Shown piece by piece: positions 1 through 52,171 of a stretch of 52,171 nucleotides of DNA. Source of the DNA: Paracoccaceae bacterium (GTDB lineage Bacteria > Pseudomonadota > Alphaproteobacteria > Rhodobacterales > Rhodobacteraceae). Positions within the stretch are counted from its first letter, which is position 1. Each line of letters begins with the position of its first letter. The notes under the pieces are model-generated. The model saw nothing but the letters and a program-made list of their open reading frames with translations, ran no database searches and was not told where the DNA came from. Both the position numbers and the translations under genes were made by a program. The DNA lies in contig JAHRVG010000016.1 in the NCBI GenBank assembly GCA_019090795.1, positions 1 to 52,171 on the forward strand, given 5' to 3'.

Positions 1-686
1 AGCGCGGCGTAAACATTGGCAAGGCCAAGCCCGCGGGTATCGTGGAAATGCGCGCCGACCATCACGTCATCGCCGAAATTGTCGATAACTTTCTTGAACA
101 GGGACTTTACGTCGCGCGGATTGCCATAACCAACCGTGTCGGCGATCACCACTTCGTCAACGCCCGCTTTGACAAAATTTTCAACCGATTTTAACACAGC
201 CTTATGGGGCACGTGCCCCTCAAACGAGCAGCCGAATGACGTTGCAAAGCCACCCGCCAACTTGAATCGCTGACCTTCGGGCAGGCTGTCGCGCAATGCC
301 ACCACTCGCTTGAATTCAGCCAACGCCTCCGCTGTCGAGCGGCGGCCATTTGACTGGCTGTGGGTCTCGGACACCGAATTCATGAAATCAATTTCATGCA
401 CCCCGATCGCCAGCGCTGTTTTGGCGCCGCGCAGGTTTGGCGTTAACGCCGACACCCATAATCCATCCTGCTCCACAGCCGCTGATGCCACCTCAGAGGC
501 ATCGGAAAACTGCGGTAACAATTTTGGTGGCACGAAGGAACAGACCTGCATATTGGGCATTCCTGCCGCCACTGTTTCGCGGATCCAGCGGATTTTTTCG
601 TCCGTCGGCACAAAGGTTTTTACGATCTGTATGCCGTCACGCAAGCCTACTTCACGGCATTCGACATCAATGTTACGGTTGGCCAT
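1..686 (-). CDS. HMG-CoA lyase-family (HMGL-like) carbon-carbon lyase, partial
   Basis: Seen: the reading frame starts at ATG 686 and runs off the left edge, leaving about 228 codons. Near the N-terminus is the HMGL signature EVGLRDGIQ, followed by VCSFVPPKLLPQFSDA and NSVSETHSQSN, which match the conserved SFV.PK..PQ.aDA and S.SE.....N segments of 3-hydroxy-3-methylglutaryl-CoA lyases. The C-terminal cysteine loop of the family lies outside the window. Family knowledge: these metal-dependent TIM-barrel enzymes split tertiary 3-hydroxyacyl-CoAs into a ketone or oxo acid plus acetyl-CoA. The gene sits 7 nt downstream of a (frameshifted) enoyl-CoA hydratase, so it is probably the second gene of that operon. 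Inference: it cleaves a methyl-branched hydroxyacyl-CoA of the pathway rather than serving leucine breakdown. The exact substrate is unknown. Confidence 0.85.
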   Translation of the reverse strand, partial: MANRNIDVECREVGLRDGIQIVKTFVPTDEKIRWIRETVAAGMPNMQVCSFVPPKLLPQFSDASEVASAAVEQDGLWVSALTPNLRGAKTALAIGVHEIDFMNSVSETHSQSNGRRSTAEALAEFKRVVALRDSLPEGQRFKLAGGFATSFGCSFEGHVPHKAVLKSVENFVKAGVDEVVIADTVGYGNPRDVKSLFKKVIDNFGDDVMVGAHFHDTRGLGLANVYAA

Positions 687-693
687 AATGCCC

Positions 694-1502
694 CTACTTC
701 CCTTGGAATTTCGGTTTGCGCTTTTCATTAAAAGCCCGCACGCCCTCAAGCCGATCTTCGGTCGGAACCAGCCGGTTATAAGCCTCTATCTCGAAGGCAT
801 AGCCGTTTTTCAGATCAACCTGCGTCGACACATTCATTGACTTTTTCGCCTGATAAATCGCCAGAGGTGCGTTGTTACAGATGGTGCGGGCGGTTTCCAG
901 CACCTCCTCCATCAGCTTGTCATCATCGCAGACTTTGTTAACCACGCCCCATTCCAAGGCCTCATCCGCCGAAAACGGCTTGCCGGTCAGGATGATTTCC
1001 TTGGCGCGGCGGATACCCACAGCACGGGGCAAGTTTTGTGTGCCCATACCGCCGGGCATGATGCCGATTTTGATCTCAGTCAGCGCGAAACGGGCACGCC
1101 GCGCCGCATAGGCAAAATCGCAGGTCACGACTGTTTCCAGCCCACCGCCATAAGCTGCGCCATTAACCGCCGCGATCACCGGCACCGGGCAGTCGAGCAG
1201 CGCTATACGGCATTTTTCAAAGAGTGCGTGTTGCTGCTGCCACTGCGCATCCGTCATATTGTTGCGCTCTTTCAGATCACCGCCGGCATTGAAAATCTTT
1301 TCACCGCGCCGGTTAACACGACACAACGAATGCCCTGTTGATCTATATAAAGGTTGGTCCACAGTTCTAACAGCTCGCGGCCCATCTGGGTATTGGTGGA
1401 ATTTCCCGCTCGGGGGCGGTCGAAAGTGACCACCAACAGATGATCCTCTACCTCCTCGATTTTTATGGTTTCGAAAGGGAAGGGCGTTTTAAAAGAGGAC
1501 AT
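694..1502 (-). pseudogene. Enoyl-CoA hydratase/isomerase, split by a one-base frameshift
   Basis: Seen: the N-terminal part (ATG 1502, MSSFKTPFPF...) reads in one frame to CVVLTGA and then hits a stop near 1272. The rest, from RGEKIFNAGGDLKER to the stop at 694, continues in another frame. Joined near 1303-1305 they give an ordinary crotonase of about 268 residues. The expected motif TGAGE would need one more G in the GCGG run. The downstream half is intact and carries both hydratase glutamates with the usual 20-residue spacing (GGGLE and LTEIKIG), so apart from the shift it looks like a true hydratase. It is followed after 7 nt by the HMGL-type gene. A promoter region with a TGAAACGCAT element lies upstream. 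Either a recent inactivation or a base-calling error is possible; the lack of other damage favours an error or a very young mutation. Confidence 0.85.
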
Positions 1503-1625
1503 TATCTGTATTCGCCTTGTCTGAACTGCGGATTGCCACGCCAGTTTTCGATGCGAAATAGAAAACCGGCGACATACGACTACGGCAAAGTTTACCAGCA
1601 TGGTTCGGGCAAGTCTATGTAATTA

Positions 1626-1642
1626 TGAAACGCATTCCAAAA
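1626..1642. promoter_or_regulatory. Candidate IclR-type operator (TGAAACGCAT element, site A)
   Basis: TGAAACGCATTCCAAAA lies about 120 nt upstream of the hydratase/lyase operon start and downstream of the iclR stop. It differs by one base from the 17-mer before dctP (6787-6803) and shares the 10-base core with the rraA/badI intergenic site. It is weakly palindromic around CGCA. Assignment to the neighbouring IclR protein is inference. Confidence 0.45.
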
Positions 1643-1749
1643 ATGGGAATTTGTCGGCGAAACATTTTGATATTACCAGTAATTACAGTGATTCATTCCG
1701 CAAGATCGCGGGCATGAGTGGTCCATTCAATATGTTCGTTAGCAATGAA

Positions 1750-2508
1750 TCAGCGGGTTTCAACATTTCCGTAAAGACGGGAAATACGCTGCGTGCTGGC
1801 AATAAGGTGCTTGGCGAGTTCGTCACGCTGCGCCAGCATACGTGCCTCAGGGCCAGCAATCGAAATGCAATAGTTACAAGCACCATTGATGTCAAAAATA
1901 GGGGCAGCCATACCCGAGGCCCCGGAAACCCTATCCCCAATCGAACAGGCATAGCCCAGTGCGCGCACCTCGGCCAGCTCGGCGTCCAGATCCCTCGGCA
2001 CAATGCCTTCACCAAAAATTTCCCCTATCAGTCCTGCCTTCTGAAAGGCCATAAAAACTCGTGACACAGCGCCAGTTTGAAGGCCAACAACCTCCCCAAC
2101 CCGGACAATTGAACGCAACAACGAGGGGCTTTCGACTACATCAATAACAATACGCTCAGTTCCCTCAAGAACACTTATAGAAACCGTTTCACCTGTAAGC
2201 TCACCCAAATGGCGCAATTCTGAATTGGCGATAACGCGCATATTCAACGTTGAAGGAATGAAACTTGCCAGCCGCAGCACCCTGAAGGAAAGGCTATATT
2301 TCTGTTCTTCAAGGTGCAGATAGCCAATTTCCAAAAGCGTATTAAGCAGACGAAAAACAGTGGATTTAGGCAAGCCCAGTTGTTGGCAAATTTCGTGCAG
2401 TGTTAAGCGCTGCGTATCCTCACTGAAACAATCCAGAACCGCAAAAGCCCTGACGACAGACCGTATCAGTGTCTTTTCATCTTTGTTTTCTATCGTCACT
2501 CTCCGCAT
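1750..2508 (-). CDS. IclR-family transcriptional regulator
   Basis: Seen: 252 residues, the usual IclR length. A winged helix-turn-helix occupies roughly residues 15-70 (LTLHEICQQLGLPKSTVFRLL), followed by an effector domain with the IclR-typical ISVLEG, SLLRSIVRVGE, AVSRVFMAF and VSGASGMAAPIFD segments. ATG 2508 is the first Met matching family starts; the open frame runs further upstream but there it overlaps the MFS gene. Only 2 nt separate it from the MFS stop, so it is probably the last gene of the TRAP-MFS transcript. IclR proteins bind small acids and control adjacent catabolic genes. Inference: this one reads a pathway acid or CoA ester and acts at the TGAAACGCAT sites at 1626, 6784 and 19214. 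Confidence 0.9.
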   Translation of the reverse strand: MRRVTIENKDEKTLIRSVVRAFAVLDCFSEDTQRLTLHEICQQLGLPKSTVFRLLNTLLEIGYLHLEEQKYSLSFRVLRLASFIPSTLNMRVIANSELRHLGELTGETVSISVLEGTERIVIDVVESPSLLRSIVRVGEVVGLQTGAVSRVFMAFQKAGLIGEIFGEGIVPRDLDAELAEVRALGYACSIGDRVSGASGMAAPIFDINGACNYCISIAGPEARMLAQRDELAKHLIASTQRISRLYGNVETR

Positions 2509-2510
2509 AT

Positions 2511-3728
2511 CTATGTTTTTTGTAAGGAAACCCTGACGGCAAGCAGGGCAGCTATCAAAGAAGTGACAAAAAGAAAACCAAATAAATAACGGTAACTTCC
2601 GGTCAGTTGTAAAATAAGGGCCCCGATACTTGGGCCGATCCAAGCCCCCGAAAACATGAACCCAAGCGCGCCACCTACTGTCTCGGCCATTTTTTCCGGA
2701 TCGGCGCGCCGCGCAATATTTGCCATAACGATACCGGACCAGCCAAAGGTGGCGACTCCGAAAAAACTGAGCGTGCCATAGGTGACCCATTGTGGCCAAT
2801 CCGTATTTGCAAAAGAAAACACAGCAATTGTTACAGCAGTGATCACCCCCATGACCGCGACCACCTGCATCGAGTTTCTTAACTTGTCGGCGTGCCACCC
2901 CCAAGCCATTCTGCTGGTTGCCCCTAAAAGATTGATCAGAGACAAGGCAATGCCACCCTGAGCCATCGAAAACCCAACCTCCTCGGACAAGAACAGAACA
3001 AGAAATGCCAGCACACCTACCTGCACGACACTAAAGCCAAACCCGATGCCGCAAATCATCAACAAAGGCCGATTGGAAAGAATAATCCGCACCCCATCCC
3101 ATGGCGGAGAAATTGAGGCGTTGGGGTCAGTCAGGTCATCCCAAAAGGGGCAAATACGATGTATCATAATGGCGGAGACGACTGAAATGGCCGCCAACAA
3201 ATAAAATGCACCTTGCCAGCCCCATGTAACCGCTAGGAGAGGCCCAAGAAGGCCTGCAGTAACCGCACCCAGTGCGGTGCTTGCTTGTCGGAAAGAGAAC
3301 AAGAAATTGAGCCGCGCCGGGTTGCCAAAACGCGACAAAAGTACTGAGGCCGAAGGGTAGGTCATTCCATATGAATAGCCGATAACGATCGAGCCGAGAG
3401 TCAATACAAGCTTGTTTGGAACGCTATAAAGCAAACAACCGGCGGCACTGACCAAAAGCGCCATTTGCAAAATACGCCCTGGACCGAACCGCACAACAAA
3501 ACCGCCAGTAATAAGCGAAGAAATGCCGCCAACCCCAAAAACCAGAGTAACCTGATACCCAATAAATGCGGCATCTACCTGAAAAAATTCTTTGGTGGCT
3601 ATTGCCAGTGCAGGCACCAGATACCCACAGGTTCCCACCACAGCGCCAATGGTTGTGGTGGTAATGAGAACAAAGATAATTCTAATCTGCCACGCAGGAT
3701 TTGGCCCTGACGCCGGGTGACTCAACAC
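2511..3728 (-). CDS. MFS transporter, OFA/monocarboxylate-like
   Basis: Seen: about 405 residues with twelve hydrophobic segments in two halves and a charged central loop (around FWDDLTDPNA). Typical MFS loop motifs occur, such as GGFVVRFGPGRI after helix 2 and MAWGWHADKLR after helix 8. An ATG at 3827 is available but would overlap dctM. I prefer GTG 3728 because AGGA lies 8 nt upstream and the residues before it do not look like an MFS N-terminus. It is 43 nt after dctM and 2 nt before iclR, so it belongs to the TRAP operon. Inference: a secondary carrier for the same carboxylate or for export of a pathway product. Substrate cannot be told from sequence. Confidence 0.82.
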   Translation of the reverse strand: MLSHPASGPNPAWQIRIIFVLITTTTIGAVVGTCGYLVPALAIATKEFFQVDAAFIGYQVTLVFGVGGISSLITGGFVVRFGPGRILQMALLVSAAGCLLYSVPNKLVLTLGSIVIGYSYGMTYPSASVLLSRFGNPARLNFLFSFRQASTALGAVTAGLLGPLLAVTWGWQGAFYLLAAISVVSAIMIHRICPFWDDLTDPNASISPPWDGVRIILSNRPLLMICGIGFGFSVVQVGVLAFLVLFLSEEVGFSMAQGGIALSLINLLGATSRMAWGWHADKLRNSMQVVAVMGVITAVTIAVFSFANTDWPQWVTYGTLSFFGVATFGWSGIVMANIARRADPEKMAETVGGALGFMFSGAWIGPSIGALILQLTGSYRYLFGFLFVTSLIAALLAVRVSLQKT

Positions 3729-3771
3729 GGCCTTTGTCCTGTAGGTATGCTGAATAAACCGATCATTGCAT

Positions 3772-5043
3772 TTAGAAATTATAGGGCAGATATAGCGCCA
3801 GTGCCGGGAAGAAATACAAGACAACAACTGTTCCGAGCATGATTAGGATAAACGGCCAGACGCCTGCCGATACTTCCCAAAGTGTTGCGTTTCCAACTGC
3901 CTGCACAATGAATAAGTTCAGTCCCACAGGCGGGGTGATCAACGCACATTCAACCATGATCACAAAGATAATACCAAACCAGATTGGGTCTATCCCCATG
4001 TTCAGCAGCGTTGGATAAAGCACCGGCACCATGATTAGCAGCATACTAAGGGATTCGATGAACAATCCCATAATCAAAAGAATAAGGCAGACCACGACAA
4101 GGAATGTCCCCGCATGGGTAAAGTTATCAGTAACAAGCACCGTTATGTCTTGGGGAATCCGGTAAAGAGTGATTGCCTTTGAGAAGATTTTGGCCCCCGC
4201 GATGATCAAGAAAATCGTCACCGTTGTCCGCATCGCCTCCTGCGAAGCCTCTTTGATCAATGTAAAATTGATCGACCGGCGTCCAATAGTAATTATCAAG
4301 GCCAGAACAAAGCCGACACCAGCGGCCTCTGTGGGGGTGAAGACACCGAAATAAATCCCCAAAACGATTGTCATAGCCAAAAACAACACAGGAGATGCGC
4401 GCAATGACGCGTCCCAACGTTCCTTCCACGAAGCACGCGGCAGAACATCAAGCTGGCCCTTGTATCGTGCGTAGACGATCGAATAGAGCGAAAACATGAA
4501 GGCTAGAAACAGGCCAGGGCCAATCCCTGCAGTGAACAGGCTAATGATCGATTCTTCTGTAATGACCCCGTAAATGATCAGAATAATTGATGGCGGGATC
4601 AGGATTCCAAGTGTTCCACCTGCCGCAAGCAGCCCCAGAACAAAACTCTTCTCATAGCCGCGTTTGGTCATTTCCGGGATGGCCACGGTGCCAATGGTAG
4701 CCGCAGTCGCAACCGACGACCCCGAAATTGCAGAAAACAAGGCACAAGAAAGGATTGTCGCCACACCGAGCCCGCCGGGCCAATGCCCGACCCAGCTTTG
4801 AGCAGCGGCAAACAGGTCTTTGCCGACGCCACCCTTGAGCAAAATGTTGGACATCAACAAAAACAAAGGCACCGCCAACAAAATAAAGTTGTCGATACTC
4901 GAATAGAGTCCCTGTGGAATCATGATGGGGTTGAACCCTTCAATCAGCAGTAAGGCAAGGCCAAGCCCCCCCATTACAAACGCAATAGGTATGCCCAACA
5001 CCAGAAGAAATAGAAGTAGGCCAAGAATGATAAATGCGGTCAA
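3772..5043 (-). CDS. dctM: TRAP transporter large permease subunit (DctM family)
   Basis: Seen: 423 residues, the usual DctM size, nearly all membrane helices. Family segments include PLFLLMSNILL, SGSSVATAATIG, GGTLGILIPPSI and ALITPPVGLNLFIVQ. Role: with the small subunit it forms the sodium-coupled permease that takes substrate from the periplasmic binding protein. Only 10 nt separate it from dctQ upstream. The neighbours point to import of the carboxylic acid degraded by the adjacent CoA-transferase and dehydrogenase genes. Confidence 0.95.
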   Translation of the reverse strand: MTAFIILGLLLFLLVLGIPIAFVMGGLGLALLLIEGFNPIMIPQGLYSSIDNFILLAVPLFLLMSNILLKGGVGKDLFAAAQSWVGHWPGGLGVATILSCALFSAISGSSVATAATIGTVAIPEMTKRGYEKSFVLGLLAAGGTLGILIPPSIILIIYGVITEESIISLFTAGIGPGLFLAFMFSLYSIVYARYKGQLDVLPRASWKERWDASLRASPVLFLAMTIVLGIYFGVFTPTEAAGVGFVLALIITIGRRSINFTLIKEASQEAMRTTVTIFLIIAGAKIFSKAITLYRIPQDITVLVTDNFTHAGTFLVVVCLILLIMGLFIESLSMLLIMVPVLYPTLLNMGIDPIWFGIIFVIMVECALITPPVGLNLFIVQAVGNATLWEVSAGVWPFILIMLGTVVVLYFFPALALYLPYNF

Positions 5044-5053
5044 CGTCTTATCC

Positions 5054-5563
5054 TTAGATGCTTAGATCACGAATGTGTTCAATGTCTTCCGGGTGGCGAA
5101 TTTGGCGCCAAATCTGGGCCAGTGCCTGCAAAATCAGAATAAAGAACCCCACCGGAATCGCCGATTCTGTCCAGAACTTCGGTACTTGGTTCATAGTCGC
5201 AGTTGCGCGGCCTTTTTCTATGCTTTCCAGCACCACCTCCAGACCCAGCCAGAATGCAAATACCGCGAATACCAGTATCCAGATCAGGGAAATGATTTCG
5301 AGGATTTGGCGACCCCGCCTCCCCATCAACTCGGTGAGGATAGTGATCCGGATCAGGCCGTTGTGCCGCAGCACAAAGCCCATCGCCAAATAGGTCCCCC
5401 ACAACTGAAGCAGTCGCGCACCTTCTTCCGCCCAACTGGTGGGCGCTAGAAAAACGTACCGCGAAACGACTTCATAAGAGATCATCATCCCGATGATGAA
5501 AAACAGAAAGGTTGCCAAATGGGCAAACCTCTCAGAAATACTGTCGATAAACCGAAGCATCAA
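5054..5563 (-). CDS. dctQ: TRAP transporter small permease subunit (DctQ family)
   Basis: Seen: 169 residues with four hydrophobic helices, and the DctQ-type segment YVFLAPTSWAEEGARLLQLW after helix 2. It follows dctP after an 85-nt gap containing a strong hairpin and precedes dctM by 10 nt. DctQ is the integral membrane partner of DctM. No unusual features in the protein itself. Confidence 0.92.
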   Translation of the reverse strand: MMLRFIDSISERFAHLATFLFFIIGMMISYEVVSRYVFLAPTSWAEEGARLLQLWGTYLAMGFVLRHNGLIRITILTELMGRRGRQILEIISLIWILVFAVFAFWLGLEVVLESIEKGRATATMNQVPKFWTESAIPVGFFILILQALAQIWRQIRHPEDIEHIRDLSI

Positions 5564-5598
5564 ACACCCGCAATTGTTGTGGACTCAGAAGGTCATTA

Positions 5599-5628
5599 TT
5601 GGGCGAGTACATATATGCACTCGCCCAA
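5599..5628 (-). terminator. Hairpin between dctP and dctQ (attenuator / mRNA-stabilising)
   Basis: Perfect 10-bp inverted repeat: TTGGGCGAGT at 5599-5608 pairs with ACTCGCCCAA at 5619-5628, with a 10-nt loop. It lies just after the dctP stop and before dctQM. There is no long T run on the minus strand, so partial read-through or 3'-end protection of the dctP message is likelier than full termination. The second TRAP operon has the same arrangement. Confidence 0.6.
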
Positions 5629-5648
5629 AAGCTGTTAAACCAGATAGC

Positions 5649-6653
5649 TTATTTGCCAATCGCTGCCAAAATCTTAGCACCAAGCTCGCCCGAGTTGGCA
5701 AGATAGGCATCAACAACCGGCTTAGCTGCTGCTTTCCAGTCGGAACGCTCTGCATCACTGAGTTCAATCACTTCTTTGCCTTTGGCAATGGTAACTGCTG
5801 CAGCATCGGCCTCGATAGCCGCAATAGAGGCACGCAAATTCGCCTCGGATTCCAAGCCGCATTTGCTCATTGCCGCCTGCTCATCGCCCGACATTGATCC
5901 CCAAACGCCGTCATTGATCAGCATCACGAACTCAATTTTTGCGTGCTCGGAACGGGTCACAACATCCATAACTTCATAAAGCTTGCGTGACTTTACCGAA
6001 CCAATACCTGTCATGCCGGCATCAACCGTACCACGCTGATAGGCCAGAAACTGTTCGGAACCGGACGTCAGCGTTGGGGCACCACCAAGGGCCGTTACAA
6101 AATCGCCCAGAGTTTTGCCGAAAACACGCACTTTCATGCCTTCAACGTCAGACGGCTTGCGGATTGGATTGCCAGCTTTTGACAGGAAAACAGCTGTACC
6201 ATAGTCCATCCAGTACACCGGACGGGCGCCAGTAGAAGTCATCGCATCATCAAGAATTGTGCGCAATGCAGCACCCGGTGCCAGATGGCCAATGGTCTCT
6301 TCGCGCGTTCCCATTGCAAACGGCACATAGAGAATTTCAATCGCCGGAATTGTTCCGGCAAAACGAGCGGTTGTCGTCATCCCCATGTCAATCGCACCCG
6401 AAGAAACCGCCTGCGGAACCTCTTTATCACGATAGAGCTGCGCAGAATCATACACCTCAATATTGATGTCCGTGTTGGCGGCAACACATTGTGTAAACTC
6501 AACTGCGTTTAAAGTCGCAAAGTTTTTCGCAGGCAGCTGCGTGGTAAAGCGAAGCGTTCTTTCGCCCGCTGTGGCAGACACACCCATAGCCATGGCAAGC
6601 GCAAAGGCACCAACATAGGTTACCAGAGATTTGTTTCGTGTTTTCATTGTCAT
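5649..6653 (-). CDS. dctP: TRAP transporter substrate-binding protein (DctP family)
   Basis: Seen: 334 residues starting with a Sec signal peptide, likely cut after SATA near residue 29. The fold is DctP-like, with the conserved arginine in GMKVRVFG (about R176) that in the family pairs with the substrate carboxylate. The start at ATG 6653 is supported by GGGAGG six bases upstream; a second ATG two codons on is less well placed. The upstream 190 nt contain a palindromic TGAAACGCAT element. Family members with this arginine bind organic acids. Inference: it captures the acid fed to the CoA-transferases encoded next door. Confidence 0.93.
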   Translation of the reverse strand: MTMKTRNKSLVTYVGAFALAMAMGVSATAGERTLRFTTQLPAKNFATLNAVEFTQCVAANTDINIEVYDSAQLYRDKEVPQAVSSGAIDMGMTTTARFAGTIPAIEILYVPFAMGTREETIGHLAPGAALRTILDDAMTSTGARPVYWMDYGTAVFLSKAGNPIRKPSDVEGMKVRVFGKTLGDFVTALGGAPTLTSGSEQFLAYQRGTVDAGMTGIGSVKSRKLYEVMDVVTRSEHAKIEFVMLINDGVWGSMSGDEQAAMSKCGLESEANLRASIAAIEADAAAVTIAKGKEVIELSDAERSDWKAAAKPVVDAYLANSGELGAKILAAIGK

Positions 6654-6783
6654 ATTCTTCCTCCCAAGAAGTATTTATGTACCGGTTAATTTGAAGCTGG
6701 AAATCGTCTAGACGCCCGTTGCTCCCCGGCTTTCATCGTTTGATATCCCAATCGTTAGCACACGCAAGCGCACCCGTCCACTT

Positions 6784-6803
6784 TTTTGAAACGCATTTCA
6801 AAA
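6784..6803. promoter_or_regulatory. Palindromic candidate operator upstream of dctP (site B)
   Basis: TTTTGAAA-CGCA-TTTCAAAA is a perfect 8-bp inverted repeat with a 4-base centre, about 130 nt before dctP. Its core TGAAACGCAT recurs at 1626 (site A) and, on the minus strand, at 19214-19223 (site C). The size and symmetry suit a dimeric regulator such as IclR. The regulator assignment is inference. Confidence 0.55.
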
Positions 6804-6843
6804 TTCGACAAGACTGTGTTGGAATGACTGCCTAAAATTTGCA

Positions 6844-9003
6844 TCAGCGGCCAATTTTCAATTTGGCCCGCATGGCTGCATCAACCTTTTGTGGCCAGCC
6901 AACAACCTCAGCGATATCCGGTTGCAAAGACGTAAATTTCATAGGTGAGCCTAACAGGGGCCAGAGCTGCCCATCAGCCCCTTCATGCAACTGCAACAGT
7001 GCACGCGCATCGGTTTGTTTATGTTCCAACATCTCGGCAATGGTTTGCACTGGCGCGGCCATAATGCCCACTTTGGTCAGTTCCAAGACTACATCTGTGC
7101 GGGTCATATTGCGCACATCCCGCGCTGCAAGAGCCGGTTTGGCGCCGTCGATACACACATATCCGTCGGAACATTCCAGCACCTGATTCGGAGCCTGTGC
7201 ATCCGCATCCGCCGCCCACAGCGAGGCCGTCATCCACACTGCGATATCCTGCATCGACAAATCCAGAGAATCCCCCAATCCGCTGCGCGCCCTGTTGAGC
7301 AACGCAGCCAACACAAAGAACAAGCCAACCTCTCCGCCCATAAAATCACATGCGGAAACGCCTGATTTCAACGGCACCCCGTTGGCTGCGTTTGCGCTCA
7401 TCATGCCGGCCATCGCCTGCACAACTGTGTCAAATGCCGGTCTTTCCTCATATGCGGAATCAGCTCCAAATCCGGAGATCGCACAATAAATCAGCTCTGG
7501 ATTGATCTCGGCAATCCGATCAGCATCAAACCCACAGCGGGCAATCGAACCGGGCTTAAGGTTCTCCATGAAAATATCGGCACTTTCAAGAAGCTCGCTA
7601 AAAATCCGCTGGCCCTCCTCGGATTTGAGATCAAGAGAAATGCTGGTTTTTCCGGCATTGCTCATCACGAAAATGATGCTCAATCCATCGTTCTTGGGCA
7701 GCCAGTCACGCGCCGCATCACCTTTTGGCGGCTCGATTTTGATGACTTCTGCGCCCAGTGTGGCCAAATGTTTGGTCGACAATGGCGCCGTGGTATATTG
7801 GCCGATTTCCAGTACCCGAATCCCCTTGAGAGGCAGGTCAGCGCCACTGCGTTGCCCCTGTTTGCCCGCCTTTGCTACACTTTTCACAAACGCAGCCGCC
7901 TGTTGATGGCCCGTATTCGCAACCGGAATTTCGCTCGCGACACAGCCATTCCCGCGGTCGGCTTTCAACAATGCACCGGGCAGGCGCATTTTATTGGCCC
8001 CATCCGGCACTAGGCGGATCATCTTGCGGTGGATTAGATTTGGGTCGCGCGCACCGTCCTCCATCCGCAAAATCGGCCCACAAGCGACATCGGCCGCCAT
8101 CAAAAGGCGTGTGGCCTCCTCTACAGTGTGCTGCCCCATCCAGTTTTGCACAATCTCATTCACCGCGTCGCGGTTTTCCATTCGGCTGTCCAGCTCGGAA
8201 AATCGCGGATCGCTGGCATATTCCGGCGTGTCCATCACATTGCACAACCGCACCCAAGGCGGATTCGAAGCGGAACACAACAAAACCCACCCATCCGAAG
8301 CCTGATACGCATTCCACGGTGCACACATTGCATGCTGGTTGCCGATCCGCGTCGGAGCCTTGCCACCGAAATGCGCCGGAAGAAAAGTGGCCAGTGCATT
8401 CACACCACTATCATAGAGCGCCATATCTATCCGCTCGACTGCACCGGTTTGGTCTCGCGCCATCAGGGCCGCGAGTATGGCTGATGCACCATAGGCACCG
8501 GTGGAGTATTCCAACAACGGCACCCGCAACGTCACCGGCGGACCATCAGCAAACCCCGTGGTATGCGCCACCCCCGCCATCGACTGCACCAAGGCATCGC
8601 CAAACGGTTTTCCCGCCATCGGGCCGGTTTGGCCAAAGGCCGTAAAATCACATATAATGGTGGTCTCACCATGTTCTGCCACCAGATCGCCCCAGCCCGC
8701 ATCCTCGACATCGCTGGAAATCAGTACCACATCCGCCGCCGCAACCAGCGCCGAAACCAAAGCGCGATCATCGGCATTTTCAGAATCCGCAACCACGCTG
8801 GATTTCCCCGCCGCATATAGCCCGCGACTGGCCCATTTACCGCTGCCCTGAACGCGCCCTTGCGGTGGTTCGACGAAAAAGACCTGTGCTCCGGCCTCGG
8901 CCAGAAGCGATGCGCAGACCGCCACTGAAATGCGGCTGCCAATCTCAACAATGTTTAGACCATTCAGATATTGCGCTTGTCCTGCCGTCGAAGATTGGGT
9001 CAT
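6844..9003 (-). CDS. Tandem (internally duplicated) family III CoA-transferase, 719 aa
   Basis: Seen: two complete CaiB/BaiF domains in one chain, about residues 12-345 and 390-715. Each begins with the family's (I/V)xEIG...GA(Q/E)V motif. Each has the catalytic aspartate position filled: DMALYD (D198) in the first and LSMQD (D586) in the second; the latter matches the formyl-CoA transferase motif closely. Family enzymes move CoA between carboxylic acids through an aspartyl-CoA intermediate and normally work as interlocked dimers of about 400-residue chains, so this fusion is a pseudo-dimer. It lies 23 nt after another fused CoA-transferase in an operon with an acyl-CoA dehydrogenase and an SDR. 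Inference: it activates the imported acid, using succinyl-CoA or a pathway acyl-CoA as donor. Confidence 0.88.
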   Translation of the reverse strand: MTQSSTAGQAQYLNGLNIVEIGSRISVAVCASLLAEAGAQVFFVEPPQGRVQGSGKWASRGLYAAGKSSVVADSENADDRALVSALVAAADVVLISSDVEDAGWGDLVAEHGETTIICDFTAFGQTGPMAGKPFGDALVQSMAGVAHTTGFADGPPVTLRVPLLEYSTGAYGASAILAALMARDQTGAVERIDMALYDSGVNALATFLPAHFGGKAPTRIGNQHAMCAPWNAYQASDGWVLLCSASNPPWVRLCNVMDTPEYASDPRFSELDSRMENRDAVNEIVQNWMGQHTVEEATRLLMAADVACGPILRMEDGARDPNLIHRKMIRLVPDGANKMRLPGALLKADRGNGCVASEIPVANTGHQQAAAFVKSVAKAGKQGQRSGADLPLKGIRVLEIGQYTTAPLSTKHLATLGAEVIKIEPPKGDAARDWLPKNDGLSIIFVMSNAGKTSISLDLKSEEGQRIFSELLESADIFMENLKPGSIARCGFDADRIAEINPELIYCAISGFGADSAYEERPAFDTVVQAMAGMMSANAANGVPLKSGVSACDFMGGEVGLFFVLAALLNRARSGLGDSLDLSMQDIAVWMTASLWAADADAQAPNQVLECSDGYVCIDGAKPALAARDVRNMTRTDVVLELTKVGIMAAPVQTIAEMLEHKQTDARALLQLHEGADGQLWPLLGSPMKFTSLQPDIAEVVGWPQKVDAAMRAKLKIGR

Positions 9004-9026
9004 CTACTTACTCTCGCTTCTGTATA

Positions 9027-11048
9027 TTATGGGGTGGGTGGGCCTATCAGATCGCGGGTATCTGCGCCAATATCCGGCACAGTGGCCGAAACGTTAACGG
9101 GGGTTTTATCAAACATGTAAGGCGCTGTAATAACGCAGTTTCCGCGTTTTTTCCCATGCTCATAAATCATCAGACCTTCGCGTTTGGCAACATTTAGGCC
9201 ATAGACCTCGTTCAGCTCCAGCATCTTAACGGCAGCCAGATTTTTTGCGTTCATTAGACGGATCACTTCGGCACAACTGCTGTTTTGCATTTGCTGGATT
9301 TCACCTGCATCCCCCTGCACCAAAACCCACCCATCAAGCGCCTGAACCACCGTGCTTGGCGGCAATACGGGGGCCCCATCGGGCCCACTTAACCCCACCA
9401 TCCACGCGACAGTATCATACATCGAAATATCAAGAACCGTGCCGGTGCCGCTGCGGCGCGCATCCCGCAAAGCGGCGATAATTTCAAGCGGGGCAATATG
9501 CGCCGCGGCCAGATCAGCAATCGAGAACCCGGCCTTGTTCGGGCCACTTTGCGTGACAATGCGCGAAATTACCCCTGCCTCGGCCTGAATGACTGTATCC
9601 AGCGCCGGACGGGTTGATCCGTTCATCCCATAACCGGAAATCCCGCAATAGATCAGCCGAGGATTGATCCGGTGCAGCACATCTGCCCCCATCCCCATCC
9701 GCTCCATCGCGCCGGCCTTTAGGTTGAACATCACAACATCCGCTGTTTTCACCAGTTCAAGGAAACTGTGTTTTTGCGCGGCGTTGCGCAAGTCCAGAAC
9801 CACCGATTTCTTACCGGCGTTATAATTGGCAAAATAACAACTGATCCCGTCAACCATCGGCACCCACAGGCGAGAATCCTCGCCGCAGGCGGGCTCTATC
9901 TTGATGACCTCCGCCCCCATATTTCCCAAGAACCGCCCGGCCAAAGGGCCCGCAGTATATGGACCGATTTCGAGTATCCGAACGCCAGAACAAGGCAAGG
10001 CTGGTGCTTCTTTGGCACGGCTGACAACCGGCGCACCCGACGTAAAGGCGGGGACGCGGCGACAGGGCACCGGCGTTCCCGATTTTGCAACCGTCCCCCA
10101 ATCAGCAACCGTGCCAGACGGGATACCGCGACTCTGCAAATGCTCTAATGCCTGTTTGGTGGTCACGCTTGCCGCCCATTGGGCAACGATCACATCCACC
10201 GCCTGCACATTGCCAATACGCGCGGCTGCCGTAGCAAAATCAGGCGCATTCGCCAGGTCAGGCTGGCCCATAATTTCCACCAGATCCAGCCAGTTCTGAT
10301 TGTTCGTCGTGCACAGGATAACCCAGCCATCGCTGGTTTGATACGCATTCCAAGGCGCCACCAAAGGATGTCTGCATCCGTTGCGAAACCCTTGGGCCTG
10401 ACCTGTCAGCACCTTGCCAAGAAATGTGCCCGTCAGGACAAAACATGTCTCGAACACGGCCATATCCAATAACTGACCCAGGCCTGAAACCTCTTTTAGG
10501 CGCAGGGCCGCAACGGCGGTTGTGGCGGCGTTCAGACCTGTGAACACCTCAAGGACTGGTACATCAACAACCGAAGGTCGCCCCGACACATCGCCGGTGG
10601 TGGCCAGCAATCCACTGATTGCCTGCATCTGGGCCTCGCTTGGATCAACCAAAGGTGGCTCATTCGTGGTTAGCCCAAAAGGCGACACAGCGCAGATAAT
10701 TTGACCGTCCCGATCAAGCCCGTCCAGAACTGCCCCGTTGGCACGTCCGTCCGCATCAAGCGGCAATGTAACAATGACGATATCCGCCTCTGCGGCAAGG
10801 GCCAGCCATTGCTGTGTTGCATCAGCCGTATCATCAAGATCAATCAGCCGACCGTGGGACGCAGCAAACGGATGCACGCGCCATTCCGCAGGCTCGTTTG
10901 GGAGCGGATCACTCGCCATGACCACACGACAAACCTCTGCCCCCAGATCGGCAAGCCGCCCGGCACAAACGCTCCCTGCCAGCCGCCCCACACGCTCAAC
11001 GACTTTCACACCATCAAGCGGGCCTTTATCTGGGGCGTTCTGTGTCAC
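9027..11048 (-). CDS. Tandem family III CoA-transferase, 673 aa, one half altered
   Basis: Seen: two CaiB/BaiF halves, about residues 10-330 and 353-625. The second half has the full motif set and catalytic D545 (ISMYD). In the first half the aligned position is glutamate (E200 in DMAVFE), and the N-terminal nucleotide-binding segment is less conserved, so that half may be structural. The C-terminus is shorter than in its neighbour. It is 21 nt after the acyl-CoA dehydrogenase and 23 nt before the other fused transferase, so all three are surely cotranscribed. Two different tandem transferases side by side suggest different substrates or a combined complex. Direction and substrates are unknown. 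Confidence 0.85.
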   Translation of the reverse strand: MTQNAPDKGPLDGVKVVERVGRLAGSVCAGRLADLGAEVCRVVMASDPLPNEPAEWRVHPFAASHGRLIDLDDTADATQQWLALAAEADIVIVTLPLDADGRANGAVLDGLDRDGQIICAVSPFGLTTNEPPLVDPSEAQMQAISGLLATTGDVSGRPSVVDVPVLEVFTGLNAATTAVAALRLKEVSGLGQLLDMAVFETCFVLTGTFLGKVLTGQAQGFRNGCRHPLVAPWNAYQTSDGWVILCTTNNQNWLDLVEIMGQPDLANAPDFATAAARIGNVQAVDVIVAQWAASVTTKQALEHLQSRGIPSGTVADWGTVAKSGTPVPCRRVPAFTSGAPVVSRAKEAPALPCSGVRILEIGPYTAGPLAGRFLGNMGAEVIKIEPACGEDSRLWVPMVDGISCYFANYNAGKKSVVLDLRNAAQKHSFLELVKTADVVMFNLKAGAMERMGMGADVLHRINPRLIYCGISGYGMNGSTRPALDTVIQAEAGVISRIVTQSGPNKAGFSIADLAAAHIAPLEIIAALRDARRSGTGTVLDISMYDTVAWMVGLSGPDGAPVLPPSTVVQALDGWVLVQGDAGEIQQMQNSSCAEVIRLMNAKNLAAVKMLELNEVYGLNVAKREGLMIYEHGKKRGNCVITAPYMFDKTPVNVSATVPDIGADTRDLIGPPTP

Positions 11049-11069
11049 GTCACCTCCTGAGAATAGCGC

Positions 11070-12224
11070 CTAGCGAAAAGCGTCGATATTGGTCAGTTCA
11101 CGGCCCTGTATCAGTGCCAGAATACCGTTTGCACCATCCGGAATCGGCAACATCCGCACATCGCGATACAGCTGCTCCAGCCCGGTTTCTTCGGCCACCC
11201 CCATTGCGCCATGCACTTGCATCGCCTCGGAAATCGCCTGCTCGCAGGCTGTGGTCGCAAAGCGTTTGGCCATGGCCGAGGTGCCGTTGGCCCGCTCGCC
11301 ATTGTCCATCGCATTCAGCGCGTAATAGCAGAGCATCCGACTGGTCACGACGGCAGTTTCGATGTCGGCCAATTGTTTCTGCACTAGTTGATGCCCACCA
11401 ATAAACTTGCCAAACTGTTTGCGCACACCAGCGTATTCAATCGCGGCATCCAGCGCTTTTTGCGCCAGATGAACCGCTGCCAGACCAACCAGCGGGCGGT
11501 TGCCGTTCCATGTCAGTGTCAACAGTCGCGCAGCATCACCCGATGCCCCCAGCGAATTGACCTTCGGCACCCGAACATTATTATATATGATCTCGCCCAG
11601 ATGTCCCTGACGCAGACCAAGGCAAGGAACTTCGCGGGTCTCGACCCCGTCGCGCTCGCGCTCAACAACGATGCGGCGCAGCTTGGAATTGCCCCGTTCG
11701 TCTTTGCCTTCAGAACAAGTGGTGTTGAAAATATCGGCAATCCCGGCATTGGTGATCCACAGCTTGGCCCCGTTAATCACCAACTCATCACCATCCGGTT
11801 TCACGGTGGTTTGCACCTCGCGCGGGTTTGACCCCATGTTGGGTTCGGTGGTACCGGTACAGCAAATTTTAGTGCCATCCAGAATGCCGGGCAAAAACAT
11901 CTCTTTTTGCTCGGGCGTGCTTTCGGCAAAAATGCGCGCAGCGGTGCATTCCTGCGCCAGAATGGATATCGAAACCACCGGCGGCAGGATCTCGAACATA
12001 AAGCCGTAGTCCAGCATCGAAAGCCCGGCACCGCCATCCTCGACTGGCAGGCGTGGGGCCATCAGGCCCATTTGGGCCAGCGCTTTGTAAATCTCCAGCA
12101 TTGCCGCTTTGGGCAGCGGTTTTGAAGCATCGTGACGGGCCAAGACCGGATCAACGTCGCGCTCCACCATGGTTTTACAGGCGTCGCGTATCAATTCTTG
12201 TTCAGATGTGAATTTAAAGTCCAT
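11070..12224 (-). CDS. Acyl-CoA dehydrogenase
   Basis: Seen: 384 residues, full family length, with the N-terminal helical domain, the FAD-contacting TGTTEPNMGS and WITNAG segments (about 122-160), and the C-terminal helices with RKQFGKFI and QVHGAMG. The catalytic-base segment, usually a Glu before GT, reads IPDGANGI, so the base position appears to be Asp (D363). Reaction: alpha,beta-dehydrogenation of an acyl-CoA with FAD, passing electrons to ETF. It is 13 nt after the SDR and 21 nt before a fused CoA-transferase. In the proposed route it corresponds to AliB, forming the cyclic enoyl-CoA. Substrate assignment is inference. Confidence 0.92.
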   Translation of the reverse strand: MDFKFTSEQELIRDACKTMVERDVDPVLARHDASKPLPKAAMLEIYKALAQMGLMAPRLPVEDGGAGLSMLDYGFMFEILPPVVSISILAQECTAARIFAESTPEQKEMFLPGILDGTKICCTGTTEPNMGSNPREVQTTVKPDGDELVINGAKLWITNAGIADIFNTTCSEGKDERGNSKLRRIVVERERDGVETREVPCLGLRQGHLGEIIYNNVRVPKVNSLGASGDAARLLTLTWNGNRPLVGLAAVHLAQKALDAAIEYAGVRKQFGKFIGGHQLVQKQLADIETAVVTSRMLCYYALNAMDNGERANGTSAMAKRFATTACEQAISEAMQVHGAMGVAEETGLEQLYRDVRMLPIPDGANGILALIQGRELTNIDAFR

Positions 12225-12237
12225 ATTTTGTGCCCCC

Positions 12238-13023
12238 TTATGGCATTACAAAGCCGCCATTGACGCTGATCACCTGTCCGGTAATCCAGGACGCGTGATC
12301 GCTGGCGAGATAAGTGATCATGCTGGCGTGATCCTGTGGCAGACCTATGCGGCGGGCCGGATACATACGCAGTACCTTTTTGGTGCGTGAGGCATAGCGC
12401 TCATCGCCGATCGCTTCTTTGGTCTGGGCTTCGCGGGCCTGACGCAATTCTGTGTCGGTCGCACCGGGAGACACCACATTCAGCGTCACCCCTTCGGGTC
12501 CAACCTCTTGAGCGACGGATTTAATCAGGGCGATAACCCCGCCTTTGGCCGCCGCATAATAGGACAGACGCGCCTGTCCCACACGGGCAGAATCCGAGGC
12601 CATACAAATGATGCGGCCATATCCACGTTCAGTCATGCCGGGAAGAACCGTGTGCAGCACATTGAGCGGGCCATAAAGACAAACATCAATGATGCGACGC
12701 CAGTCTTTGGGGCCGGAATCAAGGAAGGTTTTATCGTCAAGCAAAGCCGCCGAAACCACGACGATATCAGGCGCACCAAGTGTTTTTGTCACCTCTGAAA
12801 CCATCGCCTCGACACTCTCGAGCGAGGAAATATCCACCCGTACACCCAAAGTTTCTGTGGCATCCCCATTCAGACGTTCTGCCGCAGCCATCGCGGCATC
12901 GCCATTGATGTCGGCCACAGCCACTTTCGCCCCCGAGGCGCGCATTTCGGTCGCAGTTGCAAACCCGATCCCTTGGGCGGCTCCGACAATCAGCGCCACC
13001 TTGCCGTCTAGTTCAATCTGCAT
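12238..13023 (-). CDS. SDR-family dehydrogenase, BadH-like (2-hydroxycyclohexanecarboxyl-CoA dehydrogenase-like)
   Basis: Seen: 261 residues with the NAD-binding GAAQGIG (14-20), an acidic D38 after beta-2 indicating NAD preference, Ser143 and the Y156-x3-K160 catalytic pair. The segments VLPGMTERGYGRI and ASDSARVG closely resemble those I recall from BadH of Rhodopseudomonas. The usual active-site Asn before beta-5 (NxxG) is Cys115 (CLYG), and the NNAG loop reads VSAAL, so it is a divergent SDR. ATG 13023 has AGGAG upstream and is the first gene of a five-kilobase operon with the dehydrogenase and two CoA-transferases. Inference: oxidises the cyclic 3-hydroxyacyl-CoA before BadI-type ring opening. 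Confidence 0.8.
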   Translation of the reverse strand: MQIELDGKVALIVGAAQGIGFATATEMRASGAKVAVADINGDAAMAAAERLNGDATETLGVRVDISSLESVEAMVSEVTKTLGAPDIVVVSAALLDDKTFLDSGPKDWRRIIDVCLYGPLNVLHTVLPGMTERGYGRIICMASDSARVGQARLSYYAAAKGGVIALIKSVAQEVGPEGVTLNVVSPGATDTELRQAREAQTKEAIGDERYASRTKKVLRMYPARRIGLPQDHASMITYLASDHASWITGQVISVNGGFVMP

Positions 13024-13280
13024 GGGCTTCTCCTGTAACCATTTTTAACCATTCGCCAGCTATTGCCGTTTTTCCGTCTGCAAAAGTACTAAAACGCGAC
13101 GCAGGTGCGCAGCGCTAGGTAAAGGCACATTCCAGTAGACGGGACATGTTTCACTATGTAGACTTTACCAAGTTCGGATGTCAAACGGGATATTGACTGT
13201 CACAACAAATTGGCTGCCTTTATGGTAAGCATTATATCGGCAAAATCCCCGCAATTGCTTTGGAGGCAACAGGTAATCCA

Positions 13281-14555
13281 TTGACTACTCTAGATAAAAA
13301 TCAAAACCCGCATGAATCTCTTTTGGCGCTACTGACACAGGGAGAAGGCGATACCACCGGTTTGCCCCTAAGCAACGTGCTGATTGCCGACTTCAGCCGC
13401 CTGTTACCTGGCCCATGGAGCACCCAGCTTTTGTCCGACCTCGGCGCGACCGTGATCAAGATCGAGCGCCCCGGCAGCGGCGATATGAGCCGCGCCAACG
13501 CCCCGCATTTCAAGACCCGCAGCGTCTATTTCAATTCGGTCAACGGTGGCAAACACAGTGTCACGCTTGATTTGTCTTCTGACGAAGGACGCGCCATTGC
13601 CCACAAACTGATCGCCCAATCCGACGTGGTGGTCGAAAGCTTCCGACCTGGTGTGGCGAAAAAGCTCGATATTGATTACACCAAGGCCAAAGAACTGAAC
13701 GCGGGCATTGTTTATTGTTCGATCACAGGCTTTGGCCAGACTGGGCCATTGTCGCATATTTCTGGCCATGATCTGGTGATTCAGGCTTTGTCCGGCTTTG
13801 CCGGCCTTTCGGCGCAGGACGATAAAGCTCCAGATGTGCCCGGCTTTCAGGCGGCGGATTATGCCGGGGCCACAATGGCCGTCATCGGCATATTAGGCGC
13901 GTTGATCAAGCGCAAGAACACCGGCGAGGGCAGTAATCTGGATGTGGCCATGTTCGACAGCCTGTTTGCCATGTGCAACATTTCGCAGACCGCATCTATG
14001 TCCCGCAAGGTTGGCAATACCGGCACGCCGGGAATTGAGGTCTGGGGCGGCAATCCTCGCTATGCAACTTATCTGACGGCTGATAACAAAGCCGTCGCGG
14101 TGGCCTTGCTGGAGAAACGGCTGTGGGTGAATTTCTGTACGGCAATCGGTCGCGAAGACCTGATCGACCACGATGAGCGCCTTGAAGATCGCCACAGCGA
14201 TCATGGGGGCAAAGCTGCGGAATACCGTGCCGCCATTGCCGATTGTTGTCGCACTAAAAACCGGGATGAACTGATCGACGAAATGACCCGCCACGGCGTG
14301 CCCATGTGCCCGATCTATTCACCGGACGAGGCGCTCAACTCTGAAAATGTGGCAGGGCGTGGCCTGATTGAACATGCCAGCCACCCCGAGGAGGGCGACA
14401 TTCCCCAAATCGTGAACCCACTGGCCCTCTCGGGCCTTGCCCGCAGACACCGCCCGCACGCACCAGATGTTGGTGATGCAAACAGCGATGTTCTAAATGC
14501 GCTTGGCTTTGGTGGGGATGCCATTAAAAATCTGATCAAAAACGGAGTGATTTAA
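13281..14555 (+). CDS. CaiB/BaiF family III CoA-transferase
   Basis: Seen: about 424 residues, one domain, with LIADFSRLLPGPWSTQLLSDLGA, the conserved IVYCSITGFGQTGP segment, and catalytic Asp in LDVAMFD (residue 226). No ATG is available. TTG 13281 has AGG 7 nt upstream, with GGAGG further back; TTG 13260 is the other option. It is divergent from the SDR operon across a 257-nt region holding a degenerate TTTCAC element near 13148. The PrpD-family gene follows 5 nt after its stop, so the two are cotranscribed. Inference: activates or recycles a pathway acid. Substrate unknown. Confidence 0.88.
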   Translation: MTTLDKNQNPHESLLALLTQGEGDTTGLPLSNVLIADFSRLLPGPWSTQLLSDLGATVIKIERPGSGDMSRANAPHFKTRSVYFNSVNGGKHSVTLDLSSDEGRAIAHKLIAQSDVVVESFRPGVAKKLDIDYTKAKELNAGIVYCSITGFGQTGPLSHISGHDLVIQALSGFAGLSAQDDKAPDVPGFQAADYAGATMAVIGILGALIKRKNTGEGSNLDVAMFDSLFAMCNISQTASMSRKVGNTGTPGIEVWGGNPRYATYLTADNKAVAVALLEKRLWVNFCTAIGREDLIDHDERLEDRHSDHGGKAAEYRAAIADCCRTKNRDELIDEMTRHGVPMCPIYSPDEALNSENVAGRGLIEHASHPEEGDIPQIVNPLALSGLARRHRPHAPDVGDANSDVLNALGFGGDAIKNLIKNGVI

Positions 14556-14560
14556 CCGCC

Positions 14561-15904
14561 ATGCCAGCCCTGAAAAACGCCACTGCCCTTTCACAATACG
14601 TGTCTTCAACCATGACCCGCGACCTGCCCGAAGATGTGCTGGATGCGGCCCGCATGTGCCTTGCCGATTGGCTCGCTGTGCTGGTTGGTGCCCATGCGCA
14701 AGGGGCTGGCGTTGCGGTGCGCAAGGTCGCATCCGCATGGAATGCCCCGGGCAATGCGCCAATGTTTCAGAACGGCCGCCAATCCCCAATGGCGGCAGCG
14801 CTGGTGAACGGCACCTTTGCCCATTGCCTTGATTTCGACGATACCCATTTGGGCTGTCTTGCGCATCTCAGCGGCCCCACATGGGCGGCAACCCTTGCCA
14901 TGGCTTGCGAACTTGACAAATCGGACATGGAGGCGCTCAAGGCTTTTGTCACCGGATTTGAGGTAGGCGCGCGAGTAGGCGGACAGGATTTTGGCGAAAC
15001 CACCAATAAACGCGGCTTTCATTCGACATCTGTGATTGGACGGTTTTCAGCCACCGCCGCTGCCAGTGCCTTGATGGGACTAAGTGAGGGTCAGATAAGC
15101 AATGCCATGGGCGTCGCGGCCACCACTGCGGGCGGGTTGGTGGCCTCTTTTGGAACCATGTCAAAACCGTTTCATGCCGGCAAGGCCGCGATGGATGGCA
15201 TACTGGCCGCGCAGATGGGCGGGGCCGGTTTCGAAGCTGCCAAAGACCTGCTGGAAACCGATGGCGACACGCTTGCATCTGCCGTTGTGCAGAATCAGGA
15301 GGTTCGTATCCCGGCCCTTGATTTCAACACCGGATCCGAGCTGCACAACAACACATTCAAACCGTTTGCTGCCTGCCTGCTGGTGCATCCAACCGTTCAA
15401 AGCGCCCGCGACATTTACCAACAGATTGATGGTCGCAAGCTGCGTTCGGTCGTTGCCAGCATTCACCCGATGGTTTTGCGCTTTGCGGCTAAAACACAAG
15501 TGAATGAACCGCTCGAGGGCAAATTCTCGGTGGCCTATTGCGCAGCCCTTGGTCTTTGCGGATTTGACGCCTCGGAACAGGATTTCACACAGGACCGACT
15601 GGACAATGCCGAATTGCAGCGGTTGATGGACATGGTTGAAGTGGTCACTGACGAAAGCGAAACCAGCACCTCGGCCACGATGTTCGTCACATTTGAGGAC
15701 GGCAGCGAGATGACCATGCACACGCCGCTGGCCCCTGGAAATCCGGGAAATCCGCTTGGTTGGGACGGGATGGAGCGCAAATTCATGTCACTTGTCGAAC
15801 CCGTCTTTGGGGACCGCGCGCAGGAATTGTTCAATCTGGCCCGCACGGCTGGTTCAGGCGACAATCTTAAGCAGATCGCAGACATGCTTTCTGAGCAAGC
15901 GTAG
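14561..15904 (+). CDS. MmgE/PrpD family protein
   Basis: Seen: 447 residues spanning the family, with the all-helical N-terminal domain and the motif HCLDFDDTH (88-96). The GFHSTSVIGRFSATAAAS, SKPFHAGKA and later VHP segments are typical of MmgE/PrpD proteins. Known members are 2-methylcitrate dehydratase, cis-aconitate decarboxylase and iminodisuccinate epimerase, so the reaction is usually dehydration or decarboxylation of a polycarboxylic acid without an iron-sulfur cluster. It starts 5 nt after a CoA-transferase gene. Without the rest of a methylcitrate cycle here, PrpD proper is unlikely. Inference: handles a di- or tricarboxylic intermediate of the island's pathway. Confidence 0.88.
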   Translation: MPALKNATALSQYVSSTMTRDLPEDVLDAARMCLADWLAVLVGAHAQGAGVAVRKVASAWNAPGNAPMFQNGRQSPMAAALVNGTFAHCLDFDDTHLGCLAHLSGPTWAATLAMACELDKSDMEALKAFVTGFEVGARVGGQDFGETTNKRGFHSTSVIGRFSATAAASALMGLSEGQISNAMGVAATTAGGLVASFGTMSKPFHAGKAAMDGILAAQMGGAGFEAAKDLLETDGDTLASAVVQNQEVRIPALDFNTGSELHNNTFKPFAACLLVHPTVQSARDIYQQIDGRKLRSVVASIHPMVLRFAAKTQVNEPLEGKFSVAYCAALGLCGFDASEQDFTQDRLDNAELQRLMDMVEVVTDESETSTSATMFVTFEDGSEMTMHTPLAPGNPGNPLGWDGMERKFMSLVEPVFGDRAQELFNLARTAGSGDNLKQIADMLSEQA

Positions 15905-15990
15905 ACCTTTGGGGTTTGCAATATTTTGAAAGCCAACTGTACACCCACTCCCCCTTCCACATGGGTTTAAACGCTGATCGGGTGACCTAG

Positions 15991-16854
15991 ATGAAAAGCA
16001 CCATGATGGGGCTGATCTTTGCCCTTATCTGGTCCTCGGCTTATACGTCGGGGCGGATGATTGTCACAGATGCACCGCCACTGGCATCATTGGCGGTGCG
16101 GTTTTTGATCGCCGGTATATTGGCGGTGATACTCGCGCGCCTAATGAGGCAGACGTGGCGGTTAACCCGCGATCAATGGCGTGCCACCTTTGTTTTCGGG
16201 ATATGCCAGAATGCCCTGTGCTTAGGGCTGAATTTCATTGCAATGCAAACTGTCGAGGCCTCGGTTGCGGCTATTATTGCCTCGACCATGCCGCTGATGG
16301 TGGCCTTTTCCGGGTGGGTGTTTTTCCGGGATCGCCTGCCGAGGGGGGCAATTGCCGGGTTGTTTGCCGGGGTTGTCGGTGTGGGCATCGTTATGTTCGC
16401 ACGGATTGAGGCCGGCGTTGATATTTACGGTATTGCACTCTGCGGGCTTGGCACGGTGGCGCTGACCGTCGCAACACTGGCAATGCGCGGGGCCTCAAGC
16501 GGTGGCAATTTGATGATGGTTGTCGGCCTTCAGATGCTGGTTGGGGCAGCTGCTTTGGCCGTTGCTTCGGCTTGGCTTGAAGTGATCGAGGTAAACTGGA
16601 CATGGCGAATGGGCACAGCAATGATCTATACCATACTGGTGCCAAGTTTACTGGCGACTTGGATCTGGTTTGCGCTGGTAGCACGGATCGGGGCAGTGCG
16701 TGCGGTCACATTTCATTTTCTGAACCCGTTTTTCGGCGTGGCGATTGCCGCCGTGTTACTGGGCGAAAAACTGGGGGCAATGGACATTCTCGGCGTGGCC
16801 ATTATTGCCGGTGGTATTTTGGCGGTGCAATTGGCCAAGCGCGCACCTGGATAA
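15991..16854 (+). CDS. EamA/DMT-family transporter
   Basis: Seen: 287 residues with ten hydrophobic helices in two EamA repeats. The first starts with LIFALIWSSAYTSGRMIVTDAPPLA-like sequence and the second holds LVARIGAVRAVTFHFLNPFFGVAIA, a typical EamA second-repeat motif. It is 86 nt after the PrpD-family gene and converges with the ThDP gene 13 nt away. Members export amino acids, metabolites or toxic intermediates. Inference: exporter or safety valve of the island; it could also be unrelated. Confidence 0.88.
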   Translation: MKSTMMGLIFALIWSSAYTSGRMIVTDAPPLASLAVRFLIAGILAVILARLMRQTWRLTRDQWRATFVFGICQNALCLGLNFIAMQTVEASVAAIIASTMPLMVAFSGWVFFRDRLPRGAIAGLFAGVVGVGIVMFARIEAGVDIYGIALCGLGTVALTVATLAMRGASSGGNLMMVVGLQMLVGAAALAVASAWLEVIEVNWTWRMGTAMIYTILVPSLLATWIWFALVARIGAVRAVTFHFLNPFFGVAIAAVLLGEKLGAMDILGVAIIAGGILAVQLAKRAPG

Positions 16855-16867
16855 ACTCCAGCGGCCC

Positions 16868-18457
16868 CTAGCCCCTAAGGGCGGCCACCTGTGCGCTATA
16901 AACGCTGGCATCAATCGCTACATCAACCAAGGCCGGCCCGTCATGCGCAAAGGCCGCTTTCATCGCGCCCTCCAAATCATCCGAGGCCCCAACACGCCAG
17001 GCCGAAACCCCCATTGCCTCGGCGACCTGGGCAAAATCAACCGCAGAAAACTTGACGCCAGCGGTCGGCAGGCTTTGCCATTGCTGCTTAATGTCAATCA
17101 ACGAAAGGGCCGAGTCATTCAGCACCACAGTGATCACCTTCAGGCCATGTTCAGCGGCGGTACTCAACTCGGAAATGCACATCATCAAGCCGCCATCGCC
17201 CGTCACCGCAACGGCGGGAATATCCGGATCATTCAAGGCCGAAGCAATGGCCGCAGGAAGCGCATAGCCCATGCTGGAAAGCCCGTTGGATTTAAGCACC
17301 CCAAAGGGGTGATCGGCCTCAAGCTCGGACATCGCCGAGACCATATGCGCGCCCGCATCGACACTGGCCCTGATCCGCTCGGGCGCGGTGGCTACAATGG
17401 CTTGGGTCACAGAATGTGCCGTATGGCCATTGCTTTTAACTGCCACCCTGTTGCGGATTTCGGATTTGAGGGCAGCAATCCTGTCGGGCGTCCATTGCGA
17501 ACGGGTGCCAGTGCTGCAAAGCGCATCGGCGATGGTGGCAAGCGGGCCGATGATACGCAACGTTGGTTCGGTCAGCATTTGTGGCATGTCCGAAGCGCGA
17601 ATTTCAAGGATCGGCGCATCACTGTGCCACGGGCTGGCGATGAATTCGACAGGGTCCACGCCAAAGGTCACGATCAGGTCGGCCTCATTGATCGCCTTGA
17701 ACTCACTGACTGCGCCGGTGAACATACCCGTCATCCTAGGATTGCCATCAGGAACGACACCCTTGGCCTTATAGGTTGAAAATACGGGGCAATTCATCGC
17801 TTCGGCCAGCCGCAAAGCTGCGGCAGGCGCATCGCCGTATCGCGCCTCTAGCCCAACCAAAAGCACAGGCTTTTGCGCGGCTTTCAGCATCGGGCGCGCC
17901 TTTTCAATATCCGCTTCAGCCGTAAATACTGGCGGTTTTCGGGTGATCTGAGATTTGCCTTCGCTGATCTGGCTGGCTGCCCCAGCAGCATTGATATTCA
18001 TCTGCACCGGGCCAAGAGGCGCATCGGTTGCTAGGCAAAGCGCATCCTCAATGTCGGCAACGGCACCTTGAGGGGAAAATAGCCCCTGATGCTTGCTGAT
18101 TGGGGCAAACAGGGCGTTTTGGTCATAGCGCTGATGCAGCGACACGGCAGGGCCGTCGGTCAACACCAACATCGGAGCCTGTTCGAGGCTGGCATAAGCG
18201 GTGCCCGTGGTAAGGCTGGATGCCCCCGGCCCGAGGCAGGCCAGCACCACACCGGGTGCGCCGGATAATTCGCCTGTTACTGCCGCCATGATAGAGGCCG
18301 ACATTTCGCTGCGTGCGAGGATGAAATCTATGCCCACAGCACGCGCGGCTTCGATGATCGGCAGGGCCGACCCGCCGCCGGGCACGCCGAAAATGCGCTT
18401 GATGTCGTGGCGCTGAAAACCTTCGATCAGCGCCTGTGCCAGAGTTTGCTCGGTCAT
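16868..18457 (-). CDS. Thiamine diphosphate-dependent enzyme (acetolactate synthase/decarboxylase-like)
   Basis: Seen: 529 residues in the usual three-domain order. The N-terminal pyrimidine-binding domain has the activating glutamate E51 (ARSEMSA), the middle domain is Rossmann-like, and the C-terminal domain holds the ThDP/Mg motif from GDGG (420-423) to VVLND about 25 residues later. It lacks any match I can place to a specific decarboxylase. The stop of the upstream rraA-like gene is followed at once by this start (1 nt apart), so the two are translated together. Family chemistry is decarboxylation or carboligation of 2-oxo acids. Inference: acts on an oxo acid made by the RraA-type aldolase or feeding it. 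Confidence 0.88.
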   Translation of the reverse strand: MTEQTLAQALIEGFQRHDIKRIFGVPGGGSALPIIEAARAVGIDFILARSEMSASIMAAVTGELSGAPGVVLACLGPGASSLTTGTAYASLEQAPMLVLTDGPAVSLHQRYDQNALFAPISKHQGLFSPQGAVADIEDALCLATDAPLGPVQMNINAAGAASQISEGKSQITRKPPVFTAEADIEKARPMLKAAQKPVLLVGLEARYGDAPAAALRLAEAMNCPVFSTYKAKGVVPDGNPRMTGMFTGAVSEFKAINEADLIVTFGVDPVEFIASPWHSDAPILEIRASDMPQMLTEPTLRIIGPLATIADALCSTGTRSQWTPDRIAALKSEIRNRVAVKSNGHTAHSVTQAIVATAPERIRASVDAGAHMVSAMSELEADHPFGVLKSNGLSSMGYALPAAIASALNDPDIPAVAVTGDGGLMMCISELSTAAEHGLKVITVVLNDSALSLIDIKQQWQSLPTAGVKFSAVDFAQVAEAMGVSAWRVGASDDLEGAMKAAFAHDGPALVDVAIDASVYSAQVAALRG

Positions 18458-18458
18458 G

Positions 18459-19130
18459 TCAGATATTCCTGTATTTTGCCATGGCTTCGCTAAAACTCAG
18501 CCCGTTTTTCATGTCGGCCATAGCCGCATCATCGCCGCGCTGGCATTTCTCGGCAAATTGCACCACGGCCTCGGCCTGCGCATGGGGGATGGCAATAACG
18601 CCAGTGCCATCGCCAACCATAATATCACCGGGATTGACCAGTACACCACCCACTGAAATCGGAACATTGATCGCCTCCACCTTCAGTCGGCTGCGCCCCG
18701 TAGTGGGCACTATATGGCGGCTGAAAACGTCAAACCCGAACGCCACCATTTCCTCAAAATCGCGAACCGCTCCGTCAACGACAAGGCCCCGAACGCCTTT
18801 GAGTTTAGCCGCATAGCTGGCCATGCCGCCCCATGTGGAATAGCGGCAACCCGCCCCGTCAATAACGATAACATCGCCACGTCTTGCCGCGTCGATCATT
18901 GCGCCAACAGCAAAATCAGCCGAGGTAAAGCTGCCCGGCGCGCCCACCGATAGCTTTACGGTAATGGCCGGCCCGCATAGCGCAACCCCTTGGGCCACGC
19001 CGGAAATACCCTCCATCACGTTGTGAAACAGCCCGACTTCGTCAAATGCGTTGGCAAATGTACCGGTCGCAATCGGTGCAATCCGTGCCAGCAGCGCCGC
19101 GTTTGGGCGGGTAATGTCTGCCTGATCCAA
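18459..19130 (-). CDS. RraA/HMG-aldolase family protein
   Basis: Seen: 223 residues with the RraA fold motifs GGMASYAAK and VVDGAVRD. R123 and D124 match the metal- and substrate-binding Arg-Asp of 4-hydroxy-4-methyl-2-oxoglutarate/4-carboxy-4-hydroxy-2-oxoadipate aldolases. NPGDIMVGDGTGVIAIP is the second family signature. True RraA (RNase E inhibitor) is about 160 residues and lacks the longer C-terminus, so a catabolic aldolase or oxaloacetate-decarboxylase role fits better. It is divergent from the BadI-like gene and translationally joined to a ThDP enzyme. Products of such an aldolase would be pyruvate plus an oxo acid. Substrate is inferred only by family. Confidence 0.85.
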   Translation of the reverse strand: MDQADITRPNAALLARIAPIATGTFANAFDEVGLFHNVMEGISGVAQGVALCGPAITVKLSVGAPGSFTSADFAVGAMIDAARRGDVIVIDGAGCRYSTWGGMASYAAKLKGVRGLVVDGAVRDFEEMVAFGFDVFSRHIVPTTGRSRLKVEAINVPISVGGVLVNPGDIMVGDGTGVIAIPHAQAEAVVQFAEKCQRGDDAAMADMKNGLSFSEAMAKYRNI

Positions 19131-19213
19131 TCCATTTCTCCTTTGTGCGCCCTGTTCAGGCCGGTTTGAACACTGATTGTGGGGGGGAAACAGAAGACTG
19201 TCAATAAAATGAT

Positions 19214-19223
19214 ATGCGTTTCA
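19214..19223 (-). promoter_or_regulatory. TGAAACGCAT element in the rraA/badI divergent promoter (site C)
   Basis: The minus strand reads TGAAACGCAT, identical to the core of the sites before dctP and the hydratase/lyase operon. It lies 84 nt from the rraA-like start and 79 nt from the badI-like start, so one site could serve both. Only one half of the palindrome is well conserved. Confidence 0.45.
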
Positions 19224-19301
19224 CATTGTGGAATGCGGTGGTATTTGCTAGGCACGGCTGCAACGAACAGCAACGATTGCAAACAAAGAAGGAAGCCTCG
19301 A

Positions 19302-20102
19302 ATGGACTATGAAGACTTGATATATGATGTGACCAACATGGTTGCGACGATCACCATCAACCGACCGGAACGGATGAATGCTTTTCGGGTGAATACGTAT
19401 TTTGAAATGATCGACGCATTGACCACGGCGGGCTGGGACGAAGACGTAGCCGTAATCGTTATCACCGGTGCGGGGGGACGTGCATTTGGTGTGGGTGGCG
19501 ATTCTGGCGATAAAAAATCCGGACGCGCGACACGTGGCACTCTCGGAGTTCCGGTCGAGGAAATTCATTCCCTGATCCGCGATACCCCCAAGCCGGTGAT
19601 AGCCAAAGTGAACGGGTTTGCCATTGGTGGCGGGAACGTAATGGCCACAATTTGTGATATGACAATTTGTTCGGATAAATCCGTGTTTGGGCAGGTTGGC
19701 CCCAAAGTTGGCTCGGTTGATCCGGGTTTCGGGACAGCATATTTATCGCGCATCGTTGGCGAAAAGAAAGCCCGCGAAATCTGGTATATGTGCCGCCGAT
19801 ATTCTGCGCAGGAAGCGCTGGAAATGGGGCTGGTCAACAAGGTGGTCCCCGAGGCTGATTTGGATGCAGAAGTTGATCAATGGTGTGCCGAAATCGTCGA
19901 GCGTAGCCCGACCGCCATCGCCATCGCCAAACGTTCATTCAATGCCGATAGCGAGAACATCAAGGGAATTGCCAACATGGGCTTTCAAACGGTGGCGCAT
20001 TATTATGCCACAGATGAAGCCAAAGAAGGTGGCAATGCGTTTCGCGAGAAGCGCAAACCGGATTTCCGTGGTGCTCTAAAGAAAAGCAAGGCGGCCAAGT
20101 AA
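19302..20102 (+). CDS. badI: BadI-like 2-ketocyclohexanecarboxyl-CoA hydrolase (crotonase fold)
   Basis: Seen: 266 residues. N-terminal YEDLIYDV, INRPERMNAF, GGGNVMATICD, FGQVGPKVGSVDPGFGTAYL (129-148) and EKKAREIWYMC strongly resemble BadI and its relative MenB. The two hydratase glutamates are replaced (V113, G133), as in those enzymes, while D140 of the VGSxD motif is kept. BadI hydrolyses the ring of 2-oxocyclohexanecarboxyl-CoA to pimeloyl-CoA. MenB is disfavoured because no menaquinone genes are near and the N-terminus fits BadI. ATG 19302 has AAGGAAG upstream; the open frame extends back to 19179 without support. The divergent gene is rraA-like and a shared operator candidate sits between. 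Inference: ring-opening step of the island's pathway. Confidence 0.78.
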   Translation: MDYEDLIYDVTNMVATITINRPERMNAFRVNTYFEMIDALTTAGWDEDVAVIVITGAGGRAFGVGGDSGDKKSGRATRGTLGVPVEEIHSLIRDTPKPVIAKVNGFAIGGGNVMATICDMTICSDKSVFGQVGPKVGSVDPGFGTAYLSRIVGEKKAREIWYMCRRYSAQEALEMGLVNKVVPEADLDAEVDQWCAEIVERSPTAIAIAKRSFNADSENIKGIANMGFQTVAHYYATDEAKEGGNAFREKRKPDFRGALKKSKAAK

Positions 20103-20111
20103 CCAATCGAC

Positions 20112-20135
20112 AGGCAGCAAAACAACGCTGCCTTT
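20112..20135 (+). terminator. Candidate terminator after badI
   Basis: AGGCAGC at 20112-20118 pairs with GCTGCCT at 20127-20133 (7 bp, 8-nt loop), followed by a short T tract. It begins 9 nt after the badI-like stop. The T run is short, so strength is uncertain. Confidence 0.5.
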
Positions 20136-20154
20136 GGCTGACAGCGCGTTTTAG

Positions 20155-20187
20155 CGGGGTTGAAGGGTTTCATCCATTTCAACCCCG
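20155..20187. terminator. Second inverted repeat between badI and iclR
   Basis: CGGGGTTGAA (20155-20164) and TTCAACCCCG (20178-20187) form a perfect 10-bp stem with a 13-nt loop. It could back up the terminator just upstream. No long T tract follows. Confidence 0.4.
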
Positions 20188-20265
20188 TTCTGATCAAGCG
20201 CCCACCACAGAAACAGAACCATTTTCAGTATTGCGGAAAATGTCCTGTATCGGAATGCAATAATC

Positions 20266-20275
20266 CCATATATGG
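20266..20275. promoter_or_regulatory. CCATATATGG palindrome before the second iclR gene
   Basis: A 10-bp perfect palindrome 46 nt upstream of the IclR start. It resembles the TTCCA...TGGAA type symmetry of IclR-family sites, and ATATGGAA recurs at 21220-21227 before the mutase operon (AATATGGAAT). Autoregulation is a reasonable inference. Confidence 0.35.
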
Positions 20276-20321
20276 AACATATGCTCTGGCATTTCAGGTG
20301 TAGTCAGCAATAGGGGAAATC

Positions 20322-21074
20322 ATGTCAAAACCAACGGTCACTGGGGTTGAGCGGGTTCTAGATATTTTCGAATCTTTTCAGGAACATAAGGTGCCAATGT
20401 CCATGACAGATCTGGCCGATATGACCGGAATCCCCAAAAGTACATGCCATGCTATTCTCACTACCCTTCAGAAAAGGGGCTACGTCTATTCTCTGAATCG
20501 ACCTCGGGCCCATTATCCCACCAATCGCCTGTATGATGTTGCGTCAGAAATCAGAAAGAATGACGTTTTTGTGCGCCGCGCCACGCCGCTGATGGAAAAA
20601 TTGCGGGATATAACCGGCGAAACCTTGATCCTCGGGAAAAGGCAGGGAGACGAAGCCATTTATTTGCAAGTTGTGGAGGGCTCGCACTCGATACGGTATT
20701 CCGCGAAAATCGGTGATTTGAAACCGCTCCATTCCAGCGCAATAGGCAAAGCTATGTTGGGGAGTACAGGATTGGCTGAGCTTGAAGCGTTTATTCAGGA
20801 TAACAATTTTGCAAAAGTAACAAACTCCACAATAACAGATCCTGCTGCGTTGGTCGAAGAAATCCAAAAATCTAAAAAACTGGGGTACTTCAAGACCTGC
20901 GGCGAAAATGTGAGCGACGTTTGGGCTATTTCGGTATCTATCGTAGTAGGATCGGATGTGTTTGCCATGGCAGTTGCCGGCCCCAAAAATCGTATGGCGA
21001 ACTTTCCGGATGAGCACTTGCAGTTGTTGATTGGCTCCTGCTCGGCCTTTTCCAATACAGCCAACACTGCCTGA
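20322..21074 (+). CDS. IclR-family transcriptional regulator (second)
   Basis: Seen: 250 residues. The winged helix-turn-helix covers about 7-65 (MSMTDLADMTGIPKSTCHAILTTL), and the effector domain includes the IclR segments ETLILGKRQGDEAIYL, PLHSSAIGKAML and AISVSIVVG. It differs clearly from the first IclR protein (1750-2508). It is 169 nt upstream of the mutase operon on the same strand, with AT-rich repeats and a large palindrome in between. Inference: controls the mutase operon in response to a pathway acid. Confidence 0.92.
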   Translation: MSKPTVTGVERVLDIFESFQEHKVPMSMTDLADMTGIPKSTCHAILTTLQKRGYVYSLNRPRAHYPTNRLYDVASEIRKNDVFVRRATPLMEKLRDITGETLILGKRQGDEAIYLQVVEGSHSIRYSAKIGDLKPLHSSAIGKAMLGSTGLAELEAFIQDNNFAKVTNSTITDPAALVEEIQKSKKLGYFKTCGENVSDVWAISVSIVVGSDVFAMAVAGPKNRMANFPDEHLQLLIGSCSAFSNTANTA

Positions 21075-21134
21075 CAAATCATTTTCAAAGCATATTGCCA
21101 TTCTGGCGTTGCCAGCGGCGTGCACCCCAGAATA

Positions 21135-21171
21135 TTCCCAATATAGAAATTGTTTCCTGAATATAGTAATT
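21135..21171. repeat. Direct repeat TTCC-n-AATATAG-n-AATT upstream of the mutase operon
   Basis: Two copies, 21135-21151 and 21154-21171, with the AATATAG cores 20 bp apart, about two helical turns. Spacing on one DNA face suits two regulator dimers or a tetramer. The region is also very AT-rich and may hold the promoter. Confidence 0.4.
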
Positions 21172-21212
21172 ATTTAGTAATTTTACTTGCATTGCCGCAA
21201 TACTGAATCTAT

Positions 21213-21238
21213 CGTCCTAATATGGAATTATTAGGACG
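21213..21238. promoter_or_regulatory. 26-bp palindrome overlapping the ribosome binding site of the mutase operon
   Basis: CGTCCTAATA (21213-21222) and TATTAGGACG (21229-21238) are perfect 10-bp arms around TGGAAT. The right arm contains AGGA, the likely Shine-Dalgarno for GTG 21244. As DNA it could be an operator for the upstream IclR protein; as RNA it would hide the ribosome binding site. Which of the two applies is not decided by sequence. Confidence 0.6.
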
Positions 21239-21243
21239 GTGCC

Positions 21244-22023
21244 GTGAACAACGCAGATCAAATCCTCGTCTCGGAACGTTTTACTGGTGCAAGTTGGGTC
21301 ACCATTAACCGTCAGGAAAAGCACAACGCGTTAAGCGAAGCTGTTTTGAATGAACTAACTGCAACAATCGCGGCACTGGGCAAAAGGCCCGAAGTAAAAT
21401 GCATTGTCCTAACCGGCGCGTCCGACAGATACTTTGCTGCCGGCGGAGATCTTGCAGCACTGGCCCTTGTGCGCGATACAGCTGACGTTCTTGAAATGAC
21501 CGATAAATCCCGCGCCGCTCTGGATACAATCCGGAACTGTGAGGTGCCGGTCATTGCTTTGCTGAACGGCAGCGCAATCGGGGGAGGGGCCGAGCTGGCC
21601 CTATCCTGCGACATGCGAATGCAACGGCAGGGCGTTAAGATTGGCTATATTCAGGCAAAACTGGGGATCACCTCAGCTTGGGGTGGCGGTGTTGACTTGA
21701 TCCAGTTGGTCGGCTCTTCGCGCGCCGTAAGGATGATGAGCCGATGCGAATTGATTGATGCGGAAACTGCACTTGCTTGGGGTCTGGCCGACAAGATTGT
21801 CGGGCCGCAAGACCCGGAAAAAGACATCAAAGATTTCCTTGAGCCAATTTTGGCAACGCCGCGACAGGTGTTGCTGGGCATCAAGGCACAGGCCCGTGCG
21901 TTCCGGCAGGGTGACACCTATTCCGAACGGCGCTTAGTTGAGCAACAGCACCTTGTCAAAACATGGCTGCATCAGGACCATTGGGACCGAGCAGAGAACC
22001 TATTATCGGGGAAAAAGAAATGA
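21244..22023 (+). CDS. Crotonase-fold protein, possible acyl-CoA decarboxylase
   Basis: Seen: 259 residues starting at GTG with AGGA 8 nt upstream. The oxyanion motif GGGAE is intact (E117), but the second hydratase glutamate, 20 residues on, is Gln137 (YIQAKLG). Downstream it has the ITSAWGGG segment, reminiscent of the PSWGG segment of the ethylmalonyl/methylmalonyl-CoA decarboxylase ECHDC1. Loss of the second Glu argues against a standard hydratase. It is the first gene of an operon with a B12 acyl-CoA mutase, a CoA-transferase and a MeaB GTPase, overlapping the mutase gene by 4 nt. That gene set parallels E. coli scpA-argK-scpB-scpC, where the crotonase-fold member ScpB decarboxylates methylmalonyl-CoA. 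Inference: decarboxylates the mutase product. An isomerase or hydrolase is possible. Confidence 0.85.
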   Translation: MNNADQILVSERFTGASWVTINRQEKHNALSEAVLNELTATIAALGKRPEVKCIVLTGASDRYFAAGGDLAALALVRDTADVLEMTDKSRAALDTIRNCEVPVIALLNGSAIGGGAELALSCDMRMQRQGVKIGYIQAKLGITSAWGGGVDLIQLVGSSRAVRMMSRCELIDAETALAWGLADKIVGPQDPEKDIKDFLEPILATPRQVLLGIKAQARAFRQGDTYSERRLVEQQHLVKTWLHQDHWDRAENLLSGKKK

Positions 22024-23639
22024 CTGCCAATACCGAAAAGGGAAAGGTCGCCGCGCCCGAAATGCATGGCACAAACCGAAGCGGGGTCGATATTCCGATC
22101 AGTGTTCCCGCCTACGCCGTTGATCCGAAAAATATCGGCGAGCCGGGGGAATACCCGTTTACCCGCGGCATTTTCCCAAATGGGTATCGCGGGCGGTTGT
22201 GGACGATCCGTCAGTATTCCGGTTTTGGCACCGCCGAGGAATCAAACGAGCGCTACAAGTTTTTGCTTGAGAAAGGGCAAACGGGGCTTTCGGTGGCGCT
22301 TGATCTGCCAACACAAGTCGGTCTGGACCCGACCCATCCAATGGCCAAGCCCGAAATCGGCAAGGTTGGCGTTTCGCTGTCCAATTTAAGCGAAGCCGAG
22401 ATTTTGTTTGACGGTATTGATCTGTCAAAGATCTCGACATCCTTTACTATCAACGGCAGCGCTGCGATCATTTATGCAATGTATCTGGCCGTTGCCGACA
22501 AACAGGGTGTGCCGCGCGAAAAGCTGACCGGCACAATTCAGAACGACATTTTGAAAGAATACGTAGCCCGCGGCACATGGATTTTTCCGGTGCGCCCGTC
22601 AATGCGACTGATCGCGGATTCGATCCTATATTCCAATGCGACCACGCCCCGTTTTAATCCGATCAGCATAGCGGGCGCCCATATGCGAGATGCCGGATCA
22701 ACCGCCGCCGAGGAAATGGGCTATACTCTGGCCAACGGTCTGGCATATGTCGATGAATTGCAACGTCGCGGCGGTAACATCGAGAAATTCGCCAAACGGC
22801 TATCATTCTTCTTTTATGTCCACATGGATTTATTCGAAGAAGTTTCCAAATTCCGCGCCGGGCGCCGTATCTGGGCGAAAAAGATGAAAGAGCGCTATGG
22901 GGTGATGGACCCCAAGGCACAGCATTTCCGTTTTGGCGTGGTCTGTGGCGGCTCTTCTTTGATTGCCCCGCAACCGTATAATAACATTGCCCGCGTCACC
23001 ATCGAAACCATGGCCGCAGTGATGGGCGGTGCGCAATCTATTTTCACCTGCGCCTTTGACGAGGCTTTTCAGATCCCAACCGAAACCTCAGCGGAACTTG
23101 CGCTGCGCACACAACAGATTATCGCCTTTGAAAGCGGAATCGGCGCTTCCGTTGATCCGCTGGGCGGCAGTTATTTTGTCGAGGAACAGACCGACAGGAT
23201 GGAAGAGGAAATCCTGAAAGTGATGGAAGAAATTGACGAATACGGCGGCGTTGAGAAGGCCATAGAGGAAGGCTGGATTCAGCAGCGGCTGGCTGAACGT
23301 GGGCTGGAGCGCAAAGTAAACACCGATAGCGGCTATAATGTTGTGGTTGGTCAAAATCATTTTGCCAAGCAGGACGAAGAGATAAAGGTGGGCGAGGTGT
23401 TCTCGCTTGATCCGACTGTTGCGGCACGCGCACTTGAGAAATTTGAAAAACTGAAAGACCGCCGAAATCAAGCTGAGGTAGACACATCGCTAGCCCGCCT
23501 AAGTAAGGCCGCCGCCAGTGATAGCGAAAATGTTATGCCCTATCTGGTCGATTGTTGTCACGCCTACGCAACTGTGGGCGAAATGGTGGCCTGTCTCAAA
23601 AATGAATGGGGTGAATTCAGGGAGCCGGTGAACCTATGA
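22020..23639 (+). CDS. B12-dependent acyl-CoA mutase, large (substrate-binding) subunit
   Basis: Seen: 539 residues from ATG 22020, overlapping the previous stop as ATGA. Only the TIM-barrel part of methylmalonyl-CoA mutase is present; the cobalamin domain is the separate next gene, as in isobutyryl- and 2-hydroxyisobutyryl-CoA mutases. Aligning with P. shermanii mutase at a constant offset of 23 gives Y66 (Tyr89), R184 (Arg207) and H221 (His244). The Tyr/Arg pair holds the free carboxylate in methylmalonyl-CoA mutase and is replaced in the mono-acid mutases. The residue before the His is Ala220 in place of Tyr243 (AGAHM for SGYHM), which should enlarge the pocket. Inference: rearranges a substituted succinyl-CoA-type substrate to a malonyl-CoA type or the reverse. 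Confidence 0.9.
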   Translation: MTANTEKGKVAAPEMHGTNRSGVDIPISVPAYAVDPKNIGEPGEYPFTRGIFPNGYRGRLWTIRQYSGFGTAEESNERYKFLLEKGQTGLSVALDLPTQVGLDPTHPMAKPEIGKVGVSLSNLSEAEILFDGIDLSKISTSFTINGSAAIIYAMYLAVADKQGVPREKLTGTIQNDILKEYVARGTWIFPVRPSMRLIADSILYSNATTPRFNPISIAGAHMRDAGSTAAEEMGYTLANGLAYVDELQRRGGNIEKFAKRLSFFFYVHMDLFEEVSKFRAGRRIWAKKMKERYGVMDPKAQHFRFGVVCGGSSLIAPQPYNNIARVTIETMAAVMGGAQSIFTCAFDEAFQIPTETSAELALRTQQIIAFESGIGASVDPLGGSYFVEEQTDRMEEEILKVMEEIDEYGGVEKAIEEGWIQQRLAERGLERKVNTDSGYNVVVGQNHFAKQDEEIKVGEVFSLDPTVAARALEKFEKLKDRRNQAEVDTSLARLSKAAASDSENVMPYLVDCCHAYATVGEMVACLKNEWGEFREPVNL

Positions 23640-24052
23640 ACATGAACACATCTGAAAATGTGCTTAAGGGCACAAGAATTCTGGTCGGAAAACCTGGCCT
23701 TGACGGGCATGACATCGGCGCAAAGATCATCGCGCTGGCCCTGCGCAATGCCGGGGCCGAGGTGATCTATACCGGCCTGCGCAGAAGCCCCGAACAGATC
23801 GCCAGAGTGGCGGTTGACGAAGGGGTTAACGCCATCGGCCTAAGCATTCTGTCGGGCAGCCACAAAGAGCTGGTACCCGATGTTATGGAACGGCTGCGCG
23901 CGGCCGGACTGGGGGGTGTGGCAGTTTTTGTTGGCGGCACAATTCCGCTGGAGGATCAGCCTTATCTGAAAGAAGTGGGCGTTACAGACATATTCACCGC
24001 CGATATGCCGCTAGCAGATGTTGTCAGCAGTATTGCCAGGACATTGGCATGA
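23636..24052 (+). CDS. B12-binding small subunit of the acyl-CoA mutase
   Basis: Seen: 138 residues forming a single cobalamin-binding domain. It has the base-off motif LDGHDIG, whose His coordinates cobalt, then SILSGSHKELV and FVGGTIP, typical of the B12 Rossmann fold in mutases. The length matches the small subunits of isobutyryl- and hydroxyisobutyryl-CoA mutases. It overlaps the large-subunit stop and the next start by 4 nt each (ATGA), which favours equal synthesis. Together with the large subunit it makes the holoenzyme using adenosylcobalamin. Confidence 0.95.
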   Translation: MNMNTSENVLKGTRILVGKPGLDGHDIGAKIIALALRNAGAEVIYTGLRRSPEQIARVAVDEGVNAIGLSILSGSHKELVPDVMERLRAAGLGGVAVFVGGTIPLEDQPYLKEVGVTDIFTADMPLADVVSSIARTLA

Positions 24053-25176
24053 ACGCACCTCTTGCAGGTATAAGAATTGTTGAAGTTGGCCATATGTTGG
24101 CAGGTCCCTATTGCGCGATGATGCTGGCAGATCTGGGGGCCGAAATCATCAAAATTGAATCGCCTCCGCACGGCGATATCGGCCGCACCGTCAGCCCGCA
24201 TGATATCGGCGATCACAACGCCTATTTCGCAAGTCTGAACCGCAACAAGAAAAGCGTGATGCTTGATCTGGCCAGCAAAGAGGGGCAGGCGGATTTGGCG
24301 CGTATCGTCAAATCGTCTCAGGCGCTGATAACCAACCTGCGGCCTTCGGCCATTCGTAAACTGGGGCTAACGTATGACGCGCTGAAACAACACAATCGCG
24401 CGCTGGTCTGTGTTTCGTTGACCGGTTACGGGCTGGAAGGACGGTATTCCGATAATCCGGCCTATGACTATATCATCCAGGCCTTGACTGGCGTTATGGC
24501 GCTTACGGGTGATCCATCTGCGCCGCCGACCAAAGCGGGGTATTCGGCGGTTGATAACTCCGCAGGGCTGGTTGCGGCAATTGGGTTATTGGCAAAGATT
24601 GTGCAGGGACAGGGTGGTCAGGTCGATGTAGCCATGTACGACGTGATGCTGTCTCAGCTCAATTATCTTGCCGGTGCTGTTTTGAATGCCAATGAGAGAA
24701 TGGAGCGAATTCCAGATTCTTCTCACCCCTATATTGTGCCCGCGCAAGTTTTTTGTACCGCCAAAGGCTGGCTTGCATTGTTCATCACGCATGATAATTT
24801 CTGGAAGAAATTCTGCACAGAAATTGGCAGGCCGGAATGGGTAGAAGCCCCCAAATTCGCAACAATGGCACAGCGTCGCGAAAATCGAGAGTTTGTGGTT
24901 TCTCAGATCGGGGACATCCTGCAAACCAAACCGGCAAAAGAATGGGTTCAGCGCCTTCAGCCGCTTGGTGTTGTCGCCGCAGAAATCATTACACTGAGTG
25001 ACGCTCTTTCAAGTGATATTGCGGCATCGAGATCCCTTGTGACGCCGCTGGGCGATGGGTCATTACCCTTGCGGGCAATTGCCAGCCCGATAAAGTTTAC
25101 TGACTTTACGCCGACCTATGATCTGCCACCATTGTTGAACCAGCACAGCACAGAGATTTTGGGAAAGGTTGGTTGA
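24049..25176 (+). CDS. CaiB/BaiF family III CoA-transferase of the mutase operon
   Basis: Seen: 375 residues, a full single domain, with IRIVEVGHMLAGPYCAMMLADLGA at the N-terminus, VCVSLTGYGLEG and catalytic D198 (DVAMYD). It starts inside the stop of the small mutase subunit and its own stop overlaps the MeaB-type start. The E. coli Scp operon also contains a CoA-transferase, though from family I. Inference: it loads CoA on the mutase substrate acid, taking it from the decarboxylated acyl-CoA or from succinyl-CoA, so the operon could run as a CoA-neutral cycle. Confidence 0.9.
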   Translation: MNAPLAGIRIVEVGHMLAGPYCAMMLADLGAEIIKIESPPHGDIGRTVSPHDIGDHNAYFASLNRNKKSVMLDLASKEGQADLARIVKSSQALITNLRPSAIRKLGLTYDALKQHNRALVCVSLTGYGLEGRYSDNPAYDYIIQALTGVMALTGDPSAPPTKAGYSAVDNSAGLVAAIGLLAKIVQGQGGQVDVAMYDVMLSQLNYLAGAVLNANERMERIPDSSHPYIVPAQVFCTAKGWLALFITHDNFWKKFCTEIGRPEWVEAPKFATMAQRRENREFVVSQIGDILQTKPAKEWVQRLQPLGVVAAEIITLSDALSSDIAASRSLVTPLGDGSLPLRAIASPIKFTDFTPTYDLPPLLNQHSTEILGKVG

Positions 25177-26099
25177 GTTTGGAACCATTAAATCGCTACG
25201 CGTTAGGACAAAAGCTAACTCAGTTAGCCAGTGCAGATCCGTTGACATTTGTTCAGGACGGGGCAGGGTTGGATCATTCAGGAGCCCGCCGGGTTGCCCT
25301 AACGGGGGCACCTGGGGCGGGGAAAAGCTCTTTGCTTGCGCAACTGGTTGGGTTGCGTTCACAGACAGGGAACCGCTTGGGCATTTTGGCAATTGACCCC
25401 AGCAGCCCAAAAAACGGCGGCGCAATTTTGGGTGACCGGATTCGCATGGACGATCTCGAGGAAAACGATAATATTTATATCCGCTCGCTTGGTTCCCGGA
25501 CTGCCGGGGACGGGCTGGCTGACAATCTCTACGAGATGATGAACACAATGGACGAACATCATTTTGACGAAGTGTTCGTTGAAACAGTCGGGGTTGGGCA
25601 GGTTGGGTATGGCGCGCGAGAACTGGTTGATACGGTCGTGCTGGTTGTTATTCCTGAAAGCGGTGACATGGTGCAGGCGATGAAATCCGGCATCTCGGAG
25701 ATGGCCGATATTATCGTTGTCAACAAGGCTGATTTGCCTGGTGCCAGAAAAATGCTGAATGATATTAATCATATAGCATCGGTTAACCCAAGTTGCAGCG
25801 ACGATAACAGTTGGGTGACACCCGTTATGCTGGTTTCAAACAAAAGCCCCGATTATGTTGCCGAGCTTTCCCGCAACATTGATGCCCATCAGGCCTTTAT
25901 TGCAGGGCAACAGACCGGAAGGGCGCGTAAAGTTGCGCGCGCACGCTATCGCTTGCAACAGGTTGTTGACCAACAGCTTGCCAAGCTGATCTCGCAGACG
26001 TCAGATGAATTTTTTGCAGCCCCCTTAAACCGTCAAGTTTCGACAATTCTTGCACAGTTGCATGACTTTCAAACCATCCAAACGGGGGACACCTCGTGA
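25173..26099 (+). CDS. MeaB/ArgK-type G-protein chaperone for the acyl-CoA mutase
   Basis: Seen: 308 residues from TTG 25173, which overlaps the upstream TGA. P-loop GAPGAGKS (45-52), the MeaB-family segment LAIDPSSPKNGGAILGDRIRM, RSLGSR, the Walker B region VFVETVGVGQ and the NKAD guanine motif are all present. Family role: GTP-dependent loading and protection of adenosylcobalamin on the mutase. Its place as last gene of the mutase operon fits exactly. The C-terminal dimerisation arm seems slightly short and divergent, perhaps matched to the split mutase. No clear terminator follows. Confidence 0.93.
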   Translation: MSLEPLNRYALGQKLTQLASADPLTFVQDGAGLDHSGARRVALTGAPGAGKSSLLAQLVGLRSQTGNRLGILAIDPSSPKNGGAILGDRIRMDDLEENDNIYIRSLGSRTAGDGLADNLYEMMNTMDEHHFDEVFVETVGVGQVGYGARELVDTVVLVVIPESGDMVQAMKSGISEMADIIVVNKADLPGARKMLNDINHIASVNPSCSDDNSWVTPVMLVSNKSPDYVAELSRNIDAHQAFIAGQQTGRARKVARARYRLQQVVDQQLAKLISQTSDEFFAAPLNRQVSTILAQLHDFQTIQTGDTS

Positions 26100-26278
26100 C
26101 ACACTCGGTGCTAGAGGTTTGTTTTTTTGAATTATTCACCTATAGACCTGCGCCCCAGGGCTGTCCCGTCGCCTTGGAATTATGGGCGCAAGCGTAGGTG
26201 CGGGTACTTACTATTCAGTTGGAGTTGAGAGTATTGCGCCTTTAGGTATGATCCATATTTCTGGATAGAAAACGTTGT

Positions 26279-28744
26279 TTAGCCATCCTGATCATCTGTT
26301 TTGCGAATATTAAGCTTTTCCGATTTCATAAAATCACGACGGGAAAGGGCAAAGGAGCGTAGTTTATCCTCCACCCGAGCGTTGATTGAACCAGCCTTAT
26401 AAGCCCCATTGCGCCCGCGTTTTCCAGCGGGTTGGCCGGTCAATATCTCGATCCCTTCGTTGATATGCTTAACTGGGTATATGTGGAACTTCCCCATGGC
26501 CGCAGTTTTTGCCACATCTTCGCGCAGCATCAGATCGGTTACATTTGCAGCGGGGATCAGCACCCCCTGTTTACCTGTTAGACGACGCTGCTTGCAGATA
26601 TCAAAAAACCCCTCGATCTTTTCGTTAACACCCCCGATGGCCTGCACTTCGCCATTCTGGTTAACCGATCCGGTTACCGCCAGCGACTGGTCTATCGGCG
26701 CACCTGACAAGGCTGAAAGCAGCGCATATAGCTCTGCTGACGAAGCGCTATCCCCATCCACACCACCATAGCTTTGCTCGAACACCAAAGACGCCCACAG
26801 CGACATTGGAACATCCAGTGCATAATGTGCAGCCAGATAGCTGGACAGTATAAGAACGCCTTTGGAATGGAGGGGGCCGCCCAGTTCGACCTCTCGCTCG
26901 ATGTCAACAACCCTGCCGGAACCCATCCTGACATTGGCTGTAATTCGGGTTGGGCGGCCAAAACTGAATCCGCCCAACTGCATGACAGAAAGGCCGTTAA
27001 TTTGCCCGACCTTCGCACCTGAGGTGTCAATCAACCTCATTTTGCGCGTGATCGACTCCTGAACCAGATCTTTCGCGCGGCTGGCCCTGTCGATAGCGGC
27101 TGAAATTGCATCACTGATATGTTGATCCGTGATGGAAGGTTTGGCAGCTGCCAAATGATCTGCTTCGCGTATTATATCGGCCAGTTCGCCAACCTTGAGG
27201 GACAGCTTTTGGGCGTCTCCCGAAATGCGGGCAGCTTCGTCAATCACCCGCGCTACTCCGGAAGCAGTAAGCGGCTTTAACCCTTCGCGTTTCGCAATCG
27301 CCCCGATCATTTTGGCAAAAAGGGAATGTGATTTTTTTGAACGCTCAAGGTCAGTATTAAAATCAGCCTGAATTTTAAAGAGAGCCGCAAAATCGGGATC
27401 CAGATATTGCAACAATGAGTATAGCAACCTGTCACCCACCAACGTCACCCGTACATCCAGCGGGATCGGGTCCGGCTCCAGTGAGGTAGTGCCCGTAAGC
27501 GATAGTTTTTCTGCCGGAGAAATGATCGAGATAGCGCTATCTTGCAGGCACCGCTTCAGGCCGTCCCAGGCAAACGCCTCGGTCACCACCCGACGTGCAT
27601 CCAGTATAAGATACCCACCATTTGCCCGGTGCAGCGCCCCCGGCTTGATCAGCGTAAAATTGGTCGCCAGCGTGCCCATTGTTGAAATATGCTCGACCCG
27701 TCCGGTCAGGTTGCCAAGGGTCGGCAAAGGTTCTTCAATAACCGGTGCGCAAACTTCACCATTTTCGCCATGGGTAACCATCACATTTACGGTATAGCGC
27801 AGGAACTCAGGAGATTCATGATAGCGCGAGGTGACGACCGGAAAAGGGCCATCGCCACTTTCCTCAGTTTCCATAATGAAATAATCGGCGTTTTCCAATA
27901 AGTCTTGGCGCACGGCTTTCAGATATTCTTTGATACCCTCAATATCCGGAAGCTGCTCAGCAACTTCTTCCAGTTCAGTTTCGACAGCCCGCTCGGCCAT
28001 TGACGCATTCAACTCAACGACTACTTTTCTGTGTTTCTTATCCCGTTTTGGGATAGCTTTCAAAACTTTCGCCAGATCTTTTTGTATGGCAGAAATGTTG
28101 CGTTCAATGGTTTTGCGTTCCTTAGCCGGTAGCTTGTGGAAATCTTCCGGTCGGATAACCTTGTCATCTTTCACCGCCATCACCACAAAACCCATCTGTG
28201 TTTGAAGGATGTTCACCTTTCGCTCGGTCGCCTTTTTTCCAAGCTCCTCGAATGCAGCCTCGCGCCTGTCGGTGAAATCCTTTTCGATGGCCTGACGCCG
28301 GTTTTGATATTCTTCTGAGTCAAACAATGCCGGAATCGCGGAGGCTAGATCGTTGATCAATTCGTTCATCGCCGCCTTGAAACGTGGCCCAACACCGCTT
28401 GGCAACGCCAGTGCCATAGGCTTGTGAGGTGCCTGAAAATTGTACACATACACCCAGTCCTGTGGCAAAGGCCGCTGGCAGGCCTGCGCCTCCAGCGCAC
28501 GTTTTACCGCCGAATGCCGCCCGGTTCCCGCAGGCCCCGAGGCATAAAGATTAAAGCTCGGGTGCCGAATACCCGCTGCCAAGTCGATGGCTTTTTGCGC
28601 GCGTTTTTGCCCTATTAGGCTAGGAAAATCCGGTAGCTCTGCTGTCGTGCTAAACCCTAACGTAGCGGGGTCGCAGGTCGATCTCAGCTTTGCTTGCGAC
28701 AGGGCCACGGGCCTTTGTAGTTGTGTTTTTTCAACTTTCGCCAT
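26279..28744 (-). CDS. Lon-like ATP-dependent protease (AAA_32/LonB-type)
   Basis: Seen: 821 residues. An ATPase-type N-terminal region has a Walker A-like loop GPAGTGRHS (70-78) with Arg where Lys is usual, a long helical insertion about 150-290, then the Lon proteolytic domain. The catalytic dyad is Ser666 (DGDSASS) and Lys709 (NEKIEG); their spacing of 43 equals that in E. coli Lon. Family members of this architecture are poorly characterised soluble Lon relatives with broad distribution in proteobacteria. It stands alone, divergent from comM across 251 nt. Function: protein quality control or regulated proteolysis, not further specified. Confidence 0.88.
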   Translation of the reverse strand: MAKVEKTQLQRPVALSQAKLRSTCDPATLGFSTTAELPDFPSLIGQKRAQKAIDLAAGIRHPSFNLYASGPAGTGRHSAVKRALEAQACQRPLPQDWVYVYNFQAPHKPMALALPSGVGPRFKAAMNELINDLASAIPALFDSEEYQNRRQAIEKDFTDRREAAFEELGKKATERKVNILQTQMGFVVMAVKDDKVIRPEDFHKLPAKERKTIERNISAIQKDLAKVLKAIPKRDKKHRKVVVELNASMAERAVETELEEVAEQLPDIEGIKEYLKAVRQDLLENADYFIMETEESGDGPFPVVTSRYHESPEFLRYTVNVMVTHGENGEVCAPVIEEPLPTLGNLTGRVEHISTMGTLATNFTLIKPGALHRANGGYLILDARRVVTEAFAWDGLKRCLQDSAISIISPAEKLSLTGTTSLEPDPIPLDVRVTLVGDRLLYSLLQYLDPDFAALFKIQADFNTDLERSKKSHSLFAKMIGAIAKREGLKPLTASGVARVIDEAARISGDAQKLSLKVGELADIIREADHLAAAKPSITDQHISDAISAAIDRASRAKDLVQESITRKMRLIDTSGAKVGQINGLSVMQLGGFSFGRPTRITANVRMGSGRVVDIEREVELGGPLHSKGVLILSSYLAAHYALDVPMSLWASLVFEQSYGGVDGDSASSAELYALLSALSGAPIDQSLAVTGSVNQNGEVQAIGGVNEKIEGFFDICKQRRLTGKQGVLIPAANVTDLMLREDVAKTAAMGKFHIYPVKHINEGIEILTGQPAGKRGRNGAYKAGSINARVEDKLRSFALSRRDFMKSEKLNIRKTDDQDG

Positions 28745-28966
28745 CTTTACCTCTTCCAGAGTCTACCCAGTGCTTCTTGATTGCATGCTCAAGACTGTTT
28801 TCTATTCGCAGGTGCCACGTTCACTAACGACAAGGAAACTACAGTGAACAATCAGGCCACTGCATGACCGAAAAATGCAACCTCCCGCTTTGACAATACG
28901 CGTGCTTGGTGGGTTTGCCAGATAAAACCAAAAATTTTACCAAAAATAAACCAACTCACAGGTACC

Positions 28967-28994
28967 GTTAACCAAAATTAAGGCAAGGGTTAAC
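28967..28994. promoter_or_regulatory. TTAA-rich inverted repeat before comM, possible CtrA-like site
   Basis: GTTAACC (28967-28973) and GGTTAAC (28988-28994) are inverted and end one base before the comM ATG. Three TTAA blocks are spaced by 6 and 8 bases, whereas the CtrA consensus has TTAA-N7-TTAA, so the match is imperfect. An operator or RNA hairpin over the start is also possible. Confidence 0.3.
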
Positions 28995-28995
28995 A

Positions 28996-30507
28996 ATGGT
29001 CTCTCGGGCATACACAGTAGCATTCCAGGGCGTCGAGGCCCGCCTTGTCGAGGTTCAATGCTCGCTCAGCCCCGGCCTTCCCTCCTTCCAGATCGTTGGC
29101 CTTCCCGACAAAGCTGTTTCTGAGGCCCGCGAAAGGGTCCGCGCCGCCCTCAACGCCATGGCGCTGGCGCTTCCATCCAAACGCATAACCGTGAACCTAT
29201 CGCCCGCAGACTTGCCCAAAGAAGGCTCTCATTTCGATCTGCCCATCGCGCTGGCCCTGCTCGCCGCGCTTGACGTCTTACCCAAAGACGAGGTCGAACG
29301 CCTCGTCGCCCTTGGAGAGCTATCCCTAGACGGAAAACTGATCCCGGTCATCGGTGCTTTGCCCGCAGCCCTTGCCGCTGCCGAGGCCGACTGCGATCTG
29401 GTGTGCCCGAAAGATTGCGGTGCAGAGGCCGCATGGGTCGGTGCCACCAAGGTCATCGCCCCGGCCACATTGCTGGAAGCAATGAACCATTTCCAAGGCA
29501 AATCCAGCCTAGCACCTGCCGAACCGGGCGAGGTATCCCTGCCCCCGCACGCCCGCGATATGTCCGACGTAAAGGGACAGGAACGCGCCAAACGGGCGCT
29601 GGAAATCGCCGCCGCAGGGCGCCACCATATGTTCATGGTCGGTGAGCCCGGCTCTGGTAAATCCATGATGGCCGCCCGCCTGCCCGGTATTTTACCCCCG
29701 CTAGAGGCCGAAGAAGCCTTGGAAACCTCAATGATTCACTCTCTTTCTGGTCTTCTGAACCAAGGCGGCATTTCTCGCGCTCGCCCATTCCGTGACCCAC
29801 ATCACACCGCATCAATGGCCGCAATTGTGGGCGGGGGGCGCGGCGCAAAACCAGGCGAAATATCCCTCGCTCACAACGGCGTGTTGTTCCTAGATGAGTT
29901 CCCCGAGTTTGCACGCCAAGTGCTTGAAACCCTGCGCCAGCCGGTCGAAACCGGAAGCGTCATGGTCGCCCGCGCTAATGCTCACGTCAAATACCCTTGC
30001 CGTTTCATGCTGATCGCCGCCGCTAATCCCTGCCGCTGCGGCTACATGTCAGACCCGTCCCGTGCCTGCGCCCGCGTCCCCGTTTGCGGGCAGGATTATC
30101 TTGGCAAAATCTCCGGCCCGCTGATGGATCGGTTCGATTTGCGCGTCGAGGTCCCGGCTGTTTCCGTGGCAGATCTGTCCCTATCGGACGGCGGGGAAAC
30201 CAGCACCACAATCGCCGCGCGGGTTTACGGCGCATGGCAACACCAGCGTGCCCGGTTCAAAAATGCCGAAAATGTGCGCCTGAACGCCGATGCCGAAGGC
30301 GCATTGTTGGAACAAGTGGCAAAACCCGATGATGAGGGCGAACAATTACTCAACACCGTCGCCGAAAAATTCAAGCTCTCTGCACGCGGCTATCACCGCG
30401 TGCTGCGGGTAGCCCGCACCATCGCTGATCTGGATGATTCCCTGCAAGTGCGCAAACCCCACATCGCCGAGGCAGTCAGCTATCGCCTTGTTAGGGCAAC
30501 TGTTTGA
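28996..30507 (+). CDS. comM: YifB/ComM family Mg-chelatase-like AAA+ ATPase
   Basis: Seen: 503 residues. The N-terminal ChlI-like domain begins VSRAYTVAFQGVEARLVEVQ, the Walker A is GEPGSGKS (216-223), Walker B is LFLDEFPEF, and the cysteine-bearing segment NPCRCGYMSDPSRAC lies in the zinc-like loop typical of YifB. Role in the family: hexameric helicase that extends branch migration during natural transformation. Start ATG 28996 is directly behind a TTAA-rich inverted repeat. Its last 17 nt overlap the 3' end of the convergent esterase gene. Confidence 0.95.
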   Translation: MVSRAYTVAFQGVEARLVEVQCSLSPGLPSFQIVGLPDKAVSEARERVRAALNAMALALPSKRITVNLSPADLPKEGSHFDLPIALALLAALDVLPKDEVERLVALGELSLDGKLIPVIGALPAALAAAEADCDLVCPKDCGAEAAWVGATKVIAPATLLEAMNHFQGKSSLAPAEPGEVSLPPHARDMSDVKGQERAKRALEIAAAGRHHMFMVGEPGSGKSMMAARLPGILPPLEAEEALETSMIHSLSGLLNQGGISRARPFRDPHHTASMAAIVGGGRGAKPGEISLAHNGVLFLDEFPEFARQVLETLRQPVETGSVMVARANAHVKYPCRFMLIAAANPCRCGYMSDPSRACARVPVCGQDYLGKISGPLMDRFDLRVEVPAVSVADLSLSDGGETSTTIAARVYGAWQHQRARFKNAENVRLNADAEGALLEQVAKPDDEGEQLLNTVAEKFKLSARGYHRVLRVARTIADLDDSLQVRKPHIAEAVSYRLVRATV

Positions 30508-31387
30508 TGAACGCGGCAATATCATCCAAAGCTTGGCGCGCTTCTGGGATATAACCCAGCATCATGTGCCAGACATGAAATCCGTTTGGCCAACTGCGTA
30601 CAAGCACATCGGCCCCCTGATCCAGTAAATGGCACTGCATCGCAAGCGCGTCATCGCGCAAAATTTCGTGGTCGGCAACATGAAACAGAACCGGCGGGCA
30701 ATTGGGGAAATCTGCAAATAATGGCGATGCAAAGGGTTGTTTCGGGTCTTGCCCGGCCAGATACATCTTGCTCATTTCTTCAAAACGCGCAGCCACCAGA
30801 ACCGCTTCGGATGCGGCATTCTCTACCATGCTTTCGCCGGAACGGGTAAAATCAACCGCTGGACTAAGGGCAAAACAACCCTTGGGCCGCGGCAGATTGT
30901 GCTTGGATATATAGGCCAGCAGGGAGAGAACCAGCCCGCCACCAGCGCTGTCACCACCTAGAATGATACGGCTCGGGTCTCGACCGGAGGTAATCAACGC
31001 GCGATAACTGGCAACTACATCCTCAAAACCGGCCGGAAACGGGTGTTCCGGTGCCAGGCGGTATCGTGGCATAACAGCTTCGATCCCGAGGCTGCGGCAA
31101 AGATAGGCAACCATGTGCCTGTGCGTGTCGGGACTTCCAACAACAAACCCACCGCCATGAACATAAAACAGAATGTTATCGCTCGTCGGCCGACCACATG
31201 ACACCCATTTCACGGGAATTCCCCCCAAGAACCCGTTTCGGCAGGCCGCAAAAGGTGGTGCAATATGAACCCTTTTGGCGTGCCGCTCAAACGCCTCACG
31301 AAGATCGGTGACTTCGACAACTTTTGCCAACCACCGCTTGATAACCAATCGGGTAAAACCGCTGAGAAGCCAGAGACGTATCGACAT
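30491..31387 (-). CDS. Alpha/beta-hydrolase (HSL-family esterase)
   Basis: Seen: 298 residues from ATG 31387, which overlaps the gshB stop by one base (TGATG). The oxyanion motif HGGGF is at 77-81 and the nucleophile in GDSAGG (Ser147); DHEILRDDA and NGFHVWH supply the likely Asp and His. Family: hormone-sensitive-lipase-like esterases acting on short acyl esters. It is cotranscribed with gshB. An upstream in-frame ATG at 31420 lies inside gshB and is not needed. Confidence 0.9.
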   Translation of the reverse strand: MSIRLWLLSGFTRLVIKRWLAKVVEVTDLREAFERHAKRVHIAPPFAACRNGFLGGIPVKWVSCGRPTSDNILFYVHGGGFVVGSPDTHRHMVAYLCRSLGIEAVMPRYRLAPEHPFPAGFEDVVASYRALITSGRDPSRIILGGDSAGGGLVLSLLAYISKHNLPRPKGCFALSPAVDFTRSGESMVENAASEAVLVAARFEEMSKMYLAGQDPKQPFASPLFADFPNCPPVLFHVADHEILRDDALAMQCHLLDQGADVLVRSWPNGFHVWHMMLGYIPEARQALDDIAAFIKQLP

Positions 31388-32337
31388 CACTTGCCTACCC
31401 TTCGTTCGATTGCCTCCCAAATTTTCGCGGCCACATTGACCCCGTCAAAGCGCTCCAGCTCCTGAATGCCGGTGGGCGAAGTCACGTTGATCTCGGTCAG
31501 ATAGTCGCCAATCACATCGATTCCGACAAAAATCTGGCCCTTCTCCCGCAATAACGGCCCGATTGCGGCGCAGATTTCATGCTCTCGATCGGTCAAACCA
31601 ATTCTCTCGGCCCGTCCTCCAACATGCATATTGGATCGGGTTTCGCCTTTGGCAGGAATGCGGTTGATTGCCCCGACAGGCGCGCCATCCACCAAAATAA
31701 TCCGCTTGTCGCCTTTGGAAACATCGGGCAGAAATTTCTGCGCAATCAGCGGCTCGTTGTTGATGCTGGTGAACAGCTCATGCAGCGCATTCAGATTGCG
31801 ATCCTCAGGGCCCAATCGGAAAACTCCGGCCCCGCCATTGCCATACAAAGGCTTGAGGATAATGTCGCGGTGTCTGTCCTTGAATGCCTTCAATGTGTCC
31901 AGATCACGGGCAATCGTTGTGGGCGGCGTCAAGTCGGGGAACTGTAGCACCAGCAGTTTTTCGGGATAATTACGTACCCACTCCGGATCATTGACGACCA
32001 GCGTTTGCGGGTGAATCATATCCAGCAAGTGGGTGGTGGTGATATAACCCATATCAAAAGGTGGATCTTGACGCAGCCAAACCACATCCCAATCCGCCAG
32101 ATCGACCTGCACCTCATCCCCAAGCGTAAAGTGGTTCCCCACCTCGCGTCGTACCTGCAAAGGCCAGCCCCGCGCCGTCACACGGCCTTCTTGATAGGCC
32201 AGTTTGTCCGGCGTGTAAAAAAACAATGAATGTCCGCGTGCTTGCGCCTCTTCTGCGATGCGAAACGAGCTGTCCGCGTTGATATCAATCCCGTCAATCG
32301 GGTCCATCTGGATAGCAACTTTCAGGGTCATTTTCAA
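31387..32337 (-). CDS. gshB: Glutathione synthetase
   Basis: Seen: 316 residues, the standard length. The N-terminus [12 protein letters not shown], the segment [21 protein letters not shown], the ATP-grasp pieces [16 protein letters not shown] and [21 protein letters not shown], and the C-terminal [15 protein letters not shown] are the gshB signatures. Reaction: ATP-dependent joining of gamma-glutamylcysteine and glycine. It is separated by 180 nt from yraN upstream and joined to the esterase downstream. Confidence 0.97.
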
Positions 32338-32517
32338 ACCGCCTATCGTTCAACGTCATTAACGGCGATCCACAATAAACCAGCTTGTTGCAAATGCCCT
32401 CTACACGGCAAGAATACCTCGCCGCAGTGCTTTCCGAAACCCTGTTTTGAAAAGATCGGAACGCCCCCCCCCGGTTACATGGCGCACCAGTGGCAGTCTT
32501 TCAACAACTGTTGTTCC

Positions 32518-32874
32518 TTAATTGCACATAAAGGCACCGGGCAGAACCTTAACCCGACCCGTACCATCCACCAACGCCGCATCAAATCGGCAATCCACAT
32601 CAATGGTTTTGGTTTTCTCGGCCAAATATTGCAGCGCGGCATTTTGAATGCGCTGTTGTTGATGGGGCGTAATTCGCAGGGCAGCCTGATCAAAACTGCG
32701 GCTGTTCTTGACCTCAATGAAATATATCTTGTCTTTGTGGCGTGCAACGATATCCACCTCTCCCTCGCGGGTTTTCCAGCGCCGCTCAACAACCTCAAAG
32801 CCGCAGCGTTCATAGGCACGCGCAACAATATCCTCTGCTGCCAACCCCTTTAAGTATGACACCTTGCCAGTCAT
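32518..32874 (-). CDS. yraN: YraN/UPF0102 family protein
   Basis: Seen: 118 residues with the nuclease-like core GEVDIVARHKDKIYFIEVKNS, in which an acidic residue and ExK form the typical restriction-endonuclease-fold site. The start overlaps the rsmI stop (ATGA, 4 nt). The rsmI-yraN pair is conserved across proteobacteria. Role unproven; a resolvase-like or nucleic-acid-binding function is proposed for the family. The following 180 nt to gshB hold a run of nine C bases near 32464 and nothing else I recognise. Confidence 0.92.
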   Translation of the reverse strand: MTGKVSYLKGLAAEDIVARAYERCGFEVVERRWKTREGEVDIVARHKDKIYFIEVKNSRSFDQAALRITPHQQQRIQNAALQYLAEKTKTIDVDCRFDAALVDGTGRVKVLPGAFMCN

Positions 32875-33728
32875 TTGCCATCCTTCAGTTCAAGCGCCCG
32901 CGCGTAGGCCGATTTTTTGGTAATTCCAAACCGTTCTGCAATCATATTTGCCGCCGCCTTCATCCGCATTTCTTTCAAAGCTGCTGTTAAAGCCTGATCA
33001 ATTTCATCCTGATCCGCCATTTTCGCCACAGGCGGCCCCAAAACAACAACAAATTCCCCTTTGGGGTTCTCAATGTCCCGGTAGATATCACAAACCGCGC
33101 CCAGAGACCCGCGATGCACCTGTTCAAATTTTTTTGTCAATTCCCGACAAACAGAAACAGCCCTTTCTTCCCCGAAACTATGCACCATATCAATTAATGA
33201 TCTATGAATGCGTTTGGGAGATTCGTAAAATATCAATGTTGCCCTGATATCCGCAAACTCCGCGAAGAATTTTTTACGGGCAGTTGTTTTATTCGGAGCA
33301 AATCCGGCAAAAAAGAATCGGTCGGTCGGTTGCCCCGCCACACAAAGTGCTGCCAGCAAGGCAGACGGACCCGGAGCTGCGAGAACCTGAATATCTTCTG
33401 CAATCACGGCACGACACAGATCAAACCCCGGATCGGCCAGCAACGGCGTCCCAGCGTCCGATACATAAGCCACTGTTTTTCCCTCCTTCAAGGCCTGCAA
33501 AATGGCGGGCCTTGCGCGCGGCGCGTTGTGATCATGGTAAGAGATCAACCGCCTATCCCCTAGGGAAATGCCATGAATATCAAGTAATCGCCGTGTATTT
33601 CGGGTGTCTTCGGCGGCCAGCATGTCCGCATTGCTCAGGATATCCAGCCCACGCAAGGTGATATCGCGCGCAGCCCCGATCGGGGTGGCTACCAGATACA
33701 ACCCGGGCACCATTTTTGAGGCGTTCAT
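32871..33728 (-). CDS. rsmI: 16S rRNA (cytidine1402-2'-O)-methyltransferase
   Basis: Seen: 285 residues of the tetrapyrrole-methylase fold. LYLVATPIGAARDITLRGLDIL and AAEDTRNTRRLLDIHGI at the N-terminus, SDAGTPLLADPG, and FAGFAPNKTTARKKFF are the RsmI signatures. Reaction: SAM-dependent 2'-O-methylation of C1402 in 16S rRNA. It is divergent from the LpoA-like gene with a short shared promoter region. Confidence 0.97.
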   Translation of the reverse strand: MNASKMVPGLYLVATPIGAARDITLRGLDILSNADMLAAEDTRNTRRLLDIHGISLGDRRLISYHDHNAPRARPAILQALKEGKTVAYVSDAGTPLLADPGFDLCRAVIAEDIQVLAAPGPSALLAALCVAGQPTDRFFFAGFAPNKTTARKKFFAEFADIRATLIFYESPKRIHRSLIDMVHSFGEERAVSVCRELTKKFEQVHRGSLGAVCDIYRDIENPKGEFVVVLGPPVAKMADQDEIDQALTAALKEMRMKAAANMIAERFGITKKSAYARALELKDGK

Positions 33729-33836
33729 TTGCTTAATTTCCCGTGATAATAATTGAGCCGTTGATTTCGCACTGGCCAGACCTTAGCGTTTTGGCACATA
33801 AGGTCCATGAGTGACCAGTCTGATACGGAGAGGGTA

Positions 33837-35015
33837 ATGGCCATTTCACGCCTTGCAATAAAATTTTTCATTAATACCATGAGTTTTTTCGCCGTCGCAC
33901 TTGTGCTTTCAGCGTGCATAGAAACGGGACGCGTATCCCAGGGACCAAAGATCAACACAAGTAAACCAGTTGTGGTCGCCTTGCTGGTGCCCTCGGGCAG
34001 CGGGAACAGTCAACAGGATGCGATGGCCGACAGTCTGGTAAAGGCGGCGGTGCTGGCGATTTCCGAAATGGAAGATGTCAAGATCGACCTCAAGGTCTAT
34101 GCAACAGCTGGCAACACAAATCTGGCCGCACGCGTTGCGCAGCAAGCAATGGCGGATGGTGCCAAAATCGTCGTCGGGCCGTTATTCGCCGAGGCCGCTA
34201 ATGCGGTGGGGGCCGTCGTTGCAAAGAAGGGCATCAATGTCCTGAGCTTCTCAAACAATCCGTCAATTGCCGGTGGAAATGTTTTCATTCTGGGCGACAC
34301 ATTCCAGAATTCGGCTGACCGGATTATCAATTATTCTGTCGCCAAAGGCCGCCGCAATATCGGTGCTATTGTGCGCGCAAATGCGGCAGGCGACGTGGCC
34401 ATCGCCGCGATTCAGGCCGCGACTGGCCAGAACGGCGGACGCTTTGTAGGGGTAACACGCTATGAGTTGAATACCGAAAGTGTGGTTGCCAGCATCACCG
34501 GTGCCAGAACCCTGATCCAAAGCAACGGGGCGAACAGCCTGATTCTGGATGCGGATAGCGCCGGTGCCCTGCCTGTCTATGCACAACTGTTGCCGGAAAA
34601 CGGCATCAACGCGCAAACCGTGCAGATCCTCGGGCTGACCCGCTGGGATCAAACAAGCATACAGGTACGTGGTAACCCCGGCATGCAGGGCAGCGTTTTT
34701 GCGATGCCAGACACCAATGCCTCCGCCGTCTTCAAACAGCATTACGCTGCCGCAAACGGCGCTGATCCGCATATTCTTGCGGGCAAAGCCTATGACGGGA
34801 TGCGTGCTGTCGGTACCCTGCTGCGCTCGGGCGCCAGTGATGCGCTAACACGCACAAAACTGACCCGTCCGGCCGGTTTCAGCGGCGCAAACGGTGTATT
34901 CCGGCTGCTGACGGACGGCACCAACCAGAGGGCCTTGGCGATTGCCGAACTGCGCGACAGCCAGATCGTCGTTGTCAGCCCCGCACCACGGAGGTTCGGC
35001 GGTGCCGGTTCCTGA
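33837..35015 (+). CDS. LpoA-like lipoprotein (penicillin-binding protein activator family)
   Basis: Seen: 392 residues from ATG 33837, chosen because GGAG lies 6 nt upstream; the open frame starts 30 nt earlier. A lipoprotein signal ends with LSAC (Cys27). The rest is a periplasmic-binding-protein type I fold (VVVALLVPSGSG..., DGAKIVVGPLFAEAANAVGAVVAKK). Family: outer-membrane lipoproteins annotated as PBP activators, often mis-called ABC leucine-binding proteins. Its 3' end overlaps glnD by 14 nt and it diverges from rsmI, an arrangement resembling yraM/lpoA beside rsmI in enterobacteria. Confidence 0.88.
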   Translation: MAISRLAIKFFINTMSFFAVALVLSACIETGRVSQGPKINTSKPVVVALLVPSGSGNSQQDAMADSLVKAAVLAISEMEDVKIDLKVYATAGNTNLAARVAQQAMADGAKIVVGPLFAEAANAVGAVVAKKGINVLSFSNNPSIAGGNVFILGDTFQNSADRIINYSVAKGRRNIGAIVRANAAGDVAIAAIQAATGQNGGRFVGVTRYELNTESVVASITGARTLIQSNGANSLILDADSAGALPVYAQLLPENGINAQTVQILGLTRWDQTSIQVRGNPGMQGSVFAMPDTNASAVFKQHYAAANGADPHILAGKAYDGMRAVGTLLRSGASDALTRTKLTRPAGFSGANGVFRLLTDGTNQRALAIAELRDSQIVVVSPAPRRFGGAGS

Positions 35016-37803
35016 TCACAGTTCAAGTTTCGAAGTTTCCGGCGCCCTGATTAGTGCGCCGGATTCCATTTTTGACAGCAAAACCATTCTGCAAGACATT
35101 GCGGAACTGGCGGACACTGCCAAAGACAGCGCCACCCTGCGCAAGGATGCAGCCGAGCGCCTGAGCGCCGCCAATGAGACCGGTCGCGCCCTGATCCGCG
35201 AACGTTACTGCGCCGCCCCTTTCGATACTCGTGCAGTCACTCGTTCCTATACCTACCTAACGGATAAACTGGTCCAGACAGCACTGCACATTGCCACTAA
35301 ATACTTACATCCTTTGCCAAACCCAACCAGTTCCGAAAACGTTTGCCTTCTCGCGGTTGGTGGCTATGGGCGCGGCGAGATGGCCCCGTTCTCCGATGTT
35401 GATCTGCTATTCCTTTCCCCCAACAAGCTGTCCGCCTGGACCGAAAATGTCGTCGAGAGTATGCTTTATATCCTATGGGATATTCGCCTGAAAGTTGGCC
35501 ATGCGGTGCGTACAATTGATGAATGCCTGCGCCTGGGGCAAGAAGACCTCACGATCCGCACTTCCTTGCTGGAGAACCGGTTTCTGGGTGGCGACGAGAA
35601 ACTACACGAGCAACTGGAAAACAAACTGTGGAAAGACCTGTTTAAATCCAGCGGGCCGGAATTTGTCGCGCTCAAGCTGGAAGAGCGTGAGAAACGCCAC
35701 ATCAAGCAGGGGCAAACCCGGTTTCTGGTAGAGCCGAATGTAAAAGAGGGCAAGGGTGGTTTACGCGATTTGCAGACCCTGTTTTGGATCACAAAATACC
35801 TCAGTGGTGCAAAATCCCCGACAGAAATGATCGAGCAGGGTTTTTTCACCCAGCCAGAATACGACCGGTTCGCAGAAGCCGAGCATTTTCTGTGGACAGT
35901 GCGTTGCCATCTGCATCTGGGGGCCAGACGTGCCACCGAGCAGCTGACATTTGACAATCAAGTCCTGATTGCCAAAGCCCTCGGCTATGAAGACCAGGAG
36001 GGCCTGCGCGCCGTCGAAGCTTTTATGCAGGTCTATTTCCGTCACGCCACCCACGTGGGCGATCTGACCCGTATTTATCTTTCCGCACTGGAAGCGCGCC
36101 ACGTCAAAAAACAGCCCTCTTTTGGCAGCCGCTTATTACAGGCAATGCCGTGGCGGCGCAGCGAAAACGCAGCGCCTGAAGGCTATAAAATCGTTCACGG
36201 CCGCCTTGCCATACTCGACGAGGAAGCGTTCCTTGCGGATCCACTGAATTTTTTGCGCCTGTTTGAGGCAGGGTTGGAATCGGATATCCTGATCCACCCG
36301 GATGCGATGCGCCTCGTTACTTCGAGCTTGCATCTGATTGACGACAAAATGCGTGCAAACCCCCAAGCGCAGCGAATTTTTCTGTCGTTGCTGCTGGATT
36401 ACGGCAATCCGGAACGCGCCTTGCGGCGAATGAATGAATTGGGGGTTCTGGGCCAGTTCATCCCTGAATTCCAACGCATCGTGGCATTGATGCAATTCAA
36501 CATGTACCATCATTACACGGTGGACGAGCACACTATTCAGTGCATTTCGAACCTCGCCAAAATCGAGAAAGGCGAGCTAAAAGAAGATCTGCCTGTGGCC
36601 TCTGGTATTTTGGAAAAAGGCGTCAACCGGCGTGTACTTTTTGTAGCATTGTTGCTGCACGACATTGGCAAAGGCCTGCCCGAGGACCACTCAATTGCCG
36701 GAGCGCGGCTGGCAGAAACCATTGCCCCGCAATTGGGGCTGAACGAGGCTGAGACAAAGACCGTTGTCTGGCTGATCCAGCATCACCTGTTGATGTCGGA
36801 TGTGGCACAGAAACGTGACTTGACCGATCCGGTTACCATTCGTGAATTTGCCAGAACCCTAAAAACTACCGCTCGCCTGAACTTGCTGACTGTGCTAACC
36901 GTCTGCGACATTCGCGGTGTTGGACCGACCACATGGAACAACTGGAAGGCTCAGTTGATCCGTGATTTGCACCGCTCGACCAAAATTACCCTGCAAGAAG
37001 GCATCGAAAAAACCGGCCTGCTTCACCGGGAGGATGAAGCGATTGAAGCGCTGCGTATTGCGCTTCCCAAATGGAAAAAGGCCGATTTCAACGCAATGGT
37101 AGAACGCCACTACCCCGCTTATTGGCAAGGCCTCGATACCAAAGCGCATAAGGTTTTTGCCACGCTACTGCGTAAGGTCACCGAGTCGAGCATCGAAATG
37201 AACATTACAGCCGATCTCGAACGCGACGCGACCCGTGCCTGTTTCGTGCTACAGGATCATCCAGGCATTTTCTCACGTATTTCTGGTGCACTGGCCTTGG
37301 TTGGTGCCAATGTGGTCGACGCGCGTACTTATACTGGCAGGACAGGCTATGCCACTTTTGCCTTCTGGATTCAGGATGCCGAGGGACGGCCCTATGAGAA
37401 ATCCCGCCTTGCTCGGCTACGCACGATGATCAAGAGAACCATGGCCGGCGATGTGGTGGCACGTGATGCGCTGAAACCGCGCGACAAGATCAAAAAACGC
37501 GAACGCGATTTCATTGTGCCCACCGAGATCACTTTTGACAACACTGGTTCCGATCTTCATACTATCATTGAGGTCGACACACGCGACCGCCCTGCCCTGC
37601 TGTTTGACCTGTCCAAAACCCTGAACAATGCCAGTATCTACATTGCCAGCGCGGTGATCGCGACCTATGGCGAACAGGCCGTGGATGTGTTCTATGTAAA
37701 AGACATGTTCGGCCTGAAAATCCACTCTAAAGACAAGCAACAAAAGATTGGCGATATGCTGCGCGAAGCCATCGAGCGCGGTGTTGAAGGGGCCATTGCA
37801 TGA
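35002..37803 (+). CDS. glnD: Protein-PII uridylyltransferase / uridylyl-removing enzyme
   Basis: Seen: 933 residues from GTG 35002, picked because GGAGG sits 7 nt upstream. The nucleotidyltransferase motif GGYGRGE (120-126) with SDVD (131-134) is intact. The HD hydrolase site HD at 553-554 (LLHDIGKGLPEDHS) follows, then two C-terminal ACT domains at about 735-815 and 845-925. Role: senses glutamine and modifies PII proteins to set nitrogen assimilation. It overlaps the LpoA-like gene by 14 nt and murJ by 4 nt. Confidence 0.97.
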   Translation: MPVPDHSSSFEVSGALISAPDSIFDSKTILQDIAELADTAKDSATLRKDAAERLSAANETGRALIRERYCAAPFDTRAVTRSYTYLTDKLVQTALHIATKYLHPLPNPTSSENVCLLAVGGYGRGEMAPFSDVDLLFLSPNKLSAWTENVVESMLYILWDIRLKVGHAVRTIDECLRLGQEDLTIRTSLLENRFLGGDEKLHEQLENKLWKDLFKSSGPEFVALKLEEREKRHIKQGQTRFLVEPNVKEGKGGLRDLQTLFWITKYLSGAKSPTEMIEQGFFTQPEYDRFAEAEHFLWTVRCHLHLGARRATEQLTFDNQVLIAKALGYEDQEGLRAVEAFMQVYFRHATHVGDLTRIYLSALEARHVKKQPSFGSRLLQAMPWRRSENAAPEGYKIVHGRLAILDEEAFLADPLNFLRLFEAGLESDILIHPDAMRLVTSSLHLIDDKMRANPQAQRIFLSLLLDYGNPERALRRMNELGVLGQFIPEFQRIVALMQFNMYHHYTVDEHTIQCISNLAKIEKGELKEDLPVASGILEKGVNRRVLFVALLLHDIGKGLPEDHSIAGARLAETIAPQLGLNEAETKTVVWLIQHHLLMSDVAQKRDLTDPVTIREFARTLKTTARLNLLTVLTVCDIRGVGPTTWNNWKAQLIRDLHRSTKITLQEGIEKTGLLHREDEAIEALRIALPKWKKADFNAMVERHYPAYWQGLDTKAHKVFATLLRKVTESSIEMNITADLERDATRACFVLQDHPGIFSRISGALALVGANVVDARTYTGRTGYATFAFWIQDAEGRPYEKSRLARLRTMIKRTMAGDVVARDALKPRDKIKKRERDFIVPTEITFDNTGSDLHTIIEVDTRDRPALLFDLSKTLNNASIYIASAVIATYGEQAVDVFYVKDMFGLKIHSKDKQQKIGDMLREAIERGVEGAIA

Positions 37804-39341
37804 GCAAACCCTCGCGTATGCTATCGTCGGTTTTTACCGTCGGTAGTTGGACAATGCTCAGCCGGATTGCTGGGTTGGTACGCGAGGTGATGATCGGAGC
37901 ATTTCTGGGGGCTGGCCCCGTTGCCGATGCTTTCATCGCGGCCTTTGCTCTGCCCAACATGTTCCGCCGATTCTTTGCTGAGGGCGCGTTCAACATGGCC
38001 TTCGTGCCGATGTTCGCCAAAAAGCTGGAGGCGGGCGAGAACCCGCTGGGGTTCGCCAAAGATGCGTTTTCAGTGATGGCCACACTACTGCTGATCCTGA
38101 CCCTGCTGGCACAACTGGCGATGCCCGCGCTGGTGCTGGCTATGAACAGCGGCTTTTACGGCGATGCCCGTTTTGATATGGCGGTTTTCTTCGGGCGCAT
38201 CTGCTTTCCCTACGTCTTTTTCATCTCACTAGCTGCCCTACTCAGCGGGGTTCTCAATGCCGCTGGTCGTTTCGCCGCCGCCGCTGCCGCGCCGGTTTTA
38301 CTGAACATCATCCTGATCAGCACCATGGCAAGCGCTTACTATCTGGGGTTTGAGATCGGCCATGCCCTGTCATGGGGGGTGGTTGTTGCAGGCATTGGCC
38401 AGCTCATTTTGGTGTGGAAAGCCGCCGCCAGCATCGGTTTTCGCCTGACTTTGAAAATGCCTCATATATCGGACGATCTGAAGCGCCTGGCTATCATCGC
38501 CTTGCCCGCAGGCATGGCCGCAGGTGTTATGCAGATCAACCTGCTGGTGGGGCGTCAGGTCGCCAGTTATTTCGACGGGGCAATCTCCTGGCTCTATTAT
38601 GCGGATCGCCTTTACCAACTGCCACTTGGCGTGGTCGGCATCGCCATCGGCATCGTGTTGCTGCCAGATCTGGCCCGCCGTCTGCGCGCGGGTGATGACG
38701 CGGGGGGGCAGGATGCTTTTAACCGCGCCACGGAATTCGCGCTGCTGCTAACCCTGCCCTGTGCCGCTGGCCTGCTAATCATCCCAGAACCAATCATCTC
38801 TGTCCTGTTCGAACGTGGCAAATTCACCGCTTTTGACAGTACTGCCACCGCTGCCGCCGTGGCGGTCTACGGCGCTGGCCTGCCCGCATTCGTAATGCAA
38901 AAAATCCTGCAACCCTTATATTTTGCCCGTGGTGACACCAAAACGCCGTTCTACTATGCGCTGTTTTCGATGGTTCTAAATGCTATTCTCGCCGTTGGCC
39001 TGTCCTATTATATTGGCTATCTCGCTGCTGCTGTGGGAACCTCGCTCTCCTCGATAGCTCTGGCCTTTATGCTCTGGCGGGGCACCGCCAAAATGGACGA
39101 TGCGGCAAAAATTGACGATCGCCTGAAACGTGCCGCACCGCGCATCCTCACCGCGACAATAGTGATGTCTGTTGCCGTCTATGCCATGGCTGGTTTCATG
39201 GACGATCTGTTGCAAATCGACGGTTGGCGTGTGGCTGGCTTGATGGCGCTAATCAGCACCGGCGTGATCAGCTATTTCGTTGCCGCTTATCTGTTGGGCG
39301 CACTGCCCAAAGAAGGCCTGCGCGCCACTCTGCGCCGCTAG
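37800..39341 (+). CDS. murJ: Lipid II flippase MurJ (MviN)
   Basis: Seen: 513 residues with about fourteen membrane helices. The N-terminal SRIAGLVREVMIGAFLGAGPVADAF and MFRRFFAEGAFNMAFVPMF segments are hallmark MurJ motifs. Role: flips the lipid-linked peptidoglycan precursor across the inner membrane. The ATG overlaps the glnD stop (ATGA), giving translational coupling. Confidence 0.97.
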   Translation: MSKPSRMLSSVFTVGSWTMLSRIAGLVREVMIGAFLGAGPVADAFIAAFALPNMFRRFFAEGAFNMAFVPMFAKKLEAGENPLGFAKDAFSVMATLLLILTLLAQLAMPALVLAMNSGFYGDARFDMAVFFGRICFPYVFFISLAALLSGVLNAAGRFAAAAAAPVLLNIILISTMASAYYLGFEIGHALSWGVVVAGIGQLILVWKAAASIGFRLTLKMPHISDDLKRLAIIALPAGMAAGVMQINLLVGRQVASYFDGAISWLYYADRLYQLPLGVVGIAIGIVLLPDLARRLRAGDDAGGQDAFNRATEFALLLTLPCAAGLLIIPEPIISVLFERGKFTAFDSTATAAAVAVYGAGLPAFVMQKILQPLYFARGDTKTPFYYALFSMVLNAILAVGLSYYIGYLAAAVGTSLSSIALAFMLWRGTAKMDDAAKIDDRLKRAAPRILTATIVMSVAVYAMAGFMDDLLQIDGWRVAGLMALISTGVISYFVAAYLLGALPKEGLRATLRR

Positions 39342-39370
39342 GAATAATTAACTAATCTCGCGCCCATCGC

Positions 39371-39410
39371 CCCCTCGCCGCTTGCGGGAGAGGGCCGGGG
39401 GTGAGGGTTC
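39371..39410. repeat. GC-rich palindromic intergenic element between murJ and the rhomboid gene
   Basis: CCCTC (39372-39376) pairs with GAGGG (39390-39394) around CCG-CTTG-CGG, and the run continues as GCCGGGGGTGAGGG. Similar 'gagagggccggggtgaggg' sequences occur as dispersed intergenic repeats in many proteobacteria (from memory). It lies between two convergent genes and may act as a two-way terminator. Confidence 0.45.
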
Positions 39411-39412
39411 AC

Positions 39413-40108
39413 TCAACGCTTGCGCAACTTGTCCAGAAAATACGACAAACCCGCCGCCTCTTTGGGGCGCAGCACTGCACAAAGGGCAAAGCCCCCGGCG
39501 AAACCTGCCGCACGGCTCAGCCAGTCATGGCCCCCGAATATAAAATAAAACACCACATGCAGAACCGCCAGACCGGCAATCAGGCGAAATGCCTTGAGCG
39601 CGCCGTCGCCTTCCTCTTTCAGTCCGCCAAACAGGATCCAAGTATAAGCCCCGATTAACCCATAAGACGGCGCCCCCGCCCCCAGTAATGCGCCTTGGGT
39701 GCCCAGCACCATCGTATTCACCAGTGCCGCAATTACCGCACTTCCAAAGAAGATCAGCAAAAACACCAGCGTATTCACCCGCTCACCGACAAATTTTCCC
39801 AGTGCCAGAACAAACACCACACTGAACAATGCCCCGCCAAAACTGACATGCACAAAGGGGTAGGTCACAAAGCGCATTAGATGTTCGGGCGGGAAATTGC
39901 CCGTTTCCCACATCCAGAGCGCCACGTTGCTGGAAAACCCGAAAGTGCTGGCAATCGAACCACGCCAGCCGATCGCGCGTGGTCCGCCAATCATGCCCGC
40001 CTCGCCCAGTTGAAACACAATTTCCGCCGCGCCAATCAACAGCGCCAGAACAACAACAACAATTGGCAACGGGTTTACGGGGGGGGCATCTGCATCAGGA
40101 TCAAACAT
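39413..40108 (-). CDS. Rhomboid-family membrane protein, catalytic His apparently absent
   Basis: Seen: 231 residues with six hydrophobic helices. PFVHVSFGGALFSVVFVLALGKFVGER matches rhomboid TM2 and the following loop, and GAPSYGLIGA holds the nucleophile Ser148. In the last helix, where H-x-x-G-G-x-x-x-G is expected, the sequence is SRAAGFAGG, with Arg199 at the His position. It may be an inactive rhomboid or use another base. It faces murJ tail to tail and trpS head to head. Proteolytic activity is unproven. Confidence 0.85.
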   Translation of the reverse strand: MFDPDADAPPVNPLPIVVVVLALLIGAAEIVFQLGEAGMIGGPRAIGWRGSIASTFGFSSNVALWMWETGNFPPEHLMRFVTYPFVHVSFGGALFSVVFVLALGKFVGERVNTLVFLLIFFGSAVIAALVNTMVLGTQGALLGAGAPSYGLIGAYTWILFGGLKEEGDGALKAFRLIAGLAVLHVVFYFIFGGHDWLSRAAGFAGGFALCAVLRPKEAAGLSYFLDKLRKR

Positions 40109-40191
40109 TGGTGGCTCACTCTTATTGACGATTAGCTTGCATACGGCGATAAGGCACCAGCCCTTTCCAGTCCAGACAGAGATTTAGCGCG

Positions 40192-41217
40192 ATGACAGAC
40201 ACAAAATTCACCCCCCGCGTATTTTCCGGCATTCAACCATCGGGAAACCTAACCCTTGGCAACTACCTCGGGGCGGTCAAACGTTTTGTAGAAATGCAAG
40301 AATCAGGCATCCAGACCATCTATTGCATGGTTGATCTGCACGCGGTGACCGTCTGGCAAGACCCGGAAACCCTGCGTCACAATACCCGCGAATTGGCGGC
40401 TGCCTATATCGCCTGTGGTCTGGACGCAGAAAAATCCATTCTATTTAACCAGAGTCAGGTTTCCGCCCATGCCGAACTCGGCTGGCTGTTCGGCTGCGTC
40501 GCCCGGCTTGGCTGGATGAACCGGATGACCCAGTTTAAGGACAAAGCCGGTAAGAATGCGGAAAAGATGTCGCTGGGTCTTTATGGTTATCCAGCGCTGA
40601 TGGCCGCTGACATTCTGGTCTATCACGCCACGCACGTTCCCGTCGGGGAGGACCAAAAACAGCATGTGGAACTGACCCGCGACATCGCGGCCAAGTTCAA
40701 CCACGATTTCAAAACAGATTTTTTTCCCCAGCCGGAACCTGTCATTGACGGGGCTGCAACCCGGGTGATGTCGCTGCGGGACGGCACCAAGAAGATGTCA
40801 AAATCGGACCCCTCCGACCTTAGCCGCATCAACATGACCGATAATGCCGACACCGTCGCCAAGAAAATCCGCAAGGCGAAAACCGACCCCGAACCGCTGC
40901 CCGACAACCTTGAAGATCTGGCAGGGCGGCCAGAGGCACGCAACCTGATCAATATTTATGCGGCATTGAATGGTCAAAAACCCGAAGAGGTGATTGCAGA
41001 AGTTTCAGGCCAACAGTTCGGCCAGTTCAAGCCATTGCTGGCGGATTTGGCCGTGGCCAAACTGTCGCCGATTGGTGACGAGATGACCCGCCTGATGGGG
41101 GACGTAGCCGAAATAGACCGCATTCTTGGCGCTGGTGCCGACCGCGCAGCAGAAATTGCTGAACCTATATTGGCCCAAACCTTCGATATCATGGGCATGA
41201 TCCGCTCGCGCAGATAA
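40192..41217 (+). CDS. trpS: Tryptophanyl-tRNA synthetase
   Basis: Seen: 341 residues, class I synthetase. The HIGH-equivalent is [12 protein letters not shown] (TLGN, 21-24), and KMSKS is exact at 201-205. The body contains [34 protein letters not shown], the tryptophan-specific core. Divergent from the rhomboid gene; next to glnD-murJ as in other roseobacters. Confidence 0.98.
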
Positions 41218-41255
41218 AAAACTAAACACGTCTGGTTACCAAATATTTACAAAAC

Positions 41256-41282
41256 TGCCACGAAAACGAAAATTTCGTGGCA
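41256..41282. terminator. Hairpin between trpS and phoX
   Basis: TGCCACGAAA (41256-41265) and TTTCGTGGCA (41273-41282) form a perfect 10-bp stem with a 7-nt loop. It lies 39 nt after trpS and about 60 nt before phoX. No T tract follows on the plus strand, so it could be a weak terminator or an operator for phoX. Confidence 0.45.
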
Positions 41283-41340
41283 TAGTAAACACGCCAATCC
41301 TGTTGGGATTCTTATAAACCAGCTACTTTGGGGTAACCAA

Positions 41341-43227
41341 ATGCGAGACTACAATCAACCTAGCTTTGATGGGTTTGACGACATCAACAACCCGAAACCT
41401 GCCGAAAACGACTTTGACGCCATCGTCGAAAGCGCCATTTCGCGACGTGGTTTTCTCAGCGGTGTCCTGACTTTTGGTGCGGGCAGTTTTATCATGGGCA
41501 CCTCGCCGCTCATATCCACCGCCGAAGCCATGACTGACAGTTTCGGCTTTCAAGCCATCGCCGCCAACACGTTTGATACAATCACCGTACCCGAGGGGTA
41601 TAGCTGGGAAATGCTGGTGCACTGGGGTGATCCGCTTTGGTCCTCTGCAGCCCCTTTTAATGAGGTCACGCGCGGCACCGCCACATCGCAGGCAACGGCA
41701 TTTGGTGACAATAACGATGGCATGGCCACCTTTATGGTCGAGGGCCACCAACTGATTGTGGTGAACAACGAATATACCAATCGCGGGACAATTTTTGGCA
41801 ACCGTGAAAAAGGCAAACCGGAAACGGATGACGATATTCGCAAAGGCATGGCCGCCCACGGTATTTCGGTCATGGAAATTGCTCAGGTTGATGGTTCTTG
41901 GCAGATTGTGCAAGACAGCCCGTGGAACCGCCGTATCACCGCGAACACTGAAATGCTGTTAACCGGCCCAGCTGCCGGCCACAGCTTGATGCGCACCGAC
42001 GCTGATCCCTCTGGCACCCGTTCGCTGGGTACCTGGAACAATTGCGGCAACGGCCAAACCCCGTGGGGCACCTACCTGACCTGTGAAGAAAACTTCAACG
42101 GTTATTTCTCGTCCTCTGACGATGCCCTGAAACTACCGCCCCGCTTTACGCGCTATGGTATTGGGCACAAGGATTGGGGCTATGCTTGGGCCAAAACCGA
42201 TGAACGCTTTGATATTTCCAAACATCCCAACGAGCCAAACCGAGCAGGCTATGTGGTGGAAATTGATCCCAGCAACCCCAATTCCACCCCAAAAAAACGC
42301 ACGGCCTTGGGACGTTTCAAACACGAAAACGCGGAGCTGGTTTTGGCGAGTGACAACCGTGTTGTTGTTTACCTAGGCGATGACGAGCGCGGCGAATTCC
42401 TGTATCGCTATGTCTCTGACAGCCCCTATTTAGAGGGTCAAGACACCTCTGAATTGCTGGCCAAAGGCACGCTCTACGTGGCGAAGTTCACCGATAACCA
42501 GCGTGGAGCATGGCTGCCGCTGACGCCCGAGACCACCGGCATGTCCGAAGCTGAAATCTGCATTCACACCCGCCAAGCCGGATCAATCGTCGGGGCAACC
42601 ACAATGGATCGTCCGGAATGGGTGGCAGCCAACCCCCAATCGATCGAAGTTTACGTGGCCCTGACCAACAACAAAAACCGGGGTAAAAAAACCAATGCGG
42701 GGGGGGATGCCACCCCGGTGGGCGGGCCTAACCCGCGTGCCAACAACCGCTATGGCCAGATTGTGCGGTGGATTCCCGATATGCAGGATCACGGATCGGA
42801 TGAATTCAGTTGGCACATCTATGCGCTGGCAGGAAACCCCGATGTGCACGAGGATGATCGCGCCGGTTCCGCCAACATCAATTCAGGCAATATGTTCAAC
42901 GCGCCGGACGGGCTGAACTTTGACACGCAGGGACGGTTATGGATTCAGACTGATGGAAAATATTCCAACAAAGGTGATTTTGCAGGCATGGGTAACAATC
43001 AAATGCTGGTTGGGGATCCAACCACGGGTGAAATCAGGCGATTTCTGGTTGGCCCGCGCGAGTGTGAAATTACTGGCATGACCTGGTCACAGGATCGCAA
43101 AACCGCCTTTGTCGGCGTGCAGCATCCCGGTGAAAGGGGAGGCAGCAACTTCCCCTTTGGTGGCAACCATGTTCCCCGCTCGGGCATTGTCGCCATTACC
43201 CGCAACGACGGGCAAGAGATCGGTTAG
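41341..43227 (+). CDS. phoX: PhoX-family phosphatase, Tat-exported
   Basis: Seen: 628 residues. A twin-arginine motif SRRGFL (34-39) and a hydrophobic stretch mark Tat export. The body is the DUF839/PhoX beta-propeller, with TWNNCGNGQTPWGTYLTCEENFNGYF, the EIDP segment and DGLNFDTQGRLWIQTDG. Family: calcium- and iron-dependent phosphatases that release phosphate from organic esters, common in marine bacteria. An independent unit, with a hairpin before it and a strong terminator after it. I saw no convincing Pho box in the 123-nt upstream region. Confidence 0.93.
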   Translation: MRDYNQPSFDGFDDINNPKPAENDFDAIVESAISRRGFLSGVLTFGAGSFIMGTSPLISTAEAMTDSFGFQAIAANTFDTITVPEGYSWEMLVHWGDPLWSSAAPFNEVTRGTATSQATAFGDNNDGMATFMVEGHQLIVVNNEYTNRGTIFGNREKGKPETDDDIRKGMAAHGISVMEIAQVDGSWQIVQDSPWNRRITANTEMLLTGPAAGHSLMRTDADPSGTRSLGTWNNCGNGQTPWGTYLTCEENFNGYFSSSDDALKLPPRFTRYGIGHKDWGYAWAKTDERFDISKHPNEPNRAGYVVEIDPSNPNSTPKKRTALGRFKHENAELVLASDNRVVVYLGDDERGEFLYRYVSDSPYLEGQDTSELLAKGTLYVAKFTDNQRGAWLPLTPETTGMSEAEICIHTRQAGSIVGATTMDRPEWVAANPQSIEVYVALTNNKNRGKKTNAGGDATPVGGPNPRANNRYGQIVRWIPDMQDHGSDEFSWHIYALAGNPDVHEDDRAGSANINSGNMFNAPDGLNFDTQGRLWIQTDGKYSNKGDFAGMGNNQMLVGDPTTGEIRRFLVGPRECEITGMTWSQDRKTAFVGVQHPGERGGSNFPFGGNHVPRSGIVAITRNDGQEIG

Positions 43228-43267
43228 CCCACTGTTTCACGCGGCTTTGGGGCCAACACACACTTTA

Positions 43268-43299
43268 GGCCGTGCAACCGGGGTTGCGCGGCCTTTTTT
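43268..43299 (+). terminator. Rho-independent terminator after phoX
   Basis: GGCCGTGCAAC pairs with GTTGCGCGGCC (one internal mismatch, T-G) and is followed by TTTTTT. It starts 40 nt after the phoX stop. The clearest intrinsic terminator in the window. Confidence 0.85.
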
Positions 43300-43386
43300 G
43301 TGCCCCAAATCCTTTGCCTTGTATTCATCGGCATAATCCACAAAGATCCAAATACCAATTTAAACCAGATCTTAGGGCATTTCAAA

Positions 43387-44667
43387 ATGGCACTCTGGAG
43401 CAAATCCTCGACCCTGAACGCAGCCGTTGCCGACTGGCGCGAGCGCGATCTGCTCGACGCCCCCACCGCCGAGCGCCTGAGTGACGATATCAAGGCGCAT
43501 GGTTCCGGACTTTCCTTTCAATCCGTCCTGATTCTGCTGGCGGTAATCTGCCTTGGCTTTGGTGCAGTCACATTCGTGGCCGCCAACTGGGATGAAATTG
43601 GTCGCCTGACCCGAATAGGCATCATTTTCGCTGCAATGTGGGGCGCCTGGATTGCCGCTATCGGGATGCACGCAAAATCCCACGAATGGCTGGCCCAAAG
43701 CTTTGTCCTGCTTGCCTGCATCCTGTTTGGCGCGGGAATCATGCTGATCAGCCAAATCTACCACATTCAGGGCGAACCCAAAGACGCGGTTTGGCTTTGG
43801 GCTGTCGGCACCCTGTTGGGGGCCGCCCTCACCCGCTCAATCCCTGCCCTGTCCTTCGCAGTGATCCTGTTCAGCGTCTGGACATACATGGAATTTGACA
43901 TTTTCCGCAGTCGCTATGTCATCGACTACACTTTCCTGATCTATCTCGGTCTCTGCGCCCTGCTGGCCCGCTGGATGCACAGCCGCTTTACCGGCCATCT
44001 GATCCTGCTGTCCCTGTCCGGCTGGACCATTTTCAACGCCGTTTCCCATCTGGAAAGGCAAGGCGCCGACTTTCTGTTTATCACCCTGTTCCTCAGCTAC
44101 GCCTTGCTAGCCGTCAGCCTGTTTTCAGAGGGTGGCAAGCGGTTTCTGCACGGATTTGAGCGCCCGCTGATCGGCTATCTGGTATTCACCATGGGAACCC
44201 TCACAATCATTTGGTATGTCATTGCCGTTGTCGAGTACTCCAGCCGCTACGACATCATATTCGCGCGATCCCTGCTCTATCCGGCAATCGCCTTGCTGGT
44301 GGTTGCTGCCCTCACAGTCACGGCTTACAAGACGCGCAACGGCAACAGTTACGATGTGGTTATCACCGCAATCTCGATCCTGATCACCGGCCTTTTTCAA
44401 TCTCTTGCCACCGCTATACCTTTTGTGTTCGAGGCCTATCTGCTTGCCGTCACTTTTTGGGTTATCCGCATGGGTTGGCGACTGGAATACCGGCCTGTCA
44501 CGGCCCTGGGCTTCCTTGGGTTCGCGGTGATCATGCTGATCATCTATTTCGCCACAATCGGTACGTTGATCGGCACCAGTGCGTTCTATATTGGCGTCGG
44601 CTTGCTGTTGTTGGTCGGCGTGTTCATCATCCCAAAACTGATGCGTAAAAAGGGAGATACCTTATGA
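43387..44667 (+). CDS. DUF2157 membrane protein
   Basis: Seen: 426 residues from ATG 43387. A short soluble N-terminal part (ADWRERDLLDAPTAERLSDDIKAHG) leads into about twelve membrane helices. SVLILLAVICLGFGAVTFVAANWDEI is the DUF2157 signature. The open frame begins upstream of the phoX terminator, so the earlier start is rejected. It overlaps the next gene by 4 nt. Paired DUF2157 and GDYXXLXY genes are common; the function is unknown. Confidence 0.88.
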   Translation: MALWSKSSTLNAAVADWRERDLLDAPTAERLSDDIKAHGSGLSFQSVLILLAVICLGFGAVTFVAANWDEIGRLTRIGIIFAAMWGAWIAAIGMHAKSHEWLAQSFVLLACILFGAGIMLISQIYHIQGEPKDAVWLWAVGTLLGAALTRSIPALSFAVILFSVWTYMEFDIFRSRYVIDYTFLIYLGLCALLARWMHSRFTGHLILLSLSGWTIFNAVSHLERQGADFLFITLFLSYALLAVSLFSEGGKRFLHGFERPLIGYLVFTMGTLTIIWYVIAVVEYSSRYDIIFARSLLYPAIALLVVAALTVTAYKTRNGNSYDVVITAISILITGLFQSLATAIPFVFEAYLLAVTFWVIRMGWRLEYRPVTALGFLGFAVIMLIIYFATIGTLIGTSAFYIGVGLLLLVGVFIIPKLMRKKGDTL

Positions 44668-45227
44668 AGTTCCGTATCTTCCTTGTCGGCGCCCTGATCG
44701 CCGCCCTGCTACAAACCGGTGCCTTGGCCAAGATCATCTATGATCGGGCAGAGCTTTTGCAAAATGGCCAAGAGGTGGTTCTGGAGACCGGCTTTGTCGA
44801 TCCTCGCGACCTGTTTCGCGGCCATTATGTAACGCTGAACCTTGTTGTGAGCAGGGTAGAAGCGAAAACCCTGAGCAAGATTGACGACTTCTCCTATTAC
44901 GATACGATCTATCTTGAACTGGAACAGGGTGAAGGCCTGTTTGCGGCGGCCAAAGCTGTTACCACAAGTTATCCGGAAAATGCCTCCGGTCCGGCAATCA
45001 AAGGCACAGCCAGAACAACCCATAGTAATGACAGCCCTGAAAGCTGGCTGAGTTTCCGTTTCCCCTTTGATCGCTATTTCGCCCCTAAACTACGCGCAAA
45101 AGAATTGGAAAAACTGCGTGGCGACCGCAAGCTGGGGATCATTCTCATGCTCGATAGCAAGGGCAATGGCGCGATCAAAGGCATCACGATAGACGGTGAA
45201 AAGGTTTACGAGGAGCCCCTGTTTTAG
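44664..45227 (+). CDS. GDYXXLXY-domain protein
   Basis: Seen: 187 residues. One N-terminal membrane segment, then FVDPRDLFRGHYVTLNL, which matches the GDYVxLxY-type motif with His for Asp. The rest appears to be a beta-rich periplasmic domain. Starts in the stop of the DUF2157 gene (ATGA), so the two proteins probably act together at the membrane. Role unknown. Confidence 0.85.
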   Translation: MKFRIFLVGALIAALLQTGALAKIIYDRAELLQNGQEVVLETGFVDPRDLFRGHYVTLNLVVSRVEAKTLSKIDDFSYYDTIYLELEQGEGLFAAAKAVTTSYPENASGPAIKGTARTTHSNDSPESWLSFRFPFDRYFAPKLRAKELEKLRGDRKLGIILMLDSKGNGAIKGITIDGEKVYEEPLF

Positions 45228-45276
45228 GGCTAGCCTCCCCCCTTGACGGTTGGTTGCCTGCCAGTGCATACATAGG

Positions 45277-45284
45277 TGTATACA
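45277..45284. promoter_or_regulatory. TGTATACA palindrome before the racemase-family gene (candidate GntR site 1)
   Basis: TGTATACAATT, identical over 11 bases to the sequence at 46900-46910, lies about 57 nt before the racemase start. NNGTATACNN-like symmetry is common among operators of FCD-type GntR proteins, and such a regulator is encoded between the two sites. Confidence 0.55.
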
Positions 45285-45340
45285 ATTTCTGTAGGCATTG
45301 AAGTAATTCTATAGCTTACGCAGATGAAAGAAGAATTTAA

Positions 45341-46096
45341 ATGACTGTGGAATATGGCGGCAAAACCGTGTTCGGGGCCAGCATTGGAATCATGATGCTG
45401 GAAACCCAGTTCCCGCGCATTCATGGCGACATTGGCAACGCCTATACTTGGCCCTTTCCCGTGCAATACCGTATCGTTCGCGGGGCCACCCCCGATAAGG
45501 TTGTGCGTGCCGACCCCCGCTTTTTGATTGATGAATTCGTTAGCGCCGCCAAAGATCTCGTTGCCTCTGGCTGCGATGGCCTGACCACCAATTGCGGGTT
45601 TCTTGCCCTCATTCAGGATCAGATATCGGATGCTGTTCCGGTGCCCGTCGCCACCTCTTCCCTGATGCAAATTCCTTTGGTGCAGCAAATGTTGCCCCGG
45701 GGGAAACGGGTAGGCGTGCTTACCATTTCCAAAGGCACGCTTACGCGCGCCCATCTGGCTGCCGCCAATGCCCCGCCCGACACCCCGATCGTGGGCACAG
45801 ACAACGGCCGCGCATTTACCCGTGATATTCTTAGCGACCAGCCAAGCATTAATTTTGCCGACTGTCGCCTAGACCTGCTGGATGCGGCCCGCGAATTGGT
45901 CACAGATCACAAAGACATCGGTGCAATCGTTCTGGAGTGCACTAATATGACGCCCTTTGCCGCGGACATTCGTAAGCTGACTGGGCTGCCAGTATTCTCC
46001 ATCTACAGCTTTATACGCTGGTTTCACCAAGGGTTGATGCCTGACCGGTTTGAGGCTCAACTGGATGATCCGACCTCTAATTTGGCGGGTAAGTAA
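45341..46096 (+). CDS. Aspartate/glutamate racemase-family protein
   Basis: Seen: 251 residues with the two-cysteine arrangement of the family: Cys85 in TTNCGFL and Cys200 in LECTNMTPF. These sit in two pseudo-symmetric halves as in hydantoin and aspartate racemases; maleate isomerase and arylmalonate decarboxylase share the fold. The Shine-Dalgarno is weak (GAAG). It precedes a convergent gntR gene and is near a DadA-like oxidoreductase. Inference: interconverts stereoisomers so the oxidoreductase can act on the D-form. Substrate unknown. Confidence 0.85.
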   Translation: MTVEYGGKTVFGASIGIMMLETQFPRIHGDIGNAYTWPFPVQYRIVRGATPDKVVRADPRFLIDEFVSAAKDLVASGCDGLTTNCGFLALIQDQISDAVPVPVATSSLMQIPLVQQMLPRGKRVGVLTISKGTLTRAHLAAANAPPDTPIVGTDNGRAFTRDILSDQPSINFADCRLDLLDAARELVTDHKDIGAIVLECTNMTPFAADIRKLTGLPVFSIYSFIRWFHQGLMPDRFEAQLDDPTSNLAGK

Positions 46097-46111
46097 CCGT
46101 TATCATTAATT

Positions 46112-46813
46112 TTAATCGTATGACGGCACGTAGAGCTGAGAATAGGCAATGCGAACAGCATCCGTTGTTTCGCTTTGCCGACGCTCGATATGCTGGCGCA
46201 AGGCTGCAACGGCGGCTTTGGTATCACGCGCACGGACAGCTTCGACAATCACCCGATGCGCCGATAATTTCACATCCCGTCCCGGCATGGTCTTCTTGGC
46301 CTCGTGCAGCATTTTCAAGTTGATCAACCGCACATAGCGAATGCGAACGTTAATGTTTTCGAGCATCCGCACCAACTCGCTGTTACCCGACAGCTCTGCC
46401 AGATGAGTATGAAATTCTTCGTCCATCTGTAGCAGCTTGGGCACGTCAGGGCAGCCGTGATAGGTCGGCTCGATCTCGTCCAGATAGGCGAGAAACGCCG
46501 CGATATCTGCTTCTGTGGCCCGCTGGATCGTGCGGGTCAATGCCTCGGTTTCAATCGCGGAACGCGCCTCGTACAATTCCTGAATCCGCGTTGGATTAAG
46601 CGAACGGCAAAAGAACCCGCGCCCGTTCACGAATGTCAACAACCCCTCTGCCACCAAGCGGTTCAATGCTTCGCGCAGCGGCGTGCGGCTGGCCCCCAGC
46701 TTGACCGACAGCGCGCTTTCATTCAGCCGCTCATCCGGCTTGAACTCAAAGTTCACCGCCATATCCCGCAGCCGCGCGTAGGCACGATCAACACTGCTCT
46801 TACGTTTTGCCAT
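46112..46813 (-). CDS. GntR-family regulator, FCD/FadR type
   Basis: Seen: 233 residues. The N-terminal winged helix-turn-helix (about 12-72) contains LNESALSVKLGASRTPLREALNRL. The all-helical FCD domain has the metal-ligand set D131, H135 (MDEEFH), H186 and H208. Such proteins usually repress neighbouring catabolic genes until an acid effector binds the metal. It converges with the racemase gene and is divergent from the ThDP gene; identical TGTATACAATT sequences lie before both. Confidence 0.93.
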   Translation of the reverse strand: MAKRKSSVDRAYARLRDMAVNFEFKPDERLNESALSVKLGASRTPLREALNRLVAEGLLTFVNGRGFFCRSLNPTRIQELYEARSAIETEALTRTIQRATEADIAAFLAYLDEIEPTYHGCPDVPKLLQMDEEFHTHLAELSGNSELVRMLENINVRIRYVRLINLKMLHEAKKTMPGRDVKLSAHRVIVEAVRARDTKAAVAALRQHIERRQSETTDAVRIAYSQLYVPSYD

Positions 46814-46899
46814 TCAGGTCTTTCGCCCCACTCTTTGCCCCTGAATAAAGCGAATCCACTGGATGTGCAAGAATATGTCTTCACATCTGTCTGCATGGC

Positions 46900-46907
46900 T
46901 GTATACA
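46900..46907. promoter_or_regulatory. TGTATACA palindrome in the gntR/ThDP divergent promoter (candidate GntR site 2)
   Basis: Part of TGTATACAATT, the same 11-mer found at 45277-45287. It is about 87 nt from the gntR start and 37 nt from the ThDP gene start, placing it to control both. An AT-rich stretch (ATTATATAATC) follows and may be the promoter -10 region. Confidence 0.6.
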
Positions 46908-46943
46908 ATTATATAATCGGAAAAAGAATCATAGGCCAACAAA

Positions 46944-48635
46944 GTGACCAACACACTGTCAGGCGCACAAGCGATGGTGAAAATGCTGCAGGCACATGAC
47001 GTGCAGCATATTTTTGGCCTGTGCGGCGACACCACCCTGCCCTTTTATGATGCGATGCGGGGAATGGATCACGGGATCACACATGTCTTAACGCGCGATG
47101 AACGTTGCGCGACTTATATGGCGGATGCCTATTCGCGGATCAGCGGCAAGGTTGGCGTCTGCGAGGGGCCATCGGGGGGCGGTGCGACCTATATTTTGCC
47201 CGGACTGATCGAGGCCAATGAATCGAGTTACGCGGTTTTGGGCGTCACCACCGATATATCGGTCGGATCTTATGGGAAATACCCGCTGACAGAGGTTGAT
47301 CAGGAGGCGCTGATGCGTCCGTTGACCAAATGGAACACGGTAATCAAACAGGCACAACACATCCCCCGTATGGTACGAACTGCTTTTCGCGCGATGACCA
47401 CCGGGCGCGCTGGTGCCGCGCATTTGGGCCTGCCTTACGACATTCAATACGACAGCGTAGACCCGTCCGATATCTGGGCCGACCCCAAACATGCCAGCTA
47501 TCCGGCCTATCCGGTGGGGCCGGAGCCGGGCGCAGCCGAGGCGGCGGTTGACGCGATCCTGTCTGCCACAAGTCCGCTGATCGTCTGCGGGGGGGGCGTG
47601 GTCATTGCGGGCGCGATGGATGAGCTGGACCGACTGGCCACAAGGCTAGATATTGCGGTGGCGACCTCGATTTCTGGCCAAGGATCGCTGGCTGAGATCA
47701 ATCCACATTGTCTGGGTGTTGTGGGGTCCAATGGCGGCACCGATGAAACCTGGGAAATGATGGAGGCCGCCGATCTGGTGATTTTCATGGGCGGGCGCGC
47801 CGGTTCGACGACAACTTCGCGTTGGGAAGCCCCCAAACCCGGCACCCGTATTGTGCATTTTGATGTTGATCCAATGGTGATCGGTGCGAATTATCAAACC
47901 GAGGTTGGCGTTGTCGGCGATTTGCGCCTGTCGCTGACGGCGGTGAATGCGGTGCTGGATAAACGCGGTCAAGGGGCGGAAACCTTTGGCGGCGCAATGG
48001 CGGTTGCCGAAAAAAAGAGCCGCAAGTTTGAGGTTTTCAACAAGCTTGCACTGTCAAATGATGCCCCGATCCGGCCAGAGCGGGTGATTTCTGCAATGAT
48101 GAAAGTGCTGCCAGACGATGCCATCGTGCTCTCCGACCCCGGTACCAGTTGCCCCTATTTCAACGCCTATTACCAACTGCCGCGCGCAGGTCGCCACTAC
48201 ATCACCAACCGCGCGCATGGTGCGCTGGGGTATTCACTGTCGGCGGCTTTGGGGGCTTGGTTCGCCAAACCAACGTCGAAAATCGTGGCGATGATGGGGG
48301 ATGGATCGTTCGGCTTCACCAGTGGCGAATTGGAAACCGTGGTACGCTGCCGCGCGCCGATCACCTATATCGTGTTCTCCAATTCAAATTTTGGCTGGAT
48401 CAAGGCCAGCCAGTTTGCAGACAAGGACAAGCGCTATTACAACGTCGACTTCAACCGCACGGATCATGCGGCAATTGCCAGTGTTTACGGACTGAAAACC
48501 TGGCGGGTCGAGAACCCTGACGATCTGGAAGCGGTGCTGAAACAGGCAATAGAACATGATGGGCCAACGCTGATTGATGTGATAAGCCAAAGCTTAGAAG
48601 AGTCTAACGCACCGGTGCGCCGGTGGATGGGATAG
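46944..48635 (+). CDS. Thiamine diphosphate-dependent enzyme (acetolactate synthase-like)
   Basis: Seen: 563 residues from GTG 46944. The activating glutamate is E53 (TRDERCATYMADAY), and the ThDP motif runs from GDG (452-454) to FSNSNFGW. The middle domain carries VVCGGGVV-like and GNGG-like loops but no FAD-specific signature I can name. It differs from the ThDP enzyme at 16868-18457. It is followed after 6 nt by the FAD oxidoreductase. Inference: decarboxylates or ligates the 2-oxo acid formed by the oxidoreductase. Confidence 0.88.
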   Translation: MTNTLSGAQAMVKMLQAHDVQHIFGLCGDTTLPFYDAMRGMDHGITHVLTRDERCATYMADAYSRISGKVGVCEGPSGGGATYILPGLIEANESSYAVLGVTTDISVGSYGKYPLTEVDQEALMRPLTKWNTVIKQAQHIPRMVRTAFRAMTTGRAGAAHLGLPYDIQYDSVDPSDIWADPKHASYPAYPVGPEPGAAEAAVDAILSATSPLIVCGGGVVIAGAMDELDRLATRLDIAVATSISGQGSLAEINPHCLGVVGSNGGTDETWEMMEAADLVIFMGGRAGSTTTSRWEAPKPGTRIVHFDVDPMVIGANYQTEVGVVGDLRLSLTAVNAVLDKRGQGAETFGGAMAVAEKKSRKFEVFNKLALSNDAPIRPERVISAMMKVLPDDAIVLSDPGTSCPYFNAYYQLPRAGRHYITNRAHGALGYSLSAALGAWFAKPTSKIVAMMGDGSFGFTSGELETVVRCRAPITYIVFSNSNFGWIKASQFADKDKRYYNVDFNRTDHAAIASVYGLKTWRVENPDDLEAVLKQAIEHDGPTLIDVISQSLEESNAPVRRWMG

Positions 48636-48641
48636 GCGATT

Positions 48642-49883
48642 ATGGCACCTGAAACAGTGGTAGTTATCGGCGCAGGTATCGTTGGGATGTCTGCCGCGAT
48701 CTGGTTGCAACGGGCCGGAAGAAACGTTGTTGTGGTTGACAAAGGCCTGCCGGGAATGGGCACGTCATACGGCAACGGCGGTATTATTGTGCCCTGCGGC
48801 GTAGCACCTGTGACAGCACCCGGAATGCTGATGAAGGCGCCGGGGTACCTGATGAACCCTAATTTTCCGCTGTTCATGCGCTGGTCTTACCTGCCGAGTC
48901 TGGTTCCTTGGCTGCTGCGCTATATGAGCCATGCCAACATCAAGAATACCCGACGTATCGCCAAGGGCCTGACCCCGATTGTCGGCGACAGCGTGGCACA
49001 GCACAAAGCTCTGGCCAAGGGCACAGCAGCCGCGGGCTGGATCACCGACAGCGACTACTGTTTTGCTTTCAAGGACCGTGCAGCATTTGAAACCGATCCT
49101 TTCACATGGGAATTACGTCGGGAGGCGGGCTTTATACCTGAGTTTGTAGAGGGCGGGGCAGTACAGGAATTTGAACCTGCCCTTGGCGACAAAACTGGCT
49201 TTCTGGCGGTGATGAAAGACCATGCTTTTGTGCGCGCACCGGGGAAATATGTGCAGGCGTTGGCCGATGTTTTTATCGCGGGGGGCGGTGATCTGCGGCA
49301 GGTGGAAGTGAACGATCTGACATTGACGGACGGCAAGGTCACGTCTGTCGTGACGTCCGCAGGTAACATCCCTTGTAACAAGGCCGTGATTGCCACCGGC
49401 GTTTGGTCCAAGCCATTGATGAAAAAACTAGGGTTGAATATCCCGCTGGAAAGCGAGCGCGGCTATCACATCGTTTTTAAAGATCCGTCGATAAAACTGA
49501 ATGCCACCTACATGATTACCTCAGGCAAGTTCGTCGCCACCCCGATGCAGGAAGGCCTGCGGGTAGCGGGCGTTGTCGAATTTGGCGGGCTGGAGGCCGG
49601 ACCCTCCAAAGCACCAATCGAGTTGCTCTACAGGCAAGTGAAACAAAATTTCCCGACGCTTACTTATTCAGAAGCCGAGGAATGGCAGGGCCACCGCCCT
49701 GCCCTGACCGACAGCCTACCGATCATCGGAGAGATCGCTGGCTCCGGTGTTTATGCCGGGTTTGGTCACCATCATATTGGCTTGACCGGTGGCCCGAAAA
49801 CGGGTCGACTGATCGCGGACCTAATCTCGCAAAAAGGAACCAACCTGGACCTTTCTGCTTATGATCCGGGACGCTTTAACTAA
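48642..49883 (+). CDS. FAD-dependent oxidoreductase, DadA-like
   Basis: Seen: 413 residues, D-amino-acid dehydrogenase/DAO family. The N-terminal FAD loop GAGIVG (10-15), SYGNGGIIVPCG, ESERGYHIVF, and the C-terminal SLPIIGEIAGSGVYAGFGHHHIGLTGGP are typical. Reaction of relatives: oxidative deamination of D-amino or imino acids to 2-oxo acids, passing electrons to the respiratory chain. Placed between a ThDP enzyme and a TRAP binding protein. Inference: oxidises the imported compound, whose stereochemistry the racemase-family protein may adjust. Confidence 0.92.
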   Translation: MAPETVVVIGAGIVGMSAAIWLQRAGRNVVVVDKGLPGMGTSYGNGGIIVPCGVAPVTAPGMLMKAPGYLMNPNFPLFMRWSYLPSLVPWLLRYMSHANIKNTRRIAKGLTPIVGDSVAQHKALAKGTAAAGWITDSDYCFAFKDRAAFETDPFTWELRREAGFIPEFVEGGAVQEFEPALGDKTGFLAVMKDHAFVRAPGKYVQALADVFIAGGGDLRQVEVNDLTLTDGKVTSVVTSAGNIPCNKAVIATGVWSKPLMKKLGLNIPLESERGYHIVFKDPSIKLNATYMITSGKFVATPMQEGLRVAGVVEFGGLEAGPSKAPIELLYRQVKQNFPTLTYSEAEEWQGHRPALTDSLPIIGEIAGSGVYAGFGHHHIGLTGGPKTGRLIADLISQKGTNLDLSAYDPGRFN

Positions 49884-49911
49884 GATTTCAAAACCCCTGG
49901 GAGGAAAAACA

Positions 49912-50895
49912 ATGAAATCAATCACCAAAATAGCAACCACGCTAGCCATGACTGCAAGCTTCACCGTTGGCGCAACTTCGGCAATGGCCGAATCCTGGGA
50001 TATGCCGATGGCCTATTCTGCGACCAACTTCCATTCCGAAATGGGTGTGGTTTTTGCCGACAAAGTCCGTGAGTACACAAATGGCGGCATTGACATCACG
50101 GTGCATCCGGGCGGCTCTCTATTCAAAGGCGGCGAAATCAAGCGTGCTATTCAGACTGGTCAAGTCAATATCGGTGAGCGCTTTATGGCCGCTCATGCCA
50201 ACGAAGTACCCCTGCTGGGCTGGGACAATCTGCCATTCGTAGCAACCACCTACGCACAAAATGACAAACTTTGGGCAGCTGCCCAAGGCCCTGTAACTGC
50301 CAAGCTGGAAGCGATTAATCTGGTAACGCTTTATACCTGTCCGTGGCCGGGTCAGGGCTTCTACTTTAAGAAAGAGGTGAATTCTTCGGCAGATACCAAG
50401 GGCGTGAAATTCCGTTCCTATAACACAGCAACCGCAACATTTGCCGAAGAACTGGGCATGGTTCCGGTTCAAGTTGAAGCTGCCGAGCTGTCTCAGGCAC
50501 TGGCTACTGGTGTTGCCGAGGCGTTTATCTCCTCTGGTTCAACCGGTTATGACCGCAAAGTGTGGGAGCATCTGACCCATTACTACAAAGTGAACGCTTG
50601 GCTGCCACGCAACTATGTGATGGTCAACAAAGGCGCTTGGGATGGTCTGGATGCCGCAACCCAAGGGGCGTTGACCAAGGCCGCCGATGAAACCGGTGCT
50701 GCCTGTTCTGCAAAATCGGCAGAACTGGCAGGTTGGTATTTTGAACAACTGGCCGCAAACGGCATGACAGTTCAGGATGCCGGTCCCGAGTTTCTGAAAG
50801 AGCTGGAAGCAATTGGCACCAAAATGCAGGCAACATGGCTTGCAGATACCGGCGCTGAAGGTCAGGCAATTCTGGACGCTTACAAAGCCAACTAA
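49912..50895 (+). CDS. dctP: TRAP transporter substrate-binding protein (second system)
   Basis: Seen: 327 residues from ATG 49912, with GGGAGG upstream. A Sec signal peptide is cut after SAMA (26). The conserved carboxylate-binding arginine is in GVKFRSYN (R168). Unlike the first DctP it has Trp- and Tyr-rich binding segments (LLGWDNLPF, YTCPWPGQGF), implying a different ligand. It is 28 nt after the oxidoreductase, so uptake and catabolism are cotranscribed. Confidence 0.95.
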   Translation: MKSITKIATTLAMTASFTVGATSAMAESWDMPMAYSATNFHSEMGVVFADKVREYTNGGIDITVHPGGSLFKGGEIKRAIQTGQVNIGERFMAAHANEVPLLGWDNLPFVATTYAQNDKLWAAAQGPVTAKLEAINLVTLYTCPWPGQGFYFKKEVNSSADTKGVKFRSYNTATATFAEELGMVPVQVEAAELSQALATGVAEAFISSGSTGYDRKVWEHLTHYYKVNAWLPRNYVMVNKGAWDGLDAATQGALTKAADETGAACSAKSAELAGWYFEQLAANGMTVQDAGPEFLKELEAIGTKMQATWLADTGAEGQAILDAYKAN

Positions 50896-50902
50896 AACAT
50901 AT

Positions 50903-50936
50903 CACGGCCCCGATTAATCAACGTTTCGGGGCCGTG
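50903..50936 (+). terminator. Hairpin between dctP and dctQ of the second TRAP operon
   Basis: CACGGCCCCGA (50903-50913) and TCGGGGCCGTG (50926-50936) form a perfect 11-bp GC-rich stem with a 12-nt loop, 7 nt after the dctP stop. It lacks a T tract. As in the first TRAP operon it probably keeps the binding-protein message more abundant than the permease message. Confidence 0.65.
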
Positions 50937-50961
50937 AGACACAAAACAGGGGGACCAACGC

Positions 50962-51675
50962 ATGAGAGACTGGCAACCGTTCTTGAGCCTGCCGTTATGG
51001 GTGTGGCTGTTTATTTTTCCGATGCTTCTTGCCGCGTTTTGCCTGATCAAGGGCGATACTGCTGGCCGTATACTGCGCCCGGTTTGGCGCATTCTTGACA
51101 AGGTTTACTTTGCCTCTGGTATGGTCGCCGCGGGGTTTATGGTAACCATTTTGCTGCTGATCATCGCGCAGATGATCGCGCGCTGGACTTCGATCACCTT
51201 CTCTGGATCTACCGAATACGCCGGGTATGCCATGGCCGCGACCTCATTTTTTGCCCTGTGCCACGCCTTGGACAAAGGTGCACATATCCGGGTGTCGATA
51301 TTCCTCAAGATGAACCGCTTTACTACCCTATGGCTGGACGCCGCCGCCATGCTGGTCGCCGCCATCACCGCCACCTATTTCGCGCGCTACGCGATTAAAA
51401 CCAACATCCTGTCAAAACTGTTGAATGACCGTACGCAGGGGCAGGATTTTGTGCCCGAATGGCTGCTGTCGTTCTTTTCCATGTTCGCAAATTCCCCCGC
51501 CAAATGGGGGGAAATTTGGGCCAACACCGGGTCCGAATGGGTCTATACCCCCGTGTGGTTACCGCAATTGCCCATGTCAATCGGCACTGTCTTGCTGGCG
51601 ATTGCAATCTGGGATCACCTGACCCGCCTGCTTGTGAACCGTGAAACAGGTATCGTCGGGGAGTCGATAGAATGA
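50962..51675 (+). CDS. dctQ: TRAP transporter small permease subunit (DctQ family)
   Basis: Seen: 237 residues, longer than the usual 160-190. The extra length includes an added N-terminal hydrophobic segment (PLWVWLFIFPMLLAAFCLI) and a soluble loop near 160-200 (LNDRTQGQDFVPEWLLSFF). The DctQ core ITFSGSTEYAGYAMAATSFFALCHAL is clear. A GGGGGA sequence precedes ATG. The stop overlaps the dctM start (ATGA). Confidence 0.9.
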   Translation: MRDWQPFLSLPLWVWLFIFPMLLAAFCLIKGDTAGRILRPVWRILDKVYFASGMVAAGFMVTILLLIIAQMIARWTSITFSGSTEYAGYAMAATSFFALCHALDKGAHIRVSIFLKMNRFTTLWLDAAAMLVAAITATYFARYAIKTNILSKLLNDRTQGQDFVPEWLLSFFSMFANSPAKWGEIWANTGSEWVYTPVWLPQLPMSIGTVLLAIAIWDHLTRLLVNRETGIVGESIE

Positions 51676-52171
51676 GCGAACTTTACACCACACTGATTTT
51701 TCTTTTTGTCCTGTTCTTGTTGCTCGGCAGTTCCGTCTGGGTTGGCCTCGCGCTGATGGGGGTTGCCTGGGTTGGAATGGTATTGTTCACCACCCGCCCC
51801 GCAGGTGACGCGATGATCACCACGATCTGGACCGGAGCTTCCAGTTGGACGTTAACCGCTTTACCGCTGTTTATCTGGATGGGCGAAATTCTCTATCGAA
51901 CGCGATTATCGCAGGACATGTTTCGCGGCCTTGCGCCGTGGTTACGCTTTCTGCCCGGCGGGTTGCTGCACACCAATATCGCAGGCTGCACCATTTTTGC
52001 CGCCGTGTCCGGTTCATCTGCTGCAACCCTGACCACTGTTGGCAAAATGTCGATCCCGGAGCTGCGTAAACGCGGATACCCCGAACATATGATCATCGGC
52101 ACCTTGGCGGGTGCGGCCACACTGGGCCTGATGATCCCGCCCTCCCTGACCCTGATCGTTTACGGCGTGAC
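51672..52171 (+). CDS. dctM: TRAP transporter large permease subunit (DctM family), partial
   Basis: Seen: the first 166 or so residues, cut by the right edge. PLFIWMGEILYRT, AVSGSSAATLTTVGKMSIPELRKRGY and GTLAGAATLGLMIPPSLTLIVYG are DctM signatures matching those in the first system. Starts in the dctQ stop by a 4-nt overlap. Completes the second TRAP transporter together with the two genes upstream. Confidence 0.95.
   Translation, partial: MSELYTTLIFLFVLFLLLGSSVWVGLALMGVAWVGMVLFTTRPAGDAMITTIWTGASSWTLTALPLFIWMGEILYRTRLSQDMFRGLAPWLRFLPGGLLHTNIAGCTIFAAVSGSSAATLTTVGKMSIPELRKRGYPEHMIIGTLAGAATLGLMIPPSLTLIVYGV

Follow-up and report, generated by a model that had tools for sequence, protein, structure and literature searches.

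A recurrent five-gene operon around a split B12-dependent acyl-CoA mutase, predicted to process substituted succinates

The window, the whole stretch of 52,171 nucleotides that was analysed, carries on its forward strand five consecutive genes that an earlier note had described as an operon built around a split B12-dependent acyl-CoA mutase. Open reading frames and Pfam assignments agree with that makeup and gene order, and they place the large and small mutase subunits in separate genes. The operon and two upstream genes that bear on its interpretation are as follows:

19299-20102, forward strand: BadI-like ring hydrolase, a possible pathway partner and a lead only (TIGR03210, 408.6 bits)
20322-21074, forward strand: IclR-family regulator, probably of the five-gene operon (PF01614/PF09339)
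21244-22023, forward strand: crotonase-fold protein, predicted to decarboxylate a substituted malonyl-CoA (PF00378, E 1.3e-39)
22020-23639, forward strand: large (catalytic) subunit of a B12-dependent acyl-CoA mutase of a separate clade (PF01642, E 9e-189)
23636-24052, forward strand: cobalamin-binding small subunit of the mutase (PF02310, E 7.9e-21)
24049-25176, forward strand: family III (CaiB/BaiF) CoA-transferase (PF02515, E 2e-104)
25173-26099, forward strand: MeaB-type GTPase, mutase chaperone, with a TTG start (PF03308, E 7.3e-60)

The genes overlap by four bases at each of the four junctions (in order ATGA, ATGA, ATGA and TTGA), and the TTG start of the MeaB-type gene was assigned because of the last of these overlaps. 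The GTPase carries the motifs GAPGAGKS, ETVG and NKAD, and scores 206.7 bits against TIGR00750, under the cut-off of 240.75. In all 13 aligned sequences the small subunit has a DGHDxG motif (DxHxxG). No RNA family was found between positions 18000 and 30000 of the window.

Orthologues of the mutase were collected from 14 further loci (L007-L010, L014-L016, L018-L022, L098 and L092), a set that excludes two more plasmid records of the same mutase clade (H2 and H3). L092 ends at a contig edge and was left out of the order count. Among the 13 loci with sufficient flank, which include two close pairs (L009/L010 and L020/L021) and are therefore not all independent, 11 have the five genes in the same order. 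Because the order is kept at so many of the judged loci, the arrangement exceeds chance; the gene set singled out in the earlier note recurs in other genomes and is a genuine, rare module. The family III CoA-transferase is absent from the 18 kb examined at L014, as is a MeaB match from the 11.5 kb examined at L098. Hosts of the module are Alpha-, Beta- and Gammaproteobacteria, and several of the loci lie on plasmids. Annotation pipelines label clade members as methylmalonyl-CoA mutase and enoyl-CoA hydratase.

The genes around the module are partly shared. A relative of the IclR regulator (41-56% identical) directly adjoins the crotonase gene in 9 of the 13 other loci, and TRAP or tricarboxylate-transporter (TTT) genes lie at most 5 kb away in ten (L007, L008, L015, L016, L018-L022 and L098). 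No TRAP/TTT gene was found in the stretches examined at L009, L010 and L014; L009 and L010 have an ABC binding protein instead. Since the neighbourhoods vary among loci, no single substrate is indicated.

A first tree of mutase large subunits contained two long-branch joins and was replaced by one with additional ECM-like rows and lacking own_C26; the final tree also included Burkholderiales matches and omitted L082, L084, L086, L087, L088 and the partial L092. The window-type large subunits form a clade of their own (14 rows, support 100/100), apart from a clade of 14 MCM rows (100/100). Six rows that we take to be ECM-like cluster elsewhere (100/100), and three putative IaaG rows (L090, L093 and L094), named from their iaa-like gene context and not from comparison with the Aromatoleum sequence, form another clade (100/100). 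The window-type clade is loosely grouped with HCM/PCM-type rows (95/98), for which Xaut_5021 and Xaut_5043 are presumed to be HCM and PCM, and the best tree joins it weakly to putative IaaG (59/79). The large subunit thus falls outside every named mutase clade that the tree covers, as would be expected of the uncharacterised mutase that had been proposed; in this tree a haloarchaeal Natrinema row (Phe/Gln) stands in for a characterised ICM/IcmA, and authentic A. aromaticum IaaG and the alkylsuccinate mutases of alkane degraders were left out. The tree gives no support to identity with IaaGH.

Active-site residues narrow the class of substrate. Tyr89 and Arg207, presumably the pair that contacts the substrate carboxylate in succinyl-CoA-type mutases, are present in all 14 rows of the clade, as in the MCM and ECM-like rows. 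The same positions hold Ile/Gln in HCM rows and Leu/Asn in PCM rows, and ICM has Phe89/Gln207. The earlier note had likened the split of the mutase to that of isobutyryl- and hydroxyisobutyryl-CoA mutases. The split itself stands; it is not diagnostic, because the Ilyobacter and Acetoanaerobium mutases are split yet keep all MCM active-site residues. Any hint of an isobutyryl- or hydroxyisobutyryl-CoA substrate is not supported, and such a substrate was rejected on residues 89 and 207. A mutase of this type with unrelated neighbours would account for the split subunits, for the best PDB match of the large subunit (HcmA, 4r3u, 504 bits) and for the loose grouping with HCM/PCM-type rows, but is extremely unlikely given the Tyr/Arg pair, the separate clade and the use of AMP-ligases, not family III transferases, in HCM/PCM operons.

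Elsewhere in the pocket the clade is consistently altered. His244 is kept in all 14 full rows, but Tyr243 is replaced by Ala and position 330 is Val in 14 of 14, each against 0 of 34 other mutases aligned. Gly328 and Cys331 also occur in 14 of 14 full rows, and position 366 is Cys in 12 and otherwise Ala. None of the residues found in MCM rows at these positions (Tyr243, His328, Gln330, Thr331 and Asn366) is retained, and in all the clade departs from MCM at six active-site positions conserved among the MCM rows (78, 243, 328, 330, 331 and 366), plus 117. The clade differs from the ECM-like rows by Gln361, Ser362 and Cys/Ala366 in place of Arg361, Ala362 and Pro366. The loss of Tyr243, together with the changes at 328, 330, 331 and 366, suggests a substrate bulkier than succinyl- or methylsuccinyl-CoA. 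Open-licence literature on mutase residue positions yielded nothing on mutases of the window type.

These changes and the separate clade weigh against a plain Sbm cycle, in which succinate would be converted to propionate, or methylsuccinate to butyrate. Such a cycle would fit the functional set, which is that of E. coli, and the retained Tyr89 and Arg207; however, the window genome already encodes an MCM (C30) and an ECM-like mutase (C11), and we regard the cycle as quite improbable.

A bulkier substrate could be a succinate of aryl or benzyl type, processed as IaaL-IaaGH process (2-aminophenyl)succinate, which would be an aromatic special case of the substituted-succinate reading favoured below. 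The chemistry is known (PMC8360864), the best tree groups the window clade with putative IaaG, and the two share the loss of His328 and Gln330 and, mostly, Cys366; Ala243 would free room for roughly a phenol ring. The special case is nevertheless unlikely. The grouping is weak, and the iaa partners found at L097 (Mo-hydroxylase, FAD subunit and decarboxylating-type acyl-CoA dehydrogenase) are not neighbours of the mutase, either in the window or at the related loci inspected. In addition, putative IaaG retains Tyr243 despite a likely bulky substrate, and therefore the Tyr243 to Ala exchange is no general mark of bulky substrates.

The CoA-transferase keeps the motif Asp (AVDNS, TVDNS or VVDNS) in 12 of 12 sequences, at the position of the Asp in family III transferases of known structure, and falls below equivalog cut-offs (222.8 of 750 bits for succinate-glutarate CoA-transferase). 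It belongs, as had been claimed, to a family other than that of ScpC (PF02515 here, TIGR03458 for ScpC). For IaaL, also of family III, PMC8360864 reports intramolecular transfer as well as transfer with succinate.

The catalytic Glu residues of rat ECH are 144 and 164. In the crotonase-fold protein of the operon, the first is kept as residue 117 in the motif GGGAE (GGG[A/G]E) and the second is replaced by Gln at residue 137, each in 13 of 13 aligned sequences. An ordinary enoyl-CoA hydratase, the reading that the earlier note had set against its own, is unlikely because the second Glu is missing throughout, and it was disfavoured. No NCBIfam equivalog cut-off is reached among the best 25 of 73 matches (top score 136.2 bits, cut-off 253), and PRK11423, the ScpB family (cut-off 257 bits), is not among these 25. 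E. coli ScpB matches the protein at 27% over 168 residues. The best 60 of 68 matches in a PDB profile search with the crotonase alignment include enoyl-CoA hydratase/isomerase and naphthoate-synthase entries, and none of the 60 has decarboxylase in its name. The predicted decarboxylation rests on the motif and on pathway logic, because no curated family is reached and the structure model is poor (mean pLDDT 64.1).

Crotonases with a single catalytic Glu catalyse diverse reactions. The protein could therefore be a hydrolase or isomerase downstream of the mutase rather than a decarboxylase, and its failure to score above the cut-off for any characterised family would agree with this. We assign that role a low probability, as the known parallels, ScpB and IaaF, need a decarboxylase for a productive mutase step, and the GGGAE motif is as in ECHDC1. 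This (m)ethylmalonyl-CoA decarboxylase is likewise a crotonase-type protein, and PMC6717113 describes a highly conserved Glu within its motif GGGAEFTT. Unlike the protein described here, ECHDC1 is a mammalian repair enzyme, and the likeness is one of motif, not of whole sequences.

Gene order, conservation, clade, residue patterns and neighbours, all observed directly, are best explained, with moderate confidence, by a module that degrades an imported dicarboxylic acid of the substituted-succinate type, for which we infer both the reactions and the substrate class. The family III CoA-transferase would load CoA onto the acid, with succinyl-CoA as donor or, as in the self-contained cycle suggested in the earlier note, the acyl-CoA product of the pathway; alternatively, it might move CoA between the two carboxyls of the acid. 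The split AdoCbl mutase, whose activity the MeaB GTPase would maintain, would move the CO-SCoA group onto the adjacent carbon, the one carrying the free carboxylate, and so convert an R-succinyl-CoA to an (R-methyl)malonyl-CoA. The crotonase-fold protein would then decarboxylate this malonyl-CoA ester, giving a 3-substituted propionyl-CoA that can enter beta-oxidation, and the IclR regulator and TRAP/TTT uptake genes would complete the unit.

The upstream genes in the window bring up a different substrate, an alicyclic 1,2-dicarboxylate of the hexahydrophthalate type, which would be activated, rearranged to a 1,1-dicarboxyl-CoA, decarboxylated to cyclohexanecarboxyl-CoA and passed to ring cleavage by BadI. 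The BadI-like gene precedes the crotonase gene by 1.1 kb and shares an island with an acyl-CoA dehydrogenase gene and an SDR gene that scores best against BadH (203.1 of 431.2 bits), but all three are under curated cut-offs (467.6 for BadI). BadI-like genes at E <= 1e-100 occur in 3 of 8 mutase-clade whole genomes (G000, G475 and G664) versus 10 of 149 others. They are absent from the other five, however, and the window genome, which prompted the idea, is itself among the three positives, so that 2 of 7 remain without it. In G664 and G475 the genes are on contigs other than that of the mutase operon, and in no other locus examined is a BadI-like gene adjacent to the operon; the genome-level link is weak. 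No paper on hexahydrophthalic acid with CoA was found in the open-licence literature, and this substrate is very doubtful.

For the substituted-succinate module, we put at about even the chance that it represents a new class of AdoCbl acyl-CoA mutase for bulky 2-substituted succinyl-CoAs. This class would combine a remodelled substrate/adenosyl pocket (Ala243, Gly328, Val330, Cys331 and Cys366) with its own activating transferase, a chaperone GTPase and a new malonyl-CoA decarboxylase of the crotonase fold. Together they would make up a mobile module that yields straight, beta-oxidisable acyl-CoAs from substituted succinates and needs no dehydrogenase for the decarboxylation. AdoCbl acyl-CoA mutases are a small group in which every known class has led to a pathway, namely for propionate, ethylmalonyl, tert-butyl compounds and indoleacetate. 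The distinct clade, the consistently rebuilt pocket, and the fixed transferase and non-hydratase crotonase point to a route for substituted succinates that has yet to be assigned. With this residue set, the way in which such mutases accommodate larger substrates can be tested directly, and the operon is small enough to be transferred and assayed as one unit.

The novelty claimed for the operon holds as far as the open-licence literature was searched, including by family combination, with no description of such a makeup found. The operons of HcmAB (2-hydroxyisobutyryl-CoA mutase) and of pivalyl-CoA mutase, an enzyme for which the same literature yielded no paper, also combine a split mutase with MeaB. 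They differ in that AMP-type ligases replace the CoA-transferase and the crotonase is absent, and their mutases have other residues at 89 and 207 and lie in separate clades.

The functional set matches that of the E. coli Sbm operon (scpA-argK-scpB-scpC), as had been stated when the locus was first described: a mutase, a MeaB-type GTPase, a crotonase-fold decarboxylase (predicted in the window) and a CoA-transferase lie in one operon. Unlike in the window, ScpA is a single chain, the gene order differs, ScpB scores 487.2 bits against PRK11423, a family of dedicated decarboxylases (cut-off 257), and ScpC is a TIGR03458 protein (752.9 bits, cut-off 658.7), not a family III transferase. The chemistry described for Sbm in PMC5391575, acting on succinate, is equivalent to that proposed here.

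The iaa indoleacetate pathway of Aromatoleum aromaticum offers the same chemistry on aryl-succinates. The putative iaa mutases differ from the window type by their own clade and retained Tyr243, and by neighbouring Mo-hydroxylase, ligase and dehydrogenase genes. As described in PMC8360864, IaaL, a family III CoA-transferase, and IaaGH, a split B12 mutase whose substrate is a substituted succinyl-CoA, are followed by loss of the malonyl carboxylate through IaaF, as in the module proposed here, but there the decarboxylation is oxidative and proceeds via an acyl-CoA dehydrogenase.

The five genes run in a row on one strand, with a 4-base overlap at each gene junction:

21244-26099, + strand: five-gene operon encoding a crotonase-fold protein, a mutase large subunit, a B12-binding small subunit, a family III CoA-transferase and MeaB

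The DxHxxG cobalamin motif is present in the small subunit and the GTPase motifs are present in MeaB. The earlier note had read five genes here; all five were found, and 11 of the 13 judged loci, among 14 other loci gathered, carry them in the same order. The family III transferase is missing at locus L014, where an AMP-ligase, a P450 and a thiolase are encoded downstream, perhaps as an alternative route of acid activation, and MeaB is missing near the operon at L098. By tblastn across the compared loci, the large subunit is the closest to its window copy (71-81% identity). The small subunit comes next at 61-74%, then the CoA-transferase at 55-75%, and the crotonase (38-54%) and MeaB (39-50%) are the most diverged. 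An IclR regulator, 41-56% identical to that of the window (20322-21074), adjoins the operon in 9/13 loci.

The mutase forms a clade of its own. In a 47-row tree, its 13 rows share one branch (100/100), separate from the MCM (100/100), ECM-like (100/100), HCM (100/99) and PCM (100/100) rows. The tree was enlarged to 57 rows with Burkholderiales sequences, the comparison holding no characterised ICM sequence, and the clade of 14 rows (100/100) then nests in a broader assemblage (95/98) that also takes in HCM, PCM, one haloarchaeal row and a clade of three rows (L090, L093, L094) from three Burkholderiales genomes. The gene clusters of those three (loci L095-L097) contain acyl-CoA dehydrogenase, small subunit, mutase, molybdenum-hydroxylase, ligase and thiolase genes; because this content fits the iaa operon, their mutases are labelled putative IaaG. 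The union of the window clade with putative IaaG has a support of only 59/79, and the putative IaaG clade is itself poorly sampled. A mutase of another type, with Val89/Gln207, occurs on a Shinella plasmid (L029) in an operon with aminotransferase, MeaB, crotonase and AMP-ligase genes, and its clade is sister to HCM in the 57-row tree.

With active-site positions numbered after P. shermanii, the clade retains Tyr89, Ser114, Thr195, Gln197, Arg207, His244, Arg283 and Glu370, of which Tyr89 and Arg207 together bind the carboxylate of the substrate in MCM. The likeness to isobutyryl- and hydroxyisobutyryl-CoA mutases drawn in the earlier note thus extends to the split into two subunits and no further, given that Tyr89/Arg207 is kept and the clade lies apart from HCM. 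Relative to MCM rows, the changed residues are Gly78, Leu117, Ala243, Gly328, Val330 and Cys331, together with position 366, which is Cys in 12/14 clade rows and Ala in L015 and L079. None of the 34 other rows in the 47-row set has Ala243 or Val330, and Gly328 is shared with the six ECM-like rows. The putative IaaG proteins have Tyr243, Ile328, Ala/Gly330, Gly331 and Cys366, with Asn at 114 and 287, such that the loss of His328/Gln330 and Cys366 are common to both clades and Ala243 is not. The changes at 330 and 366 are notable because both positions contact the adenosyl group in MCM.

The crotonases retain the first Glu of the hydratases (GGGAE, once GGGGE, in 13 aligned), and the second is Gln in 13/13. 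No NCBIfam cut-off was reached among the best 25 of 73 families. ECHDC1 decarboxylates ethyl- and methylmalonyl-CoA and has a highly conserved Glu in GGGAEFTT, according to part of the account in PMC6717113. From the motif and the pathway logic, the window protein would be a decarboxylase of substituted malonyl-CoA. In the proposed pathway, the family III transferase would place CoA on an acid, and this CoA may come from succinyl-CoA, from the product or from the other carboxyl; the B12 mutase would then move the CoA-carbonyl group by a 1,2-shift, and the crotonase-fold protein would decarboxylate the result.

The substrate is probably a succinate bearing a substituent, because the carboxylate pocket is intact and yet Tyr243 and the residues near it have been replaced. 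Unsubstituted succinate is a less likely substrate, since the mutase pocket differs and the window's genome already has MCM and ECM-like genes. That genome (141 contigs) has five MM_CoA_mutase genes; by residues and tree, C30 is MCM, C11 is ECM-like and C98 is PCM-like. The residues of C98 (L003/L077) match those of the Xanthobacter Xaut_5043 protein, which we take to be pivalyl-CoA mutase.

Transporters near the operon fit an imported dicarboxylate. TRAP or tripartite tricarboxylate transporter (TTT) genes lie within 5 kb in 10/13 loci, and in the window itself the TRAP genes lie 15 kb upstream of the operon. In place of such transporters, L009 and L010 encode an ABC binding protein, an oxygenase of the isopenicillin-N-synthase type, an SDR, an aldehyde dehydrogenase and a flavoprotein of the Baeyer-Villiger type; all of these but the flavoprotein also lie beside the Diaphorobacter copy (73-80% identity). 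The oxygenase-SDR-aldehyde-dehydrogenase sets could supply the second carboxylate of the substrate. Adjoining the operon, the window has an organic-acid metabolism island (13260-20102) with genes for CoA-transferase III, MmgE/PrpD, an EamA transporter, a TPP-dependent (acetolactate-synthase-like) enzyme, RraA/aldolase and a BadI-like protein; a substrate of alicyclic diacid type, passed on to the BadI-like enzyme, is a possible but weak alternative to the substituted succinate. Adjacent ORFs of 719 and 673 aa (6844-9003 and 9027-11048, minus strand), each with two PF02515 (CoA-transferase III) stretches, form a further acid-degradation unit with a nearby TRAP transporter, acyl-CoA dehydrogenase and SDR. 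The Diaphorobacter sp. HDW4B record holds a second mutase match besides the operon copy, and just upstream of that copy (L018, 1-6573) lie genes for MeaB, an AMP-ligase and an ABC transporter of the branched-chain type, an arrangement resembling that of Xaut_5034-5042 near the Xanthobacter mutase.

The mutase is rare. At E <= 1e-150 it occurs in 1/292 genomes of the window's order, the window's own, and at E <= 1e-170 in 4/398 of the phylum, own genome counted. Among 399 genomes of the order to which G664, the source of L008, belongs, 17 match at E <= 1e-140, and three of the 17 hold clade members (G664, G766 and, with a partial copy, G937). A scan of named genomes gave four loci, 78-80% identical. 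Seven of 421 matching plasmid records reach 72-81% identity, the next best being 51%; five of the seven entered the locus comparison, and plasmids of Diaphorobacter, Paraburkholderia, Sulfitobacter and Marinobacter are among the named carriers. The window mutase is placed among betaproteobacterial rows (100/99, 57-row tree); this placement and the scarcity of the mutase in the window's order together point to acquisition of the operon by horizontal transfer. Base composition does not differ (operon 0.531, window 0.542). The mutase of L007, in a record assigned to Singulisphaera, groups with betaproteobacterial rows in the same tree; either transfer or mis-binning of the contig probably accounts for this. 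The Marinobacter copy (L022) has IS5, IS630 and IS21 genes on its flanks, and the Sulfitobacter stretch (L019) includes an IS256 transposase, in line with mobility.

Text searches of a library of open-licence papers showed no account of the operon. The E. coli Sbm pathway performs CoA transfer, a B12 mutase shift and decarboxylation on succinate, as passages of PMC5391575 describe, and the analogy drawn to it earlier is right in this logic. The iaa pathway applies such chemistry to (2-aminophenyl)succinate, with a family III transferase followed by IaaGH and a decarboxylation that is oxidative, as set out in sections of PMC8360864. The operon has the iaa-type activation and mutase, whereas its decarboxylation would be of the non-oxidative Sbm type rather than oxidative as in iaa.
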